Below are positions 1-64,000 of a stretch of 64,000 bases of DNA, piece by piece (position 1 is the stretch's first letter; the number at the start of each line of letters is the position of its first letter). The notes under the pieces were generated by a model. It was given only the letters and a program-made list of their open reading frames with translations. It did no database searches and had not been told where the DNA came from. The DNA comes from Betaproteobacteria bacterium. Lineage in GTDB: Bacteria > Pseudomonadota > Gammaproteobacteria > Burkholderiales > Casimicrobiaceae. A program made the position numbers and the translations under genes. The stretch is from assembly GCA_016192065.1 (NCBI GenBank), contig JACPUX010000067.1, forward strand, positions 1 to 64,000, in the 5' to 3' direction.

Positions 1-108
1 AAGGCCAAATTGAAACTCGCAGCCACCGAGCACATGCTCAAACTCGAACAGTCACCCGAGCGGGTCAAGAGCTTCTTCCAAGATCCGCGCGTCAAATATG
101 CCGCTTGA
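1..108 (+). CDS. C-terminal end of a gene that starts outside the window
   Basis: An open frame enters from the left edge and stops with TGA at 106-108, leaving 35 codons. The visible tail is charged and mostly helical (it ends ...QDPRVKYAA). No motif is recognisable in so short a piece, so no function is offered. Confidence 0.5.
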   Translation, partial: KAKLKLAATEHMLKLEQSPERVKSFFQDPRVKYAA

Positions 109-344
109 AACTTCAAACTTCATCTGGCCGGATCAATAGAATGAGACGGCCTTGTACCGCCGGGAGTTACCGTTGCAAGTTCAAGAGCAAGCCACCCCGG
201 CCTCCAATGATCTGCACAGGTGCTTTCGAGTGGGACGCGGTTCGGGGATGCGGTGCGTCGCGCCAGGGTTCATCGTTGGGACCGACCGCCGGCAGCAGCA
301 CCTTCAATGTCCTGTTGGTCGTGCTCACTTGAAAGGATAGCACT

Positions 345-674
345 GTGCACTTTCGTCTTCTCATCGTCTTGGCCGTCAGCGCCCTAGCAGCGTGCCAGAG
401 TACCGGGGTAATACCCATGGGCCAGGATTCCTACTACATCGGCAAGAAGGACGGCACGCCGGGCATCGGGGTGTCACTCAGCAACAAGGCGGAGGTTTAC
501 AAAGAGGCCAATGAATTCTGCACAAAGAAGGGACTCGAAGTTAGCGTCGTACGGGAGACTGTGATGTCATCGTTGCCTGGTCGACTGGGTTCGACCGAAG
601 TGCATTTCAAATGCGTCCCGCCCGGTGGTAGTGGGCAGGGGACGGGCAAGGCGGCCGGTGGGGCGAAAGAGTGA
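345..674 (+). CDS. Small putative lipoprotein, unknown function
   Basis: A 109-residue protein with a GTG start preceded by a good ribosome site (AAAGGA at 332-337). Residues 1-17 form a lipoprotein signal with lipobox LAAC, so Cys17 would be lipidated. The mature part is small, with one internal Cys pair (FCTKKG and HFKCVPP) and a Gly-rich tail. It stands alone between the unknown gene end and a purine-rich repeat. No family is recognised; the lipobox is seen directly, the membrane location is inferred. Confidence 0.6.
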   Translation: MHFRLLIVLAVSALAACQSTGVIPMGQDSYYIGKKDGTPGIGVSLSNKAEVYKEANEFCTKKGLEVSVVRETVMSSLPGRLGSTEVHFKCVPPGGSGQGTGKAAGGAKE

Positions 675-772
675 GGGGGTAAAAAGAGGGTCGGTTGAAA
701 AGGGGCGTGGAAAAGATGGAAAAGAGAGATGGAAAAGAGGGGAAAAGAGGGTCGGGAGTCGTAACCAGATAG
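672..772 (+). repeat. Purine-rich repeat ending in GGGTCGGGAGTCGTA (copy A)
   Basis: About 100 bases rich in GGAAAAG and GAAAAGAGGG units, ending in GGGTCGGGAGTCGTA at about 749-763. The same 15-base string, again after a run of GGAAAAAG units, occurs near 2757-2771 (copy B). Both copies sit beside broken toxin genes. They resemble the short intergenic repeats mobilised by IS200-like (RAYT) transposases, but no transposase gene is in the window, so that origin is inference. Confidence 0.5.
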
Positions 773-812
773 CCTCGCCCACCATGAAGAAAGCGGCAAC
801 GCCTCGCGGTCT

Positions 813-928
813 TCATGCTTCGATGGTCCAGTCCTCCATCTGCAAACCTGAGATGGGCGGCGGTGCTGGCTGGCGAGCTGCCGGACGCGGTCTTTTAGCG
901 TGTCGTCGATCTTCAGGGACGTTGCCAT
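813..928 (-). pseudogene. Fused remnant of an antitoxin-toxin (VapBC-like) pair
   Basis: Read on the minus strand, an ATG at 926-928 with a good ribosome site opens a frame MATSLKIDDTLKDRVRQLAS, the start of a ribbon-helix-helix antitoxin. After about 21 codons it is joined out of frame to the last 13 codons of a PIN toxin (ISGLQMEDWTIEA, stop at 813-815). The same toxin ending (ISGLQMEDWTI) occurs in the fragment at 2347-2718. Everything between antitoxin start and toxin end is gone, so this is an internal deletion scar. Confidence 0.65.
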
Positions 929-1265
929 AGCAGGCCTCTCTTGTGCTGGTATTGCTAGATGATAGTCAAAGCTGCCGAGGCCTGTACGTCAAACTATCCG
1001 CATTGCCCGCTCGCGAATGCGATGCACCCGAGTGAGTGAAGGTAGATAGCGCCAGAACATGAGGCCGAGCGCAGCGGCGACGCCGAGGATTGAGGCCCAT
1101 GGGCGCAGAAAGCGCGCCAGCACAAGAGTTTGCTCAAAATGCTAAGGGGGGACAACAAAACAACTCGGTTGCGGCCTACGCCATTCTGGCGTATCGTGAA
1201 CCACCACAACCCAAATCGGTAGTATCGCTATGGGACTGTTACTTCACTTTGTTGGCTGAGCCGCA
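929..1265. other. Gene-poor stretch with a possible small membrane-protein fragment
   Basis: No complete gene is supported here. On the minus strand a roughly 45-codon open frame ending at 989-991 reads as a hydrophobic segment followed by a basic tail (ILGVAAALGLMFWRYLPSL...), which could be the end of a lost membrane protein. It has no convincing ribosome site. The right end presumably carries the promoter of the HTH gene at 1266. Confidence 0.3.
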
Positions 1266-1622
1266 ATGACCCCGGATGAGAAGGAGTACTTCAAGGAGCT
1301 CGGTGCGCGCGTGGCGCAATTGCGTAAGGCCCACAACTTGACCCAAGTGCAACTCGGCGTGATGTTGGACATCTCGCAGCAAATGGTCGCCTCCTACGAA
1401 GTCGGCCGGCGTCGCATTCCGGTGTCGATGTTGCCCGCGCTCGCGCGTGCGCTCGCGGTGCCGGTCGATGCGCTGCTCGAACAAACGGCGAAAGCACGCA
1501 TCAAGCGCGGGCCTGCACCTCAACTCGCGCAGCACATCGAGCGCATCAGCCAGATACCCAAAACCAAGCAGCGCTTGGTGATCAAGATGTTGGATACCGT
1601 GCTCGCCCAGGTGGGCCACTAA
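1266..1622 (+). CDS. XRE-family helix-turn-helix regulator
   Basis: A 118-residue protein with a Cro/CI-type HTH at about residues 12-65 (LRKAHNLTQVQLGVMLDISQ... with SYEVGRRRIP after the recognition helix). The C-terminal half is short, helical and basic. It lies 12 bases before a putative antitoxin and its PIN toxin, so it may regulate that pair or be part of a three-gene module. A free-standing regulator is the alternative. Confidence 0.8.
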   Translation: MTPDEKEYFKELGARVAQLRKAHNLTQVQLGVMLDISQQMVASYEVGRRRIPVSMLPALARALAVPVDALLEQTAKARIKRGPAPQLAQHIERISQIPKTKQRLVIKMLDTVLAQVGH

Positions 1623-1634
1623 AGGGAAATTGCC

Positions 1635-1883
1635 ATGACCCGGCTGCAACTGACCTTGAATCTGCCCGATGAGCTGGCGCAGCGCGCGCAAAACGCCGGG
1701 CTGCTTACGCCAGAAGCGATCGAAACGATGCTGCGCGAGCAGCTAAAGAAGCATGCCGGCGAGAATCTTCGGGCAATGTGGGCACGTAGCCCAGGCGAGG
1801 AACTCACCCCGGAAATTGAGCAGGAAATTGTCGAGGAAGTGCGCGCCGTGCGCGCTGAGCGACGTAAGCGATCCTCCAGTTGA
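1635..1883 (+). CDS. Putative antitoxin partner of the PIN toxin
   Basis: An 82-residue acidic/basic helical protein with a ribosome site (AAGGGAAAT at 1622-1630). The N-terminus (RLQLTLNLPDELAQRAQNAGLL) looks like a beta strand followed by helices, as in ribbon-helix-helix antitoxins; the rest is a charged helix. Its TGA overlaps the TTG start of the PIN-domain gene by four bases, the usual antitoxin-toxin arrangement. The role rests mainly on this context. Confidence 0.6.
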   Translation: MTRLQLTLNLPDELAQRAQNAGLLTPEAIETMLREQLKKHAGENLRAMWARSPGEELTPEIEQEIVEEVRAVRAERRKRSSS

Positions 1884-2299
1884 GGCGACTTGTCCTCGAC
1901 ACCAATGTCGTGGTGGCCGGCCTCCTATGGCACGGCTCACCGCGAACGCTCATCGACCTGGCAATCGCCGAGCAGGTCGAACTCTACGCCAGCCCGGTCT
2001 TGCTCGACGAATTGGCGCACACGCTTGCTTATCCGAAACTCGCGCTGCGCCTGGCGCGTTATCAAACCAGCGCCGACGCCTTGACGGCGCACTACCGCGC
2101 GCTCGTGGTTCTGCTCTCGCCCACGCACACGCCACATGTGGTGGCTGCCGACCCCGACGACGATCACGTCATCGCCTGCGCACTCGCCGCACAAGCCCAT
2201 GCCATCGTCACCGGCGACGCGCATCTACTCCACCTCGCGACCGACCACGGCATACCGATCGTCAGCCCTGCCGCTGCTATCAACCTCGTCAGCAGCTAA
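1880..2299 (+). CDS. PIN-domain toxin, putative ribonuclease
   Basis: A 139-residue PIN protein of the family of PIN toxins paired with small antitoxins. The first acidic motif is LDTNVVVAGLLW near residues 6-17. Later acidic residues lie in LLDELAHTL and in AADPDDDHVIACAL, followed by AIVTGDAHLL. These are the expected metal-binding Asp/Glu positions of an RNase. The TTG start overlaps the upstream stop, implying translational coupling to the antitoxin. It looks intact, unlike the two toxin remnants flanking it. Confidence 0.8.
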   Translation: MRRLVLDTNVVVAGLLWHGSPRTLIDLAIAEQVELYASPVLLDELAHTLAYPKLALRLARYQTSADALTAHYRALVVLLSPTHTPHVVAADPDDDHVIACALAAQAHAIVTGDAHLLHLATDHGIPIVSPAAAINLVSS

Positions 2300-2346
2300 A
2301 GGGCGCGGCAAGAAGATATTCGAGCAAGGCGCCTTTGATTTCGTCT

Positions 2347-2718
2347 TCACACTCCGATGGTCCAGTCTTCCATCTGCAAACCCGAGATGCGCTGAAATTC
2401 GCGGGTATTGTGCGTCACCAGCGTGGCGCTTTCGGCCAGGGCGTGGCAGGCAATCCATAGGTCATTGGCGCCAATCGGAGTGCCGGACGCTCTCAGTCGG
2501 GTGAATTGTTCGGCATAGTGTCGGCAAATGGCCGGAGTGGTCGGGTACAGCACGGCGACTTGCCTTGCCAGGGCATCCAGGCGCTGGAGCACTTCGGTTT
2601 TGCGTGTGCTGCGCTCGGCGCCTTTCAGTAATTGCGCCCAGGTGATGAAGGACATGCATAGCCGGTCGGCCTCGGTCAGCGCATCCACGCGCTGCGCGAT
2701 GGCGGGTGGCGGATTCTT
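2347..2718 (-). pseudogene. VapC-type PIN toxin missing its N-terminus
   Basis: The minus strand encodes 123 residues of a VapC-like toxin: PPAIAQRVDAL, LCMSFITWAQLLKGAE, GTPIGANDLWIACHALA and LVTHNTREFQRISGLQMEDWT. The expected start, with the first catalytic Asp (DTN motif) and about 12-18 residues, is replaced at 2719 by purine-rich repeat copy B, with the frame open but no start codon. No antitoxin gene is next to it. It is probably inactive. Confidence 0.7.
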
Positions 2719-2784
2719 GGTCGGAAAAAGGGTCGTCGGAAAAAGCGGAAAAAGGGTCGGGAGTCGTACCCCGTTAGGCCAGCG
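2719..2784 (+). repeat. Purine-rich repeat ending in GGGTCGGGAGTCGTA (copy B)
   Basis: Repeats of GGAAAAAG and AAAAAGGGTCG lead into GGGTCGGGAGTCGTA at about 2757-2771, matching copy A near 749-763. Its left boundary coincides with the break in the VapC-like fragment, so insertion of, or recombination at, this element probably truncated the toxin. Between it and the next gene an open frame of 35 codons (2816-2923) contains no recognisable motif. Confidence 0.5.
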
Positions 2785-2926
2785 TCGAATGTGCCAAGGT
2801 AACTTGCAGAGTGGCATGACGGCCCTCGCGCAAGGATTGTTCCTCGCATACGGCAAAGGTATTGACATCAATCTCTGCCGGCCCGAAACTGTGCATGTGC
2901 TGACCATGGACATCGAGGAGTAAACA

Positions 2927-3202
2927 ATGGCAATTGCAACGGAGCGCATCCCGGTTCTGGTTACGGCAACCGAGAAAGGACGAATCGCCAAGATGGCGAA
3001 GGCGGCTGGTCTATCGATGGGCGAGTTTCTTCGCCGCGCTGCCGCTTCTTTCGAGCCGAACGACGACGACCGCATTCTTGAAGGGATGATCGATCAGATG
3101 AACAAGACCACGGTCCAGGCGAACGCGGCAATCGATAGGGCGCTCGCCTTGGTTGAAGAGTCGAACCAGCGCATCGAAAAGATGGAAAGAAAGGCTGCCT
3201 GA
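2927..3202 (+). CDS. Small RHH-like protein, possibly plasmid/mobilisation related
   Basis: A 91-residue protein with a strong ribosome site (GAGGAG at 2916-2921). The N-terminus (RIPVLVTATEKGRIAKMAKAAG, then SMGEFLRRAAA) resembles a ribbon-helix-helix DNA-binding fold as in MobC- or ParD-like proteins. The C-terminal half is a long amphipathic helix suited to oligomerisation. Its stop overlaps the next start (ATGA), so the two are co-translated. Exact role unknown. Confidence 0.6.
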   Translation: MAIATERIPVLVTATEKGRIAKMAKAAGLSMGEFLRRAAASFEPNDDDRILEGMIDQMNKTTVQANAAIDRALALVEESNQRIEKMERKAA

Positions 3203-3438
3203 TGGGTGTCACGGACAAACTTTGGGATGCCATTACCACGGTCATCAAGATGAACGACAAAGTGGAGCGCATGGCTGCCACCATCGTTACCCAACAACAG
3301 CGGATCGAGACCTTGACCGAACGCGTGATCCGGCTCGAAACGGCGTTAGAAATCGCGTTGGCCCAGTCGGGACGCTCTGGCAGCCGGGCCGTTATCGAAG
3401 CTCCGCCGAGAGTGGGTGTAGCGAAGAAAACCAAATAG
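3202..3438 (+). CDS. Small coiled-coil protein coupled to the upstream RHH-like gene
   Basis: A 78-residue protein starting at the ATG that overlaps the previous stop. Residues 8-53 form a probable coiled coil (IETLTERVIRLETALEIAL). The tail is Pro/Lys-rich (KKTK end). It is probably a partner of the 91-residue protein; no family is recognised. The 187 bases after it contain no gene. Confidence 0.55.
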   Translation: MGVTDKLWDAITTVIKMNDKVERMAATIVTQQQRIETLTERVIRLETALEIALAQSGRSGSRAVIEAPPRVGVAKKTK

Positions 3439-3625
3439 AGGGCGCAGGCGAGCCTAATCCGCGGCCCCTGCACACCTTTGCGAATCGACGGTAGCGCGAG
3501 CGCGGCGCCTGGGGCCGGGACCAACGGGGGGAAGCAAAAGGTGGACGTGCTCGAACACTAAGTGATCTGTGCCGACTTCGCCCAGAATACATGTCGCACG
3601 GTCGATAGCCCTACCGCCGCCCGCT

Positions 3626-4480
3626 CTAGCCCGACTTCTCCCGCCCTTCCATCACCTCGACCCGAAAAACGATCTTCCGTTTGGCGGTGAGGGTGCTGCC
3701 CTTTAGCACCGGATGCAGGAATTGCCCGCGATTTGCGGCCTCCACTTCGATGGTGAGCGCGGTCACGTCACCCGCGGCGGAGGCGGCGAGGTAGCTGGCG
3801 GGGACGACATAACGGCCCTCGCGCAAGGTTTGTTGGTCGGGGCCGATGCGGTGCCGCAGGGCATCGACCGCGTAGGGGCCGCCCGCTTCGATGGTTTGAT
3901 TGCCTTGTCCGTCGGAGAGGGTATGGGTTTTGTAAATCAAGAGGTCTGCTTGCTGGCGCAGGCCTTTCCAGGTGATGGCGAGATCACGGTGGCTTGCGTG
4001 ACGAACGGGCAGCTCGAAATGGGCGGGTGACAAAGGCGCAGGAGTGTGCAGGCGCGCGAAGGGCGAGGGCGTGCTTTGGTTGGTGCGCAGGGCGAGGGTG
4101 TAGTCGGTGTCCGCGGCGAGCGCCAAAGCGTTTGTCTCGCTCAAGCGGTAGTAGGGGTGCCGATCATAGTAATTGCCTTGGCTCACCCGATATTCGAGCG
4201 CTTGGCCATCGAGTTCGAAAGACACCTCGGGCGTTTCGGTTTCTCGACCCTTGGCATTGCGCAGAACGAGCTTCAGGCGGTTGCGCTCATAATGCGGCCG
4301 GGTTTCGCTCAATTGCTCTAGTTCGACTTCCGCTTGCCATTGGGCGCCGACATCGTCCTTGGTGGTTGCGCCGGTTTCATCGTGATGCTCTTTGGTGCGT
4401 GAGCCCTGCCAAACCCAGGCCATGGCGATGGCCGCCAGCAGTGCGGCGACGGCGAGAACAAAACTCATGCTTCGGCTCAT
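3626..4480 (-). CDS. Membrane-anchored protein of unknown function
   Basis: A 284-residue protein. Residues 5-24 form a single hydrophobic N-terminal anchor or signal (FVLAVAALLAAIAMAWVW). The rest is polar and beta-rich, with no Cys pairs and no recognisable catalytic motif, so it is probably a periplasmic domain. Start ATG at 4478-4480; a second ATG at 4465-4467 is possible. It lies 8 bases after a small membrane protein on the same strand, so the two are probably co-transcribed. Confidence 0.6.
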   Translation of the reverse strand: MSRSMSFVLAVAALLAAIAMAWVWQGSRTKEHHDETGATTKDDVGAQWQAEVELEQLSETRPHYERNRLKLVLRNAKGRETETPEVSFELDGQALEYRVSQGNYYDRHPYYRLSETNALALAADTDYTLALRTNQSTPSPFARLHTPAPLSPAHFELPVRHASHRDLAITWKGLRQQADLLIYKTHTLSDGQGNQTIEAGGPYAVDALRHRIGPDQQTLREGRYVVPASYLAASAAGDVTALTIEVEAANRGQFLHPVLKGSTLTAKRKIVFRVEVMEGREKSG

Positions 4481-4488
4481 CCTGAAAA

Positions 4489-4845
4489 TCAGGGTGCGGG
4501 GCCGCTGGCCTGCTGCCAGACCACTTGCCAATACCACAGCCCCCACAGACCGCTGTACAGCAGGCCCAGGAAGCCGACGAAGGCCGACTCGCGCAAGACC
4601 CAAACGCTGCCCGCGGCCAGGATCAAAACCGTGACGGCGGCCGCGTGGCGCAGTGCGCGCGGTTCGGGCCATATGAGCGCGGCAAGGAACAGTCCGGCAG
4701 CCAGCAGCGGGAGCACGGCCATCCATGGGCCGTTCTCGGAAGCACCGAAGGAGCGCCGGAATCCGTCCGCGAGGGTCAGCAAGGCGAGAAACCCGACCGC
4801 CGTCAAGGCGGTGGCGATCACCAGAAACCAGCGCAAGGCATTCAT
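4489..4845 (-). CDS. Small four-helix membrane protein, unknown function
   Basis: A 118-residue hydrophobic protein with about four membrane segments (about residues 5-27, 40-58, 65-83 and 88-108) and few charged residues. It sits just upstream of the membrane-anchored 284-residue protein and is probably co-transcribed with it. No family assigned. Confidence 0.55.
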   Translation of the reverse strand: MNALRWFLVIATALTAVGFLALLTLADGFRRSFGASENGPWMAVLPLLAAGLFLAALIWPEPRALRHAAAVTVLILAAGSVWVLRESAFVGFLGLLYSGLWGLWYWQVVWQQASGPAP

Positions 4846-5544
4846 CCGCGTGAGCCTTGCGGTTGACCACGGCGCGCCGCAGATTCTTTCGGTCTCACTT
4901 TATCCTCCCTGATCTAAGCCTCGGTGGTTTGGAACGGATCGCACGCTCCCGCAGGTGAGCCGCGTGGCGAGAATGTTCGCCCCGCGGGGGGTGTTGCCTT
5001 AAGAGGCGGACGGCCGCCCGCGTCCTGCCGGTAAAGGCCGCTTGATTATCCCCGAGCGTCGAGTGGGCTACAAGCCGCAAGGGGTGCCAGCCTGACGGGA
5101 GCGCGATATGGCCAGCCACGAGTGGATTGCCCGCGGTTTTCTGTTCACCGGACTTTTTGCGCAGGCCCGACGGTCGCGCCACCATGGCTCAACCCCTTCC
5201 CCCTCGATGGGGGAAGGCGGGGATGGGGGTGATGCAGGACTGAACCCATGCTGCCACCCCCACCCCCCATCCCAGGGGGAGGGGGTACGAGGCGCACTGA
5301 AACACCTCTTCTCACCCACAGAAGAGCCACCAGCCCCCGTTTTTCTGCATCCAGCAAGCGGCAAGACCGTAACGGCCCGCGCGTCAACGCCCGGCCAAGC
5401 TTGCAAGCGCCCAGCGTGGCTGCGGTTGCCTGCGGCCACGGCGCATGACAAAATTTCATGTTTTCCGGCGTTGCGGCAGCGAATTGCCCCGGTTTTCGGG
5501 GCAGGGCGAGGCGTCGCCGGCCCTGCCAGCTTTGGGAACTGAAC
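4846..5544. other. Long intergenic stretch upstream of alaS
   Basis: Roughly 700 bases between divergent genes. It holds a GC-rich palindromic element (about 5193-5290) and presumably the promoters of the membrane protein (minus) and alaS (plus). An open frame from an ATG at 5108 runs through the palindrome and has no family features. No clear -35/-10 pair, riboswitch or T-box was recognised. Confidence 0.4.
5193..5290. repeat. GC-rich imperfect palindrome of two hairpins
   Basis: The left part has a perfect 8-bp stem (CTTCCCCC 5196-5203, loop TCGAT, GGGGGAAG 5209-5216) followed by GCGGGGATGGGGGTG. The right part (about 5253-5286) carries the inverse pattern, CACCCCCACCCCCCATCCC then AGGGGGAGGGGG. 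The whole forms a large imperfect palindrome like interspersed intergenic repeats of proteobacteria. A related shorter version lies near 27863-27895. Confidence 0.6.
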
Positions 5545-8166
5545 ATGAACGTCTCCGACATCCGCGAAAAATTCCTTGCCTACTTTGCCTCGCATGGCCA
5601 TATGCGCGTGGCTTCCAGCCCGCTGGTGCCGGCCAACGACCCGACGCTGCTGTTCACCAATTCCGGGATGGTGCAATTCAAGGATGTTTTCCTCGGACGC
5701 GAGCAAAGGCCCTACAAGCGCGCCACCACGGCGCAGCGCTGCGTGCGGGCCGGGGGCAAACACAACGATTTGGAAAACGTGGGCTACACCGCGCGGCACC
5801 ATACGTTTTTTGAGATGCTGGGCAATTTCAGCTTCGGTGACTATTTCAAGCGCGACGCCATTCACTTCGCCTGGGAGCTGTTGACCAAGGTCTACGGCCT
5901 GCCCGCGGAGAAGTTGTGGACCACGGTTTACATCGACGACGACGAAGCCTTCGACATCTGGACCAAAGAAATCGGTGTGCCGCCCGAGCGCTGCGTGCGC
6001 ATCGGCGACAACAAGGGCGCCAAATACGCCAGCGACAATTTCTGGCAAATGGCCGACACCGGCCCTTGCGGGCCCTGTTCGGAAATCTTCTTCGATCACG
6101 GCCCCGAAGTGGCGGGCGGCCCGCCCGGTTCGCCGGACGCCGATGGCGATCGCTACATCGAAGTATGGAACCTGGTGTTCATGCAATTCGATCGCAATGA
6201 GCAGGGTGTGCTGTCGCCGCTGCCCAAACCTTGCGTAGACACGGGCATGGGCCTGGAGCGTTTGGCGGCCATTTTGCAAGGCGTGCATTCGAATTACGAA
6301 ATCGATCTTTTTCAAGCCTTGATTCGCGCCGCGGCCAAAGTCACGGGCGCCGCCGATCTGGAAAACCCCTCGCTGCGGGTGATCGCCGATCACATTCGCG
6401 CTTGCGCCTTTCTCATCGTCGATGGGGTGATTCCCGGCAACGAAGGCCGGGGCTACGTTCTGCGGCGCATCACGCGGCGCGCCATACGCCACGGCTACAA
6501 GCTCGGGCAGAACCAGCCTTTCTTCCACCTGCTGGTCGATGAATTGGCGCGCCAGATGGGCGCGGCCTACCCCGAGCTCACGGAAAATGCGGTGCGGGTG
6601 ACGCAAGTTCTGAAGCAGGAAGAAGAGCGCTTCGCGGAGACCTTGGAACACGGCATGAAAGTGCTGGAGGCAGCCCTGGCCAAAGGCGGCAAGGTGCTCG
6701 ATGGCGAAACCGCCTTCCAGCTTTATGACACCTTCGGCTTTCCGCTGGACCTCACCGCGGACGTGTGCCGCGAGCGCGGCCTCACCGTCGACGAAGCGGG
6801 TTATGAGGCCGCCATGAATGCCCAGCGCGAGCGCGCGCGCGCGGCCAGCAGTTTCAAGATGGGCGGCAGCGTGGAATACAGCGGGGTGAAAACGCGCTTC
6901 GTCGGTTATGATTCGCTTTCTGAAGAAGCGCGTATCGTCGCGTTGTATCACCAAGGCGCGGCGGTCGAAGCATTGGCCGCCGGCCAAGCCGGCATCGTGG
7001 TGCTCGACCGCACGCCTTTCTACGCCGAGTCTGGTGGTCAGGTGGGCGACCGCGGCGAGCTGTCCAAAGGCGGGGTGTGCTTGTCTTTGTTTGCGGTGAG
7101 CGACACCCAGAAAATCCAGGCCGAGGTGTTTGGTCATCACGGCGAAGTGAAAACCGGTGAATTTCGCGTCGGCGACACCGTGGCCGCCCAAGTGGATCAT
7201 GCCGCGCGGGCACGTTCGCAATGGAACCATTCGGCCACGCACCTGATGCACGCCGCGCTGCGCCATGTCTTGGGCAAACATGTGCAGCAGAAAGGATCGC
7301 TGGTCGATCCGCAACGCACGCGCTTTGATTTCTCGCATCCGCAAGCGATGAGCGCGGCGGAGTTGCGCGAAGTCGAACGCCGGGTCAATGCCGCCATACG
7401 CGCCAATGCGCCGGTCGCGGCCCAGGTCATGAAATACGACGAGGCCATTGCCACCGGGGCCATGGCACTCTTCGGCGAAAAATACGGCGACGAAGTGCGC
7501 GTGGTAGGCATGGGCGAACACTCCACTGAATTGTGCGGCGGCACGCACGTCGCGCGCACCGGCGACATCGGGTTTTTCAAGATCGTGGCCGAAGGCGGTG
7601 TCGCGGCCGGCATTCGGCGCGTGGAAGCGGTCACCGCCGAGGGTGCGCTGGAGTTCGCGCAAAGCCTTGAAAACCAAATCCAGGCGGTGGCCGGCGCCTT
7701 GAAAGCGCCCGCGGCCGAAGTGACACAGAAGCTCGCGCAAATCACTGAACACGTGAAGACCTTGGAGAAGGAGCTGGCGCGCCTCAAGGGCAAGCTCGCC
7801 GCCAGCCAGGGTGATGATTTGGCGCAAGCGGCCCAGTCGATCAAAGGTGCGCAAGTGCTGGCCGCGCAGCTCGAGGGTGCCGATGCCAAAACCCTGCGCG
7901 AGACTCTCGATCAATTGAAGAACAAATTGAAAAGCGCCGCCATCGTGCTGGCGTCTAGCGAAGGCGGCAAAGTGACCCTGATCGCCGGCGTTACCCAAGA
8001 CCTCACGAGCAAAGTCAAGGCAGGGGAACTGGTGGGCTTTGTCGCCGCGCAGGTGGGCGGCAAGGGCGGCGGACGGCCGGACATGGCGCAGGGCGGTGGC
8101 ACCGATGTCGGCGCGTTGCCGCAGGCCCTGGCGGGGGTGGCCGGTTGGGTGGGCGAGCGGCTTTGA
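5545..8166 (+). CDS. alaS: Alanyl-tRNA synthetase
   Basis: An 873-residue class II synthetase that charges tRNA-Ala, of usual length. Seen: the N-terminal catalytic core with [15 protein letters not shown] and [16 protein letters not shown], then [20 protein letters not shown]. The editing domain has the zinc-type HxxxH (HSATH near 7230) and CGGTH near 7540. The C-terminal DHHA1/oligomerisation region is Gly-rich. Start ATG at 5545 ([10 protein letters not shown]) is chosen because it matches the family N-terminus; an upstream extension is GC-rich and unlike the family. The DUF3422 gene follows almost immediately. Confidence 0.97.
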
Positions 8167-8174
8167 GTTCGCGT

Positions 8175-9458
8175 ATGGCGCTGCCACCGGATTTCGAGCT
8201 GCGCCAGAGTCTCAACGACGAAGTACATGCGCGGCCGCCAGCACCGCTGTTCACGCCCGAGCACATCGGTTTCGTGGCGCTCTTGAGCGAACCGCAGGAC
8301 GTGGTCCGCGAGCGTGCGGCGCTCGCCGCGCTGGCGACTTCCCAGGGCAGGTCCGCCGACTTCGGCGAGGCCAGCCACCTGCTGCTCGACGGCGATGGGT
8401 TCCGCTTGCGCTGGGAGCGGCATACCGAGTTTTCCACCTACACCGTATTCCGTCCCGATCAGGGCAGGCCGGGCCATGCCGCGTTTGCCGCCCTGCCCGA
8501 AGGCTGGCTTGCCGCGTTGCCCGGCCGTACTCTGGTTGCCGCCGAGGTGACCCTGCGGCTGGCCCACGAGCATGAGCCGGAGCGCGCGCCGCTGGCCGAG
8601 TTCTTCGGTCATGAAGACGTTATCGGGGCCACCGTGGTGGGTGCGGCCGCGAGCGTATTCACTGACTTTCGCATTACCCAGGCGGGGATGAGCCGCTTTC
8701 TGGTGCTCGACCACCATATGAGCCGCAAGCAGGCGGGGCGGGTGGTGCAAAGACTCCTGGAGATCGAGACCTATCGCATGATGGCGCTCCTGGCCTTTCC
8801 CCTGGCGCGGGCGGTGCATCATGCACTCACCGGCGCGGAGGCCGAGCTGGCCCGAATTACCGCCACCCTTGCCGAGGCGCAACCGGCCGAGGAACCGGAA
8901 CTGCTCGAGGCCTTGATGCATCTGGCCGCGGCAATGGAACGCTCGGTGGCGCAAAGTCGCTTTCGCTTTTCGGCGGCGCAGGCCTACTACGAATTGGTGC
9001 GCCGGCGCATCGAGGAATTGCGGGAGGCGCGGCTCGCCGGCCTGCAAACCCTGGGTGAATTCATGGAGCGCCGCTTGGCGCCGGCCATGCACACCTGCGC
9101 CACGGCGCAGCGACGCCAGGAGGATCTTTCGGCGCATATCGCGCGCGCCAGCCAACTCCTGCGCACGCGTGTGGACATCGCCAACGAGCAGCAGAATCAG
9201 CGCATCCTCGCCTCGATGGACCGGCGCGCACGCTTGCAACTGCGCTTGCAGGAGACGGTCGAAGGACTGTCGGTCGCGGCCATCACCTATTACGTGGTGG
9301 GGCTGATCGGCTATCTGGGCAAAGGGCTCAAGGCGGCGGGGTTCGACCTCGACACCGAAATTCTCACCGGCTTGGCGATTCCGGTGGTCGCTCTGGCCGT
9401 CGCTTTGGGCGTGCGCAGGCTGCGCCAGGCGGTTGCCCGGCAACACCTGGGCAAGTAG
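8175..9458 (+). CDS. DUF3422 family membrane protein
   Basis: A 427-residue protein of the DUF3422 family, common next to housekeeping genes in alpha- and betaproteobacteria. The N-terminus (LPPDFELRQSLNDEVHARP) is typical. Most of the protein is soluble and helical, with probable coiled coil around residues 270-350, and two membrane helices near the C-terminus (SVAAITYYVVGLIGYLG and LTGLAIPVVALAVALGV). It begins 8 bases after alaS; an in-frame TTG overlapping the alaS stop is an alternative start. Function unknown. Confidence 0.85.
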   Translation: MALPPDFELRQSLNDEVHARPPAPLFTPEHIGFVALLSEPQDVVRERAALAALATSQGRSADFGEASHLLLDGDGFRLRWERHTEFSTYTVFRPDQGRPGHAAFAALPEGWLAALPGRTLVAAEVTLRLAHEHEPERAPLAEFFGHEDVIGATVVGAAASVFTDFRITQAGMSRFLVLDHHMSRKQAGRVVQRLLEIETYRMMALLAFPLARAVHHALTGAEAELARITATLAEAQPAEEPELLEALMHLAAAMERSVAQSRFRFSAAQAYYELVRRRIEELREARLAGLQTLGEFMERRLAPAMHTCATAQRRQEDLSAHIARASQLLRTRVDIANEQQNQRILASMDRRARLQLRLQETVEGLSVAAITYYVVGLIGYLGKGLKAAGFDLDTEILTGLAIPVVALAVALGVRRLRQAVARQHLGK

Positions 9459-9642
9459 GCGCTTCGCCCCGGCGCAGTCGCGAACTTGGCCTCGTCGCAC
9501 CTGAGATCCTGCGGCGCGCCGGACTGCGCAGCTTGTGCTGCGGTGGCAGTTCCAGATGGCCGAATACCGAACCGCTGTGTGGGACGATGCTGCTTTGAGG
9601 TGCTTGTGCGCACCATCATCAGACCGAAAAGGAGGGTACAAA

Positions 9643-10113
9643 TTGGCGACAGCAACTTTTGGCGCAGGCTGCTTTTGGGGCGTCGAGGCGGCCTTCCGCA
9701 AGACGCCAGGCGTGCAGGCGACAGCGGTCGGCTACATGGGTGGCCAGATCGAAAACCCGAGCTATGAAGCCGTTTGCACGGACCGCAGCGGGCACGCGGA
9801 AGTGGTGCAGGTTGAGTTCGACCCCGAACGGGTCTCTTATGAGGCTCTATTGGAGGTCTTCTGGCGCAGCCACGACCCCACACAGGTGAATCGTCAGGGA
9901 CCGGATTTCGGCACCCAATACCGCAGCGTCGTATTCGTTCACGATCAGGACCAGCGCGCCAGCGCGGTCAAATCACGCGAGGCTCTGGCGCACAGCGGCC
10001 GCTTTCGCGACCCCATCGCCACCGCCATAGATTCGGCGCAGACCTTCTGGCGGGCGGAGGAATATCACCAGCAATACCTGGAGAAGCGCGGGCTGGCACA
10101 GTGTCACTGGTAG
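9643..10113 (+). CDS. msrA: Peptide-methionine (S)-S-oxide reductase
   Basis: A 156-residue MsrA that repairs S-methionine sulfoxide using a catalytic cysteine. The active site is [10 protein letters not shown] (Cys10); further family blocks are [28 protein letters not shown] and [12 protein letters not shown]. The TTG start is chosen because AAGGAGG lies 8-9 bases before it and the protein then begins at the usual place. The C-terminal Cys (LAQCHW) could serve as resolving cysteine. It converges with the RCC1 gene. Confidence 0.92.
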
Positions 10114-10217
10114 CGTGGCCAGCGGCGGGGCAATGGTCGCCCTGGCGCTTTGGCGCGACCGAACAAGGTCTCCCGGCGCCGTGCCGAGAGGCCTTTCCCG
10201 ATTCGGTGCTTCTACAT

Positions 10218-13200
10218 CTATTCCCCGCCGCCGTCGCCGCCGCCGTCGCCTTCACCACTGCCGCTGCCGAAGCCTAACTGGTGGATGGTGAAGGTCTGGT
10301 TGCCCACGAGGATCCGCCCGTCACGCTGGTCCGGAGAGGGATTCTGGCCGACCACATAGTTGACGTAGCCATTGCCGCTGCCGGCGCCACCGCTCACCAC
10401 GCTCACCCAGGGATCCTGGCTTACGGCCTGCCAAGAGCAGCCTGCATCGACGATCACTTCGAAGCTGATCGCGCCGGTATTGCCCCATGGTGAAGCCTGA
10501 TCCCCGCTGCGTGACAGACGCAGGTTATTGCATGAGGTCGTGGGTGCTGGGGCGGTTCCTGCCTGGGTTACGGTAACTGTTTGGCCGGCGATGCTGACCG
10601 TCCCGCTACGCTCAACGGTGCTGGCGTTCGCACCTATGGTCAATTTAACGCTCGCTGACCCGGTGCCGCTCGCCGTCGCCGCCGGGGTCCCGGTGCCGAG
10701 GGAAAGTGTCAGCCAGGGTGCAGCGCTTTGGGCACTCCAGGCGCAACCTTCGCCGACCGTGAGCGTGACCTGTGGCGCCTGGGTTGCGGCGCCGAGGGAG
10801 AAGAAGGTGGGGCTGAGGACGAAATTGCAGACGTTGGCAGCCTTGACCACGGTTTGGCTGGTCGAAGGCGTGTTGTTGGCGCTGGTCGGGTCGGGGTAGC
10901 CACTGGCGGTGCTTGCGGTCGCCGCAAAATTGAGCGTCACATCGCTCCCCAGGCTCACCGTGGGCGCGGTGCCGCGGGCGGTAAGCGTCACGCCTCCGCC
11001 AGGAGGCCAGGGACTGATGCTCACCCCGGCACGCAGGCTCGCCGCGCTCAGGTTTGCACTCGATGGGCAGGCGACGCCGTAGCGCGCGGTGCAAGTGACG
11101 GTCCAGGATGCGACCTCCTTGGGCAGGGCGATGTAGATTGTTCCGCCGTCCGCCTTGCCTGGTCCGTTGTTGCTGAACACCCATTCGGTGGTCAAACTGG
11201 CGCCACTTTGCACGGTGGCGCCGGGATAGGCGTAGCTCGCATGCAGGTCGCCGCCGGCCGTGGGCTTGACCGGCGAACAAAAACCGATCCCCTCGTCGGA
11301 GAAACCGTAAAACTTGGTCAGGCGATAGTGATCGTTGTAGCTGGGCGTGATCCTGTGATTGCCGTCATTCGTTGTCGGCGGCCCATAGCGGTTGTTGTAG
11401 GAACGATAGACCGGATAGTAGTCGCTCGTGCAGAGTCCATTGACGGGGAGCATGGTGTAGAAAGCGATGCCTTCGTAAGCCATGCCCAGCGCCGGGTTGC
11501 GCGTGGGATTCATGTTCTGCAGGCTTTGGCACTCGCCCGCGTTGGCGGTATAGAAGTGGCTGTTCGGTTCGAGGCCATAGAATCGGCAGACCGGAGACAA
11601 TCCAGGCGGCCCGCCGGCGGTGGAGGAATAGGCGCGGAAGAACCGTCCCGTGGTATACCACCCCGGGCCTGCGGCGCCGTTCTCGACACCCGCGCGCTCG
11701 GCGCTATTAGCCGTGATGAAATAATGGCCGATACCTACTGTTCCGGCGCCATTGGGGATGATCGAATTGAAGTGTTCGCTGACCAGCGCAACAATGCCGA
11801 AGACTGAAGTCGGATCCAGCACTCTGCTCGCAGTCGTGGAGTAGAGCACCCGGTTGACGGCCAATTGGCCCTGACCATTGTTTCCCCAGACTACCAGTTT
11901 GCCACCGGTGGTTACCGCGGCGGCGTGAACGCGCTTGAGGCTGAGCTGGGAAAAGTCGGCCAGAAACTCGTTGCGGCGGGGCTTCTGCTCGATCGTCGAG
12001 GCGCCTGGCCCCAGCAGTTGCGAAATGTTGGATCCCCAACTCCAGATCGTGCCGTCGGTCTTGACCGCAATGCTTGCCACGGATCCGGCGGTGACGACCT
12101 GTACGCCATCGGCGATTTTGGTCGGAGACAGGCGATTGGTGGTCGTGCCATCGCCCAACTGGCCTTCGGCGTTGCTTCCCCAAGCCCAAAGAGAGCCGTC
12201 CGTCTTGATCGCAAAGGAGTGTCGGCGTCCTGCGGCGATCGCCCGGACACCGGTGAGCACCTGCGCGGGAGACGATCTCGAGGTCGTCGCACCGTCGCCC
12301 AATTCCCCATTGCCGTTGTGACCCCAGGCCCAAACCGTGCCATCGGTTTTGAGTGCCAGGGTGTGATAGAAACCCGCGGCGACAGCTTGGACGCCGGTCA
12401 GAACCTGTGCCGGGGTGTTGCGGTCGGTGGTCGTGCCGTTGCCGAGCTGGCCGTCATAGTTTCTTCCCCAGGCCCAAAGGGTTCCGTCGGTCTTCAGCGC
12501 GAGCGAATGGAACTCACCGGCGGCGGCCTCCGACACGCTGGTCATGATCTGGGCGGGTGTGCTGCGATCTGAGTTCGCCCCGTCTCCAAGCTGTCCGTAG
12601 GCGTTGTCGCCCCAGGCCCAGAGCGAGTTGTCGGTTCGCACGGCAAGCGAGTGAATCTGCCCTGCGGCGACGGAACGTGCCGCGGTCATCGACTGCGCGG
12701 GCGTCACGCGCGAGCCACCCGTGCTGCCGTCTCCCAGTTGGCCAGAACCATTGCTTCCCCAGGCCCACAGGGTTGCGTCGGTCTTGATCGCGAGAATGTG
12801 AAACCCGCCAGCGGCGACCCGCTGCGCGCTGGTCATGGGATAGGTCGGCGAACCTCGATTGATCGTGCTCCCATCGCCCAACTGGCCAAGTTGGTTATCG
12901 CCCCAAGCCCAAAGGGTGCCGTCGCTCTTGGCGATGAGCGAGTGGTGGTCCCCCGCGGTGATGTTGATCGCGCCGGTTTGCACTTGAAGCGGTGTGCGGC
13001 GCTCGGTCAACCCGCCGTCCCCGATCTGGCCGTAGCCGTTATAACCAAATGCCCACACCGCGCCATCGAACTTGAGCACCATCGAGTGATACGCGCCAGC
13101 AGCCACCTGCACCGCGCCGGTCGTGAGCTGCGTGGGGGTCGGGGCGCTCGTTGCGCTCCCCAATCCCAGCTGGCCATTGCCACTGTAGCCCCAGACCCAG

Positions 13201-13985
13201 ACCGTGCTGTCCGCCTTGACGATGACGGTGTGGTAGCGCCCGCCGGCTGCCTGAGCGGCGCCCGAAGTGATTTGAACCGGGACGGTACTCTGCGTGGTCG
13301 AGTTGTTGCCCACCTGCCCGCCATCATTTCTTCCCCAGGCCCAGAGCGTCCCGTCGGTCTTGATGGCGATCGAGTGGTAGCTCCCGGCGGCAATCGCCTT
13401 GACACCGTTCATGATCTGCACGGGAGTCTTGCGATCTTCAGTGCTTCCGTCGCCCAACTGGCCGTAATCGTTGTCCCCCCAGGCCCAAACCGTGCCATCG
13501 GTCTTGAGCGCCAGGCTGTGGCTGTAACCCGCGGCAGCCGCCTTGACGTTGGTGGTGATTTGCACCGGCACCGTGCGGTCGACCTGGTCACCCGTCCCGA
13601 GCTGGCCGTAGAAGTTGTATCCCCAAGCCCAAAGCGTGCCATCCGAGCGGACGGCAAGCATGTGCGTGCCACCGCCACTCGCCCCGGCCACGGCGCTGAT
13701 GATCCGGGCGGGGCTCGCCTTGCTGACCAGCGTTCCGTCGCCCAGAGTGCCGACGCCGTTGCCCCCCCAGGCCCAGAGCGTGCCATCGTCGCGGATCATA
13801 AAACTGTGATCCGAACCGGCGCCAACTTGCAACCCATAGGCGGGTGCCATGACGGCAAGCGAAAGGACAAGGCAAATGGTGGCGGCGCGCACGATGCCGA
13901 TGGCATGCTCGACGAGCGGCGAGCGCCCGGGAGACGGGCTGCTGACCATGATTCTGCGAGAAATTGCGTACATTTTCATCCCCAT
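10218..13985 (-). CDS. Exported RCC1-repeat protein with DUF5648-, DUF11- and BACON-like domains
   Basis: About 1255 residues. A signal peptide (TICLVLSLAVMAPAYG) follows a basic N-terminus. Then come 14 RCC1 repeats of about 50 residues (pattern TDGTLWAWGxNxxGQLGDGT), enough for two seven-bladed propellers, though the last two are diverged. Next is a DUF5648-like region (YFITANSAER, HFYTANAGEC, AYEGIAFY), a DUF11-like domain and two BACON-like domains beginning CNFVLSP and CNNLRLS, ending in a Gly-rich tail. Start ATG 13983-13985 is chosen for a GGAG 9 bases upstream. Probably surface-exposed or secreted, binding proteins or glycans (inference). It diverges from a caspase-like gene. Confidence 0.85.
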   Translation of the reverse strand: MGMKMYAISRRIMVSSPSPGRSPLVEHAIGIVRAATICLVLSLAVMAPAYGLQVGAGSDHSFMIRDDGTLWAWGGNGVGTLGDGTLVSKASPARIISAVAGASGGGTHMLAVRSDGTLWAWGYNFYGQLGTGDQVDRTVPVQITTNVKAAAAGYSHSLALKTDGTVWAWGDNDYGQLGDGSTEDRKTPVQIMNGVKAIAAGSYHSIAIKTDGTLWAWGRNDGGQVGNNSTTQSTVPVQITSGAAQAAGGRYHTVIVKADSTVWVWGYSGNGQLGLGSATSAPTPTQLTTGAVQVAAGAYHSMVLKFDGAVWAFGYNGYGQIGDGGLTERRTPLQVQTGAINITAGDHHSLIAKSDGTLWAWGDNQLGQLGDGSTINRGSPTYPMTSAQRVAAGGFHILAIKTDATLWAWGSNGSGQLGDGSTGGSRVTPAQSMTAARSVAAGQIHSLAVRTDNSLWAWGDNAYGQLGDGANSDRSTPAQIMTSVSEAAAGEFHSLALKTDGTLWAWGRNYDGQLGNGTTTDRNTPAQVLTGVQAVAAGFYHTLALKTDGTVWAWGHNGNGELGDGATTSRSSPAQVLTGVRAIAAGRRHSFAIKTDGSLWAWGSNAEGQLGDGTTTNRLSPTKIADGVQVVTAGSVASIAVKTDGTIWSWGSNISQLLGPGASTIEQKPRRNEFLADFSQLSLKRVHAAAVTTGGKLVVWGNNGQGQLAVNRVLYSTTASRVLDPTSVFGIVALVSEHFNSIIPNGAGTVGIGHYFITANSAERAGVENGAAGPGWYTTGRFFRAYSSTAGGPPGLSPVCRFYGLEPNSHFYTANAGECQSLQNMNPTRNPALGMAYEGIAFYTMLPVNGLCTSDYYPVYRSYNNRYGPPTTNDGNHRITPSYNDHYRLTKFYGFSDEGIGFCSPVKPTAGGDLHASYAYPGATVQSGASLTTEWVFSNNGPGKADGGTIYIALPKEVASWTVTCTARYGVACPSSANLSAASLRAGVSISPWPPGGGVTLTARGTAPTVSLGSDVTLNFAATASTASGYPDPTSANNTPSTSQTVVKAANVCNFVLSPTFFSLGAATQAPQVTLTVGEGCAWSAQSAAPWLTLSLGTGTPAATASGTGSASVKLTIGANASTVERSGTVSIAGQTVTVTQAGTAPAPTTSCNNLRLSRSGDQASPWGNTGAISFEVIVDAGCSWQAVSQDPWVSVVSGGAGSGNGYVNYVVGQNPSPDQRDGRILVGNQTFTIHQLGFGSGSGEGDGGGDGGGE

Positions 13986-14235
13986 GCTGACGATCTCCGC
14001 CAAGAATGCGGCATCACGCCGCCGACCTCCAACCCGGGGCGGCGATGCTTCTTTTATACCGCTCAAGCTTCAGTTTCATGTTAGCGCCGCGGACCGCCGA
14101 CCGCAACCACAAATACGGGTTACGGTTCCAGGCGCCAATCCTTTAGGTCACCACTTTGGGGGCTGGATTTTATTTGGTGGGAACCTTAGACTCAATGCTT
14201 GTTGCGGTGGGCCAAACCAAGAATGTGTTCCGGCC

Positions 14236-16479
14236 ATGATAATGCTACGCCTACTCTTGCTGATCCCTAATTTTCTCCTCGCCGTTTTCCTGGCACTGGG
14301 GTGCGCTGCCCCAGCGTACGCGAAGCCCGCTTCTTCAGGTGACGCGCCAGCGCGTGTCGCCTTGGTCATCGGCAACAACGATTATCAGCACGTCCCCAAG
14401 CTCACTAACGCGGTGCCCGATGCGAAGGTGATGGCTCAGGAGTTCCGCGCACTTGGTTTTGACGTGATCGAGAAGACCAATGTCGATCAGCGGAGCATGA
14501 AGGCTGCGGTGCGTGAATTTGTGAAGCGCATCGGTAACGGGGGCGTGGGCGCTTTTTTCTATGCCGGGCACGGGGTGCAGGACGGCGGCAACAATTTCTT
14601 GCTGCCGGTCGATATCGGCAAGTTGGGCGACCCGAGCGCCCTGCCCGACGATGCGATCGAACTCAACAGCGACGTCATGGGGCGCATTGGGCAGGCCGGG
14701 GCCAAGTTCTCGCTGCTGGTCATTGATGCTTGCCGCGACAACCCGTTTCCGCGCCGGGCGGGTCGTTCCGTCGGCGGCACGCGGGGTCTGACTGCCGCGC
14801 CCGAAACGCCTGAGGGCATGATCGTGGTCTACTCGGCCGGCGTCGGACAGCAGGCACTGGATCGCCTGGACGAAAGTGATCGCAGCCCGAATGGGTTGTT
14901 TACGCGCGAGTTCGTCGTCGAACTGCGCAAGCCGGGTCTCGAAGTCGCCGAAATGGTCCGCAATGTACGCCAAAGGGTTAAGGACGCCGCCGCCAAAGTG
15001 CAGCACGAGCAGACTCCAGCGATCTACATCCAGGCCGATCGCTTCTACCTGGTGGCGCCGCCACCGCTGCCGACGCCGCCGGTGCTGCCCAGCTCCGAAG
15101 ACGCTCTTTGGGCGCAACTCGATAGCGACAAGCCCTGCGAATACATGGCCTATCTTGAGGAGTATCCGGCCGGCAAGTTCGCTGCGCTGGCGCGAATTCG
15201 TGCGCGCGATTGCGTTCCTTCCAGCCGCCAGCCCCCGCGGGAAGCGGTGGCCATGGTCAAGCCGCCAGTGCCTCAGGCACGGCCTGTGGATCTGCCCGCC
15301 GCCGCGCCCGCGGAACTACCCACGCCTAAGGCGCCGGTTTCGACGTCCACCGCGGTCGCTCCAGACCCAAGACGGGAGGGCGAGACCGGCACGGTGAAGG
15401 TCACCCAGGAGCCGCCACGAGCGGCTACCGCTGCGGAGGTCCCGACCAAACCAGCCCTTCCATCGGAATCCGTGTCGGCGAGCAAGCCGGCCAAGACGGC
15501 CGCGGAGTCCCCCGCGCCGGCCAAGGTGGTGGCAGCGGCCCCCGCGACCACCAAGGGCAAGCCGGCTGCGACCACCGCGCCAAAGGGGAAGAGTGCACCG
15601 GCGGCGTTGTCGGGCCCGTTTTCCTCGGTACCGAGCCCACCCTCAGCCCAGACCAAGCGTGATGGGTCGGCGACGGTGTCGGCGAGTTCCTTCATCGAGC
15701 TCCCGCTCCCGTCGGAAATGAAAGCGGCGCCAGTGCTTGCTCCGCCGCCTCGTCCGTCCGCCGCTGCGGCCCGCAAAGACAGCCCACCGGCCAAGCCAGC
15801 GCAACTCGAAATCGTCGCGCCGGGGGCTGAAACCAATACGCAGCTCGCGATGCTCGCTCCCGCGAAGGACGCCATCCCCAGCGTCAGATCCAAGGGCGAA
15901 CCCGGCGATCAACCCGATCTCAGAATTGGCGATGCCTGGACGATGCAACGCCTCGATCTGTTCACCAAGAACGTGGTTGGCTCCTGGAGTGATCGTGTGC
16001 AGGCGCGCAGCGGGTCGAGCGCCAGGATTGAATCAACCAGCGCCGTGGGCCGGTCCTATTCCACTGGCCTGCTGGAACTCGATGTTTCGAGCTGGCGCAT
16101 CGAGAGCGCCCGGGTCGTCGAAGGCAAACCCATTCCACTGGCATTTCCGCTCGGGGTGGGCAAGACCTGGGAATACACCTACCGCCGCAAGCGCAACGAC
16201 GATGCCGGAATCACGACTTATTCGGTCAAAGCCCGGGTGGAAGGCCTGGAGAAGATCGAGACGCCGGCCGGCGTCTTCGAGGCCTTCAAGGTGGTCCACA
16301 AGAAGATCTACGAAACCTCGAGCGGCGGCAAGAACTGGTCCAGTTCGGCCGAGGAGATCTATTGGTATGCGCCGGATGCCCGCCGCTGGGTGCGCCACGA
16401 CCTCATCGACCGCACCAGTTCTGGCCGCATCGCCGACCAATACCGCGAAGAACTGGTCAAGCTGGAATTGCGCCCTTAG
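14236..16479 (+). CDS. Exported caspase-fold (peptidase C14) protein with C-terminal beta domain
   Basis: A 747-residue protein. Signal peptide 1-29 ends ...APAYA. Residues about 37-265 form a caspase-like p20 domain: ARVALVIGNNDY, catalytic His112 in FFYAGHGVQ, and Cys166 in VIDACRDNPF; both catalytic residues are present. A Pro/Ala/Lys-rich linker (about 290-550) leads to a beta-rich domain (about 560-747: RIGDAWTMQRLDLF, GVGKTWEYTYRR, IYWYAPDARRWVRHD) resembling DUF3108-like folds. Bacterial C14 proteins cleave after basic residues; its substrate is unknown. The start at 14236 gives the signal peptide; ATG 14242 is an alternative. Divergent from the RCC1 gene. Confidence 0.88.
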   Translation: MIMLRLLLLIPNFLLAVFLALGCAAPAYAKPASSGDAPARVALVIGNNDYQHVPKLTNAVPDAKVMAQEFRALGFDVIEKTNVDQRSMKAAVREFVKRIGNGGVGAFFYAGHGVQDGGNNFLLPVDIGKLGDPSALPDDAIELNSDVMGRIGQAGAKFSLLVIDACRDNPFPRRAGRSVGGTRGLTAAPETPEGMIVVYSAGVGQQALDRLDESDRSPNGLFTREFVVELRKPGLEVAEMVRNVRQRVKDAAAKVQHEQTPAIYIQADRFYLVAPPPLPTPPVLPSSEDALWAQLDSDKPCEYMAYLEEYPAGKFAALARIRARDCVPSSRQPPREAVAMVKPPVPQARPVDLPAAAPAELPTPKAPVSTSTAVAPDPRREGETGTVKVTQEPPRAATAAEVPTKPALPSESVSASKPAKTAAESPAPAKVVAAAPATTKGKPAATTAPKGKSAPAALSGPFSSVPSPPSAQTKRDGSATVSASSFIELPLPSEMKAAPVLAPPPRPSAAAARKDSPPAKPAQLEIVAPGAETNTQLAMLAPAKDAIPSVRSKGEPGDQPDLRIGDAWTMQRLDLFTKNVVGSWSDRVQARSGSSARIESTSAVGRSYSTGLLELDVSSWRIESARVVEGKPIPLAFPLGVGKTWEYTYRRKRNDDAGITTYSVKARVEGLEKIETPAGVFEAFKVVHKKIYETSSGGKNWSSSAEEIYWYAPDARRWVRHDLIDRTSSGRIADQYREELVKLELRP

Positions 16480-16488
16480 GCGCCGCAC

Positions 16489-17904
16489 TCACGTTTCGCA
16501 GCCAACCGCCATACGCGCGAACTGGAGGACCCGCCGGAAGTGGGCCGGGGCCTTGAGGTGCCGATCGAGGATGCGGTAAACGTCGAAGTCAAAGCGCGTA
16601 GGCCTTGATGCCTGGAGAATTTCCGCCAGCTCGGCATCGTCTCCGGCCGCGCCCAGGTGGCGCCAGAGATCGAAGACCTCGACCCGGGTTCGCCCCGTCT
16701 CGGGGTGCTGTTCGCGCACGCCGATCGCGCCGGCGAAGGGCCAAGGTTTGATCCGGTAAGGGGCGAGCGCCGTCGCGACGCGCAGCGCGTGCGCGGGTGC
16801 GCTTTCCTCGCCCACGCAGGCGCCCCGGCACTTGTGGATCTGCCGGGCGAAGCAGGGGCCACTGCGCTTCTCGATGCCCAAGAGTTTCCAGCACAGGCCA
16901 TGTTCCGCAGCCAAGGCGGCGAGCACCGTGCGCGCCTTGCTGCGGGACGGAAAAGGGCCGAACCACGCCCCGGCAACGCCGGGGTCGGCCTGGTCGACCT
17001 CCAACCAATGCAGGCTGCCGGAGTCGTTTGCGAGCGCCAAGGCCACCAGTTGTTCGCGCTTGCGCAGTTGTCGGTTGTAGAGCGGCTGGAGTTCCTTGAC
17101 CAAGCGTGCTTCGCGAAGGAGCGCGCCGACTTCGCCGCAGGTCTGCTCAAATTCGATCCGCTGGATCGCCGCCGACAGCTTGAGGTCCTTGCCGCTGCGG
17201 TGATCACCGGAGAAGTGCGAGAGCACCCGCTCGCGCAGATTGACGCTCTTGCCGACATAGATCGGCAAGGCATTGAGGCCATAGAACAAATAGACGCCGG
17301 GTCCTTCTGGCAAGGTGTCGATCTGCTCGCGCGGCAGTTGTGGTGGGAGGCTGGGGGTTTTGAGCAAGCGGGTGATGGTCCGCGCCATCTGATCGTCGCC
17401 GTGTTCGCGCCGCGCGACTTGGAGGAACTGCCAGACCAGGCGCACGTCGCCCAAGGCGCGATGGCGGTTGGCCACCAGCAAGTCATGACGCGCCGCCAAA
17501 GCGTCGAGGCCATGGCCGCGCTGGGTGGGGTATAGCGCGCGCGACAAGCGCACGGTGCAGAGCACGGGCGCCTGGAAGCGAAAGCCCAGGCGCCCATATT
17601 CATTCTTCAGAAAGCCATAGTCGAAGCGAGCGTTATGGGCGACGAACACCGGGCCATCGAGCATCTGCCACAAATCCTTGGCAATCTGGGCGAAGCGTGG
17701 TGCGTCGGCGACCATTTCATTGCTGATCCCGGTTAGCGCCTGAATCGCCGGCGGTATGGAGAGTTCCGGATTGACCAGGCTGCTCCATTCGCGCAGCACT
17801 CGTTCACCGTCGATCAGCATCACCGCTACTTCCGTGATGCGGTCGCCAACCGGGCTGATGCCGGTGGTTTCAAGATCGACGATGGCGTAAGTGGTTGGCG
17901 GCAT
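16489..17904 (-). CDS. DnaQ-like 3'-5' exonuclease fused to a GIY-YIG nuclease domain
   Basis: A 471-residue fusion. The N-terminal DEDDh exonuclease has YAIVDLETTGIS, VAHNARFDYGFL and HRALGDVRLVW. The middle has a UvrC/Cho-type GIY-YIG domain (GPGVYLFYGLNALPIYVGKS, with LREARLVKELQPLYN). A C-terminal UvrC-like extension contains four Cys (CFARQIHKCRGACVG and nearby). Such proteins act in DNA repair, related to Cho/UvrC incision. It is divergent from the LexA-like gene, with a LexA-type palindrome between them. ATG at 17902-17904 is used; a TTG at 17926-17928 is an alternative. Confidence 0.88.
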   Translation of the reverse strand: MPPTTYAIVDLETTGISPVGDRITEVAVMLIDGERVLREWSSLVNPELSIPPAIQALTGISNEMVADAPRFAQIAKDLWQMLDGPVFVAHNARFDYGFLKNEYGRLGFRFQAPVLCTVRLSRALYPTQRGHGLDALAARHDLLVANRHRALGDVRLVWQFLQVARREHGDDQMARTITRLLKTPSLPPQLPREQIDTLPEGPGVYLFYGLNALPIYVGKSVNLRERVLSHFSGDHRSGKDLKLSAAIQRIEFEQTCGEVGALLREARLVKELQPLYNRQLRKREQLVALALANDSGSLHWLEVDQADPGVAGAWFGPFPSRSKARTVLAALAAEHGLCWKLLGIEKRSGPCFARQIHKCRGACVGEESAPAHALRVATALAPYRIKPWPFAGAIGVREQHPETGRTRVEVFDLWRHLGAAGDDAELAEILQASRPTRFDFDVYRILDRHLKAPAHFRRVLQFARMAVGCET

Positions 17905-17937
17905 GAGCGCGTAAGCCACGGCGGGCAAAGGATTCGA

Positions 17938-17966
17938 TTGACGACTGAACGATCGTTCTATATTCT
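17938..17966 (+). promoter_or_regulatory. LexA-like gene promoter with embedded GAAC-N4-GTTC operator
   Basis: A strong sigma-70 promoter is seen: -35 TTGACG (17938-17943), 17-base spacer, -10 TATTCT (17961-17966), start point near 17973. Inside the spacer lies the perfect palindrome GAACGATCGTTC (17947-17958). GAAC-N4-GTTC is the core of the LexA box known from Gram-positive bacteria, unlike CTG-N10-CAG of most beta/gammaproteobacteria. Its position fits autorepression, and it is about 45 bases from the divergent nuclease start. Confidence 0.65.
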
Positions 17967-17998
17967 AGCACTCATTGCGCAAGCCGCCAGCCTAGCCG

Positions 17999-18577
17999 AT
18001 GAGCCACGATCGTCAGTATCTCGAGAAGCTTCAGGACTACTACGCGCGCTATCACGTCTTGCCCTCGTATGCGGCGATGGGCGAGCTCTTGGGTCTCAAG
18101 TCCAAGTCCTCGGTGGCCGCCCTGATCGACCGCCTGAAGGAAGCGGGCTTCATTGAAACCACGCCGGGAAGGCGGTTGGCGCCGACCGCGTCATTCTTCG
18201 GGCGCGAAGTCGCCGCCTCGCCGGTGCGCGCCGGATTGCCGCAAGCGGTTGAGGCGGGCGGCGGCGAGGTCGTTACCCTGGACAGCTATCTGATCGAAAA
18301 GCCCTCGCGCACGGTGCTGATTCGCGTGCGTGGCGATTCCATGAATGACGCCGGCATTCTCGATGGTGATCTGGCAGTCGTGGAATGTACTCCCAGCGCC
18401 AAGCGCGGCGACATCATCGTCGCCATCGTCGATGACGAGTTCACCCTCAAGCGCCTCGAGCTCGAACGCGGCCGCTTCGTGCTCAAGCCGGAGAACAAAG
18501 CGTTCCCGGTGATTCGCCCGCAAGGCACGCTGGAGATCTTCGGTGTGATGGTCGGCTTGGTGCGCAAAACCCACTAG
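17999..18577 (+). CDS. lexA: LexA/S24-family repressor with self-cleavage domain
   Basis: A 192-residue LexA-like protein. The N-terminal winged-helix region (residues about 5-65) has SYAAMGELLGLKSKSSV as HTH and GFIETTPGRRLAPT as wing. The probable autocleavage site is Ala78-Gly79 (VRAGLP). The peptidase dyad is Ser114 (GDSMNDAGI) and Lys151 (TLKRLE). RecA-stimulated cleavage would lift repression, so it probably controls SOS genes, including itself and the divergent nuclease gene. The HTH differs from classical LexA, in line with the unusual palindrome at 17947-17958. A phage-type S24 repressor is the alternative. Confidence 0.85.
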   Translation: MSHDRQYLEKLQDYYARYHVLPSYAAMGELLGLKSKSSVAALIDRLKEAGFIETTPGRRLAPTASFFGREVAASPVRAGLPQAVEAGGGEVVTLDSYLIEKPSRTVLIRVRGDSMNDAGILDGDLAVVECTPSAKRGDIIVAIVDDEFTLKRLELERGRFVLKPENKAFPVIRPQGTLEIFGVMVGLVRKTH

Positions 18578-18796
18578 CGATTCGCCCGGCGCAAGCCAAG
18601 GCAACGCGCCTGCGCAGCGACTCAATAAACCGCGTCTTCACCAAGGGCGCGACCCTGCTCATTCTCGCCGTCATGACGCACGGCGCAGATGTTAAACTTC
18701 AGCCACGGCGCTGTGCCAAGCAGCGCAGCGTGGCTCCGGTTCACCAGAACCCGAACCCGGCAGCGGGCGCCAGGCCACGGACCCAAGGACGCAACC

Positions 18797-19759
18797 ATGA
18801 CCGACAAATCCTTTGCCTCGCATGGAGACCTCGCCGAAAAGAAGGTCACCTTCGAACGACTTTCCGAACATGCTTATGCCTATACCGCCGAGGGCGACCC
18901 CAATACCGGTGTGTTGGTAGGGGATGACGGCGTATTGGTGATCGACACCCAGGCCACTCCCGTGATGGCGCAGGACGTGATGCGGCGGATTCGCCAAGTC
19001 ACCGACCTGCCGATCCGCCAGGTAGTGCTTTCGCACTACCATGCCGTACGGGTCATGGGCGCCTCCGCGTATGGCGCCGAACAGATCATCGCCAGCCGCG
19101 ACACCTACGATTTGATCGTCGAGCGTGGCGAGGCCGATTTTCATTCCGAGGTGGGGCGTTTCCCGCGGTTGTTCCGCGCGGTCGAGTCGGTACCTGGCCT
19201 GACCTGGCCCAACACCGTTTTCGAAGGCCGGCTGACGCTCTGGATGGGCAAGCTCGAAGTGCAGATCCTGCAACTGGGGCGCGGCCATACCAAGGGCGAC
19301 ACGGTGGTGTGGCTGCCCGGAGAGAAGGTGTTGTTTAGCGGTGATCTGGTCGAATATGACGCCACACCGTACACCGGGGACGCCTATTTGCTGCAATGGC
19401 CCACCACCCTTGACGCGCTGGCCGCGCTGGGCCCGGAAAAGCTCGTACCTGGGCGCGGCGCCGCGCTCAAGACGCCGGCTGAAGTGGCGGCAGGACTCGC
19501 CGGCACGCGGGCGTTTGTCACTGAACTGGTCGCCAGTGTGCGTGCGGGTGTCGCCGCGAAGAAAGAACTGGGCGCGGTCTATCACGACACCTATGCGCGC
19601 CTGAAACCCAAATTCGGGCATTGGGTGATTTTCGATCACTGCCTGCCCTTCGATGTGAGCCGTGCTTACGATGAATTGACGCGGCATCCTGACCCCCGCG
19701 TTTGGACCGCCGAGCGCGACCGCGAAATGTGGGCAACCTTGGAAGGCCGGCGCGATTGA
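18797..19759 (+). CDS. MBL-fold protein with an altered metal-binding motif
   Basis: A 320-residue metallo-beta-lactamase-fold protein. The first metal motif, normally HxHxDH, reads HYHAVR (residues 80-85): His80 and His82 stay, Asp84 and His85 are Val and Arg. Later positions remain (LGRGHTKGDTVVW, LFSGDLVEYD, FDHCLPFD). It may bind one metal or be specialised. It starts an apparent operon with an FAD oxidoreductase 7 bases downstream, DUF2783 and 3-hydroxybutyrate dehydrogenase. Start ATG 18797, with AAGGAC just upstream. Confidence 0.82.
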   Translation: MTDKSFASHGDLAEKKVTFERLSEHAYAYTAEGDPNTGVLVGDDGVLVIDTQATPVMAQDVMRRIRQVTDLPIRQVVLSHYHAVRVMGASAYGAEQIIASRDTYDLIVERGEADFHSEVGRFPRLFRAVESVPGLTWPNTVFEGRLTLWMGKLEVQILQLGRGHTKGDTVVWLPGEKVLFSGDLVEYDATPYTGDAYLLQWPTTLDALAALGPEKLVPGRGAALKTPAEVAAGLAGTRAFVTELVASVRAGVAAKKELGAVYHDTYARLKPKFGHWVIFDHCLPFDVSRAYDELTRHPDPRVWTAERDREMWATLEGRRD

Positions 19760-19766
19760 GATCGGC

Positions 19767-21449
19767 ATGCTGAAGACGCACAGCAACCCGCATTTTCCTT
19801 ATCGGCGCTCGCCGGACCAGGACAGCGGGGAGCCGACAAGGCATGCCGTGGTGATCGTCGGCGCCGGTCCGGTGGGCCTGACGCTTGCGATCGACCTGGC
19901 GCAACGCGGCGTGAGTGTGGTGCTGCTCGATGACGATGACACCGTGAGCGTCGGCTCGCGGGCGGTGTGCCACGCCAAGCGCAGTCTGGAAATCCTCGAT
20001 CGCCTGGGCTGCGGCGACGAGGTGGTGCGTCGCGGGGTGAGTTGGAGCGTGGGCAAGGTGTTTTTCCACGACCGGCAGATCTACGCCTTCAATCTTCTGC
20101 CCGAGGCCGGGCACCACCGTCCCGCCTTCGTCAATTTGCAGCAGTACTATTTCGAGGAGTTGCTGCTCGATCGAGTGTCGGAGTTGCCGGGTATCGATCT
20201 GCGCTGGCGCCATGGTGTGAGCGAGGTCGTCGCCGCGGACGCTGGCGCCCGGCTCACGGTGAACACTCCCGATGGTGAATACCAGCTCGATTGTGATTGG
20301 CTGATCGCCTGCGACGGTGCCAAGAGCCCGGTGCGCCACGCGCTCGGGCTGGAATCCAGGGGCCAGGTTTTTCGCGACCGCTTTCTCATCGCCGACGTAT
20401 TGATGAAGGCTGACTACCCCACCGAACGCTGGTTCTGGTTTGATCCTCCCTTCCACCCTGGACAGTCCACGCTTTTGCATCGCCAAGCCGACAACGTCTG
20501 GCGCATCGATTTCCAACTTGGCTGGGATGCCGATCCCGAAGTCGAAAAGCAGCCCGAAAAGGTGCTGCCGCGCTTGAAGCAAATGCTCGGAACGCGGGAG
20601 TTCGATCTGGAGTGGGTCAGCGTGTACACCTTCACCTGCCGGCGCATGGAGCGCTTTCGCCATGGCCGCGTGTTCTTCGCCGGCGACGCGGCACACCAGT
20701 TGAGCCCGTTTGGTGCTCGTGGCGCGAATTCCGGCATTCAAGACGCCGACAATCTCGCCTGGAAGCTCGCCCTGGTGGTTCAGGGTAGCGCACCCGAGGC
20801 GCTGCTGGAGACCTACTCGAGCGAACGCGTGCAGGCCGCGGACGAGAATATTCTCAATTCCACCCGCGCTACCGACTTCATCACGCCCAAGAGCGCGGTG
20901 AGCAAAGTCTTTCGCGATGCCACTTTGAGCCTGGCCGAACACTACCCCTTCGCGCGCAAACTGGTGAACAGCGGGCGTTTGTCGCAACCCACGGTGTACG
21001 CCAATTCGCCGCTGAACACCGCGGATCTCGACGGGTTTGTCGGAGCGATGATCCCAGGTGCTCCAGCGGCCGATGCGCCAGTCGAATCCACCCGCGGTTA
21101 TGGCTGGTTGCTCGACGCCCTGGGAGGAGAGTTCGCGCTGCTTTATTACTGCGGCACGGCAGACCAATTGCCGCGAAGAATTATCGAGGCCATTACGGCG
21201 CTTGCCCGCGATGAACTGGCGATTCGGGTGATCGTGCTGACCCTGCCGGGCAGCGGGCTCGCCAATCCCGAGGGGGGCGAAGTACTCTGCGACGCTGAAG
21301 GACTGGCCGCGGTGCGGTATGATCTGCGCCCTGGAAGTTGCTATCTGCTGCGCCCCGATCAACACGTTTGCGCCCGGTGGCGCTGGCTCGACTTGGAGCA
21401 CATTCGCAAGGCACGTGCCCGGGCCATTCAGGCGAGTGAAACGGCATGA
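19767..21449 (+). CDS. FAD-dependent oxidoreductase, aromatic-hydroxylase (PheA/TfdB) type
   Basis: A 560-residue flavoprotein. The dinucleotide-binding site is VVIVGAGPVGLTLAIDLA (about residues 28-45), followed by LDDDDTVSVGSRAVCHAKR. The DG motif is CDWLIACDGAKSPVR. The second FAD motif is FFAGDAAHQLSPFGARGANSG. The C-terminus has a thioredoxin-like domain typical of phenol hydroxylases. It would use NAD(P)H and O2 to hydroxylate an aromatic or related substrate; the real substrate is unknown. Its TGA overlaps the DUF2783 start (ATGA). Confidence 0.88.
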   Translation: MLKTHSNPHFPYRRSPDQDSGEPTRHAVVIVGAGPVGLTLAIDLAQRGVSVVLLDDDDTVSVGSRAVCHAKRSLEILDRLGCGDEVVRRGVSWSVGKVFFHDRQIYAFNLLPEAGHHRPAFVNLQQYYFEELLLDRVSELPGIDLRWRHGVSEVVAADAGARLTVNTPDGEYQLDCDWLIACDGAKSPVRHALGLESRGQVFRDRFLIADVLMKADYPTERWFWFDPPFHPGQSTLLHRQADNVWRIDFQLGWDADPEVEKQPEKVLPRLKQMLGTREFDLEWVSVYTFTCRRMERFRHGRVFFAGDAAHQLSPFGARGANSGIQDADNLAWKLALVVQGSAPEALLETYSSERVQAADENILNSTRATDFITPKSAVSKVFRDATLSLAEHYPFARKLVNSGRLSQPTVYANSPLNTADLDGFVGAMIPGAPAADAPVESTRGYGWLLDALGGEFALLYYCGTADQLPRRIIEAITALARDELAIRVIVLTLPGSGLANPEGGEVLCDAEGLAAVRYDLRPGSCYLLRPDQHVCARWRWLDLEHIRKARARAIQASETA

Positions 21450-21646
21450 AACTCAAGACTGACAGCAACCTTCCCGCGCCCGACGATTTCTACGAGACGC
21501 TGATCGCCATGCACCGCGATCTCACCGACGAACAAAGTCAGTTCGTCAACGCCCGCCTGATCCTGCTGCTCGCCAATCACATCGGCGACCCCGAGGCGTT
21601 GCGTGAGGCGATGGACAAGGCACGCGCCGAGGTCGGCGGCCCATAG
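21446..21646 (+). CDS. DUF2783 small protein
   Basis: A 66-residue protein matching the DUF2783 pattern (LPAPDDFYETLIAMHRDL, LILLLANHIGD). The family commonly sits beside an FAD-dependent oxidoreductase of this type. It overlaps the upstream gene by four bases, so it is probably made with it, perhaps as an accessory subunit (inference). Confidence 0.85.
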   Translation: MKLKTDSNLPAPDDFYETLIAMHRDLTDEQSQFVNARLILLLANHIGDPEALREAMDKARAEVGGP

Positions 21647-21678
21647 CCCCCCGTTTATTTTCCGTCATCGAGGTTGGT

Positions 21679-22467
21679 ATGAAGTCTCTACAACAACGCA
21701 GCGCTCTAGTCACCGGTTCCACCAGCGGCATCGGTTTGGGTATCGCCGAGGCCCTGGCCGCCGCCGGTGCTCAGGTCATGCTCAATGGTTTCGGCGAGCC
21801 GGCGGCAATCGACGCCCTGCGCGCACGTCTCGCCGAACAGCACCGAGTCCGGATCGCCTACGACCCCGCTGACATGAGCAAGGGCGCGGAGGTCGCGGCC
21901 ATGGTGCGGCATGCCGAAAGGGAATTCGGTGCGGTCGACATCCTGGTCAACAATGCCGGTATTCAACACGTCGCGCCGGTGGACGAGTTTCCGGAAGACA
22001 AATGGGATGCGATCATCGCCATCAATTTCTCGTCCAACTTTCATTCGATCAAGGCGGCGCTGCCGAGCATGAAAGCGCGCGGTTGGGGACGTATCATCAA
22101 TATTGCCTCGGCGCATGGCCTGGTCGCCTCACCGTTCAAGTCCGCTTACGTCGCGGCCAAGCATGCGGTGGTCGGCCTCACCAAGACCGTGGCGCTAGAG
22201 ACCGCGGAAGCCGGCATCACCTGCAACGCGATCTGCCCCGCCTATGTGCAAACGCCCCTGGTCAATGCCCAGATCGAGGCGCAAGCCATAGTGCATAAGC
22301 TCCCGCGTGAGCAAGTCATTCGCGAGGTGATCCTGGCGGCGCAGCCGAACAAACGCTTCGTCGGCATCGAGGAGATCGCTGGCTTGGTGGTCTATCTGGC
22401 TTCCCCGCTGGCGGCGTCGATCACCGGCGCGGCGCTGTCCATAGATGGCGGCTGGACGGCAAGATAG
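21679..22467 (+). CDS. bdhA: 3-hydroxybutyrate dehydrogenase (SDR family)
   Basis: A 262-residue short-chain dehydrogenase. NAD-binding motif ALVTGSTSGIGLGIAEALA near the N-terminus; ILVNNAGIQHVAPVDEFP; catalytic Ser-Tyr-Lys as INIASAHGLVASPFKSAYVAAKH. The C-terminus (SITGAALSIDGGWTA) is typical. It would interconvert 3-hydroxybutyrate and acetoacetate in polyhydroxybutyrate or ketone metabolism. Spacing of 32 bases suggests it ends the operon begun at 18797. Confidence 0.9.
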   Translation: MKSLQQRSALVTGSTSGIGLGIAEALAAAGAQVMLNGFGEPAAIDALRARLAEQHRVRIAYDPADMSKGAEVAAMVRHAEREFGAVDILVNNAGIQHVAPVDEFPEDKWDAIIAINFSSNFHSIKAALPSMKARGWGRIINIASAHGLVASPFKSAYVAAKHAVVGLTKTVALETAEAGITCNAICPAYVQTPLVNAQIEAQAIVHKLPREQVIREVILAAQPNKRFVGIEEIAGLVVYLASPLAASITGAALSIDGGWTAR

Positions 22468-22478
22468 GCGAAGCCAAA

Positions 22479-23174
22479 GTGTCGGGTGCGCGCAAAATCA
22501 AGATCCAGGCGTTTCTCGGCAATCTGCCTCTGTTCAACGATCTCGCCGTCGAGGAACTCGATCGGATCGCAAGGGGCACCTGCGAACAGCATCTCGAGCG
22601 CGGGCGGATGCTTTATCGCAAGGGCGATGCCAGCATCGGTCTCTACTGCGTGGTCTATGGCCAGGTCAAGCTGTCCTCCACCTCCGCGCAAGGTGATGAA
22701 AAGGTTGTCGAAATCATTGGCCCCGGGTCGAGTTTCGGCGAGGCGGTGATGTTCATGGAGAAGCCGCACATCCTCTACGCCCAGGCCCTCACCGACTCCC
22801 TGCTTCTGCAAGTTTCGCGGGCGGCGATTTTCGAGGAGATCGATCGTGACCCGGCCTTCGCGCGCAAACTCCTGGCGGGTTTGAGCCGGCGCCTCCATAG
22901 CCTGGTGAGCGATGTCGAGTGGTATTCCCTGCGGTCCGGAGTACAGCGGGTGATCGGATTCTTGCTGCGCCAGCCGCTGGAGATCGAGGCCGATGGCCAA
23001 GCCTATCGGCTCACACTGCCGACCAGCAAGAATGTGGTCGCCTCGCGGCTCAGTCTCACGCCGGAGCACTTTTCACGCATCCTGCATGAACTCTCCGAAT
23101 CCGGGCTGATCGCGGTAGACGGGCGCGAAGTCGAGCTTTTCGACGTCGAAAAGCTGCGCGCCCACCAAAGCTGA
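22479..23174 (+). CDS. Crp/Fnr-family regulator, DNR-like
   Basis: A 231-residue regulator with GTG start. Residues about 12-125 form a cyclic-nucleotide-type beta barrel (MLYRKGDASIGLYCVVYGQVKL, EIIGPGSSFGEAV). The C-terminal winged HTH has the recognition helix TPEHFSRILHEL, with the E..SR residues that read TTGA half-sites. It lacks the N-terminal Cys cluster of oxygen-sensing FNR, so it resembles the DNR/NNR type that senses NO through haem. FNR-type palindromes lie upstream of the nearby respiratory genes. The effector is inferred, not seen. Confidence 0.82.
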   Translation: MSGARKIKIQAFLGNLPLFNDLAVEELDRIARGTCEQHLERGRMLYRKGDASIGLYCVVYGQVKLSSTSAQGDEKVVEIIGPGSSFGEAVMFMEKPHILYAQALTDSLLLQVSRAAIFEEIDRDPAFARKLLAGLSRRLHSLVSDVEWYSLRSGVQRVIGFLLRQPLEIEADGQAYRLTLPTSKNVVASRLSLTPEHFSRILHELSESGLIAVDGREVELFDVEKLRAHQS

Positions 23175-23193
23175 ATCCAAGCCCCGGGTCCAG

Positions 23194-23790
23194 GTGGAGC
23201 CATTCTGGCAAGCGCTCTTGATCGGGTTGGCGGTGGCCGCCCCGGTGGGTCCCATGGCGCTCCTGTGCATCGAACGGACCCTGGCCCGCGGCCAAGTGGC
23301 GGGCCTGGCGTTTGGCCTGGGTATCGCGCTGGCCGATGCCGCTTACGCCGCCCTCGCCGCGCTGGGCGTCGGCACGCTCAGCGAATTGTTATTGGCATCG
23401 AGCAGACCGCTCCAAGTCATTGGTGGCGTTCTGATGCTCTATTTCGGCCTGCGGGTCGCGCTGGCCAAGCCCTCGGTGGCCATCGCCGGGAAGGACCCCG
23501 GCAGCAACGCCCGGGCGCTGTTGACCGCATTCGCGCTGACCTTGGCCAACCCTCCGACGATCGTTTTCTTTGCCGGTGTATTTGCCGCCATGAGCAGCGG
23601 CGGCGCCGCCGCACGCCCGGCGGTCTTCGCCCTGGGGGTGTTGACCGGCTCGGCCTTGTGGTGGCTGCTCCTGAGCTCGCTGGTGCGCGCCTTGGGGCGC
23701 TTCCTCGACCAGCGCTGGCGCCGCGGCATCAATCTGGTCTGCGGGCTGGTGGTGGCCGCTCTGGCGCTATGGAGCCTCTGGCCCCGCTGA
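23194..23790 (+). CDS. LysE-family exporter
   Basis: A 198-residue membrane protein with about six helices. The N-terminus (ALLIGLAVAAPVGPMALLCIERTL) and the middle (FALTLANPPTIVFFAGVFAA) are the LysE/RhtB family marks. These proteins export amino acids or similar compounds by proton antiport. The start is a GTG 19 bases after the Crp/Fnr gene; the substrate cannot be told. Confidence 0.85.
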   Translation: MEPFWQALLIGLAVAAPVGPMALLCIERTLARGQVAGLAFGLGIALADAAYAALAALGVGTLSELLLASSRPLQVIGGVLMLYFGLRVALAKPSVAIAGKDPGSNARALLTAFALTLANPPTIVFFAGVFAAMSSGGAAARPAVFALGVLTGSALWWLLLSSLVRALGRFLDQRWRRGINLVCGLVVAALALWSLWPR

Positions 23791-23884
23791 ACCGAGGTTC
23801 ATGAGCCGCGCGCGGCTGCAGAATCGGCTGGCCGATGCGAAATTCGCGCCGGGATAGTGCCCGCGCATTCTCGTGCCGGCGGAC

Positions 23885-24979
23885 TTAGCGCAAAGCGTGC
23901 AGGCACCACAGGGCGGCACTGAGTAGCAGCACCGCCCCGGCCTGATGGGCGGCGGCCAGGGCAACCGGAACGACCAGGAGCAGCGTGGTGATTCCCAGGC
24001 CGACTTGCAGCACCAAAGCGGCCAGCAGGAGATGCGTGGCCAGGCGCGCCCGGCCGCTGAGGGGCAGGCACTGGCTGCGCCACCAGAACCAGGGGACAAG
24101 CACAGCCAGTGCCCAGCCGAGCAGACGATGATCGAACTGCACCGTGGCCATGTTATTGAAGAAGTTGAGATACCAGGGATCGAGCAGAAACAGTTCGGGT
24201 GGTATCCAGTTTCCGTTCATGGTCGGAAAGGTATTGTAGGCAAAGCCCGCGCGGATGCCCGCGACCAGTCCGCCGCTCAGGATCATGACGAAGATCAGGC
24301 TGGCGAGTACACCCGCGAACCGTCTGACGCGCTCGACCTCGGGCGTGTCATGCGCCGCGGCCGGGCGCGGAAACAGCAGGCCCAGGGCCACCCAAAACAT
24401 GGCCGCATAGATCAGGATCGCCAAGCCCAAATGGGCGGTCAGACGATATTGGCTGACTCGGGGCTCATCGACCAAGCCACTCTTTACCATGTACCAGCCG
24501 AGGGCACCCTGCAATCCGCCCAGAACGAAGATGCCCAGCAGCTTCATCAACCATCCTTGGGGAATGCGTCGGCGCAGCGCGAAGTACACTAATGGCGCGA
24601 AATAGGCGAGACCAATCAAACGCCCGAGCAGACGATGGAAATACTCCCACCAGAAGATGCTCTTAAATTCCGCCAGGGACATGCCCAGATTGACCTTTTG
24701 GTACTCCGGGGTGAGCTGGTATTTCTGGAAGACCTCCAGCCACTGAACTTCTGTGAGTGGCGGGAGGGTACCCACCAGAGGTTGCCATTCCACGATCGAC
24801 AGACCCGAGTGCGTCAGTCGTGTGATGCCGCCCACCACCACCATGGCAAAAACCAGGGCGCAGCAGCAGAGGAGCCAAGTGGCGATCTGGCGCCGCGCGC
24901 GCGCGTCCGCCTGGTCCTGCGCGGCAAACACCGGCTGACCTCGCCCAAACGCGCTGCGATACATTTCGGGATCGGTCAT
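23885..24979 (-). CDS. ctaA: Heme A synthase, COX15 type
   Basis: A 364-residue protein with eight membrane helices that would hydroxylate haem O to haem A. The catalytic Glu112 and haem ligand His115 lie in [11 protein letters not shown]; other conserved histidines are in [19 protein letters not shown] and [10 protein letters not shown]. It has no Cys pairs, as usual for the COX15 subtype, and includes the loop with [18 protein letters not shown]. It is divergent from the ba3-like haem-copper genes and may serve them. All key residues are intact, in contrast to the second CtaA homologue at 37107. Confidence 0.92.
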
Positions 24980-25093
24980 GGCAGTTGGGCGGTGTAGGTC
25001 AATAGTCGGTGTTGCAGCGCGAGAAAGACGGCAACCCTGGCTGGTACGTGGGCTTGGGGACTGGTTCTGCGGTCACGCCTACGCTTCTTTTCC

Positions 25094-25135
25094 TTGACGA
25101 GCATCAAACCATTTTTCTCGCGCTGCGGTTAAATT
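25094..25135 (+). promoter_or_regulatory. FNR/DNR-type promoter upstream of the ba3-like oxidase operon
   Basis: TTGACGAGCATCAA (25094-25107) matches the FNR consensus TTGAT-N4-ATCAA at nine of ten positions. A -10-like TAAATT lies at 25130-25135 in GGTTAAATTT. A start point near 25142 would place the palindrome centre at -41.5, the class II activator position. The site is about 115 bases from the divergent heme A synthase start and may affect it too. Found by eye; not tested. Confidence 0.6.
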
Positions 25136-25220
25136 TGCCTGTCGCGTTTTCTGCGCGTGGCAGAGGAGCGTGACCTTACCACGTAGCGGTTTTAAAAGGT
25201 ACCTGAAACGGAGGGATAAA

Positions 25221-25397
25221 ATGGCCAATGCTTCTCCACAAAACTCGAACGACGAACTTAGTGACGAACCCATACCACCGATGCAGCAATTGCTCGACAA
25301 CCCCTTTGCGCTCCTGTTTCTCGGGGTGGCGATGCCAACCGTGTTGTACATCGTCTGGGGGGTGATGGAAATCGTCGGCATCCCCATCGCCAAGTAA
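25221..25397 (+). CDS. Single-helix small subunit, ba3-oxidase subunit IIa-like
   Basis: A 58-residue protein with a strong ribosome site (ACGGAGGG). A polar N-terminus is followed by one membrane helix (NPFALLFLGVAMPTVLYIVWGVMEI). Its size, topology and place just before a CuA subunit match subunit IIa (CbaD) of Thermus ba3 oxidase, which completes the helix missing from the short subunit II. The assignment rests on position and topology. Confidence 0.7.
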   Translation: MANASPQNSNDELSDEPIPPMQQLLDNPFALLFLGVAMPTVLYIVWGVMEIVGIPIAK

Positions 25398-25433
25398 CGC
25401 CTGCCAACGGTTTACCGAATAGGGAGATTCAAG

Positions 25434-25985
25434 ATGAGCGCCATACTGCCACCGGCAGCAAAGTATTGGTGGAAGCAACCACTGGATCGCGTCGAGGGGA
25501 CCTGGATCGTCATCGCCCTGACGTGGTGTCTGATTATGTTCTTCATGATGCCGTACTGGCATGTGTACGGTAAGCAAAACCTCTCCAACGAGGCCTATCG
25601 CACTACCCCCGAGGTCTACCAGAAGAAGACCCAGGAGATGGTCGATAAGTACACCGTCCGCAAGGAGACCGCCCAGGAAATCCCTGTGGTGCATCCGCCG
25701 GCGGGTTCCGACGTTTACCTGATCGCCCGGCTGTGGCAATGGTGGCCGATTCTGGAGTTGGAGGAAGGCAAGACCTATCGCCTGCACATCATGTCCATGG
25801 ACTGGCTGCACGGTTTCTCCCTGCAGCCCGAGAACATCAACATCGAAGTGCACCCCGGCTACGAGCACATCGTGACCATGACGCCGACCAAGGCGGACAA
25901 CTACTCGATCATCTGCAATGAGTTCTGCGGCGTCAATCATCACACGATGGCCAGCAAGCTCTACGTGGTCAAGTCCGCGAAATAA
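25434..25985 (+). CDS. Haem-copper oxidase subunit II with CuA site (NorS/CbaB-like)
   Basis: A 183-residue protein with one N-terminal membrane helix (about residues 25-45) and a cupredoxin domain outside the membrane. The CuA ligands are complete: Cys161, Glu163, Cys165, His169 and Met172 in CNEFCGVNHHTM, plus the upstream His in MDWLHGFSLQ. It would accept electrons from cytochrome c and pass them to subunit I. It is short, as in B-family (ba3) enzymes. In Nitrosomonas, norS-norY-senC has this order; a low-oxygen terminal oxidase is the alternative. Confidence 0.88.
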   Translation: MSAILPPAAKYWWKQPLDRVEGTWIVIALTWCLIMFFMMPYWHVYGKQNLSNEAYRTTPEVYQKKTQEMVDKYTVRKETAQEIPVVHPPAGSDVYLIARLWQWWPILELEEGKTYRLHIMSMDWLHGFSLQPENINIEVHPGYEHIVTMTPTKADNYSIICNEFCGVNHHTMASKLYVVKSAK

Positions 25986-25998
25986 GGGGGAGACGAAA

Positions 25999-27723
25999 AT
26001 GGCTGTCAATAGAATGTTCCGCGTCTGCCCGGCAACCGGTTTCAAGGTTCATGAGCCGGCGGAAGCGCTGATGAAGATCAATGCCGTCACCGCGGTGGTG
26101 GCCTTGCTGGTGGGCGGTATCCTCGCCCTGTTGGTCATCCTTACGCGCTGGCAGACGGTGCACTTGCTGCCGGCGGACGCCTTTTACATGGTGCTCACGG
26201 CGCACGGGCTCAACATGCTCGTGTTCTGGATCATCTTCTTTGAAGTCGCGGTGCTCTACTTCTGCGGCACGGTCTTGCTCAATAGCCGGCTGGCCACACC
26301 GACCTTTGCCTGGGTGGCCTACGCCCTGATGCTGATCGGTGCCCTGGTCAACAACTATGCGGTGATGATCCGTGGTGATTCAAGCGTGATGTTCACGTCC
26401 TATGTGCCCATGGGTGCGCACTGGAGCTTCTACCTTGGCTTGATCTTGTTCGCGGTCGGCGCCCTGATCGCCTGCTTCGTGTTTCTGGGCACGCTGGTGG
26501 TGGCCAAGGCGGAGCGCACCTACAACGGTTCGGTCTCGCTGGTGACCTTCGGCGCGCTGACCGCTTGTATTATCGCGGTCTTCACCATCGCCGCGGGCGC
26601 GATCATCCTGATTCCGACCTTCTTCTGGTCGATCGGGCTGATCAGCCACATCGACTCGCTGATGTACCGGACGGTGTGGTGGGGCTTTGGCCATTCTTCG
26701 CAACAGATCAACGTCTCGGCGCACGTCGCGGTCTGGTACGCCATCGCGGCGATCGTCTTCGGCGCCAAGCCGATGTCCGAGAAAGTCAGCCGCGGCGCGT
26801 TCCTGCTCTACATTCTGTTCCTGCAGCTCGCCTCCGCGCACCACTTGCTGGCCGACCCTGGTCTCACCTCGAACTGGAAGATCTTCAACACTTCGTATGC
26901 GATGTACCTCGCGGTGCTCGCCTCGATGGTGCATGGTCTGACGGTTCCCGGCGCGATCGAAGTGGCGCAGCGCGAGAAGGGCTTCAACAAGGGCCTGTTC
27001 GAGTGGCTGCGCAAAGCGCCCTGGGGTAACCCGGTGTTCTCCGGCATGTTCATTTCGCTGATCGGCTTCGGCTTCCTCGGCGGCATTTCCGGCGTGATGA
27101 TGGGTACCGAGCAATTGAACCTGATCATCCACAACACCATCTACGTCCCGGGCCATTTTCACGCGACCGTAGTGGTGGGTACGACCCTGGCGTTCATGTC
27201 GCTGACTTACTTCGTCATTCCGACGATCTTCCGGCGTGAACTGATGTTCCCCGGTCTCGCCAAGTGGCAACCCTACCTGTTCGGCTTGGGCATGTCCGGC
27301 TTCTCGCTGTTCATGATGGGTGCGGGCACCCTGGGTGTGCCGCGCCGCCACTGGGATATGTCCTTCGCCGGAGCGCTCATGCAGCACGAGTTCCCGGCCA
27401 CCGCCTGGCTGATGATGACCCTCATGGCCATCACCGGTCTGGTGGCCATCGTCGGCGGGGCCGCGTACCTGCTGATCACGGTGTGCTCGGTATTCATCGG
27501 CAAGAAGATCACCACGCCGGGCTTCAAGCACATCAGCGCCAGGGACAATGCCGCGGCGCCGGTGTCCTTGCCCAATGTGGTGGTGCCGTCGCACGGCAAC
27601 ATCGGTACCGCCGGCTTCGTCGCCCCGGGCACCTTTGTGCTGGCGATCGGCTTCCTGATCTCGTTCGTGCTCTACTACTTCGTCAACTGGAAGTACCTCT
27701 CCACGGTCTGGCCTCTCAATTAA
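25999..27723 (+). CDS. B-family haem-copper subunit I lacking the active-site Tyr (NorY/sNOR-like)
   Basis: A 574-residue membrane protein with about 13 helices. Metal ligands are present: low-spin haem His69 (TAHGLNM) and His388, high-spin haem His386 (GHFHATV), and CuB His232, His281, His282 (ASAHHLL). Their spacing matches Thermus ba3 oxidase. However, the helix-VI motif that normally reads HPxxY is HSSQQ (232-236), so the cross-linked tyrosine needed for O2 reduction is replaced by Gln. Such Tyr-less B-family enzymes are NO reductases (sNOR, CuA-NOR) in known cases. Ribosome site AAGGGGGA. Confidence 0.88.
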   Translation: MAVNRMFRVCPATGFKVHEPAEALMKINAVTAVVALLVGGILALLVILTRWQTVHLLPADAFYMVLTAHGLNMLVFWIIFFEVAVLYFCGTVLLNSRLATPTFAWVAYALMLIGALVNNYAVMIRGDSSVMFTSYVPMGAHWSFYLGLILFAVGALIACFVFLGTLVVAKAERTYNGSVSLVTFGALTACIIAVFTIAAGAIILIPTFFWSIGLISHIDSLMYRTVWWGFGHSSQQINVSAHVAVWYAIAAIVFGAKPMSEKVSRGAFLLYILFLQLASAHHLLADPGLTSNWKIFNTSYAMYLAVLASMVHGLTVPGAIEVAQREKGFNKGLFEWLRKAPWGNPVFSGMFISLIGFGFLGGISGVMMGTEQLNLIIHNTIYVPGHFHATVVVGTTLAFMSLTYFVIPTIFRRELMFPGLAKWQPYLFGLGMSGFSLFMMGAGTLGVPRRHWDMSFAGALMQHEFPATAWLMMTLMAITGLVAIVGGAAYLLITVCSVFIGKKITTPGFKHISARDNAAAPVSLPNVVVPSHGNIGTAGFVAPGTFVLAIGFLISFVLYYFVNWKYLSTVWPLN

Positions 27724-27834
27724 GCCGGTCCGGGTTGGCGGCGGCTCTTGGCGCGTGCTCGCACCAGGGTCGCCGCCCCTGATTTTTCAGCGTACCCGCC
27801 GGGCCGCCCCAAGGGCGCGTCAGCCAGTCGCCGG

Positions 27835-27883
27835 CGCGGGCGTAGCCCGCGAACCGCACGCACCCCCTTCCGGCGGAAGGGGG
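27835..27883 (+). repeat. Two tandem perfect hairpins between subunit I and senC
   Basis: Hairpin 1: CGCGGGC (27835-27841), loop GTA, GCCCGCG (27845-27851). Hairpin 2: CCCCCTTCC (27863-27871), loop GGC, GGAAGGGGG (27875-27883), followed by AATGGCGGGAAG. No U-run follows, so they do not form a standard terminator. They could stabilise or process the operon mRNA, or be an inserted intergenic repeat related to that near 5193. Confidence 0.6.
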
Positions 27884-27990
27884 AATGGCGGGAAGTCACA
27901 CCAGTGAGCGTTGCCGTGCCCCACCTGCTGCAATCCCTGAATCTCCCTGCGGCGCAGGCAATTTCGGAGTCCCTGCCTCGATACCCAGTC

Positions 27991-28833
27991 TTGAAGCGCC
28001 TCGTTCGGCTCCGCACTGCATGCCTCTGGCCCGGTTTGGCCCTTGCCCTCGCTGGCCTGGTGCTCTCCGTTCCGGCGCGGGCGCAGACTGCCCCAGCGCC
28101 CGGCGCTCTGGATCAAAAAGAAGCGTTCCGGCTCAGCCAGGCGGCGCTCGGCCGCATTCCTGGGGACTATGACTTTACCGATCGCCATGGGCGATCCGTT
28201 CGACTCTCCCAATTCCGCGGTAAGCCAGTTCTGGTGAGTTTTGTCTATACGGGTTGTTTTCAGGTCTGCCCGGTGACCACCAAGTTCCTCGCCCAGGCCG
28301 TTGCCAAGGCACAAAGCGCCCTTGGGCAAGACCTTTTTCAGGTGCTGACCATAGGTTTCAATCAACCCTTCGACAGCCCCGAGGCGATGCGCGACTTCGC
28401 GCTCAAGCAAGGCGTGGCACTGCCCGGTTGGGAATTTCTCAGCCCCGAGCCGCGCGCGGTTGAAGCGCTCACCCGGGAATTCGGCTTTGTCTATCAGCCG
28501 GCGGCGGGCGGTTTCGACCACCTCACCCAGTTGACCCTGCTCGATGCAGATGGGCGCATCGCCACCCAGATCTACGGCGAGACGTTTGAAGTCCAGATGC
28601 TCGTCGAGCCCCTCAAGACGCTGCTCGCGGGGGAGAGCGTACCGGTACGTGATCTTTCGGGATGGATCGAGCAAGTCCGCATTCTCTGCACCGTCTATGA
28701 TCCCGCTTCGGGCCGCTATCGGCTCAACTACGCCTTGTTCATCGAGATCTTCGCCGGGCTCACGGTGATCGGCTCGGTGGTCTATTATCTGGTCAACGAA
28801 CGTCGCCGACGCCGGCGCGTCACGCCGGCCTGA
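27991..28833 (+). CDS. senC: SCO1/SenC family copper chaperone
   Basis: A thioredoxin-fold protein. The copper motif is YTGCFQVCPVTT (CxxxCP) and the third ligand His is in GGFDHLTQLTLLD. A C-terminal membrane helix (YALFIEIFAGLTVIGSVVYYL) ends in an Arg-rich tail, an unusual extra anchor. SCO proteins load CuA, fitting the adjacent CuA subunit. The start is uncertain: TTG at 27991 gives a good signal peptide (MKRLVRLRTACLWPG...); GTG at 27904 is an alternative that would run closer to the hairpins. Confidence 0.85.
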   Translation: MKRLVRLRTACLWPGLALALAGLVLSVPARAQTAPAPGALDQKEAFRLSQAALGRIPGDYDFTDRHGRSVRLSQFRGKPVLVSFVYTGCFQVCPVTTKFLAQAVAKAQSALGQDLFQVLTIGFNQPFDSPEAMRDFALKQGVALPGWEFLSPEPRAVEALTREFGFVYQPAAGGFDHLTQLTLLDADGRIATQIYGETFEVQMLVEPLKTLLAGESVPVRDLSGWIEQVRILCTVYDPASGRYRLNYALFIEIFAGLTVIGSVVYYLVNERRRRRRVTPA

Positions 28834-28855
28834 GCGGCTAGGAACGGAGATACTC

Positions 28856-29869
28856 ATGGCCAGCGTCAGCCGCATGGAACTCGTTTGCCCCGCCGGCAGC
28901 CTGCCGGCACTCAAGACCGCGGTGGATCATGGCGCCGACTGCGTGTACCTCGGCTTTCGTGACAACACCAACGCCCGCAACTTCAACGGGCTCAACTTTG
29001 GCCCCAGCGAGGCTGCTCTTGGCCTACGCTACGCCCATGAACGGGGCGCCAAGGTCTTCCTGGCGCTCAACACCTATGCGCAACCCGACCATTGGGACCG
29101 TTGGACCGCTGCGATCGACGCCGCTGCGCGCCTGGGTTTTGACGCCGTCATTCTGGCCGACCCCGGGCTCATGGCCTACGCCCAACGCCAGCATCCCGGG
29201 CTGCGGCTGCATCTGTCGGTGCAAGGTTCGGCCACCAACCATGAGGCCATCAATTTCTATCACGAGCGCTTCAACATCCAGCGTGCGGTATTGCCTCGGG
29301 TCTTGTCCATGGCCCAGGTGGAACAGGTAATCGGCAACACCCCGGTGGAGATCGAAGTCTTTGGCTTCGGCGGCTTGTGCGTCATGGTCGAAGGCCGATG
29401 TTCGCTTAGCTCCTACGTGACCGGCGATTCGCCCAATACCGTGGGGGTATGCTCGCCCGCCAAAGCGGTGCGCTGGCAGCAAACCCCACGGGGGCTGGAG
29501 AGCCGGCTCAACGGCATGCTCATCGATCGCTACGCCGAAGGCGAAAACGCCGGCTATCCCACCTTGTGCAAAGGCCGCTTCGAAGTGAACGATGAAACCT
29601 ACTACGCCATCGAAGAGCCGACCAGCCTCAACACCCTGGAGCTGCTTCCCGAACTGAAGCGCCTCGGCGTAGCGGCGATCAAGATCGAAGGACGGCAGCG
29701 TAGCCCGGCTTATGTCGCCAGCGTTACCCGGGTCTGGCGCGAGGCCATCGACCTATGCGCGCGCGACGATGCCCGCTATTCCGTGCGCCCGGCCTGGAAC
29801 GCCGAATTGGGAAAGGTCTCCGAAGGGCGGCAGACTACGCTGGGCGCCTACCACCGGCCCTGGAAATAG
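28856..29869 (+). CDS. ubiU: UbiU, O2-independent ubiquinone hydroxylation (peptidase U32 fold)
   Basis: A 337-residue U32-family protein. With UbiV it hydroxylates the ubiquinone precursor without O2, using prephenate as oxygen donor. The start of the fold (MELVCPAGSLPALKTAVDHG) and DNTNARNFNGLNF match UbiU. Four Fe-S cysteines are visible: GGLCVMVEGRCSL, VGVCSPAK and YPTLCKGRF. Ribosome site GGAACGGAG precedes ATG 28856; ATG 28874 is an alternative. It is followed by ubiV and ubiT and links this locus to anaerobic respiration. Confidence 0.93.
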   Translation: MASVSRMELVCPAGSLPALKTAVDHGADCVYLGFRDNTNARNFNGLNFGPSEAALGLRYAHERGAKVFLALNTYAQPDHWDRWTAAIDAAARLGFDAVILADPGLMAYAQRQHPGLRLHLSVQGSATNHEAINFYHERFNIQRAVLPRVLSMAQVEQVIGNTPVEIEVFGFGGLCVMVEGRCSLSSYVTGDSPNTVGVCSPAKAVRWQQTPRGLESRLNGMLIDRYAEGENAGYPTLCKGRFEVNDETYYAIEEPTSLNTLELLPELKRLGVAAIKIEGRQRSPAYVASVTRVWREAIDLCARDDARYSVRPAWNAELGKVSEGRQTTLGAYHRPWK

Positions 29870-29905
29870 CGGCGGCGATCGGCACCGTCTGGCCCGCGCG
29901 CAAGC

Positions 29906-30826
29906 ATGAAAATCTCTCTCGGCCCTCCGCTCTATTACTGGCCCAAGGCGACGGTGTTCGCTTTTTATGAAGAGGCCGCCACTTGGCCGTTCGAGATCGC
30001 GCATCTGGGCGAAGCGGTGTGTTCACGCCGCTGGCAATTGCGCTTTGCCGACTGGCTGGAGTTGGGCCGCAAGCTTGCCGCCGCCGGCAAGGAGGTGGTC
30101 CTCTCCTCGCAAGTGCTGATCGAAGGCGAAGCCGATCTCAAGTCCCTGCGCCGGTTGGTGGACAACGGCGAGTTCCTGGTTGAAGCCAACGATTTCGGTG
30201 CGGTGCGCCTGCTTTCCGGACGCCACCCTTTTGTCGCCGGCCCGCACCTCAATGTTTACAACGCGCCGACCCTGGACCTGCTGATCGAAGCGGGCGCCAA
30301 GCGCTGGGTGATGCCGTTGGAAATGTCCCAGGCGCACTTGCAGTCCTTGCAAAGCGCCTTGCACCAGGCGGTAGAGACCGAGGTGTTCGCCCTGGGGCGC
30401 ATGCCGCTCGCGTTCTCCGCCAGGTGTTTCACGGCCCGCCATTTCAACTTACAAAAAGACGATTGCCAGTTCCGCTGTATCGACTATCCCGATGGACTCG
30501 TCCTCGCCACGCGTGAGCACCAGGAATTTCTGGTCCTCAACGGCATTCAGACCCAATCGGCGCGCGTGTACAATCTGAGTGCCGAAACCGCGGCGATGCA
30601 GGCGAGCGGCGTGGATGTGTTTCGGATTTCGCCGCAGTCCAAGGGCAGCGGAGAATTGGTTGGATTGCTGCGTGGGCTGCTGGACGACCCGACCGCCGCG
30701 GCGCCGCGCCTCCAAGAAATCGCCGCGCTGCTTCCCGACCAAGGCTGCGACGGTTATTGGTATGGCCGACCCGGCCTGGATCAGGTGGCCTGCGCGAAAG
30801 CAACGGCGACCCCGGACCCGCACTGA
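29906..30826 (+). CDS. ubiV: UbiV, partner of UbiU
   Basis: A 306-residue protein forming the UbiU-UbiV complex. The N-terminus ([20 protein letters not shown]) and [16 protein letters not shown] match the family. The four [4Fe-4S] cysteines are in [20 protein letters not shown] and [11 protein letters not shown]. Needed for ubiquinone synthesis without oxygen. 36 bases separate it from ubiU, and ubiT starts 27 bases later. Confidence 0.93.
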
Positions 30827-30853
30827 TCGAGAATTCGTCGCATGGAGAAGACC

Positions 30854-31333
30854 ATGAACCTTGCCAAACCAGGTGGTTTTGCGATCCCGGCGCCGATCGG
30901 CGAGACCCTGGCGCGGCTGCCGCAGTTCCCGCCGTCCTTGGCCTTTGCTTTCGGACTCAACCTGGTCATTCGCCAATTGGCGAACTCGGAGAACTTGCGC
31001 TTGCTCCACGGCCGGACCATTCGCATCCAGGTCACCGATGCAGGGCTGAGCCTTACCTTCACCGTCGCCGCTGATGGCTTCAAACCGCTCTCCGGCGCGA
31101 CCCAGGCGGACGTGAGCCTAAGTGCCAAAGCCTATGATTTCGCCATTCTTGCCGCGCGTAAAGAAGACCCCGACACGCTTTTCTTTCATCGGCGCCTGCT
31201 CATCGAAGGCGACACCGAACTGGGCCTGCTGATCAAGAACACGCTCGATGCGCAAGAGCCGCCGAAATTCGGCCTGGGGATGCTGGCGCCGAGTCGAGTG
31301 CTGGGCGCCCTGCGCGCGACCCTGCGACCCTGA
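30854..31333 (+). CDS. ubiT: UbiT, SCP2-domain quinone biosynthesis factor
   Basis: A 159-residue SCP2-like lipid-binding protein. UbiT binds prenylated ubiquinone precursors for the UbiUV route. Seen: the hydrophobic SCP2 pattern (LSLTFTVAADGFKPL, DVSLSAKAYDFAILAA, LFFHRRLLIEGDTELGLL). ATG at 30854 has GGAG 7 bases upstream; ATG at 30842 is an alternative. Placement after ubiUV makes the assignment strong. Confidence 0.9.
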   Translation: MNLAKPGGFAIPAPIGETLARLPQFPPSLAFAFGLNLVIRQLANSENLRLLHGRTIRIQVTDAGLSLTFTVAADGFKPLSGATQADVSLSAKAYDFAILAARKEDPDTLFFHRRLLIEGDTELGLLIKNTLDAQEPPKFGLGMLAPSRVLGALRATLRP

Positions 31334-31479
31334 TCAAGAACTGCTGCGTCTCGGAAGTCGGACTCCGCGTATTCACGAGATTTCGCTTAAGTACTAAAGA
31401 ACCTGCCTCAAGACCACAGCGAGAACAATGCCTTGCGCAACGCGACCGCGATTGCGTCAGGCGTAAACCCCGACTGAAA

Positions 31480-31493
31480 CTGACCCACGTCAA
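31480..31493 (+). promoter_or_regulatory. FNR-like palindrome upstream of the cytochrome b/gNOR operon
   Basis: CTGACCCACGTCAA reads as TTGAC-N4-GTCAG on the other strand and matches the FNR/DNR consensus at about seven of ten positions. It lies about 63 bases before the ATG at 31556 in a 222-base gap after ubiT. A weak -10-like TTGTTA at 31512-31517 is near the class II distance. It is weaker than the site at 25094. Confidence 0.4.
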
Positions 31494-31555
31494 TTAAATC
31501 GGAGCGGTGGTTTGTTACCCTGAGACCATTGTCACGCTTCTCGGTACGAGTCACC

Positions 31556-33502
31556 ATGCTCCGAAAAATCCAGCGCGCCGGCCAGTGGCTGTTCATGCAC
31601 GTCGAGGGCCCTTTCAACCTAGCCTTTGGCAACCAGCTCAACCCCTTCTACTACCTCGGTGCGATCAGCTACTTTATGTTCTGGATCGTCGTGGTCAGCG
31701 GCTTGTATCTCTACATCTTTTTCAGCACCAGCGTCGAGGGGGCCTACGATTCGGTCGAAGCGATCACCCACGGGCAATGGTATTTCGGCGGCATCATGCG
31801 CAGTTTCCACCGCTACGCCTCCGACGGCATGGTGCTGACCATGGGGCTGCACCTGACGCGGCACTTCTTTTTTGATCACTATCGAGGCTTTCGCTGGTTT
31901 TCTTGGGTTTCCGGGGTAGTGCTGCTGTGGCTGGTCTATGCCTCGGGCATCAACGGGTTCATGCTGCCCTGGGACAGCACCGCGCAGTTCGTGGTGATCG
32001 CCACGGCGGAGTGGTTGGATGTGCTGCCAATGTTCAATGGCATCTTGATCCGCAACTTCATTTTCGAAGGGCAGGTGAACGACCGGCTGTTCTCGCTGCT
32101 TTCCTTCATCCATATCGGTTTTCCGCTGGGAGTGCTGGCGCTCCTGTGGGTGCACACGCAGCGTGTACCGCGGGCGAAAACCAACCCGCCGCTGCCGATC
32201 ATGCTCATGGTGATCACCACACTGGTGGTCCTGTCGCTGCTCAAGCCGGTGTTGAGCGGGCCGCGCGCCAATCTCGATGCCGCGCTACAACAAATCGATT
32301 TCGATTGGTTCTATCTGCCGGCCTATGCCCTGATCTACGAGCTCTCCCCGGCCAAGACCTGGATGATCGTCCTGGGGGCCTCGCTTTTTGTCCTGGTCCT
32401 GCCCTGGTTGCCGCCCAAGCGCCGCAGCGGTCCAAAGCAGGGCTTCCACCTTCTGGTGCAGCCCGATGACCGCATCATCGGCATTCGCGACGGCGAGACC
32501 GTGCTCGACGCCGCCCTGCGCGAAGGCGTGGCCCTGCCGTTCGATTGCCGCAACGGTGGCTGCAGCGAATGCAAATGCCGGCTCTTGCATGGCAAGGTCG
32601 ACTATGGCCCCCATCACCTGAGCGCGCTCTCCACGGTGGAGAAGTCGGCCGGCTATGTGCTCACCTGCTGCGCCACGGCGCTCTCCGACGTGGAAATCGT
32701 CTATGAACCACGCGCCGGAGTGGAACGGCCGCCGCTGCAAGTGCATACCGCGCGCGTCGAGCGCATGAACCGACTGAGCGAAGACGTGATGCAGATCTTC
32801 CTGCGCGTCGAGGGGGGCGCCAAAGTCAAGTACTACGCCGGGCAGTACATCAACATCCTGCTCGAAGACGGGCAGAAGCGCGCCTATTCCTTCGCCACCG
32901 CGCCGCATCACGACACCACCATCGAGTTGCAGATCCGGTACGTTCCAGGCGGCAAGTTCACCACTCAGGTCTTCGAGCACATGCAGGTCGGCGACATTGT
33001 TCGGTTCGAAGGCCCAGTGGGGTCCTTCTTCTTGCGTGAAGACAGCGTGAAACCGATCATTTTCGTGGCTGGCGCCACCGGCTTCGCGCCGGTGAAGAGC
33101 ATGCTCGAGTACGCCTTCGAAATCGGGCTCAAGCGCGAAATGTACCTCTATTGGGGCGTGCGCAAGCGCAAGGACTTGTACCTGCCCGATCTGCCCGAGC
33201 AATGGGCGAAGGACCACGCCAACTTTCATTTTATTCCGGTGCTTTCCGACGCCGGCCCCGAGGATGCCTGGACCGGTCGAAGTGGGCTGGTCCACGAGGC
33301 GATCCTGGCGGATTTCCCGGACCTGGGCGGCTATCAGGTCTATGCCTGCGGTTCGGTGGGTATGGTCGAGGCGGCAAAACCCGCCTTCCTGGCGCGCGGC
33401 ATGGTGCAGGACGACTGCTTCTCCGACGCGTTCAGGTTGGCGCCTCATCGCTCGGTGGATGCGCCGAGCGCCGACATGGTCAAGCTGGGGGGTCAGCAAT
33501 GA
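31556..33502 (+). CDS. Cytochrome b - [2Fe-2S] - ferredoxin reductase fusion
   Basis: A 648-residue three-part protein. Residues 1-285 are a cytochrome b6/b N-terminal domain with four core helices; His85/His99 and His186/His200 (spacing 14 each) bind two haems. Residues about 298-385 are a plant-type [2Fe-2S] ferredoxin (Cys331, Cys336, Cys339, then TCC near 374). The rest is a flavin reductase: RAYSFATAP binds FAD, IIFVAGATGFAP and YACGSVGMVEAA bind NAD(P)H. It could carry electrons from NAD(P)H into membrane haems or quinone. It heads an operon ending in a gNOR-like enzyme; its stop overlaps the next start. Confidence 0.9.
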   Translation: MLRKIQRAGQWLFMHVEGPFNLAFGNQLNPFYYLGAISYFMFWIVVVSGLYLYIFFSTSVEGAYDSVEAITHGQWYFGGIMRSFHRYASDGMVLTMGLHLTRHFFFDHYRGFRWFSWVSGVVLLWLVYASGINGFMLPWDSTAQFVVIATAEWLDVLPMFNGILIRNFIFEGQVNDRLFSLLSFIHIGFPLGVLALLWVHTQRVPRAKTNPPLPIMLMVITTLVVLSLLKPVLSGPRANLDAALQQIDFDWFYLPAYALIYELSPAKTWMIVLGASLFVLVLPWLPPKRRSGPKQGFHLLVQPDDRIIGIRDGETVLDAALREGVALPFDCRNGGCSECKCRLLHGKVDYGPHHLSALSTVEKSAGYVLTCCATALSDVEIVYEPRAGVERPPLQVHTARVERMNRLSEDVMQIFLRVEGGAKVKYYAGQYINILLEDGQKRAYSFATAPHHDTTIELQIRYVPGGKFTTQVFEHMQVGDIVRFEGPVGSFFLREDSVKPIIFVAGATGFAPVKSMLEYAFEIGLKREMYLYWGVRKRKDLYLPDLPEQWAKDHANFHFIPVLSDAGPEDAWTGRSGLVHEAILADFPDLGGYQVYACGSVGMVEAAKPAFLARGMVQDDCFSDAFRLAPHRSVDAPSADMVKLGGQQ

Positions 33503-34005
33503 AAACGGTGCTTCGGTATCTTGCGCAAGCCGTGTTGTACGGCGCCTTCTTCGCCTTCGTGGGGTATTTCTCGACCTCGCCGCGCTTCGAGCATCTCAGG
33601 CCTGATGAGGCACTGATCCGCATTTCTTTCAGCCACGCTGCGCAACGCGTCGGCGAATGCCGCGAGCGCAGCGACGAGGAACTCGCCAAGCTCGCGCCCA
33701 ACATGCGTTTGCGCACCGTCTGTCCCCGTGAACGCGCGCCCGTGCTACTGGAAATCGACATGGACGGCAAACCGCTCTACAAGCTCACGGCGCAGCCCAC
33801 CGGCCTGCAAAAGGACGGGCAGTCGACGGTCTATCGCCGCCTGACCGTCAAGTCCGGGCAGCGCCATTTCGCGGCACGGCTCTCCGACCACAGTTCGGGC
33901 GTTATCGGCTACACCAAGGAGTTCAGCATCGACCTCGCACCGGGCAAGGTCATGGTGCTCGACTTCAATGCCGCGCAGGGCGGTTTCATCATTCACCAGG
34001 GTTGA
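33499..34005 (+). CDS. Anchored periplasmic protein of unknown function in the gNOR-like operon
   Basis: A 168-residue protein translationally coupled to the cytochrome b fusion (ATGA overlap). One N-terminal membrane helix (about residues 8-25) is followed by a soluble beta-rich domain with two cysteines (VGECRERSD and LRTVCPRER) and a hydrophobic C-terminal half (GKVMVLDFNAAQGGFIIHQG). No family is recognised. Context suggests an accessory or assembly factor for the operon's redox complex. Confidence 0.65.
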   Translation: MKTVLRYLAQAVLYGAFFAFVGYFSTSPRFEHLRPDEALIRISFSHAAQRVGECRERSDEELAKLAPNMRLRTVCPRERAPVLLEIDMDGKPLYKLTAQPTGLQKDGQSTVYRRLTVKSGQRHFAARLSDHSSGVIGYTKEFSIDLAPGKVMVLDFNAAQGGFIIHQG

Positions 34006-34101
34006 GGCCGACCGCCCACGCACCCTGAACGCTGATCGCCCAGCGCCCAGCAACTTGGGCCGCACATCGGGGCGCTCAGCGCGCATGGACGCCCACACCA
34101 A

Positions 34102-35730
34102 ATGCCCTCCATCCTCTTGAACCCTCGCGCGAGCAGCGTGCCCCGTTGGCTGATACCAGCGGAGCGCGCGGTGGCGGGCATCGAGGCGCTCTTTGATCGA
34201 GCCTTCGGTTCGGCCGAGAATCCACTGCATCAACTCGGGGCGCTTTCCTTCTACCTCTTCTGGATCGTCGCCGCCAGCGGCATTTATGTCTATGCCTTCT
34301 TCGACACCTCGGTGGCGGGGGCTTACCGTTCGGTGGAGGCGCTCACCCACCAGCAGTGGTACTTGGGCGGAGTCATGCGCAGCTTGCATCGCTACGGCTC
34401 GGACGCCTTCGTGCTCACCATGGCGGCACACTTGCTGCGTGAATTCGTCAAGGGTCGCTGGCATGGCTTTCGCTGGTTCTCCTGGCTCACCGGAGTGCCA
34501 CTGATCTGGCTGGTCTATGCCTCGGGGCTGGGCGGCTACTGGCTGGTCTGGGACGAATTGGCGCAGTTCTCGGTCATCGCCACGGCGGAGTGGCTTGATT
34601 GGCTGCCCATTTTTGGCGAGCCGATCGTGCACAATTTCATCGGCCGCGGCGCCACCACGGACCGCTTTTTCTCGCTCTTGATCTTTCTGCACATCGGCAT
34701 TCCGCTGCTGCTGCTCCTGCTGATGTGGATTCACATCTACCGCTTGAGCCACGCCCGCACCAACCCCACCAGGCAACTGGGCCTGGCGGTGTTCGCGGCG
34801 CTCCTGTTGCTGTCCTTGTTCAAGCCGGCGCTGAGCGGCGGCCCAGCCAACCTCGATGCGGTGTCGTCCGCGCTCGACTTGGACTGGATCTACATGTTCG
34901 CCCATCCGCTGATGTACCTGCGCTCGCCAGGTTTTCTGTGGGTCGCCACGGCGGGGTTCACGCTGCTGCTCGCGCTCCTGCCCCTGCTGCCGCGGCCGCG
35001 ACCCGAACCCAAGGCGGAAGTGGATCTCGACCATTGCAACGGTTGCTCGCGTTGTTTCGACGACTGTCCCTATGTCGCAATTACCATGGTGCCACGCAGC
35101 GACGGCGCGCCCCATTTGCGGCAAGCCCAGGTGGACCCTGAGCTGTGCGCCAGTTGCGGCATATGCGCGGGCGCCTGCCCGTCCTCCACGCCGTTCCGCA
35201 CTCAAGCCCAGCTGAAAACGGGCATCGATTTGCCCAGGAATTCGGTGCAGGCCTTGCGTGCTAAACTCGAAGCGGCCTTGGAGGAACTGGCGGGAGCTGC
35301 GCCGGTCGTGGTGTTCGGCTGTGATCACGCGGTACCGGTGACCGCCTTGTGCGCGACCAATACGGCATGCATCAGCCTGCCGTGCGCGGGGATGCTGCCG
35401 CCCTCCTTCGTTGACTACGCCCTGCGCAATGGGGCCGACGGGGTGTTGGTCACCGGCTGTGGCGCGGGCAATTGCAACTTCCGCCTGGGCAACCAGTGGC
35501 TGGTGGAAAGACTGGAAGGCAAACGCGAGCCGCGTCTGCGCCCGGCGGTGGACCGGGAGAGGGTGCGCGTGGAGTGGTTCGACCGTCATCAGGGTGCGGA
35601 ACTGAGCGGGGCTTTGGCCCAGTTTCGGGCGGCGCTGCCGGCGCGCCCCCTGGCCCCAGAAGGGCGGGAGATGTTCTGGAAAGAACGCCGAAAAACCGAG
35701 GAACCCGGGCGCGATGAGTCGAGCGACTGA
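34102..35730 (+). CDS. Cytochrome b - 2x[4Fe-4S] - MvhD-like fusion
   Basis: A 542-residue protein. Residues 1-290 are a cytochrome b domain paralogous to that at 31556 (His96 in SLHRYGSD, His110, then FLHIGIP and WIHIYRL). Two [4Fe-4S] motifs follow: CNGCSRCFDDCP from Cys312 and CASCGICAGACP. Residues about 405-490 resemble MvhD/FlpD (VVVFGCDHA, CISLPCAGMLPPSF, GVLVTGCGAGNCNFRLGNQW), the subunit that links hydrogenase or formate/NADH modules to heterodisulfide reductase. It overlaps the next gene by 17 bases, so it probably delivers electrons to that enzyme. Confidence 0.88.
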   Translation: MPSILLNPRASSVPRWLIPAERAVAGIEALFDRAFGSAENPLHQLGALSFYLFWIVAASGIYVYAFFDTSVAGAYRSVEALTHQQWYLGGVMRSLHRYGSDAFVLTMAAHLLREFVKGRWHGFRWFSWLTGVPLIWLVYASGLGGYWLVWDELAQFSVIATAEWLDWLPIFGEPIVHNFIGRGATTDRFFSLLIFLHIGIPLLLLLLMWIHIYRLSHARTNPTRQLGLAVFAALLLLSLFKPALSGGPANLDAVSSALDLDWIYMFAHPLMYLRSPGFLWVATAGFTLLLALLPLLPRPRPEPKAEVDLDHCNGCSRCFDDCPYVAITMVPRSDGAPHLRQAQVDPELCASCGICAGACPSSTPFRTQAQLKTGIDLPRNSVQALRAKLEAALEELAGAAPVVVFGCDHAVPVTALCATNTACISLPCAGMLPPSFVDYALRNGADGVLVTGCGAGNCNFRLGNQWLVERLEGKREPRLRPAVDRERVRVEWFDRHQGAELSGALAQFRAALPARPLAPEGREMFWKERRKTEEPGRDESSD

Positions 35731-37117
35731 ATCATTGAACACTACCGCGGCGCGGCCGCCCACGGGGCTCCTGGGAGGGCTGGCCGTGCCCGATGATGAA
35801 CGGCGGGGGCTCGCCCGGGCTTGGCTGGGTTTGGGGGTCTTCGCCCTGATCGCCTCGGGCGTGTTCTCGGTCTTGCTGGTGCTCTCGCGTACCCCGCAGG
35901 TGGCCAAGCTGATGCCGTTGACGGACTTCTTTCACGTCGCTTTGGTCGTACACGTCGATCTTTCGGTGCTGGTGTGGTTTTTGGCTTTTGCCGGGGCGCT
36001 TTGGAGCCTGCATGGTCCGCCGGTGTTGCTGCGTCTGGGGCGTGCCGCACTCGCCTTGGCTCTGGCGGGTACCGCAATCATGGTGCTGGCGCCGTTCTTC
36101 GGCGGCGGCGGTCCCTTGATGGCCAATTACATACCGGTCCTCGATGAACCGATGTTCCTTTCCGGCCTGGCGGCATTCGGTCTGGGCATCGCGCTCTTGG
36201 TGTTGCGCACCATGGCGACCGCTGTCCTGACAGCGGGGCGCGGCGCCGCCGGTTTCGGGCTCGAGGCCGCGGTACTGGCCACTGCCATCGCCCTGGCGGC
36301 CTTGGTCTGGTCCTATGTCAGCTTGCCGCGTTTCATCACCGGCAAGGACTACTACGAGCTGCTCTTCTGGGGCGGCGGGCATGCCTTGCAGTTCACCTAC
36401 GCACTGTTGATGCTGGTGGCCTGGTTGGTTCTTGCCCAGGCGATCGACGCGCCCCTGGCGCTGCCCGAGCGGGTGACCAAGCTGCTGTTTGTCCTGGGGG
36501 TGGGACCGGTGCTGCTGGTTCCGGGCGTCTATATCCTGCACGATGTGCGTTCCGGCGAGTTTCGCGGCTTGATGACCTGGCTGATGCAATTCGGTGGCGC
36601 CCTGCCCATGGCGCCCTTCATGCTCGCCGCTGGCTGGTCGTGTTGGCGGGCGCGTCGCCTGGGAGGGCGAGCGCGGCCGCTGCATGCGGCGCTGCTCGCA
36701 TCACTGGCGCTCTTTTCGGTGGGTGGCGTATTCGGGCTGCTAATCACGGAAAGCAGCACGCTCATTCCGGCGCATTACCACGGTTCGATCGTCGGAGTGA
36801 CTCTGGCCCTGATGGGGCTCGCCTATTACCTGTTGCCGCGTTTAGGCTACGCCGCCCCCGATTCCCGCGCCGCCGCTTGGCAACCCCTGGTCTATGCCGC
36901 CGGACAACTGCTGCACATCGGCGGCCTGGCTTGGGCGGGCGGGCATGGTGCGCAGCGCAAGGTGGCCGACGCGGTCGCCGGCGTCGCTTCTCTGGAACAC
37001 CAGATCGCCATGGGGGTAATGGGCCTGGGCGGCCTGATCGCGATCATCGGTGGCCTGCTCTTCTTGATCATCGTGTTGCGCGCGGTTCTCGCGCCCAAGC
37101 GTTGCGATGTCGCCTGA
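35714..37117 (+). CDS. Haem-copper superfamily subunit I with a His-Asp metal site (gNOR-like)
   Basis: A 467-residue membrane protein with about 12 helices. Visible ligands: low-spin haem His80 (VVHVDLSVLVWF) and His356, high-spin haem His354 (PAHYHGSIVG), non-haem metal His223 (GGGHALQFTY) and His276. Where oxidases have a second adjacent His, this protein has Asp277 (ILHDVRSGE). No HPxxY tyrosine is at the usual place; Gln226 is nearby. The His/His/Asp site is described for the gNOR family of predicted NO reductases. There is no cytochrome c subunit gene; the fused cytochrome b/Fe-S proteins are the likely donors. Confidence 0.85.
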   Translation: MSRATESLNTTAARPPTGLLGGLAVPDDERRGLARAWLGLGVFALIASGVFSVLLVLSRTPQVAKLMPLTDFFHVALVVHVDLSVLVWFLAFAGALWSLHGPPVLLRLGRAALALALAGTAIMVLAPFFGGGGPLMANYIPVLDEPMFLSGLAAFGLGIALLVLRTMATAVLTAGRGAAGFGLEAAVLATAIALAALVWSYVSLPRFITGKDYYELLFWGGGHALQFTYALLMLVAWLVLAQAIDAPLALPERVTKLLFVLGVGPVLLVPGVYILHDVRSGEFRGLMTWLMQFGGALPMAPFMLAAGWSCWRARRLGGRARPLHAALLASLALFSVGGVFGLLITESSTLIPAHYHGSIVGVTLALMGLAYYLLPRLGYAAPDSRAAAWQPLVYAAGQLLHIGGLAWAGGHGAQRKVADAVAGVASLEHQIAMGVMGLGGLIAIIGGLLFLIIVLRAVLAPKRCDVA

Positions 37118-38036
37118 GTTTGCCGCCACTTTTGGGCTCCAGCGGCGCCTGGCGACCGGATGCGCACTCCTGGTGCTGGTGGTGGTGGCCGCAAGCGCCT
37201 ACTTGCGTCTGGGACAGGCTGGTTTTTCCTGCGCCGATTGGCCGGCCTGTTTTGGCCGCATCGAGATCAACCAGCAGACCTTGGCACTGGAGCCGTTGGT
37301 CTTCTGGGCGCGGGTGGCGCATCGCCTTGCCGCCATGGGCGTCGCTGTGCTGGTGCTGAGTCTGGTGGTCCTGGGTTATCGTCAGCGCCGGGAGGACGCA
37401 CGCTCGTTGCGCCTGGCGCTCCTCGCCCTGAGCCTCACGCTCTTCCTGGCGGTACTGGGAAGGTGGACTCCCGGCACACGGGTGCCGGCCGTTACCCTGG
37501 GCAATCTCCTGGGTGGCTTTATGCTCCTGGCTGCGCTCTGGCGGTTGCGCGCCGCTCCCTCGGTCAGGCGGCAGGCGCATCCGGCGCGGGGCCTGCTCCT
37601 CCTTTGCGCGGTGCTCCTGGCCGGGCAGGTGGCACTGGGCGGGATGGTGAGCGCCAGCTTCGCCGGTCCAAGCTGCCCCGGATTTCCCGGCTGCGGGCCA
37701 CAAGGCATGGAAGTGCGTGCCGAACTCTTCAATCCGTTTCGCAGCATCGCGCTTGACGCCGCGGGCGTGGCCGAGCGGCCCGCGGGTCTGGCCGGGCTGG
37801 TGGTGGCCCACCGCTTACTCGCCCTGATCTTAAGCGTGGCGCTCCTGAGTCTAGCCTGGCGCTTGTGGCAAGCTCCCCGCCCGGAACGCGGCCTGGCCGT
37901 GCGACTGTTGGTCTTAATCGGCCTGGCTTATGGGCTGGGCGTTGCCACCGCGCTCACGGCGCCGCCCCTGGGGTTGGTGTTTGGGCACAATTTCGTCGCC
38001 GCCCTGTTGGTTCTGACCCTGGCGGACGCCGCCTGA
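37107..38036 (+). CDS. CtaA-like protein with degenerate active site
   Basis: A 309-residue eight-helix protein of the CtaA/COX15 family. The Cys pairs typical of CtaA are kept (Cys42/Cys48 in FSCADWPACFG; PSCPGFPGCG). But the catalytic Glu three residues before the first haem His is Arg69 (ARVAHR, His72), and the second haem His of the N-terminal half is Asn133 (TLGNLLGG). The C-terminal half keeps both His (VAHRLLAL, FGHNFVA). It is unlikely to make haem A and may be an assembly or electron-transfer factor. It overlaps the gNOR-like gene by 11 bases. Confidence 0.85.
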   Translation: MSPEFAATFGLQRRLATGCALLVLVVVAASAYLRLGQAGFSCADWPACFGRIEINQQTLALEPLVFWARVAHRLAAMGVAVLVLSLVVLGYRQRREDARSLRLALLALSLTLFLAVLGRWTPGTRVPAVTLGNLLGGFMLLAALWRLRAAPSVRRQAHPARGLLLLCAVLLAGQVALGGMVSASFAGPSCPGFPGCGPQGMEVRAELFNPFRSIALDAAGVAERPAGLAGLVVAHRLLALILSVALLSLAWRLWQAPRPERGLAVRLLVLIGLAYGLGVATALTAPPLGLVFGHNFVAALLVLTLADAA

Positions 38037-38060
38037 ATCGGTGTCACCGGGCGCGCGGGC

Positions 38061-38927
38061 TCATTCGAGGTTTTGCACCTGTTCGCGCATTTGCTCGATC
38101 AACACCTTCAGTTCCAGGGCGATCTGAGAGAGTTCGGCATCCACCGACTTTGACCCCAGCGTATTGGCTTCGCGATTCAGTTCCTGCATCAGGAAGTCCA
38201 GGCGCTTGCCGGCGTTGCCCCCAGCCTTCAGGACGCGCCGAACCTCACTGACATGCGCCGACAAACGCGAGACTTCCTCGGCGACATCGGTTTTGGCGGC
38301 GAACAAGGCCAACTCCTGGCGCAGCCGCTCTTCGTCGGCTTCGAGGGCGGCCTCGCGCAGCCGCGCCGCGAGCTTTTCCTGGTAGGCCGCCTGAATGGCC
38401 GGCAGACGCGGCGCGACCCGTGCCACCAGGGCGCTCATGCCGGCGAGGCGTTCCTCGATCATGGTCACCAGTTTCGCGCCCTCGCGGCCGCGGGTAGCGG
38501 TGAGATCGGCGAGGGCCGCGTCCGCCAACTGGTCCACTGATTTGGCCAAGTCCTCGAAATTGGTCGCGGGCTCGACGACCACCCCTGGCCAGCGTAGGAT
38601 TTCCGCGGCGCCGAGGGGTGCCGCGCCGGGCGCGGTTCGGGCGATCTCCTGGGACAGTGCGTGCAGTTGCGCGACCAGCGGCGCGTTGAGGGCTAGACTG
38701 CGGGCGTCAGGCGCGGCGCGGTTGAAGACCAGACGGCACTCGACTTTGCCGCGGGCCAGGCGTCCACCGAGCTTCTCCCGCAGGGCGGGTTCCAGGGCGC
38801 GCAATTCGTCGGGCAGACGGATCGAGAGGTCGAGATAGCGGTGGTTGACGGCGCGCAATTCGAGTTGCACGCTGCCCGTGGGGAGGTCTCGGCTCGCCAC
38901 GGCGTAGCCGGTCATGCTCAGGATCAT
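38061..38927 (-). CDS. yicC: YicC-family endoribonuclease
   Basis: A 288-residue protein with the family start MILSMTGYAVASRDLP and the conserved end (GKRLDFLMQELNREANTLGSKS, ELKVLIEQMREQVQNLE). YicC proteins are RNases that act in RNA turnover. It converges with the CtaA-like gene and is divergent from the protein kinase gene, separated by 106 bases that must hold both promoters. Confidence 0.93.
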   Translation of the reverse strand: MILSMTGYAVASRDLPTGSVQLELRAVNHRYLDLSIRLPDELRALEPALREKLGGRLARGKVECRLVFNRAAPDARSLALNAPLVAQLHALSQEIARTAPGAAPLGAAEILRWPGVVVEPATNFEDLAKSVDQLADAALADLTATRGREGAKLVTMIEERLAGMSALVARVAPRLPAIQAAYQEKLAARLREAALEADEERLRQELALFAAKTDVAEEVSRLSAHVSEVRRVLKAGGNAGKRLDFLMQELNREANTLGSKSVDAELSQIALELKVLIEQMREQVQNLE

Positions 38928-39033
38928 CGGATTTTTCCCAGGCCGGCTTTACTTTATCGCCGGGGTTGTCGAGAATGTATGCGTTAATCATAAACCGCGC
39001 AAGCCGGCGCGGGTGAAAGCGCGCGTTTTTCCC

Positions 39034-39993
39034 ATGGCAGGTCCGATCAACCAGGCGTTGCCCCCCAGTTACCAGTTGCTGAACTATCGCGTCGACAAGC
39101 AGATCAGTCGCGGCGGGTTCAGCATCGTGTATCGCGCCTTCGACGAGCACGGCAACACCGTTGCGATCAAGGAATACCTGCCCAGCGCCCTGGTCTTGCG
39201 CACCGAAGGCGACCTCGTGCGGGCCACTTCGGCGGAAAACCTCAACTCCTTTCGCTATGGCATGAAGTGCTTTTTCGAGGAAGGTAGGGCGCTCGCCAAG
39301 ATCAATCATCCCAACGTGGTGCGGGTACTGAATTTTTTTCGCGCCAACGAGACGGTTTACATGGTCATGCGCTACGAGCGTGGCCGAACCCTGCAACAGC
39401 AGATTCAGTACAAGCCCGAATCCCTGACCGAGCGTTTTTTGCGGCGGGTCTTCACCCAGTTGCTCACCGGCCTGCGCGAGGTGCATACGCACAAACTGCT
39501 GCATCTCGACATCAAGCCCGCCAACGTTTATTTGCGCCAGGACGGCACGCCGGTTCTGCTCGACTTCGGCGCCGCGCGCCAGACGCTCCAGGTGACCAGC
39601 CAGAGTCGGTTTGCGCCCATGTACACGCCGGGTTTCGCCGCTCCAGAACAGTACCGCGATCCTGACCGCCTCGGCCCCTGGACCGACTGCTATGGCATCG
39701 GCGCGAGCCTCTTCGCCTGTCTGGCGACCTTCGCGCCCCAGGCGGCGGATTCGCGCATCGAGGAAGATCACCTGGTCTCGGCCAAGAAGATTTGGGGGGG
39801 CAACTACTCCGACGATCTCCTGGAGGTCATCGACTGGTGTCTCAAACTCGATCCCCTCGAGCGGCCGCAGAGTGTGTTCGCTTTGCAAAAAGCGCTGCGC
39901 GAGGCGCCGCCCGAAAAGAAACGCCGTAGCCTGGTGGGGTTGATGCGCGCCAAGCTGTTCGCTGATTTCAAACTGAAACGGGGCAGTCTGTGA
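39034..39993 (+). CDS. Serine/threonine protein kinase
   Basis: A 319-residue soluble kinase. Glycine loop ISRGGFSIVYRAF, catalytic Lys in TVAIKEYLP, Glu in FFEEGRALAKI, catalytic loop HLDIKPANVYL (His-Leu-Asp in place of HRD), DFG in LLDFGAARQ and APE in FAAPEQYRD. There are no membrane or sensor domains. A PP2C phosphatase gene follows after 49 bases, so the two probably form a reversible phosphorylation switch. The targets are unknown. ATG 39034 is used because the upstream frame is unlike the family. Confidence 0.9.
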   Translation: MAGPINQALPPSYQLLNYRVDKQISRGGFSIVYRAFDEHGNTVAIKEYLPSALVLRTEGDLVRATSAENLNSFRYGMKCFFEEGRALAKINHPNVVRVLNFFRANETVYMVMRYERGRTLQQQIQYKPESLTERFLRRVFTQLLTGLREVHTHKLLHLDIKPANVYLRQDGTPVLLDFGAARQTLQVTSQSRFAPMYTPGFAAPEQYRDPDRLGPWTDCYGIGASLFACLATFAPQAADSRIEEDHLVSAKKIWGGNYSDDLLEVIDWCLKLDPLERPQSVFALQKALREAPPEKKRRSLVGLMRAKLFADFKLKRGSL

Positions 39994-40042
39994 TGGCGCC
40001 CCCGATCGCTTCCGAACCACTCCGGGCCGTGCAGGATAGGTA

Positions 40043-40966
40043 ATGCAGTTCACAATTTTTCAAGACAGCCGCAAGGGCGCGCGCAAGATCAACCAGGACC
40101 GTGTGGCGTATTCCTACAGTCGAGATGCCTTGCTGTTGGTCTGTGCCGACGGCATGGGCGGGCACTTCGGCGGCGAAATCGCCGCGCAGATTGTGGTGCG
40201 CCTGTTGGTGGAGCGTTTTCAGGCCGATGCCCGACCGGTGCTCAAGAATCCGCTCCTGTTCCTGCAAGACACCATGCTGCGCGCGCATTCGGCGCTGGGC
40301 CACTACTCGCGCCAGCTCAATCTCATGGAGTCGCCGCGCACCACCTGCGTAGCCTGCGTGGTGCAGCACAGCCACGCGTACTGGGTGCATGTGGGGGATT
40401 CGCGGCTCTACCTCATTCGTGACGGCCGGGTCATCATTCAAACGCGCGATCATTCCAAGGTGCAATACCTCGTCGATCAGGGGGTGATCACGCGCGAAGA
40501 GGCCGGTACCCATCCCGATCGCAACAAGATCTACAGTTGTCTTGGCGGCTCCCTCGACCCGGTGATCGATTTGTCGCGGCGCACACCGATCCTGTCCGGA
40601 GACGTGATCGTGCTGTGCTCCGACGGCGTGTGGAGCCAGGTCCATGCGGACGAATTCTGCGAAGTCGCGGCGCATCCGGCGATGCTTGCCGAGGCGCCCA
40701 AGCTCATGGCGGAGGCGGAACGCCGTGGCGGTGCCGAGGGCGACAATCTCTCCACCATTCTCATGCGCTGGGGACCAGAGCTGTCCGACGAAGCGGGCAC
40801 CACCACGACCATCACCGAAACCATGCCCGCGGGGCAGTTCGCCACCCAGGTCGATCGCCCCATGACCATCACCCAGCGCAAGGATGGCGTGCGCGAATTG
40901 ACCGACGACGAGATCGAGCAGGCCATTTCGGAAATTCAGGCGACCATTCGCCGCTACGGAAAATAG
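40043..40966 (+). CDS. PP2C-family protein phosphatase
   Basis: A 307-residue PPM-type phosphatase. Metal-binding motifs: NQDRVAYSY, LVCADGMGGHFGGE, WVHVGDSRLYLIRDG, VLCSDGVWSQV and EGDNLSTILMRW. A 50-residue C-terminal tail lies beyond the catalytic domain. It would reverse the action of the adjacent kinase. The dnaQ gene follows after 9 bases. Confidence 0.92.
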   Translation: MQFTIFQDSRKGARKINQDRVAYSYSRDALLLVCADGMGGHFGGEIAAQIVVRLLVERFQADARPVLKNPLLFLQDTMLRAHSALGHYSRQLNLMESPRTTCVACVVQHSHAYWVHVGDSRLYLIRDGRVIIQTRDHSKVQYLVDQGVITREEAGTHPDRNKIYSCLGGSLDPVIDLSRRTPILSGDVIVLCSDGVWSQVHADEFCEVAAHPAMLAEAPKLMAEAERRGGAEGDNLSTILMRWGPELSDEAGTTTTITETMPAGQFATQVDRPMTITQRKDGVRELTDDEIEQAISEIQATIRRYGK

Positions 40967-40975
40967 TCCGGGACC

Positions 40976-41689
40976 ATGAGCACTCCGCGTCAAGTCGTCC
41001 TCGATACCGAGACCACCGGCCTCGATCCGCGCCAGGGACACCGCATCATCGAAATTGGCGCGGTGGAGCTGATTAGCCGCCGCGCCACCGGCCAGCACTA
41101 TCATGTCTATCTCAATCCTGAAAGGGAGATCGATCCGGGCGCGACCCAGGTCCATGGCATGACCTGGGAGGATCTCAAGGACAAGCCGCGATTCGCCGAA
41201 GTGGCCGGTGGCCTGCTCGAATTCCTTGGTAACGCGGAAGTCCTGATCCATAACGCCTCTTTTGATTGCGGCTTCCTCGACCAGGAATTTGGCCTGCTGG
41301 GAATCGCCCCTTTGCGGGAGCACTGCTCAGGCATTATCGACACCTTGCGCATGGCCAAGGAACTTCACCCCGGCAAGCGCAACAATCTCGACGCCCTGTG
41401 CGAGCGCTACCAGATCGACAATGCCCGCCGCACCCTGCACGGCGCGCTGCTCGATGCCCAGTTGCTGGCGGAAATCTATCTGGCGATGACCCGCGGCCAG
41501 GAATCGCTGCTCATGGATTTGTCGCCCGCGTTCGTGCCGGGGGCGCAGGGGGGCGGTGGCGAGCGTCCGCCTGTGCGAGTGCTTGCCGCCAACGCCGGCG
41601 AAGCCGAGGACCATGTGAATTATCTGGCTTCGCTTCAGAAAGACAGCGGCGGACGTTGCGTGTGGCTCGCCGAGGCGCCTTTGTCATGA
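40976..41689 (+). CDS. dnaQ: DNA polymerase III epsilon subunit (proofreading exonuclease)
   Basis: A 237-residue DEDDh exonuclease. ExoI is VVLDTETTGLDP, ExoII is LIHNASFDCGFLDQEF, ExoIII is HGALLDAQLLAEIY. The C-terminal tail is where epsilon binds the polymerase subunit. It corrects replication errors within the Pol III core. Length and motifs match DnaQ closely; the placement 9 bases after the phosphatase gene suggests co-transcription. Confidence 0.92.
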   Translation: MSTPRQVVLDTETTGLDPRQGHRIIEIGAVELISRRATGQHYHVYLNPEREIDPGATQVHGMTWEDLKDKPRFAEVAGGLLEFLGNAEVLIHNASFDCGFLDQEFGLLGIAPLREHCSGIIDTLRMAKELHPGKRNNLDALCERYQIDNARRTLHGALLDAQLLAEIYLAMTRGQESLLMDLSPAFVPGAQGGGGERPPVRVLAANAGEAEDHVNYLASLQKDSGGRCVWLAEAPLS

Positions 41690-41742
41690 AACTGCAACAT
41701 CCGCTCGCCAAACTGTGACCTTGTTTTTGCCTCGCCCCTGCC

Positions 41743-43842
41743 ATGGACACGGCGGTCCAGATTCCCTCCCAGCTCGCCAATTCCGAGACCATTCTCAACC
41801 GCGAATTCTCCCAGCTTGCCTTTAACTGGCGGGTACTGGAGCAGGCGCGGGATCCGGCGGTGCCCCTGCTGGAGCGCTTGCGCTTCCTGTGCATCGTCGG
41901 CAGCAATCTCGATGAATTCGTGGAGATCCGCATGGCTGGTCTGCGCGCCCAGGCCCAGGGCGAGACCGGCCGCGGTGCTCGGGCGGAAGGCACGCGGGGC
42001 TTCTTCGCCCGTATTGCCGCCGCCACCCACGACCTGGTGGCGGCGCAATACCAAACGCTCAATGAGGAAATCCTGCCGCTCCTGGCCGACAAGGGCATCC
42101 GCTTTCTGCACCATGTGGAACGCAATGAGCGGCAGCGCGCCTGGGTCGCCGAGTATTTCTTCCGCGAGGTCAAGCCGCTGTTGACGCCCATCGGGCTGGA
42201 CCCGGCGCATCCTTTTCCGCAGGTCTTCAACAAGAGCCTCAATTTTGTGGTCGAGCTCTCCGGCCGCGACGCCTTTGGGCGCGATACCAGCGTCGCCATC
42301 GTCAAAGCGCCGCGCGTGCTGCCGCGGGTGATCAAGCTGCCGCCGGAAATGGGCGACGTGGAAATGCCTTTTGTGCTGCTTTCCTCGGTGATTCGGGCGC
42401 ACATCTCCGATCTCTTCGGCCGGCGCGAGGTGCTCGCCTACTCGCAATTCCGCGTCACCCGCAACAGCGACCTGTGGCTCGACGAAGAAGAAGTGAAAAA
42501 CCTGCGCCAGGCGCTTTCCGGGGAACTGCCGCAGCGGCACTTGGGCCAGGCGGTGCGCCTGGAAATCCTGGCCGACTGCCCCGACTCGCTGGCGCGATTT
42601 CTGCTGACCCAGTTCGAACTTGATGACGTGGACCTCTACCGGGTCAATGGTCCGGTAAACATGGTGCGGCTTGCCCAAGTGATCGATCAGGTCGATCGCC
42701 CGGAGCTCAAGTATCCGAGGTTTACACCCGGACTTCCGGATCGGCTGCGGGGCGAGCCGGATCTCTTCACCGCCATACGCCGCCAGGACATCCTGCTCCA
42801 TCATCCTTTTCAGTCTTTCGACCCGGTGGTGGACTTCCTGCGCCAGGCCGCCGAAGACCCTCGGGTGGTGGCGATCAAGCAGACGGTTTATCGCACCGGT
42901 ACCCACTCGATGGTCATGGAGGCGCTTCTGGAAGCCACCCGGCGCGGCAAGGAAGTGACCGTGGTTCTGGAACTCATGGCGCGCTTCGACGAGGAAGCCA
43001 ACATCAATTGGGCCGAGCGTCTGGAGCAGGTCGGCGTACAAGTGGTCTATGGCGTCGTGGGCTTGAAGACTCACGCTAAGCTCGCCCTGGTGGTGCGCCG
43101 AGAAGAAGGCGGGTTGCGCAGCTACGCCCACCTCGGCACCGGCAACTATCATCCGGCGACAGCCAGGCTCTACACTGATTTTGGCCTGTTCACCGCGCGG
43201 CGCGAAATCTGCAAGGAAGTCAGCGAGGTATTTCTGCATCTGACGAGCCTTGCCCGGGTCGAGCGCCTGCGCCGCCTGTGGCTGGCACCGTTCACCCTGC
43301 ATCGCCGCCTGATTCGCGCCATCAACCAGGAAGCGCAGCATGCCCGTTCCGGCCAGCCGGCACGCATTCTCGGGCGCATGAACGCGTTGCTGGACGAAGG
43401 CGTGATCGCCGCGCTTTACGCCGCGTCGCAGGCCGGGGTGGACATTGACCTGATCGTGCGCGGCGCTTGCGCCCTGAGGCCAGGAGTGGCCGGATTGTCG
43501 GACAAGATCCGCGTACGGTCGATAATCGGACGTTTTCTTGAACACAGCCGGGTCTACTATTTCTTCAATCTGGGCGCCGAGGATGTCTATCTCGCCAGCG
43601 CCGATTGGATGGGGCGCAACCTGCACCGCCGCATCGAAGTGGCTTTTCCAGTGCTGGATCCCGAGCTCAAGCAGCGGGTGATCGACGAAGGTCTGAAAGC
43701 CTACCTCGCCGACCATCGCCAGGTCTGGATGTTGCAAGCCGATGGCACCTATCGACGCCCGGCAGGCCGCCGGACGAAGGGCATGCCTTCGGCGCAGGAA
43801 CATCTGATGCGCCTTCTGGGCGAGCCATCCGATGAACAGTGA
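41743..43842 (+). CDS. ppk1: Polyphosphate kinase 1
   Basis: A 699-residue enzyme that makes polyphosphate from ATP. Seen: the N-terminal domain (LNREFSQLAFNWRVLEQA, FLCIVGSNLDEFVEIRMAGL), the active region with phospho-His motif GLKTHAKLALVV and HLGTGNYHPATARLYTDF, and the C-terminal domain with SADWMGRNLHRRIEVAFPV. Length is usual. The sixA gene follows after 36 bases and ppx lies 3 kb downstream on the other strand. Confidence 0.95.
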   Translation: MDTAVQIPSQLANSETILNREFSQLAFNWRVLEQARDPAVPLLERLRFLCIVGSNLDEFVEIRMAGLRAQAQGETGRGARAEGTRGFFARIAAATHDLVAAQYQTLNEEILPLLADKGIRFLHHVERNERQRAWVAEYFFREVKPLLTPIGLDPAHPFPQVFNKSLNFVVELSGRDAFGRDTSVAIVKAPRVLPRVIKLPPEMGDVEMPFVLLSSVIRAHISDLFGRREVLAYSQFRVTRNSDLWLDEEEVKNLRQALSGELPQRHLGQAVRLEILADCPDSLARFLLTQFELDDVDLYRVNGPVNMVRLAQVIDQVDRPELKYPRFTPGLPDRLRGEPDLFTAIRRQDILLHHPFQSFDPVVDFLRQAAEDPRVVAIKQTVYRTGTHSMVMEALLEATRRGKEVTVVLELMARFDEEANINWAERLEQVGVQVVYGVVGLKTHAKLALVVRREEGGLRSYAHLGTGNYHPATARLYTDFGLFTARREICKEVSEVFLHLTSLARVERLRRLWLAPFTLHRRLIRAINQEAQHARSGQPARILGRMNALLDEGVIAALYAASQAGVDIDLIVRGACALRPGVAGLSDKIRVRSIIGRFLEHSRVYYFFNLGAEDVYLASADWMGRNLHRRIEVAFPVLDPELKQRVIDEGLKAYLADHRQVWMLQADGTYRRPAGRRTKGMPSAQEHLMRLLGEPSDEQ

Positions 43843-43878
43843 GCCGGCGCGCGCGCTTGGTCCCGGCGGAGCAAGCTG

Positions 43879-44331
43879 ATGGAACTCCTGCTGTGGCGGC
43901 ATGCGGATGCCGAGGACGGGCTCCCCGATCTCGAACGTGCCTTGACCCACAAGGGGCACAAGCAAGCCGGCAAGGTGGCGACTTGGCTCGATCGGCACCT
44001 GCCGGGCAACTGCCGTATTTTGGTGAGTCCGGCGCAGCGGGCCCAGCAGACCGCTGCCGCCTTGGGGCGCAAGTTCAAGACCGTTCCGGCGCTGGCGCCT
44101 GATACCGCGCCGTCTGAATTGCTCCAGCTCGCCGGCTGGCCAGACGGGCGCGAATCGGTGCTGGTGGTCGGGCACCAGCCTACGCTGGGCCAGGTAGCCG
44201 CCTTGCTTCTGGGCGGCTTGCCCCAGGCCTGGGCAATCAAGAAGGGCGCGGTCTGGTGGTTGTCGAATCGGGAGCGCGAAGGTGGTGGTCAGGTTGTCCT
44301 GCGCGCCGCCATCACCCCGGATCTGCTCTAG
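43879..44331 (+). CDS. sixA: SixA-type histidine phosphatase
   Basis: A 150-residue phosphoglycerate-mutase-like protein. Catalytic RHG-type motif is LLWRHADAEDG, then LVSPAQRAQQTAAAL and VLVVGHQPTLGQVA. In E. coli, SixA removes phosphate from histidine phosphotransfer proteins. Here it sits behind ppk1, a common pairing in betaproteobacteria. It converges with dgkA. Confidence 0.88.
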   Translation: MELLLWRHADAEDGLPDLERALTHKGHKQAGKVATWLDRHLPGNCRILVSPAQRAQQTAAALGRKFKTVPALAPDTAPSELLQLAGWPDGRESVLVVGHQPTLGQVAALLLGGLPQAWAIKKGAVWWLSNREREGGGQVVLRAAITPDLL

Positions 44332-44419
44332 GCGGTACCCGCTTCGCGCCCCCCTCTTGGCCAGGTTCCTGGCGAGCCTCGCCTATGCACCGAGCATCGG
44401 GCGGCCGGGTTGGAACCGA

Positions 44420-44875
44420 TCACAGCCGCCCGATGGCCGCTGGCCCCACCGTCAGCCAGACGATTCCCGACAGCAACAGGGCCAGCAGTACGGCGGCGCT
44501 GCCCAGGTCCTTGGCACGCTTCGAAAGGCGATGATCGCTCAGGGAGATGCGGTCCACCGCCGCCTCGATGCTGGAGTTGATTAGTTCCACGACCAGAACC
44601 AGCATCACCGTGAAAATCAGTAACGCGCGCTCGACGGCGGTATAGGGTAGAAGCACCGCCAAGGGAAGCAGGACGAGCGCCAGGGTCAGTTCCTGCCGGA
44701 AGGCGCTCTCCAGCCGCCATGCATAACCCAGACCGGCCAGGGAATAGGCCAGTGCCTGTACAATCCGGCGCCAGCCCGCTTTCCCCTTATACGGGCTCTC
44801 CGCCGCCTCCGGAAGGGCGGGCGAGGTGGCGGAGGAACTGCTGGGTGGCCGCTTGCCACGAGAACCCGAGCGCAT
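44420..44875 (-). CDS. dgkA: Diacylglycerol kinase
   Basis: A small three-helix membrane kinase (about 151 residues from this start) that phosphorylates diacylglycerol. Family motifs: GLGYAWRLESAFRQELTLAL, VVELINSSIEAAVDRIS and LSKRAKDLGSAAVLLALL. The ATG at 44873-44875 lies inside the end of the glycosyltransferase gene, with GGGAG 9 bases upstream; no nearer start exists, so the first 30 residues are extra and Ser-rich. It shares a lipid-related cluster with the two genes upstream. Confidence 0.88.
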   Translation of the reverse strand: MRSGSRGKRPPSSSSATSPALPEAAESPYKGKAGWRRIVQALAYSLAGLGYAWRLESAFRQELTLALVLLPLAVLLPYTAVERALLIFTVMLVLVVELINSSIEAAVDRISLSDHRLSKRAKDLGSAAVLLALLLSGIVWLTVGPAAIGRL

Positions 44876-45806
44876 GTTGGCGAACTCCCTCACGGTTGAG
44901 TTGGGCGGCGGCCAAGCAGGCCTGTCGCAGATCCTCATGCAAGACCCCGGCCCGGCTATCGCCCAGCACATCGATGGGACCGGTCACGGGGAACGCCGCC
45001 ACTGGTGTGCCGCAGGCGATCGCTTCGAGCAGCACCAGACCGAAGGTGTCGGTGCGGCTGGGAAAGACGAAGACATCCGCGGCGCGATAATAGGCAGCCA
45101 GGCGCGCTGGGGGCTGCACGCCAGCGAAATGGACGAAGGGATATTGGCGTCGCAGCGCCGCGAGCTGTGGACCCTCGCCCACGACCCATTTGCTGCCCGG
45201 CAGATCCAGTGCCAGGAAGGCCTCGAGATTCTTTTCCACGGCGACACGTCCGACGTAGAGGTGGATCGGCCGAGCCGTATTCAGGAAGTCGCGCGGACCC
45301 GGTGAGAAGACCTTGGTATCGACACCGCGCGACCACATGCCCAAGTTAGTGAATCCGCGTGCGCTCAGATCCTGATGAACCACCGCCGTGGGCACCATCA
45401 CCACCCGCGCCGGATCGTGAAACCAGCGCAGCCAGCGGTAGGTGAGCGCAAGCGGCAAACGGATGCGGGCTTGGACGTATTCCGGGAAACGCGTGTGGTA
45501 GGCCGTCGTAAACGGCAGCCCCCGCCTGAGGCAATGGCGCCGCGCCGCCAGTCCGAGCGGCCCTTCGGTGGCGATATGCACGGCCTGAGGCGCGAACGAA
45601 GCCAGCCGGGCGACCACGCCACGATAGGGGAAGACCGACAGCCGAATGTCGGGATAAGTCGGACAAGGCAGCGTGGTAAAGTGCTCAGGCGTAATGGTCT
45701 GCACCTCGTGCCCCAATTCGCTCAGACCATCGATCGTGTGACGCAGCGTATTGACCACGCCATTGACCTGCGGACGCCAGGCGTCGGTAACCAGGGAGAT
45801 CTTCAT
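44787..45806 (-). CDS. GT4-family glycosyltransferase
   Basis: A 339-residue GT-B enzyme. The N-terminal domain begins LVTDAWRPQVNGVVNTLRHT; the C-terminal domain has YVGRVAVEKNLEAFL and the nucleotide-sugar site DVFVFPSRTDTFGLVLLEAIACGTPVAAF. It resembles mannosyltransferases acting on lipid acceptors (PimB-like). It overlaps the phosphoesterase upstream (ATGA) and dgkA downstream, so a role in a membrane glycolipid is likely; the substrate is unknown. Confidence 0.9.
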   Translation of the reverse strand: MKISLVTDAWRPQVNGVVNTLRHTIDGLSELGHEVQTITPEHFTTLPCPTYPDIRLSVFPYRGVVARLASFAPQAVHIATEGPLGLAARRHCLRRGLPFTTAYHTRFPEYVQARIRLPLALTYRWLRWFHDPARVVMVPTAVVHQDLSARGFTNLGMWSRGVDTKVFSPGPRDFLNTARPIHLYVGRVAVEKNLEAFLALDLPGSKWVVGEGPQLAALRRQYPFVHFAGVQPPARLAAYYRAADVFVFPSRTDTFGLVLLEAIACGTPVAAFPVTGPIDVLGDSRAGVLHEDLRQACLAAAQLNREGVRQHALGFSWQAATQQFLRHLARPSGGGGEPV

Positions 45807-46576
45807 GCTTGGTCCAAATTCTCGGCGCCGCGCCAGGTGAGAATGCGCAGTTCGCCGTCGTCGGTTTCAACCAGGGCGGTGAGACTTTCCACCCAGTCCC
45901 CATCGTTGCAGTACAGGATGCCGCCGATCTGGCGGATTTCCGCCTTATGGATATGACCGCAGACCACGCCGTCGACGCCGCGTCGATGGGCCTCCTGGGC
46001 GAGGGCGAGCTCGAAGTCGGTGATGTAGCTCACGGCGTTCTTTACCCGCTGCTTCAGGTATTGCGCCAGGGACCAATATGGCAATCCGAGACGGGCTCGA
46101 GCGAGGTTGAACCAGCGGTTGAGCTTGAGTGTGAGGGTGTAGAGTCGGTCGCCCAGAAACGCCAACCACCGGGCGCATTGCACCACGCCGTCAAACAAAT
46201 CGCCGTGAATCACCAGGAGCTTCCGACCACTCGCCGTGACGTGCAAGGCTTCGCTGCGGATTTCGATACCCCCGAAGGCGAGGTTCAGAAAGTGACGTGC
46301 CGATTCGTCATGGTTGCCCGGAATATAGGTGACCTCGGTCCCCTTGCGCGCCTTGCGCAGGATCTTCTGGATGACATCATTGTGGGACTGATGCCAGTAC
46401 CAGCGGCGTTGCAGCTGCCAGCCATCGACGATATCGCCGACCAGGTAGAGGTAGTGACTCTCCGTGTGGCGAAGAAAATCGAGCAGCATACCCGCCTGGC
46501 AACCCGGCGTGCCGAGGTGCAGATCCGAGATCCAGATACTGCGAAAACGGCGCTGCGGTGCGGCGGCTTCGTTCAA
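45803..46576 (-). CDS. LpxH-like metallophosphoesterase (UDP-diacylglucosamine diphosphatase family)
   Basis: A calcineurin-like phosphoesterase. The metal motifs are complete: WISDLHLG, LVGDIVDGWQ, IPGNHDESAR, VIHGDLFD and VVCGHIHKAE. The family includes LpxH, which makes lipid X in lipid A synthesis, and close relatives of other function. No ATG exists near the natural start; TTG at 46574-46576 with GGGGA upstream is chosen, giving 257 residues. Translation is coupled to the glycosyltransferase. Confidence 0.85.
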   Translation of the reverse strand: MNEAAAPQRRFRSIWISDLHLGTPGCQAGMLLDFLRHTESHYLYLVGDIVDGWQLQRRWYWHQSHNDVIQKILRKARKGTEVTYIPGNHDESARHFLNLAFGGIEIRSEALHVTASGRKLLVIHGDLFDGVVQCARWLAFLGDRLYTLTLKLNRWFNLARARLGLPYWSLAQYLKQRVKNAVSYITDFELALAQEAHRRGVDGVVCGHIHKAEIRQIGGILYCNDGDWVESLTALVETDDGELRILTWRGAENLDQA

Positions 46577-46806
46577 CTCTTGGTCCCCGGCGCCGAGCGC
46601 GCCAGGGTCGGCTGGTAGACCGCTTCGAGTCGGGTGGCGAAACCTGAATCCTCGGCGTGGCGCCTCCAGCGGCGCTTTCCCGCAGCGCGCGGCGAGGCAG
46701 CGCAGCCCCAAATAGTGACCATATACGTCCCAGTTGCACGAACGTGATCACCTTATCCTGCGGATAATTAGGTGGCGTTACGGGTGAGTTACCGCGGCGT
46801 GACGCC

Positions 46807-48285
46807 TCAGCCTGAGTCCGCCCGAAAATCGACGCCTTCGGCGCGCCACTGTGAGGCCTCGGCATCGAGCAGGTAGGCGGTGAGCGGATGTTGCTCCAGC
46901 CACGCCGCGGGAAGGGCGAGGCGGATCGCCCGGCCGCTGCGCAAACTCAGCGTAGGCAGGGGTGCATCGCGTCGGGCGTGCGCGAAGATTACCGCCAAGC
47001 GCAGGGCACAGAGCGAATTGCGCAAGCGGCCGTCATCCACCAAGGGGCGCACTTTTTTCAGACTGCCGCGTTGGCCCAGCACCAACTGACCGATGAGACG
47101 CTGTTCCCCGGTGGAAAAGCCGGGCAGATCGGCGTGCTCCAGTACGTAGCTGCCGTGTTTGTGGTAATCATCGTGGGCGATGGCACGGCCGATTTCGTGC
47201 CAGGACGCGGCCCAGCGCAGAAGTTGCCGCGTGTGTTCGGTGGCCCGCGGCTCGATCTCCCCCAAGAGAGCACTGGCCAACTCGCTGACCCTGCGCGCTT
47301 GCGCGGCGTCGACGCCATAGCGCTCATTGATGCGGCTGACCGTGGTCTCGCGCAAATCGCTATGTTCGAAGCGGCCCAGAAGATCGTAAAGCACCCCCAA
47401 ACGCATCGCCCCTCCGGCGGGCAAGACGCGCTCGATGGCCAATTCATCCAGCAACACCTCCATGATCGCCAAACCGCCAGCAAGCACCGGCGCGCGTTCG
47501 GTCTTGAGCGCCAGCAGGCCGGTTTGCAGCAGACCGCGCAGGTCGCCCGACTCGATCATGAACTGCCGCAGCGCTTGGAGTCCTTCACGGGTGATGCCCT
47601 CGCTCGACCAGCCGTTCTTTTCCAGAATTTCGGACAAAGCCCGGGCGGTGCCGGAGGAGCCGAAGGCTGATTTCCAGCGCCGTGGCGCGAAGGCATCGAC
47701 CACGCCCTCGATCATCGAGCGCGCCGCCAGCCCCGCGCGACCAAAAGCTTTGGCGGTGAAGCGCCCATCAGAGAAATGCCTAAGGCTGAAGCCCACGCAG
47801 CCGATTGGGACCGACTCCATGACCATGGGCTCGAAGCCCCGGCCCAAGATGAACTCGGTCGAGCCGCCGCCGATGTCGACGATCAAGCGCGGATCGTTGG
47901 TGTAGGGCAGGGTGTGCGAGACGCCAAGGTAGATGAGCCGGGCCTCTTCCCGCCCGGCGACGATTTCGATCGGGAAGCCAAGCGCGCGCTCGGCCAGTGG
48001 CAGGAACTCGCCAGCATTGCGTGCGACCCGCAGCACATTGGTGCCCACCGCCCGCACCCGCTCCGGCGCATAGCCGCGCAGGCGTTCACTGAAGCGCGCC
48101 AGGGCGGCGATCGCCTGAGCACAGCTCTCGCCGCTCAGATAGTCGTTTTGGTCGAGCCCGGCCCCGAAACGCAGGGTTTCCTTCCAGGTATCGATGGGCA
48201 CCACCCGTTCGCCCTCCACCCGGCCGATCTCGAGGCGGAAGCTGTTGGAACCTAAATCGACGGCGGCGAGAAGTTGGGCGGTCAT
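46807..48285 (-). CDS. ppx: Exopolyphosphatase (Ppx/GppA)
   Basis: A 492-residue enzyme that releases phosphate from polyphosphate ends. ASKHA motifs: AAVDLGSNSFRLEIGRV, LIYLGVSHTLPYTND, LIVDIGGGSTEFILG and GSSGTARALSEIL. The C-terminal half is the HD-like domain (WAASWHEIGRAIAHDDYHKHG). It opposes ppk1 in the same neighbourhood. GppA (pppGpp phosphohydrolase) is the close alternative. Confidence 0.92.
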   Translation of the reverse strand: MTAQLLAAVDLGSNSFRLEIGRVEGERVVPIDTWKETLRFGAGLDQNDYLSGESCAQAIAALARFSERLRGYAPERVRAVGTNVLRVARNAGEFLPLAERALGFPIEIVAGREEARLIYLGVSHTLPYTNDPRLIVDIGGGSTEFILGRGFEPMVMESVPIGCVGFSLRHFSDGRFTAKAFGRAGLAARSMIEGVVDAFAPRRWKSAFGSSGTARALSEILEKNGWSSEGITREGLQALRQFMIESGDLRGLLQTGLLALKTERAPVLAGGLAIMEVLLDELAIERVLPAGGAMRLGVLYDLLGRFEHSDLRETTVSRINERYGVDAAQARRVSELASALLGEIEPRATEHTRQLLRWAASWHEIGRAIAHDDYHKHGSYVLEHADLPGFSTGEQRLIGQLVLGQRGSLKKVRPLVDDGRLRNSLCALRLAVIFAHARRDAPLPTLSLRSGRAIRLALPAAWLEQHPLTAYLLDAEASQWRAEGVDFRADSG

Positions 48286-48691
48286 GGCGCGAATGAGTTC
48301 TGTCGCCGCAGCTTAATCTCACCCGCGTCTTGATTCAACCGCGATTCCGTGACGCCTCTGCGAGGTCCGGGAACAAGCGCCGGCTCTCCTCAGGAACAGC
48401 CCTCAATGGCCGAGCCGTTGGCCCCTGCGCGTTTCGGGGTCAGGCCGACGAAGACGTTGCCTAGCCCAAGGTGGCACTCATCCACTTCGCCTCGTTTGCG
48501 TCAATACAACCGTTCAGAGACTTGCCGGGTCAACATTGCACTGGCTTCGGGGTTCGGGGGGTGCCTGGTGCTAAGGGCTTGCCTGGGGGCAGTAAAATGC
48601 CGCCGCCTTGTTCGCGACCTGCTTCCGCCCCTTTAGTGTCAAGGACTTTCCTGCTACCCTTCGTCCTTTGCTCGAACATTGACGGGCCGCC
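48286..48691. other. Intergenic stretch between ppx and ilvA
   Basis: About 400 bases between divergent genes. No family-like protein, RNA gene or clear leader peptide rich in Ile/Val/Leu codons was recognised. It presumably carries the two promoters and the ilvA leader; no convincing -35/-10 pair was seen. Confidence 0.35.
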
Positions 48692-50206
48692 ATGGCCGCC
48701 GACTACCTACAAAAGATCCTCACCGCCCGCGTTTACGATGTCGCGCTCGAGACTCCGCTTGAGACCGCGCGGGCTTTGAGCGCGCGTCTGGGAAACCACG
48801 TGCTCTTGAAACGCGAGGACCAGCAGGCGGTGTTTTCCTTTAAGCTGCGCGGTGCCTACAACAAGATGGCGAAGCTGTCGGCCGAGAGCCTCAAGAAAGG
48901 GGTGATCGCCGCTTCCGCCGGGAACCATGCCCAGGGGGTTGCCTTGTCGGCGGAGCGGCTGGGCTGCCGTGCCACCATTGTGATGCCGGTGACCACGCCG
49001 GGGATTAAGGTCCACGCGGTCCAGGCGCGTGGTGCGCAGGTGTTGCTGCACGGTGATTCCTATTCCGACGCCTACGAACGGGCGGTCGAAGAGGCTGCGG
49101 AGAGCGGCGCGGTCTTCGTCCACCCCTATGATGATCCGGACGTAATCGCCGGTCAGGGCACGATCGGCATGGAAATTCTGCGCCAGCACCAGGCGCCTCT
49201 TGAGGCGATCTTCGTCCCGGTGGGCGGTGGCGGGCTGATTGCCGGCATCGCCGCCTTCGTCAAGCGCGTGCGGCCGCAAGTCAAAGTGATCGGCGTCGAG
49301 CCCCTGGATGCCGACGCCATGGCCAAGTCCCTCGCCGCGGGGCGGCGGGTCACCCTCAAACAGGTCGGGCTCTTTGCCGACGGCGTGGCGGTCAAACAGG
49401 TGGGCAAGGAGACGTTTCGCCTCTGCCGCGAGTTGGTGGACGAAATGGTGTTGGTCGATACCGATGCGATCTGCGCGGCGATCAAGGATGTCTTCCAGGA
49501 TACCCGCACGGTGCTCGAGCCTGCCGGGGCGCTGGCGGTGGCCGGGCTGAAGGCTTATGTGGAGCGGCACCGCCTGAAAGACCAGGCACTGGTGGCGGTC
49601 GCCTCCGGCGCGAACATCAATTTCGACCGCCTGCGTTTTGTCGCCGAGCGGGCCGAAGTCGGGGAGCAGCGCGAGGCGATCCTGGCCGTGACCATCGCCG
49701 AGCGACCGGGTAGTTTTCGCGAATTCTGCGAAATCCTCGGCAAGCGCTCGATCACCGAGTTTAACTACCGCTACGCCGATCCCGAGGTTGCGCACATTTT
49801 CGTCGGTGTTGAGGTTGGCGGTCGGCAGGAAACCACGCGCATACTGAGCGAATTGCACCGGCGGCGCATCGAGGCCTATGACCTCACCGACAATGAGATG
49901 GCCAAGCTGCATGTGCGCCACTTGGTCGGCGGACATGCGCCCCGCGCCGAACACGAGATCATCTATCGGTTTGAGTTTCCCGAGCGTCCCGGCGCCTTGA
50001 TGAAGTTTCTGGACAGCATGAGCGCGGGTTGGAACATCAGCCTGTTTCATTACCGCAACCATGGCGCCGACTATGGTCGCGTCTTGGTGGGGATGCAGGT
50101 GCCGCCCCGGAATCAGCAAGCATTTGCCGCATTTCTCGCGGGACTCGGTTATGATTACGAGGAGGAAACCGGAAATCTGGCCTACCGCCTGTTTCTTGGG
50201 CAGTGA
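48692..50206 (+). CDS. ilvA: Threonine ammonia-lyase, biosynthetic
   Basis: A 504-residue PLP enzyme that turns threonine into 2-oxobutyrate, the first step of isoleucine synthesis. PLP lysine in VFSFKLRGAYNKM; ASAGNHAQGVALSA; phosphate-binding VPVGGGGLIAGIAAF. Two C-terminal ACT-like domains (about residues 330-504: AVTIAERPGSFREFCEIL and RFEFPERPGALMKFLDSM) indicate the allosterically controlled biosynthetic form. Confidence 0.95.
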   Translation: MAADYLQKILTARVYDVALETPLETARALSARLGNHVLLKREDQQAVFSFKLRGAYNKMAKLSAESLKKGVIAASAGNHAQGVALSAERLGCRATIVMPVTTPGIKVHAVQARGAQVLLHGDSYSDAYERAVEEAAESGAVFVHPYDDPDVIAGQGTIGMEILRQHQAPLEAIFVPVGGGGLIAGIAAFVKRVRPQVKVIGVEPLDADAMAKSLAAGRRVTLKQVGLFADGVAVKQVGKETFRLCRELVDEMVLVDTDAICAAIKDVFQDTRTVLEPAGALAVAGLKAYVERHRLKDQALVAVASGANINFDRLRFVAERAEVGEQREAILAVTIAERPGSFREFCEILGKRSITEFNYRYADPEVAHIFVGVEVGGRQETTRILSELHRRRIEAYDLTDNEMAKLHVRHLVGGHAPRAEHEIIYRFEFPERPGALMKFLDSMSAGWNISLFHYRNHGADYGRVLVGMQVPPRNQQAFAAFLAGLGYDYEEETGNLAYRLFLGQ

Positions 50207-50348
50207 GCGCCCGCCGTCCGGGAATGCCCCAATGGAGCGGGTTTTCCCACGATGACATGCTCTAGGCATTTTCCGGCGCGCATGGCAATATTATGGCGAG
50301 GATGGACCAAAAGGCGGAATACGCCGTAGCCGGGAGAGAGGGGAAGCG

Positions 50349-50738
50349 TTGGCTGAAAGCAATCGATTGGCGGGCGTCAAGGTAATGGTGATCGATGACA
50401 GCAACACCATTCGTCGCAGCGCCGAGATATTTCTGCTGCAAGCCGGGTGCCAGGTAATCCTGGCCGAGGATGGCTTTGACGCTCTGGCCAAGATCGCCGA
50501 CCATCTGCCGGACTTGATTTTTGTCGATATCATGATGCCCAGGCTCGACGGCTATCAGACCTGCGCCCTGATCAAGAAGAACGCCAAGTTCCGGCAGACG
50601 CCGGTCATCATGCTTTCGAGCAAGGACGGGTTGTTCGATCGTGCGCGCGGCCGCATGGTCGGTTCCGACGAGTACTTGACCAAACCGTTCACCAAGGACA
50701 GTCTGCTCAAGGCCGTGGGTGCCCACGTCAAGCAATGA
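50349..50738 (+). CDS. pilG: Response regulator PilG
   Basis: A 129-residue stand-alone receiver domain with TTG start after GAGAGGGGAAG. Phosphorylation site: LIFVDIMMPRLDGYQ; acidic pair MVIDDSNTIRR; conserved Lys in YLTKPFTKD. It is the first gene of a Pil-Chp chemosensory operon that controls type IV pilus extension and twitching. Confidence 0.9.
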   Translation: MAESNRLAGVKVMVIDDSNTIRRSAEIFLLQAGCQVILAEDGFDALAKIADHLPDLIFVDIMMPRLDGYQTCALIKKNAKFRQTPVIMLSSKDGLFDRARGRMVGSDEYLTKPFTKDSLLKAVGAHVKQ

Positions 50739-50766
50739 GCCGCGTGCAAAACAACGGGGTAGTCCT

Positions 50767-51132
50767 ATGACCGTCAAGCGAATTCTCGTCGTTGACGATT
50801 CTCCCACCGAGCGGCATGTGCTCGGTGAAATGCTCACCAGTGCCGGCTATGAAGTGGTCATGGCTGACAGCGGTGAAGATTCCATCCAGAAAGCGCGCGA
50901 ACTCAAGCCCGATCTGGTGCTGATGGACGTGGTCATGCCGGGTCTCAACGGCTTTCAGGCGACCCGAGCGATTTCGCGCGACGAGGTGACCAAGCAGATT
51001 CCCATCATCCTGTGCACCACCAAGAGCCAGGAGACCGACAAGATCTGGGGCCTGCGCCAAGGCGCGCGGGACTATATCGTCAAGCCCGTCGACAAGGACG
51101 AGCTCTTGAAGAAGATCGCGTCCTACTCCTGA
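50767..51132 (+). CDS. pilH: Response regulator PilH
   Basis: A 121-residue receiver domain: ILVVDDSPTERHVLGEML, phosphorylatable Asp in LVLMDVVMPGLNGFQ and Lys in YIVKPVDKDELL. It follows pilG by 28 bases. In Pseudomonas, PilG and PilH act oppositely or sequentially on pilus motors and cAMP. Confidence 0.9.
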   Translation: MTVKRILVVDDSPTERHVLGEMLTSAGYEVVMADSGEDSIQKARELKPDLVLMDVVMPGLNGFQATRAISRDEVTKQIPIILCTTKSQETDKIWGLRQGARDYIVKPVDKDELLKKIASYS

Positions 51133-51142
51133 GCACGAGGCC

Positions 51143-51667
51143 ATGGCCAAAGCCCACCGCGTCAACCTCCGCGAATTCCAGCAAGCGCTGGCTGAGCGGC
51201 TGCAGAACAAATCCGCCGCTCAAGTCGGCGCGGCGCGGTTGGGCGTGATCGCGGCGGGGGAGCGCTGGCTGGTGCGGTTGTCGCACGCCGGCGAGGTGAT
51301 TCAGGCGCCGCCGATTACCCCCGTACCGCTCACCCAGAGTTGGTTTCTGGGCGTGACCAATATTCGCGGCAACTTGTACAGCGTCACCGATTTTGCGCGC
51401 TTCATCGGCCGCGAGCCGACCCATATTACGGTGCAAAGCCGCTTGCTGCTGTTTGGCCAGCGCTTCGCCGAGTTGCGGGCGGGATTGATCGTTCAGCAAG
51501 TGTTGGGTTTGCGCAACGTGGCCGGCTGGACCAGGCTGGAAGCGCAGGGGGAAGCGCAGTGGGATTGGCTGGGGGCGAGCTGGCAAGCGCCTGGCGGTGA
51601 GGTTTGGCGCGAAATCGACATGGCCCGGTTGGCCCGCAGCCAGTCGTTCCTGAAAGTAGGCTTGTAG
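51143..51667 (+). CDS. pilI: CheW-like adaptor PilI
   Basis: A 174-residue CheW-domain protein (LVRLSHAGEVIQAPPITPVPLT, FLGVTNIRGNLYSVTDFARF) that couples the receptor PilJ to the kinase ChpA. It lies between pilH and pilJ with short gaps. The CheW motif GVTNIRG is intact. Confidence 0.9.
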   Translation: MAKAHRVNLREFQQALAERLQNKSAAQVGAARLGVIAAGERWLVRLSHAGEVIQAPPITPVPLTQSWFLGVTNIRGNLYSVTDFARFIGREPTHITVQSRLLLFGQRFAELRAGLIVQQVLGLRNVAGWTRLEAQGEAQWDWLGASWQAPGGEVWREIDMARLARSQSFLKVGL

Positions 51668-51719
51668 TCAGAACAGCCCGCCCCGGCGAGGGTGGGAACG
51701 AGGGGAAGGGTGACAGAAG

Positions 51720-53903
51720 ATGAAGCTGAATTGGCTAGGTTCCGGCAAGGCGGATGAAACAGGTGTGGCGACGGTCATGCAGACGGGAGTGGGCATGCTC
51801 GAACCCGGCTACGATCCCAATGCCACGGTCGCGATCATGGACGAGATGCGCAAGACGTCCAAGGGCGCGGGCGCGCCCTCGGTGCTACCGCTGATCGGGC
51901 ACTTGCCGATCACCAAGCAGTTTCAGTACTTGATCACCGCGCTGGTGGTGTTGATCCTGATTTCCGGCGTGCTGTTCGTGTTCGAGTTCCGCAGCACCTC
52001 GCAGGCGGCGGTATCGGCTGGCACCGCAACCGAGATGCAGATGCTCTCGCAGCGCCTGGCGCGAGGGGTGGCCCAGACGGTGCTCGGCAACCAGGCCGGC
52101 TTTGCCCAGGTGAAAGACGCCAAGGAACGCTTCCGCGCCGACCTTGACGCCTTGATGAAGGGTGGCGCGGTGCGCGGGGTGGACGTGGTCGCTACCGGCG
52201 ATGACGCGCTGCTCTCTCAGCTTCAGGAAATCGCCACCCGCTGGGAAAAAGCCGAGGCTGCGGCCAACTTGGTGTTGTCCAACCAGGAAGCACTGACCAC
52301 GCTGAACGCCGGCGTCGACAATATCAACCAGGGCAATGGCCCGCTGCTGGAAGTTTCCGAGCAGGCTGCCACACAACTGGCGCAGTCGGGAGGCACGGTG
52401 AAGGAAGTCGCCTTCGCTAACCAGTTGGTGATGCTGACCCAGCGGATCGCCAAGAACTCCAACGCCCTGCGCGCCGGTGACGAAATCGACCCCGAGGTCG
52501 CCTTTCTCTTGGGCAAGGATGTCGGCACCTTCCGCGATGTCCTGAACGGGCTCTTGAAGGGCAGCGAACCTCTGCGTCTCGCCCCGGTGCGCGATGGTGA
52601 CACCCGGCAAACCCTCGCCGATTTGCAGAAGCGCTTCCAGGAATACGAAGGGCGAGTGAACGCGATCCTCCAGAATATGCAGAAACTGGTGGCCGCGAAA
52701 CAAGCGGCGCGCGCCATCAACCTCGACTCCGAGCCCCTGCTGAAACAGACCGAAAAGCTCTCCGAAGGCTTCATCGACGCCGAGAAGGGACTCTCCTTGG
52801 ATACCCTCGCGGCGGCCATTTTCGGCCTGCTCGCCTTGGTGATCTTGATCGTCCTGGTGAAACTGTTCCTTGACGACGCACGCTTGCGCGCCTTCCAGAG
52901 CGAACAAGAAAACAAGCGCAACCAGGAAGCCATTTTGCGGCTCCTGAACGAAATGGGGAACTTGGCGGAAGGCGACCTGACGGTACGCGCCAGCGTGACC
53001 GAAGACGTGACCGGGGCCATCGCCGATTCCATCAACTTCACCATTGAGGAATTGCGCTCCCTGGTGACCGGGATCAACAGCGCGACCGACCAGGTGACCA
53101 AAGCCACCCAGGAAGCCCAGGCCATTTCCAACCGGCTGTTCGAGGCCTCGCAAAGGCAGTCCAGGGAAATTCAGGCCGCCAGCGCTTCGGTCTTACAGAT
53201 GGCGCAGTCGATCAACGAAGTGTCGGTCACCGCCGCCCAGTCCGCGCGAGTTGCCCAGCAGGCCTTGACGGCGGCCGAAAAAGGCGGCGTCGCGGTGCAG
53301 GATCAGATCACCGGCATGAACGACATTCGCGGCCAGATCCAGGAGACCTCCAAGCGGATCAAGCGCCTTGGCGAGAGCTCTCTGGAGATTGGCGAAATCG
53401 TGGAGCTGATCTCCGATATTACCGAACAAACCAACGTGCTGGCCTTGAACGCGGCCATCCAGGCCGCATCGGCAGGTGAGGCGGGACGCGGCTTCACGGT
53501 GGTGGCCGAAGAAGTGCAGCGCCTCGCGGAACGTTCCGGCGAGGCCACTAAACAGATCGAAGCCATCGTGAAGACCATTCAGGCCGACACTCAGGATGCC
53601 GTGGCCGCTATGGACCGCAGCACCCAGGGGGTGGTGGAAGGTACCAAGCTCTCCGATGCCGCGGGCCAGGCCCTTGATGAAATCCGCCGAGTCTCCAGCG
53701 ATTTGGCGGAACTGATCCAGGGGATTTCCGGGCAGACCCAGCGGCAATCAGCCTCGGTGTCGGATGTGACCCGAGGCATGCAGGGCATCTTGCGCATCAC
53801 CGAAGAGACCACCGAAGGCACCAAGCAGACCAACGTTTCCATTGCCGAACTGACCCGGCTGGCGGCGGAGCTGCGGGCCTCTGTGGCCGGCTTCAAGGTT
53901 TGA
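51720..53903 (+). CDS. pilJ: Methyl-accepting chemotaxis protein PilJ
   Basis: A 727-residue receptor. The first membrane helix is at about residues 70-88 ([19 protein letters not shown]), after an unusually long 60-residue cytoplasmic lead. The periplasmic part contains two PilJ-type sensory regions (about 95-350). The second helix is near 360-382, followed by a HAMP-like region. The signalling hairpin tip is [20 protein letters not shown] near residue 565. No pilK methyltransferase gene is in the operon. Confidence 0.93.
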
Positions 53904-53933
53904 CCGATTCCGAATCGCACAGGACTGCCTCGG

Positions 53934-56900
53934 GTGGCCACTGAAAGCACGATGGATGTCGATCTGGGTCCGCTGACCTGGGTCAAGCCGGAGATCGACC
54001 AGGCGCTGGCCCGCGGGCTGGAGGCGCTAGGGTCCTTCTATTCCAATCCCGACGACCAGGGAGCCTTGCGCCTCGCGCAAAGCCACCTGCACCAAGTCAC
54101 GGGCGCCTTGCAGATCGTCGGTCTGGAGGGAGTGATCCAGTTCGCTGAGGAAATCGAGCGACATGTGGATCGCCTGGCCACGCTGGCCATGGCTGATATC
54201 GGCCCGACGGTGGCGGCGATCGATGCCGCCGCCCGCGCCCTGGGCACCTACCTTGAAGATTTGGTCGGCGGGATCCCCGCTGTTCCGCTGCGGCTGTTCA
54301 AGGACTATGCGGCATTGCAGAAGTTGCGGGGCGTAGGCGCCTCCTCGCCCACCGATCTGTTCTTTCCTGACCTCGGCCAACGTCCACCACGCAGCGACAG
54401 CGTCGTTTCGCTGCCGGCGAGCAGGCTCCCGGCGCACTTGGTGCGGTGCCGCCGACAGTTCCAGCAAGGCTTGCTCAACTGGCTGCGCGGTGATTCCGGC
54501 GGCTTGGGTGTCATGCGCCAGGCCGTACAGGCGATCGAAGACGCGCAGGCGGTTCCGACCCAGCGCGCTTTCTGGTGGTCGGTCGGCGGCCTGTTCGACG
54601 GGGTCGCCGCCGAACTCATCGCCGCCAATCTGCCGACCAAGATGGCCGCGGCACGCATCGATCTGCAAATCCGCCGACTGATCGAAGGCAGTGGCAAAGT
54701 CGCCGACCGCCTTCGCCGGGAGGTGCTGTATTTCCTTGCCAGCGCGCCAGAAGGGGGCGCCGTGGCGCCGCGCCTGGCGCAGGTGCAGAAGCTCTATCGT
54801 CTGCACCACCTGCTGCCGCCAGCCGAGACCATTGAAGAAGCGGACTGGGCGCGCATCCAACCGGTGCTGCGCGACGCGCGCGAACTCCTAACCAGCGCCA
54901 AGGATGCCTGGCTTAAATTCACCTCTGGGCGCAAAGACAGCTTGCCACAGTTGCGTCAGGCGCTGGAGGGCTTGCGCGGCAAAGGCGACGCCCTGCGGCA
55001 TGTGCCCATGCAGGAACTGTTCTCGGCGCTTTCCTACGCGGTCGAGAGCATGGTGGCGCGTGGCGCCAAGGATACCTCCGAGGGCATGGCGGTGGAATTC
55101 GCCACCGCCCTGCTTTTGGGCGAGAGCGCGCTCGAGGGCTTCAAGCACCTCTCGGCCGAGTTTCCGCAACAGGTCGAGGCCATGGCGCAGCGCTTGCAGG
55201 CCGCGGCCCTCAATCTGCCGGCGCCCGAGGAGACCACCAGCATTGCATTGCTGGACGATATGGCGCGGCGGGCCCAGGAGCGTTTGCTGCTCTCCCAGGT
55301 GGCGCGCGAGATCCAGACCAATTTGCGGCAAATCGAGCAGGTGCTCGACGCCTTCTTCCGTGACCACGAAAAACGCGGCGAGCTAGCTGGACTGTCCGCA
55401 CCCATACGCCAAGTCGAGGGCGCGCTGCGCATCCTGGGGCTCGACCGCGCCAATCAACTCCTTGAATTGTGCGGCAAGGAAATTGAGACGCTTGCCGAGC
55501 CGGAAACAGTGATCGAGCAGGGTGTGCTCGAAGGACTCGCCGAATCACTCTCGGCGCTGGGCTTCTTTGTCGAAGCGGTGGAGCAACAGCGACCAGACGC
55601 TGATGGTCTGATCGAACCGATGTTGCGCCGCCGTTTGGGCCTGCCCGAGGAAGTTGCGGCAGTCGACGAGGAAGCAGCGGAAGAAACCGTGGAACACGCG
55701 CTGCGCGACCAGCGTAGCCAGCTCGGGTCGCTCATGGACGCGATCGAGCTTCAGCCCGAGGACTCCAATGCGCGTGCCGAATTGCGGCAGCAGTTGGTTG
55801 CGGTCAAGCACGATGCCGAGCTGGTGGCCGACGCCAAGCTGACTGAAGCCACCACCGAGGCCCTGTCACTGCTCGATTCCGAGACCGCGGTGCCGATGGC
55901 CAAGCTGACCGAGGCGATCAAAGAAATCTCCGTGGTCGAGCAGGCCGCTCCGGCGCCCGCGCCGTCGGCCGAAACCATGCGTCTGATGGAAGTCAGCGAT
56001 GAGACGCTCGACGCGGAGTTGCTCGAAATCTATTTGACCGAGGCCGGGGAAGTGCTCCAGACCGTGGACGAGCACCTCGCCATCTGCCGCGATCAACCCC
56101 ACGACACCGAAGCGCTGCGCACCGTGCGACGCGGCTTCCATACGCTCAAGGGCAGCGGCCGCATGGTTGGATTGTTCGAACTCGGAGAAATCGCCTGGTG
56201 GATTGAGCAAAGGCTCAATCGCTGGCTCGAGGAGGAACGTCCCGCTTCCAGTACTTTGCTGGAAATGGTGGCGCTGGCGCGCGAGCAGTTCGCCCGTTGG
56301 GTCAACGACTTGCAAGCAGCCGGGCGGGTTGCCCCGGAGACCGGCGCCCTGCGCGAAGCCATCGCCAAGGTGGACGAGGAACTCGGTTCCAATGCTCCGC
56401 CACCGCCGGCGCCGCTGCCTGGCAACCGGGCAAAAGCGCCAGGCGCCGGTGGCGCGGCCGGTCCGAATGGCGCAGCTGGCTCTGGAGCTTCCGGACCCAG
56501 GGCCGAAGCCAGCGAAGTCGTGATTGGCGACCAGACCATTTCCGCGACCCTGCACAAAATCCTGGTCGACGAAGCACGGCAGCACGTGCACACGCTCGGC
56601 ACCGAGCTCGAAATCCTACAATTCGATCCGGCCCTGCCGCCCAGCCAGCCGATGGTCCGGGCGGCGCATACGCTGTGTGGTATTCATCGCACTGCCGGTT
56701 TCCCGCTGGTGGCCGAACTGGCCTCAGGCTTGGAACATGGCTTGCTTGCCTTGCAGCAGGAACAGCGAGGACTGCCGCGAGAGAATCAGCCCTTGGTTGC
56801 CGAGGCCATCAACCAATTACGCGTCTGGGTCGAGGAAATCGCTGAAAAGAGGCCGCTGCCAGAGGCGGCGAGCACCGAGGTGCAAAAGCTGATCGAAGGT

Positions 56901-59900
56901 ATTGGACACCTGTCGCTGGAAGCCGAACGATCGCCGTTGCGGCTCGACAGCGAAATGCTCGCTGCCCATCAAGCCGAGGATGACGGCCCCTGGGTTACCG
57001 AAATTGAAGTCCTGCCGCTTGCCGAGCCATCGTTGGCGGAAGTCCCCGCGCCGGCTCCCGAACCCGCGGCCGCGGGCGCCTGGAGCGAGCGCACGGCAGA
57101 CGAGGCAATGGAGGCTGACCCGTCCCGCCGGCTCGACAAGGAGACCGCGCCGCCGGAAGAGCCGCTGCCGGAGATCGAGATTATGGCTCCGGCGGCCGAA
57201 GACCTCGCGGCGCCGGTCGCCGTGCCCGACCTCGAAGAAGAACCGCCTGCCGGACTCGAAGAAGATCTCCTGCCGCCAACCCTTTTGCCAGTCACCGCGC
57301 TGTTCGCCGCGCCGGAGCATACCTCGGCCCCGGTGGAGCCCAGCGTGCCGGTGCCTGACCAAAGTGCTGTCGCGCCGGTTTTCGAGGAGCAAGTGACCGA
57401 GCCGCCGAGTGCCGCGGCCGCCCCGAACACCGCCTCCGAGAGCCCGGCGGAACCGGCCGAGCCGCTGCTGGATGAAGGTGATCTCGACCTGATGCCCGTT
57501 CCGGTACTGCCCGAAGCGCCTGGCGATCCTTTGGCCGGCATCCGTGATGACGTCGACGATCAGTTGCTGCCCATCTTCCTTGAAGAAGCGCAGGATCTTT
57601 TCCCGCGTGCCGGTGAGGGTTTGCGGGCTTGGCGACGGGAACCCGCGAACGACGAACACGCGAGCGAGCTGCGGCGTACCCTGCATACCTTCAAAGGCAG
57701 TGCCCGCATGGCCGGGGCGATGCGCTTGGGGCAACTGGCGCATCTGATGGAAAGCCGGTTGGTCTCGGGCGAGGAAGTGCTGGCGGGTTCCGAAGAGCTA
57801 TTCGAGGCGCTCGATTCCGATCTCGATCAGATCGCTTTTGTGCTCGAACGCTTGCAGCGCAGCGAGTTCAACAGTCCGCTGCCCAAGCGTGCGGTGGAAG
57901 CGGAGCCGGCGGAGGAAGCCGCGCTGGTCGCCGCGGGCGAGACCCTCGCGCAAGGGTTCGCTGAGCCTCTGGCGGTGCCCGCGTCAGCCCCCGAGCCGGC
58001 CGAAGCAGCACCTCCGATGCCACCGCCGCGGGTCGCGGCCATCACTCCAGCTCCCGCCCACCCCAGCTTCGAAGCTCCCGAGGATGATGAGGAGGGCGGC
58101 ACTGCCGATGCGCAGCAGCGCGCCATGCTGCGCGTGCGTGCCGACATGATCGACCTCTTGGTGAACGAGTCCGGGGAAATCAGCATCGCCCGCGCCCGGG
58201 TCGAAGGCGAACTGCGGGTGCTCAAGAACAACCTGCTGGAGCTGACCAACAGCGTCATCCGCTTGCGCAACCAGGTGCGCGAAATTGAAATTCAAGCTGA
58301 GTCACAAATTCAATCGACCCTGAACATCATGCAGGATCGCCAGGACGAGTTCGACCCCTTGGAATTCGACCGGTATACACGGTTCCAGGAAGTCTCGCGC
58401 AGCCTGACCGAGGGCGTGAACGACGTTTCCACGATTCAGCAGGCGCTTCTGAAGAACCTCGACGACGCCGAGGCGGCTCTGCTTGCCCAGGCGCGCCTGT
58501 CGCGCGACGTGCAGCAGCAGCTCTTCGGCATTCGTACCGTTCCGTTCGGCAGCCTGACCGAGCGTCTCTACCGGATTCTGCGCCAGACCGCCAAGGAACT
58601 CGACAAGAAGGTCAACCTGGAACTGGGCGGCACGCAAGTGGAACTCGACCGCTCCGTGCTGGAGCGCCTGGTGGGCCCGCTTGAGCACCTTTTGCGCAAC
58701 GCGCTGGACCACGGCATTGAGCGCCGCGAAGTGCGGCTCGCCTCGGGTAAGCCCGAGACCGGCGAAATTCAGCTCAACGTCGCCCAGCAAGGCAATGAAG
58801 TCGTGCTGACACTCGTTGACGACGGTGCCGGACTCGATTTTGCGCGCATCCGCGAAAAGGCCGAGGGCCTAGGGCTGATCGCTCCCGGAATCGAGGTCGC
58901 GCCGACGCAACTGATCGAATGTATCTTCGCGCCGGGGTTCTCGACCGCCGCCGCAGTGACGCAAGTCTCCGGCCGCGGCATCGGCATGGATGTGGTACGG
59001 GGCGAAATCACCGAGTTGGGCGGCCGGGTTGAAGTCTCCACGGTGGCCGGTCGGGGCACCACCTTCACGCTCTATCTGCCGCTCACTCTGGCGGTGGCGC
59101 AAGCTGTGCTGGTGCGGGCCGGCGGGCGCTTGTACGCGATTCCGTCGCCCATGGTGGCGCAGGTGCAGCAGATCAAGTCCGAGCCTTTAATCAACCTCTA
59201 CGTCACGCGCGAGATCAACTGGCAGAACAATCACTTCCCCTTCCACTATCTGCCGCGTCTGCTGGGCGACGAGTTGCACAACCCTGACACCCTGCGCTAC
59301 AACCCGGTACTCCTGCTCAAGAGCGGCCCGCAGCGGGTAGCGATCCACGTTGACGAAATGCTGGGCAACCAGGAAGTGGTGGTGAAAAACATCGGCAGCC
59401 AACTGGCGCGCGTCACCGGCATTTCCGGAGCCACCGTGCTTGGTTCCGGCGAGGTCGTGCTGATCATCAACCCGGTCTTGCTGGCCACTCGCCTCGAAGC
59501 CGCGGCTCTCGCCAGTGCCGCCGGCCATGGGCCGGCTGCGGCCGAGGCGGAAACCGTGACCAAGGCCGCGACGGTGATGATCGTCGACGACTCGTTGACG
59601 GTGCGCAAGATCACCGGCCGGCTGCTCTCGCGCGAGGGCTATGAGACGGTCAGCGCCAAGGATGGTCTCGATGCCCTGCAAGTGCTGAACGAAGTCACGC
59701 CCGACGTCATCCTTCTGGATATCGAAATGCCGCGCATGGACGGCTTCGAATTCGCCAAAACCGTGCGCGCGGAAGCCCGCACCCGCCATCTGCCGATCAT
59801 CATGATCACCTCGCGCACTGCCGAGAAGCACCAGGCGCGGGCGCGTGAATTGGGCATCGATGTCTACCTCGGCAAGCCCTTCCAGGAAGAAGAGCTGCTT

Positions 59901-59927
59901 GAGCACATTAAGCGGCTGACCTCCTAG
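53934..59927 (+). CDS. chpA: Hybrid chemotaxis kinase ChpA/PilL with multiple Hpt domains
   Basis: A 1997-residue CheA-type kinase of the type IV pilus system. The N-terminal 650 residues are helical, FimL/ChpA-like. Hpt domains carry His736 (GFHTLKGSGRM), His912 (AAHTLCGIHRT, where the usual Lys is Cys) and His1251 (LHTFKGSARM). Acidic/Pro-rich linkers separate them. The ATPase domain follows (EHLLRNALDHGIE near 1585, ISGRGIGMDVVR), then a CheW-like domain, and a C-terminal receiver with Asp1929 (LLDIEMPRMDG). The start is GTG 53934; ATG 53952 is an alternative. Confidence 0.93.
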   Translation: MATESTMDVDLGPLTWVKPEIDQALARGLEALGSFYSNPDDQGALRLAQSHLHQVTGALQIVGLEGVIQFAEEIERHVDRLATLAMADIGPTVAAIDAAARALGTYLEDLVGGIPAVPLRLFKDYAALQKLRGVGASSPTDLFFPDLGQRPPRSDSVVSLPASRLPAHLVRCRRQFQQGLLNWLRGDSGGLGVMRQAVQAIEDAQAVPTQRAFWWSVGGLFDGVAAELIAANLPTKMAAARIDLQIRRLIEGSGKVADRLRREVLYFLASAPEGGAVAPRLAQVQKLYRLHHLLPPAETIEEADWARIQPVLRDARELLTSAKDAWLKFTSGRKDSLPQLRQALEGLRGKGDALRHVPMQELFSALSYAVESMVARGAKDTSEGMAVEFATALLLGESALEGFKHLSAEFPQQVEAMAQRLQAAALNLPAPEETTSIALLDDMARRAQERLLLSQVAREIQTNLRQIEQVLDAFFRDHEKRGELAGLSAPIRQVEGALRILGLDRANQLLELCGKEIETLAEPETVIEQGVLEGLAESLSALGFFVEAVEQQRPDADGLIEPMLRRRLGLPEEVAAVDEEAAEETVEHALRDQRSQLGSLMDAIELQPEDSNARAELRQQLVAVKHDAELVADAKLTEATTEALSLLDSETAVPMAKLTEAIKEISVVEQAAPAPAPSAETMRLMEVSDETLDAELLEIYLTEAGEVLQTVDEHLAICRDQPHDTEALRTVRRGFHTLKGSGRMVGLFELGEIAWWIEQRLNRWLEEERPASSTLLEMVALAREQFARWVNDLQAAGRVAPETGALREAIAKVDEELGSNAPPPPAPLPGNRAKAPGAGGAAGPNGAAGSGASGPRAEASEVVIGDQTISATLHKILVDEARQHVHTLGTELEILQFDPALPPSQPMVRAAHTLCGIHRTAGFPLVAELASGLEHGLLALQQEQRGLPRENQPLVAEAINQLRVWVEEIAEKRPLPEAASTEVQKLIEGIGHLSLEAERSPLRLDSEMLAAHQAEDDGPWVTEIEVLPLAEPSLAEVPAPAPEPAAAGAWSERTADEAMEADPSRRLDKETAPPEEPLPEIEIMAPAAEDLAAPVAVPDLEEEPPAGLEEDLLPPTLLPVTALFAAPEHTSAPVEPSVPVPDQSAVAPVFEEQVTEPPSAAAAPNTASESPAEPAEPLLDEGDLDLMPVPVLPEAPGDPLAGIRDDVDDQLLPIFLEEAQDLFPRAGEGLRAWRREPANDEHASELRRTLHTFKGSARMAGAMRLGQLAHLMESRLVSGEEVLAGSEELFEALDSDLDQIAFVLERLQRSEFNSPLPKRAVEAEPAEEAALVAAGETLAQGFAEPLAVPASAPEPAEAAPPMPPPRVAAITPAPAHPSFEAPEDDEEGGTADAQQRAMLRVRADMIDLLVNESGEISIARARVEGELRVLKNNLLELTNSVIRLRNQVREIEIQAESQIQSTLNIMQDRQDEFDPLEFDRYTRFQEVSRSLTEGVNDVSTIQQALLKNLDDAEAALLAQARLSRDVQQQLFGIRTVPFGSLTERLYRILRQTAKELDKKVNLELGGTQVELDRSVLERLVGPLEHLLRNALDHGIERREVRLASGKPETGEIQLNVAQQGNEVVLTLVDDGAGLDFARIREKAEGLGLIAPGIEVAPTQLIECIFAPGFSTAAAVTQVSGRGIGMDVVRGEITELGGRVEVSTVAGRGTTFTLYLPLTLAVAQAVLVRAGGRLYAIPSPMVAQVQQIKSEPLINLYVTREINWQNNHFPFHYLPRLLGDELHNPDTLRYNPVLLLKSGPQRVAIHVDEMLGNQEVVVKNIGSQLARVTGISGATVLGSGEVVLIINPVLLATRLEAAALASAAGHGPAAAEAETVTKAATVMIVDDSLTVRKITGRLLSREGYETVSAKDGLDALQVLNEVTPDVILLDIEMPRMDGFEFAKTVRAEARTRHLPIIMITSRTAEKHQARARELGIDVYLGKPFQEEELLEHIKRLTS

Positions 59928-59986
59928 CTGCCGCGCGCCGCGATTGTGCCCCCAGGCGGGGCAGTTTACAATTGGGCGAGCCGCCC

Positions 59987-60547
59987 ATGAAGGACATCGA
60001 CCTCACGCACCATTTTCTGATCGCCATGCCCAACATGGCCGACCCCCATTTCGCAAAGACCGTGACCTACATCTGCGAGCATGGGGCACACGGCGCCCTG
60101 GGGCTGGTGATCAACCGCCCGACGGACATCAATCTGGCGACCCTGTTCAAGCAAATCGATCTCCCCCTGGAGGACCACGAACTGGGGCACTTGCCGGTGC
60201 ATTTCGGTGGTCCGGTGCATGGTGACCGGGGCTTCGTGCTGCATACCCCGAGCGGGGACTGGAAAGAATCGCTGTCGGTGCAAGGCGGCATGGCGCTGAC
60301 CACTTCCAAGGACGTGCTCGAGGCGGTGGGGCGGGGCGAGGGGCCGGACAAATTCTTCATCACTCTGGGCTATGCCGGCTGGTCCCCAGGCCAGCTCGAA
60401 CACGAGCTGGCGCAAAACGCCTGGCTTACCGTGGGCGCACAGTCCGAGGTGATCTTCGACCTGCCCGATGCCGCCAAACTCGATGCCGCCATGCATCTTC
60501 TGGGCATCGATTTTAGCCGCCTTTCCGAGCAGGTTGGCCACGCCTGA
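59987..60547 (+). CDS. yqgE: YqgE/AlgH family protein (DUF179)
   Basis: A 186-residue protein of the DUF179 family: HHFLIAMPNMADPHFAKTV, GALGLVINRPTDINL, VHFGGPVHGDRGFVLH and FITLGYAGWSPGQLEHEL. Function not firmly known. It is conserved upstream of ruvX, as here. ATG at 59987 fits the family start. Confidence 0.93.
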   Translation: MKDIDLTHHFLIAMPNMADPHFAKTVTYICEHGAHGALGLVINRPTDINLATLFKQIDLPLEDHELGHLPVHFGGPVHGDRGFVLHTPSGDWKESLSVQGGMALTTSKDVLEAVGRGEGPDKFFITLGYAGWSPGQLEHELAQNAWLTVGAQSEVIFDLPDAAKLDAAMHLLGIDFSRLSEQVGHA

Positions 60548-60584
60548 TGACTCCCACTCCGGGCATGCTCTGCCGAGCGGCACC

Positions 60585-61004
60585 GTGCTGGGCTTCGATT
60601 ATGGCGAGCGACGCATCGGCGTGGCCGTGGGTGAATGGCTGCTGCGCCTCGCCCACCCGCTGCTCGCGATTGATGCCGAGGACAAGGTGGCGCGCTTTCG
60701 AGCGATCGGCGCGCTGGTCGAGGAATGGCGCCCGGTGCAACTCGTGGTCGGCTCGCCGCGTCACATCGACGGTACACCCCACCATATGACCGAGGCTTGC
60801 GCGCGTTTCGCCCGGCAACTTGAAGGTCGGTATCAGCTGCCGGTGATCCTGGTTGACGAACGACTCAGCTCACGAGCCGCCGACCTCGATTTGCGCGAAG
60901 CGGGGCACGGCGGGCGGCGCGGCAAGGCGCTGCGTGACCAGGCCGCGGCGCGGATCATTCTCCAGAGCTACTTCGATGAACATGGACTGCCTGCCGGATC
61001 CTGA
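60585..61004 (+). CDS. ruvX: RuvX/YqgF, Holliday junction resolvase-like RNase
   Basis: An RNase H-like fold protein used in pre-16S rRNA 5' maturation and perhaps recombination. Motifs: LGFDYGERRIGVAVG, VVGSPRHIDGTPHHMT, VILVDERLSS and DQAAARIILQSYF. The start is unclear: GTG 60585 is used (139 residues), but family alignment suggests 3-5 more residues, which would need CTG at 60570 or a start within yqgE. Confidence 0.88.
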   Translation: MLGFDYGERRIGVAVGEWLLRLAHPLLAIDAEDKVARFRAIGALVEEWRPVQLVVGSPRHIDGTPHHMTEACARFARQLEGRYQLPVILVDERLSSRAADLDLREAGHGGRRGKALRDQAAARIILQSYFDEHGLPAGS

Positions 61005-61497
61005 ACAACTGGTTGCCGCGCTGCTCGCGCAGTTGGTGCCGGCGCTGTCGCTCGACGCCAAGCTGGTGGGTATCCACAGTGGTGGCGCCTGGCTGGCCGA
61101 GCGGCTCGCCGCGGAGCTGCCCGGCCAGCACGAACTAGGCAGCATTGACGTTTCGTTCTATCGCGACGATTTCAGCCGGGTCGGATTGCACCCGCAGATC
61201 AAAAAGACGCATCTGCCTTTCGAAATCGAGGGTGCCGAGCTGTTGCTGGTCGACGACGTGCTCTTCACCGGGCGGTCGGTGCGCGCCGCACTCAACGAGC
61301 TGTTCGATTACGGCCGACCGGCCTCGGTGCAATTGGCGGTGCTGATCGACCGGGGCGGGCGCGAGCTGCCGATCGAGGCGCAGTTCGTCGGCGCTCGTCT
61401 GACGGTCCCCCGCGATCAAAGCGTGGTCCTCGCCCGCGCCGCCACCGGCCACCTCAGTCTGGGCCTGCAACCGCGCCAGGAGCGCGCCGATGCGTAA
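60982..61497 (+). CDS. pyrR: PyrR-like phosphoribosyltransferase
   Basis: A 171-residue PRTase-fold protein with the PRPP-binding loop [18 protein letters not shown]. PyrR proteins bind pyr mRNA or convert uracil to UMP; in betaproteobacteria they usually sit between ruvX and pyrB, as here. ATG 60982 is used (60976 possible). It overlaps ruvX upstream and pyrB downstream, indicating coupling. Confidence 0.88.
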
Positions 61498-62437
61498 CCC
61501 CCAATTGAACGCGCAAGGCGAGTTGCAGCATCTCTTGACTATCGAGGGCCTGCCGGCGGCGATCATCCGCCAAATTCTCGACACCGCCGAACCCTTTGTG
61601 TCGATTGCCGAACGGGAAGTGAAGAAGGTGCCGCTGTTGCGGGGCAAGTCAATCTTCAATCTCTTCTTCGAGAACAGCACGCGTACCCGCACCACCTTCG
61701 AGATCGCCGCCAAGCGACTGTCGGCCGACGTCATCAACCTCAACGTCGGCGCCTCGAGCACGGCCAAGGGAGAAACCCTGCTCGACACCGTCAACAACCT
61801 GTCGGCCATGCTGGCCGACATGTTCGTGGTGCGTCATGCCCAAAGCGGCGCCGCACACCTCATCGCGCAGCATGTGGCGCCGCACATTCACGTCATCAAC
61901 GCCGGCGATGGTCGGCACGCGCACCCCACTCAGGGTCTACTGGACATGTTCACCATCCGCCACTACAAAGGCGACTTCACGCGCCTGGTGGTGGCCATCG
62001 TCGGCGACGTGTTGCACTCGCGTGTGGCGCGCTCGCAGATTCACGCGCTCACCACCCTAGGCGTGCCGGAACTGCGGGTGATTGCCCCCAAGACTCTGCT
62101 ACCGACGGCGGTGGAGCGGCTAGGCGTGCGCGTTTTCCACGATCTCGCCCAAGGCCTGCGCGGGGCGGATGTGGTGATCATGCTGCGCCTGCAAAGCGAG
62201 CGCATGCGCGGCGCGCTGCTGCCTTCGGCGCAGGAGTACTTCAAGCACTATGGGCTTACCCCGGAGCGTCTGGAAGTCGCCAATCCCGACGTGATCGTGA
62301 TGCATCCAGGCCCCATGAATCGTGGCGTGGAAATCGACTCCGCGGTGGCCGACGGCAGCCATTCGGTGATCCTGCCGCAAGTCACTTTTGGCATCGCCGT
62401 GCGTATGGCGGTCATGGCCATCCTGGCGGGCAATTGA
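61490..62437 (+). CDS. pyrB: Aspartate carbamoyltransferase, catalytic subunit
   Basis: A 315-residue enzyme of pyrimidine synthesis. Carbamoyl-phosphate motif [35 protein letters not shown], and [14 protein letters not shown] near the C-terminus. No pyrI gene is present; instead the next gene is a DHOase-like protein, as in Pseudomonas where PyrB and PyrC' form one complex. Confidence 0.96.
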
Positions 62438-62447
62438 TGGGGCCGGC

Positions 62448-63722
62448 ATGAGAATCGAAATCCACAGCGGCCGAGTGATCGATTCCGCCTCCGACCTCGA
62501 CGCCAGCAAGACGCTCTACATCGCCGCCGGCAAGGTGGTCGGGCTGGGCGAGGCGCCCGAGGGTTGGCATGCCAATCGCCGCATCGACGCCAGCGGCCTG
62601 GTGGTCTGCCCCGGCTTCATCGACCTGGCGGCCAGGCTGCGCGAGCCCGGCTTCGAATACAAGGCTACCCTGGAGTCGGAAATGCGCGCCGCCATTGCCG
62701 GTGGCGTCACCAGCCTGGTCTGTCCGCCCGATACCGAGCCGCCGCTCGACGAACCCGGCCTGGTGGAAATGCTCAAACACCGTGCCCGGCTTCTCAATCA
62801 GGCCCATGTCTATCCGCTGGGCGCACTGACCCAGGGGCTCGCCGGCGAGAGCCTGGCGGAAATGGGTGAGCTGGCCGAAGCCGGCTGTATCGGGTTTTCT
62901 CAAGCCGACGCCCCGCTGATCGATACCCAGGTACTCTGGCGCGCCCTGCAATACGCGGCGACGTTTGGTCACACTGTTTGGCTGCGGCCACAGGAGGCGC
63001 ATCTCGCGCGCGGCGGCGTCGCTCATGATGGCGAGGTCGCCACGCGCTTGGGCCTGGCGGCGATTCCGGTGACCGCGGAAACCGTCGCGGTCACCGTGAT
63101 CATCGCCTTGATGCGTGAAACCGGTGCCCGAGTGCATCTTTGCCGGATTTCCGCGCGGGAAAGCCTGGACTTGGTGCGGCAGGCGAAGAGCGACGGCTTG
63201 GCGCTCACCTGCGATGTGGGGGCGCATCACCTGCATTTGTCCGACAAGGACATCGGGTATTTCAATACTCACTGCCATTTCGTGCCGCCGCTGCGCGGCA
63301 CCGAAGATCGCGACGCGCTGCGCAGCGCGCTTTGTGACGGCACCATTGACGTAGTGTGTTCGGATCACACGCCGGTCGACGATGATGCCAAACTCCTGCC
63401 TTTCGCCGAATCCGAAGCGGGCGCCACCGGACTGGAACTGCTCCTGCCGCTGACCTTGAAGTGGGCGCTGGAGGAGAAACTGGGCATTGGCGCCGCAGTG
63501 CGGGCGCTCACCGTGCAGCCGGCCAGGGTTCTCGGTCTCGAGGCGGGAGTCCTGGGGGTAGGGCGACCGGCCGACGTCTGCATCTTCGACCCCGAGCATC
63601 ACTGGAAGGTCGAGCCCCGGCAGTTGCGCAGCCAGGGCAAGAACACGCCCTTTCTCGGGCTGGAGGTGCCCGGAAAGGTGCGCTACACCTTGGTCAGCGG
63701 ACAAGTCGTTTTCGAAGCCTGA
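62448..63722 (+). CDS. pyrC: Dihydroorotase-like protein PyrC' without the zinc HxH motif
   Basis: A 424-residue amidohydrolase-fold protein. The position of the metal motif HxH reads AAR (residues 61-63 of GFIDLAARLREPG), so zinc binding is lost, although later parts remain (DVGAHHLHLSDKDI, VVCSDHTPVDDDA). Such inactive PyrC' proteins in Pseudomonas are needed to assemble active PyrB. An active dihydroorotase must be encoded elsewhere. It starts 10 bases after pyrB. Confidence 0.9.
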   Translation: MRIEIHSGRVIDSASDLDASKTLYIAAGKVVGLGEAPEGWHANRRIDASGLVVCPGFIDLAARLREPGFEYKATLESEMRAAIAGGVTSLVCPPDTEPPLDEPGLVEMLKHRARLLNQAHVYPLGALTQGLAGESLAEMGELAEAGCIGFSQADAPLIDTQVLWRALQYAATFGHTVWLRPQEAHLARGGVAHDGEVATRLGLAAIPVTAETVAVTVIIALMRETGARVHLCRISARESLDLVRQAKSDGLALTCDVGAHHLHLSDKDIGYFNTHCHFVPPLRGTEDRDALRSALCDGTIDVVCSDHTPVDDDAKLLPFAESEAGATGLELLLPLTLKWALEEKLGIGAAVRALTVQPARVLGLEAGVLGVGRPADVCIFDPEHHWKVEPRQLRSQGKNTPFLGLEVPGKVRYTLVSGQVVFEA

Positions 63723-64000
63723 GGGCGGGTTTTTCGTGCTCACGCCAGAGGGAATTCAGGCGAGCAGAAACTCCCATGATTTTCGCCGCAGGAGCACAGG
63801 CGTTTGCACAAGGCAGGCGGCTCCTGATTTGTTCAGCGTCTGTGCAGGGCTTGGCGCACTTGCGGCGCCCACTGGCAGGGTCGGGGCAATCTCGGCGCTG
63901 TTATGGAACCGTCGCGAGTGAGTCGAGTGCGCGGAGCACAGCGACGAGAAAACGAGCAAGGCGAGTCTCGGTGCGGGGCAAGCTGGGGCGCACTGCCCGG
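63723..64000. other. Right end of window, no supported gene
   Basis: The last 278 bases after pyrC' contain only short open frames without family features. No terminator hairpin with a U-run was recognised. Confidence 0.35.

Follow-up and report, generated by a model that had tools for sequence, protein, structure and literature searches.

HCO2, the protein encoded at positions 35714-37117 of the window (the whole 64,000-nucleotide stretch of DNA analysed here), is probably a CuB-less, two-haem partner of the system around a second haem-copper enzyme of the same locus, HCO1 (25999-27723), acting in electron transfer or haem maturation, and not an NO reductase itself. From sequence comparison we give this reading a probability of about 0.58. 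It draws on a single alignment register recovered in three profile settings, on the lability of His276 and Asp277, as against CuB ligands that are fully conserved in HCO1, on the absence of the helix-VII histidine pair throughout a clade placed on one strongly supported branch, and on the faster divergence of HCO2 relative to HCO1. It also draws on gene context, namely the co-occurrence of HCO1 and HCO2, the linkage of HCO2 to a cytochrome b/4Fe-4S/FlpD gene and the presence of CtaA, DUF420 or CcsA beside its distant relatives. The genes concerned are the following, with the evidence for each in brackets.

23885..24979, minus strand: CtaA1, canonical haem A synthase (PF02628, 381 bits)
25434..25985, plus strand: NorS-like subunit II with the CuA motif CNEFCGVNHHTM (COX2 match; sequence)
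25999..27723, plus strand: HCO1, haem-copper subunit I related to the B family, CuB and haem ligands all present (conservation; PDB ba3 matches)
27748..28833, plus strand: SCO1/SenC copper chaperone (PF02630)
28856..31333, plus strand: ubiU-ubiV-ubiT, O2-independent ubiquinone synthesis, inserted within the HCO1/HCO2 cluster (NCBIfam)
31529..33502, plus strand: cytochrome b with 2Fe-2S ferredoxin and FAD/NAD reductase domains (Pfam; conserved His94, 108, 195, 209)
33499..34005, plus strand: X168, small protein with an N-terminal TM helix and an Ig-like beta sandwich, no recognisable cupredoxin (model pLDDT 96)
34102..35730, plus strand: cytochrome b (four His, two-haem type) with two 4Fe-4S motifs and a FlpD domain, overlapping HCO2 (Pfam; conserved His96, 110, 197, 211; adjacency)
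35714..37117, plus strand: HCO2, homologue of haem-copper subunit I (467 aa) in which the helix-VII CuB histidines are missing (PF00115, 93-row alignment, profile alignment, AlphaFold2 model)
37107..38036, plus strand: CtaA2, divergent haem A synthase-like protein, overlapping HCO2 (PF02628; residue conservation)

The HCO2 reading frame called by the first-pass annotation is genuine: it runs open from ATG to TGA and is conserved among 93 homologues that could be aligned. Its first 17 nt are shared with the upstream cytochrome b/4Fe-4S fusion gene, and its last 11 nt with the COX15/CtaA-like gene. The protein scores 48 bits against PF00115 (COX1; cut-off 34.8), and its AlphaFold2 model (pLDDT 84, pTM 0.88) has the haem-copper subunit I fold, with a B-family ba3 oxidase ranked first by Foldseek (TM 0.74) and VIA-align Z scores of about 29-31 against many haem-copper subunits I. 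Searches of PDB sequences with HCO2, singly or as a profile, gave no match to it; no NCBIfam model matched, nor did tblastn against the plasmid collection. The COX1 fold and the haem-ligand histidines of helices II and X (His80, His354 and His356, present in 93/93) identify HCO2 as a haem-copper subunit I homologue, the second one in the locus, as that annotation had stated.

The same annotation proposed that His276 and Asp277 replace the three-histidine CuB site. These residues, as well as His223 and Gln226, do stand at the positions that it named, and the replacement itself is not borne out. Five residues (His80, His223, Gln226, His354 and His356) are invariant in all 93 homologues, and the same is seen in a set of 13 near homologues. 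At position 276, by comparison, 49 of the 93 have Tyr, 25 His and 18 Trp or Phe; Asp277 occurs in 55 and the His276-Asp277 pair in only 16. On an HCO2 tree built with these two columns left out, at least 13 changes are needed for His276, 18 for Asp277 and 10 for the pair. The three sites that matter are as follows.

36380..36391, plus strand: His223 to Gln226 in helix VI (codons 223-226), His223 being the one CuB ligand kept (93/93; aligned with His235/Gln238 of HCO1)
36527..36532, plus strand: Val272-Tyr273 (codons 272-273), in the place of the helix-VII CuB histidines (profile alignment; Tyr273 in 92/93)
36539..36544, plus strand: His276-Asp277 (codons 276-277), proposed ligands, variable and in the loop after the CuB pair (conservation, tree, profile alignment)

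Simple MAFFT alignment to HCO1 and the A and C types leaves the helix-VII register unsettled. The register used here was obtained by aligning a profile of the HCO2 clade to one of HCO1 and two ba3 sequences (profile-profile alignment), and it was identical under all three settings. In it, every haem ligand of HCO2 matches HCO1 and ba3, His223 and Gln226 fall on His235 and Gln238 of HCO1, and Val272 and Tyr273 fall on the two CuB histidines of helix VII. His276-Asp277 lie on Ala288-Asp289 of the HCO1 motif HHLLADPG (HHQFADPG in ba3), that is, in the conserved-Asp loop. The AlphaFold2 model agrees with this register, the helix ending at residue 275, a loop spanning 276-280 and the next helix starting at 281. 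Helix VI reads H-A-L-Q-F, the i+4 residue being Phe227 in 92 of the 93 homologues; from the set that marks a catalytic member, the helix-VI histidine plus the helix-VII pair, His223 alone aligns. The lability of His276 and Asp277 and their alignment to a loop together indicate that the His/His/Asp site was most likely a misreading, through mis-registration. With the haem ligands kept and the helix-VII pair replaced, HCO2 on this register belongs to a haem-copper lineage that has no CuB site. By alignment it keeps the low-spin haem ligands His80 and His356 and the second-haem ligand His354, and of the three CuB ligands only His223; the Val272/Tyr273 replacements are, on the same alignments, fixed across a large clade. 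We infer that no other metal is bound at the second-haem site.

The fold and all haem ligands of HCO2 align with those of ba3 oxidase (B family; PDB 1xme/4g71), whereas HCO2 lacks the two helix-VII CuB histidines and has Phe227 at the Tyr position. The cNOR enzyme (NorBC) likewise shares the haem-copper fold (4xyd_A, Z 29.9), but HCO2 has no NorC, no helix-VI Glu and no FeB histidine pair. The lack of a norC-like partner had been noted from the start and is upheld, as no CxxCH motif occurs in the 13 genes examined between 22.5 and 38.0 kb and it is the cytochrome b/4Fe-4S fusion that overlaps HCO2. The sNOR/eNOR-type enzymes of norSY-senC loci, represented here by HCO1, are homologous to HCO2 (24% identity in the profile alignment), are encoded in one locus with it and have the helix-VI His-x-x-Gln in common; unlike HCO2, HCO1 has a full CuB site, a CuA subunit and far higher conservation. 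Its CuB histidines are fully conserved among 63 HCO1 sequences, in every aligned relative that covers them, and it matches PDB ba3 oxidases with E values of about 1e-46 to 1e-48. The genome encodes four COX1 homologues, namely an A-type and a cbb3-type enzyme (both typed from sequence), HCO1 and HCO2, together with cytochrome cd1-type (nirS) and nosZ-type genes. At 89% completeness, it yielded no nirK over the cut-off and no cNOR or qNOR, although a missed NOR is possible. Because nirS and nosZ occur with neither cNOR nor qNOR, and the CuB ligands of HCO1 are intact, HCO1 is probably the NO reductase of this genome.

The first-pass annotation had instead taken HCO2 for a gNOR with an unusual metal. 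The gNOR enzymes (NorGH) of Sulfurimonas, Persephonella and Ca. Methylomirabilis are quinone-linked, non-cytochrome-c NO reductases with an active-site Asp (PMC8906906, PMC8756737), the diagnostic being an Asp at a position occupied by Tyr in oxidases, Glu in cNOR and Gln in eNOR (Table A4, PMC8756737). In Ca. Methylomirabilis oxyfera the gNOR is listed as Damo_1118-1119 (PMC6094997). An HCO2 of this type, in which the cytochrome b/Fe-S fusions would feed a non-haem metal bound by two His and an Asp, would suit the locus of a denitrifier without cNOR or qNOR, and His276 and Asp277 are present in the window protein; the kinship with B-family-type enzymes that is claimed for gNOR (PMC11388526) holds for HCO2 as well. 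We nevertheless consider it unlikely, since both residues are unconserved among homologues and align with the loop that follows the CuB pair, and since HCO1, with its intact site and CuA subunit, is already available as an NO reductase. No cupredoxin subunit II of its own, as expected of the gNOR type, adjoins HCO2 in its clade: NorS adjoins HCO1, and X168 is Ig-like. At the diagnostic position, for which Table A4 (PMC8756737) leaves the alignment column unstated, HCO2 homologues have Phe227 (92/93) if the helix-VI i+4 residue is meant, or else Asp277 (55/93). Judged against published descriptions of gNOR, from which it is set apart by this diagnostic and by its adjacent genes, HCO2 does not look like a gNOR, its Asp being neither conserved nor, probably, at a ligand position, and the assignment is not supported. 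No sequence that could stand in for gNOR was among the matches listed from a PF00115 scan of 110 genomes, which were the strongest ones, of A and C type.

Gene context was examined in 80 HCO2 loci from genome records, mainly of Beta- and Gammaproteobacteria (including Comamonas, Ramlibacter, Simplicispira and Thiogranum). In 66 of them, no more than 1.2 kb separates HCO2 from the cytochrome b-4Fe4S-FlpD gene, so that the tie to the cytochrome b/Fe-S fusions, first suggested from the window, is confirmed as a conserved link. X168 is found in 72 loci, the cytochrome b-2Fe2S-FNR gene in 55 and HCO1 (>300 bits) in 62, many of the remaining loci being cut by contig ends; HCO2 has no HCO1 nearby in some (L030, L074, L080). 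Among 60 relatives of the source genome, ten carry both HCO1 and HCO2, as does the source genome itself, while one carries HCO1 alone and one HCO2 alone, both of these being incomplete assemblies. In the same relatives, identity to the window proteins is 71-91% for HCO1 and 49-77% for HCO2, which is thus the faster-diverging of the two.

A tree that included HCO1, ba3, A-type and C-type sequences groups HCO2 with all of its distant relatives on a single branch (support 100, length 3.1; a quick method, with long branches present), and the helix-VII histidine pair is absent from every distant member. Genome searches were made within Pseudomonadota, the phylum of the window: 38 of 249 sampled genomes had a match, and a score gap with nothing in it separates the HCO2 clade from HCO1-type enzymes. 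In one group of these distant relatives, which are without HCO1, CtaA adjoins the HCO2 relative in 7/7 loci, five of which also encode a CuA-type subunit, a finding as compatible with an enzyme as with a carrier. At locus L149, the relative adjoins DUF420 (CtaM-like) and a CuA-type subunit. In a group fused or linked to TPR repeats, CcsA adjoins in 10/11 loci, mostly with ResB and an 11-haem cytochrome. These (L150-L160) form a gammaproteobacterial-type locus in which the CuB-less protein, CcsA and ResB are accompanied by an MtrC-like 11-haem cytochrome and an NHL protein. Known haem A and oxidase assembly factors comprise CtaA, CtaB, CtaM/DUF420 and Surf1; HCO2 relatives adjoin CtaA in one clade and DUF420 in another, and the window HCO2 overlaps a CtaA-like gene. 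Unlike HCO2, none of the assembly factors in a recent review is a subunit I homologue (PMC9145763). We tentatively suggest that this widespread CuB-less clade could be a general redox or haem-maturation partner, with one branch serving B-type NO-reductase systems that have cytochrome b/Fe-S fusions, one found next to haem A synthase, and one, TPR-fused or TPR-linked, standing beside CcsA/ResB and an 11-haem cytochrome. No description of the HCO2 locus was found in the literature searched; the clade may already have a name, for example the poorly described nNOR.

The wider clade also bears on whether HCO2 could reduce or sense NO at its second haem alone, with Gln226 and Tyr273 lining the pocket and no non-haem metal. 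His354, His223, Gln226 and Tyr273 are invariant or nearly so in the clade around the window protein, and the cluster holds denitrification-type genes. To our knowledge, however, all established NO reductases of the haem-copper superfamily use a second metal, and Tyr273 is not retained in the wider clade, part of which sits with haem-maturation and not NO genes, making this reading quite improbable. A shifted metal site in which His223 would be joined by two helix-VII residues, Glu282 and His283, present in 88/93 and 86/93 homologues, is very unlikely, as the window HCO2 itself has Phe at 283 and both positions align with Asn295/Trp296 of HCO1, well past the CuB pair.

Other genes of the window deserve brief mention. 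CtaA2 keeps three haem-ligand-type histidines and two Cys pairs; its family has Asn133 at the expected fourth-histidine position and, at -3 relative to the first histidine, mostly Arg, versus Glu in canonical CtaA, and judging by these residues it may lack haem A synthase activity. X168 was considered as a cupredoxin subunit II and rejected, its model best matching Ig-like domains (HGSNAT, Z 10), with no cupredoxin match in Pfam. This unannotated, TM-anchored protein has two invariant Cys and follows either cytochrome b fusion, with two copies in L025, L031 and L104. The ubiU-ubiV-ubiT genes lie downstream of the HCO1/HCO2 cluster in seven related loci. A Crp/Fnr-family regulator is encoded at 22479-23174, and an FNR/DNR-like box, TTGACGAGCATCAA, with one mismatch lies at 25094-25107, upstream of norS. 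Across loci such boxes are modestly enriched upstream of norS and the cytochrome b genes (8-11 of 57-70 loci versus about 3% background), and the same scan found none upstream of HCO2. By eye, 10218-14066 (minus strand) encodes a protein with RCC1-like repeats (AWG..GQLGDG), and the adjacent 13849-16479 (plus strand) one with a caspase-like domain (FFYAGHG motif).

Lacking CuB or FeB, HCO2 would be no standard NO or O2 reductase; as a CuB-less partner it would be a two-haem membrane redox protein of the system around HCO1, which has the CuA subunit and the intact CuB site. As its linkage to the cytochrome b-4Fe4S-FlpD gene is conserved, it could reasonably draw its electrons from NAD(P)H, Fe-S centres or quinol. 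Electrons would come in through the FNR fusion, with NAD(P)H as donor, or through the FlpD fusion, with ferredoxin or a heterodisulfide-type partner as donor, and reach the two-haem cytochrome b modules, whose four histidines are kept, before HCO2. HCO2 might then relay electrons from these fusions (NAD(P)H, ferredoxin or quinol) within the membrane toward HCO1; alternatively, HCO2 and the CtaA-like protein might supply reductant for haem processing. His223 may be a direct ligand of the second haem. The gene linkages and residues are seen directly in the sequences; the direction of electron flow, the formation of a complex and the haem coordination are inferred.

Sequence is the main basis on which haem-copper proteins are divided into oxygen and NO reductases. 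In denitrification surveys, a common clade that has both haems and no metal site could be counted by mistake among the NO reductases. The HCO2 clade would be a naturally CuB-less form of one of the most thoroughly studied enzymes. If HCO2 acts in electron delivery or haem maturation, it would bear on the electron supply of unusual NO reductases and on the source of reductant for haem A synthase, both of which are testable in cultured relatives possessing the locus, for example Comamonas granuli and Simplicispira hankyongi.
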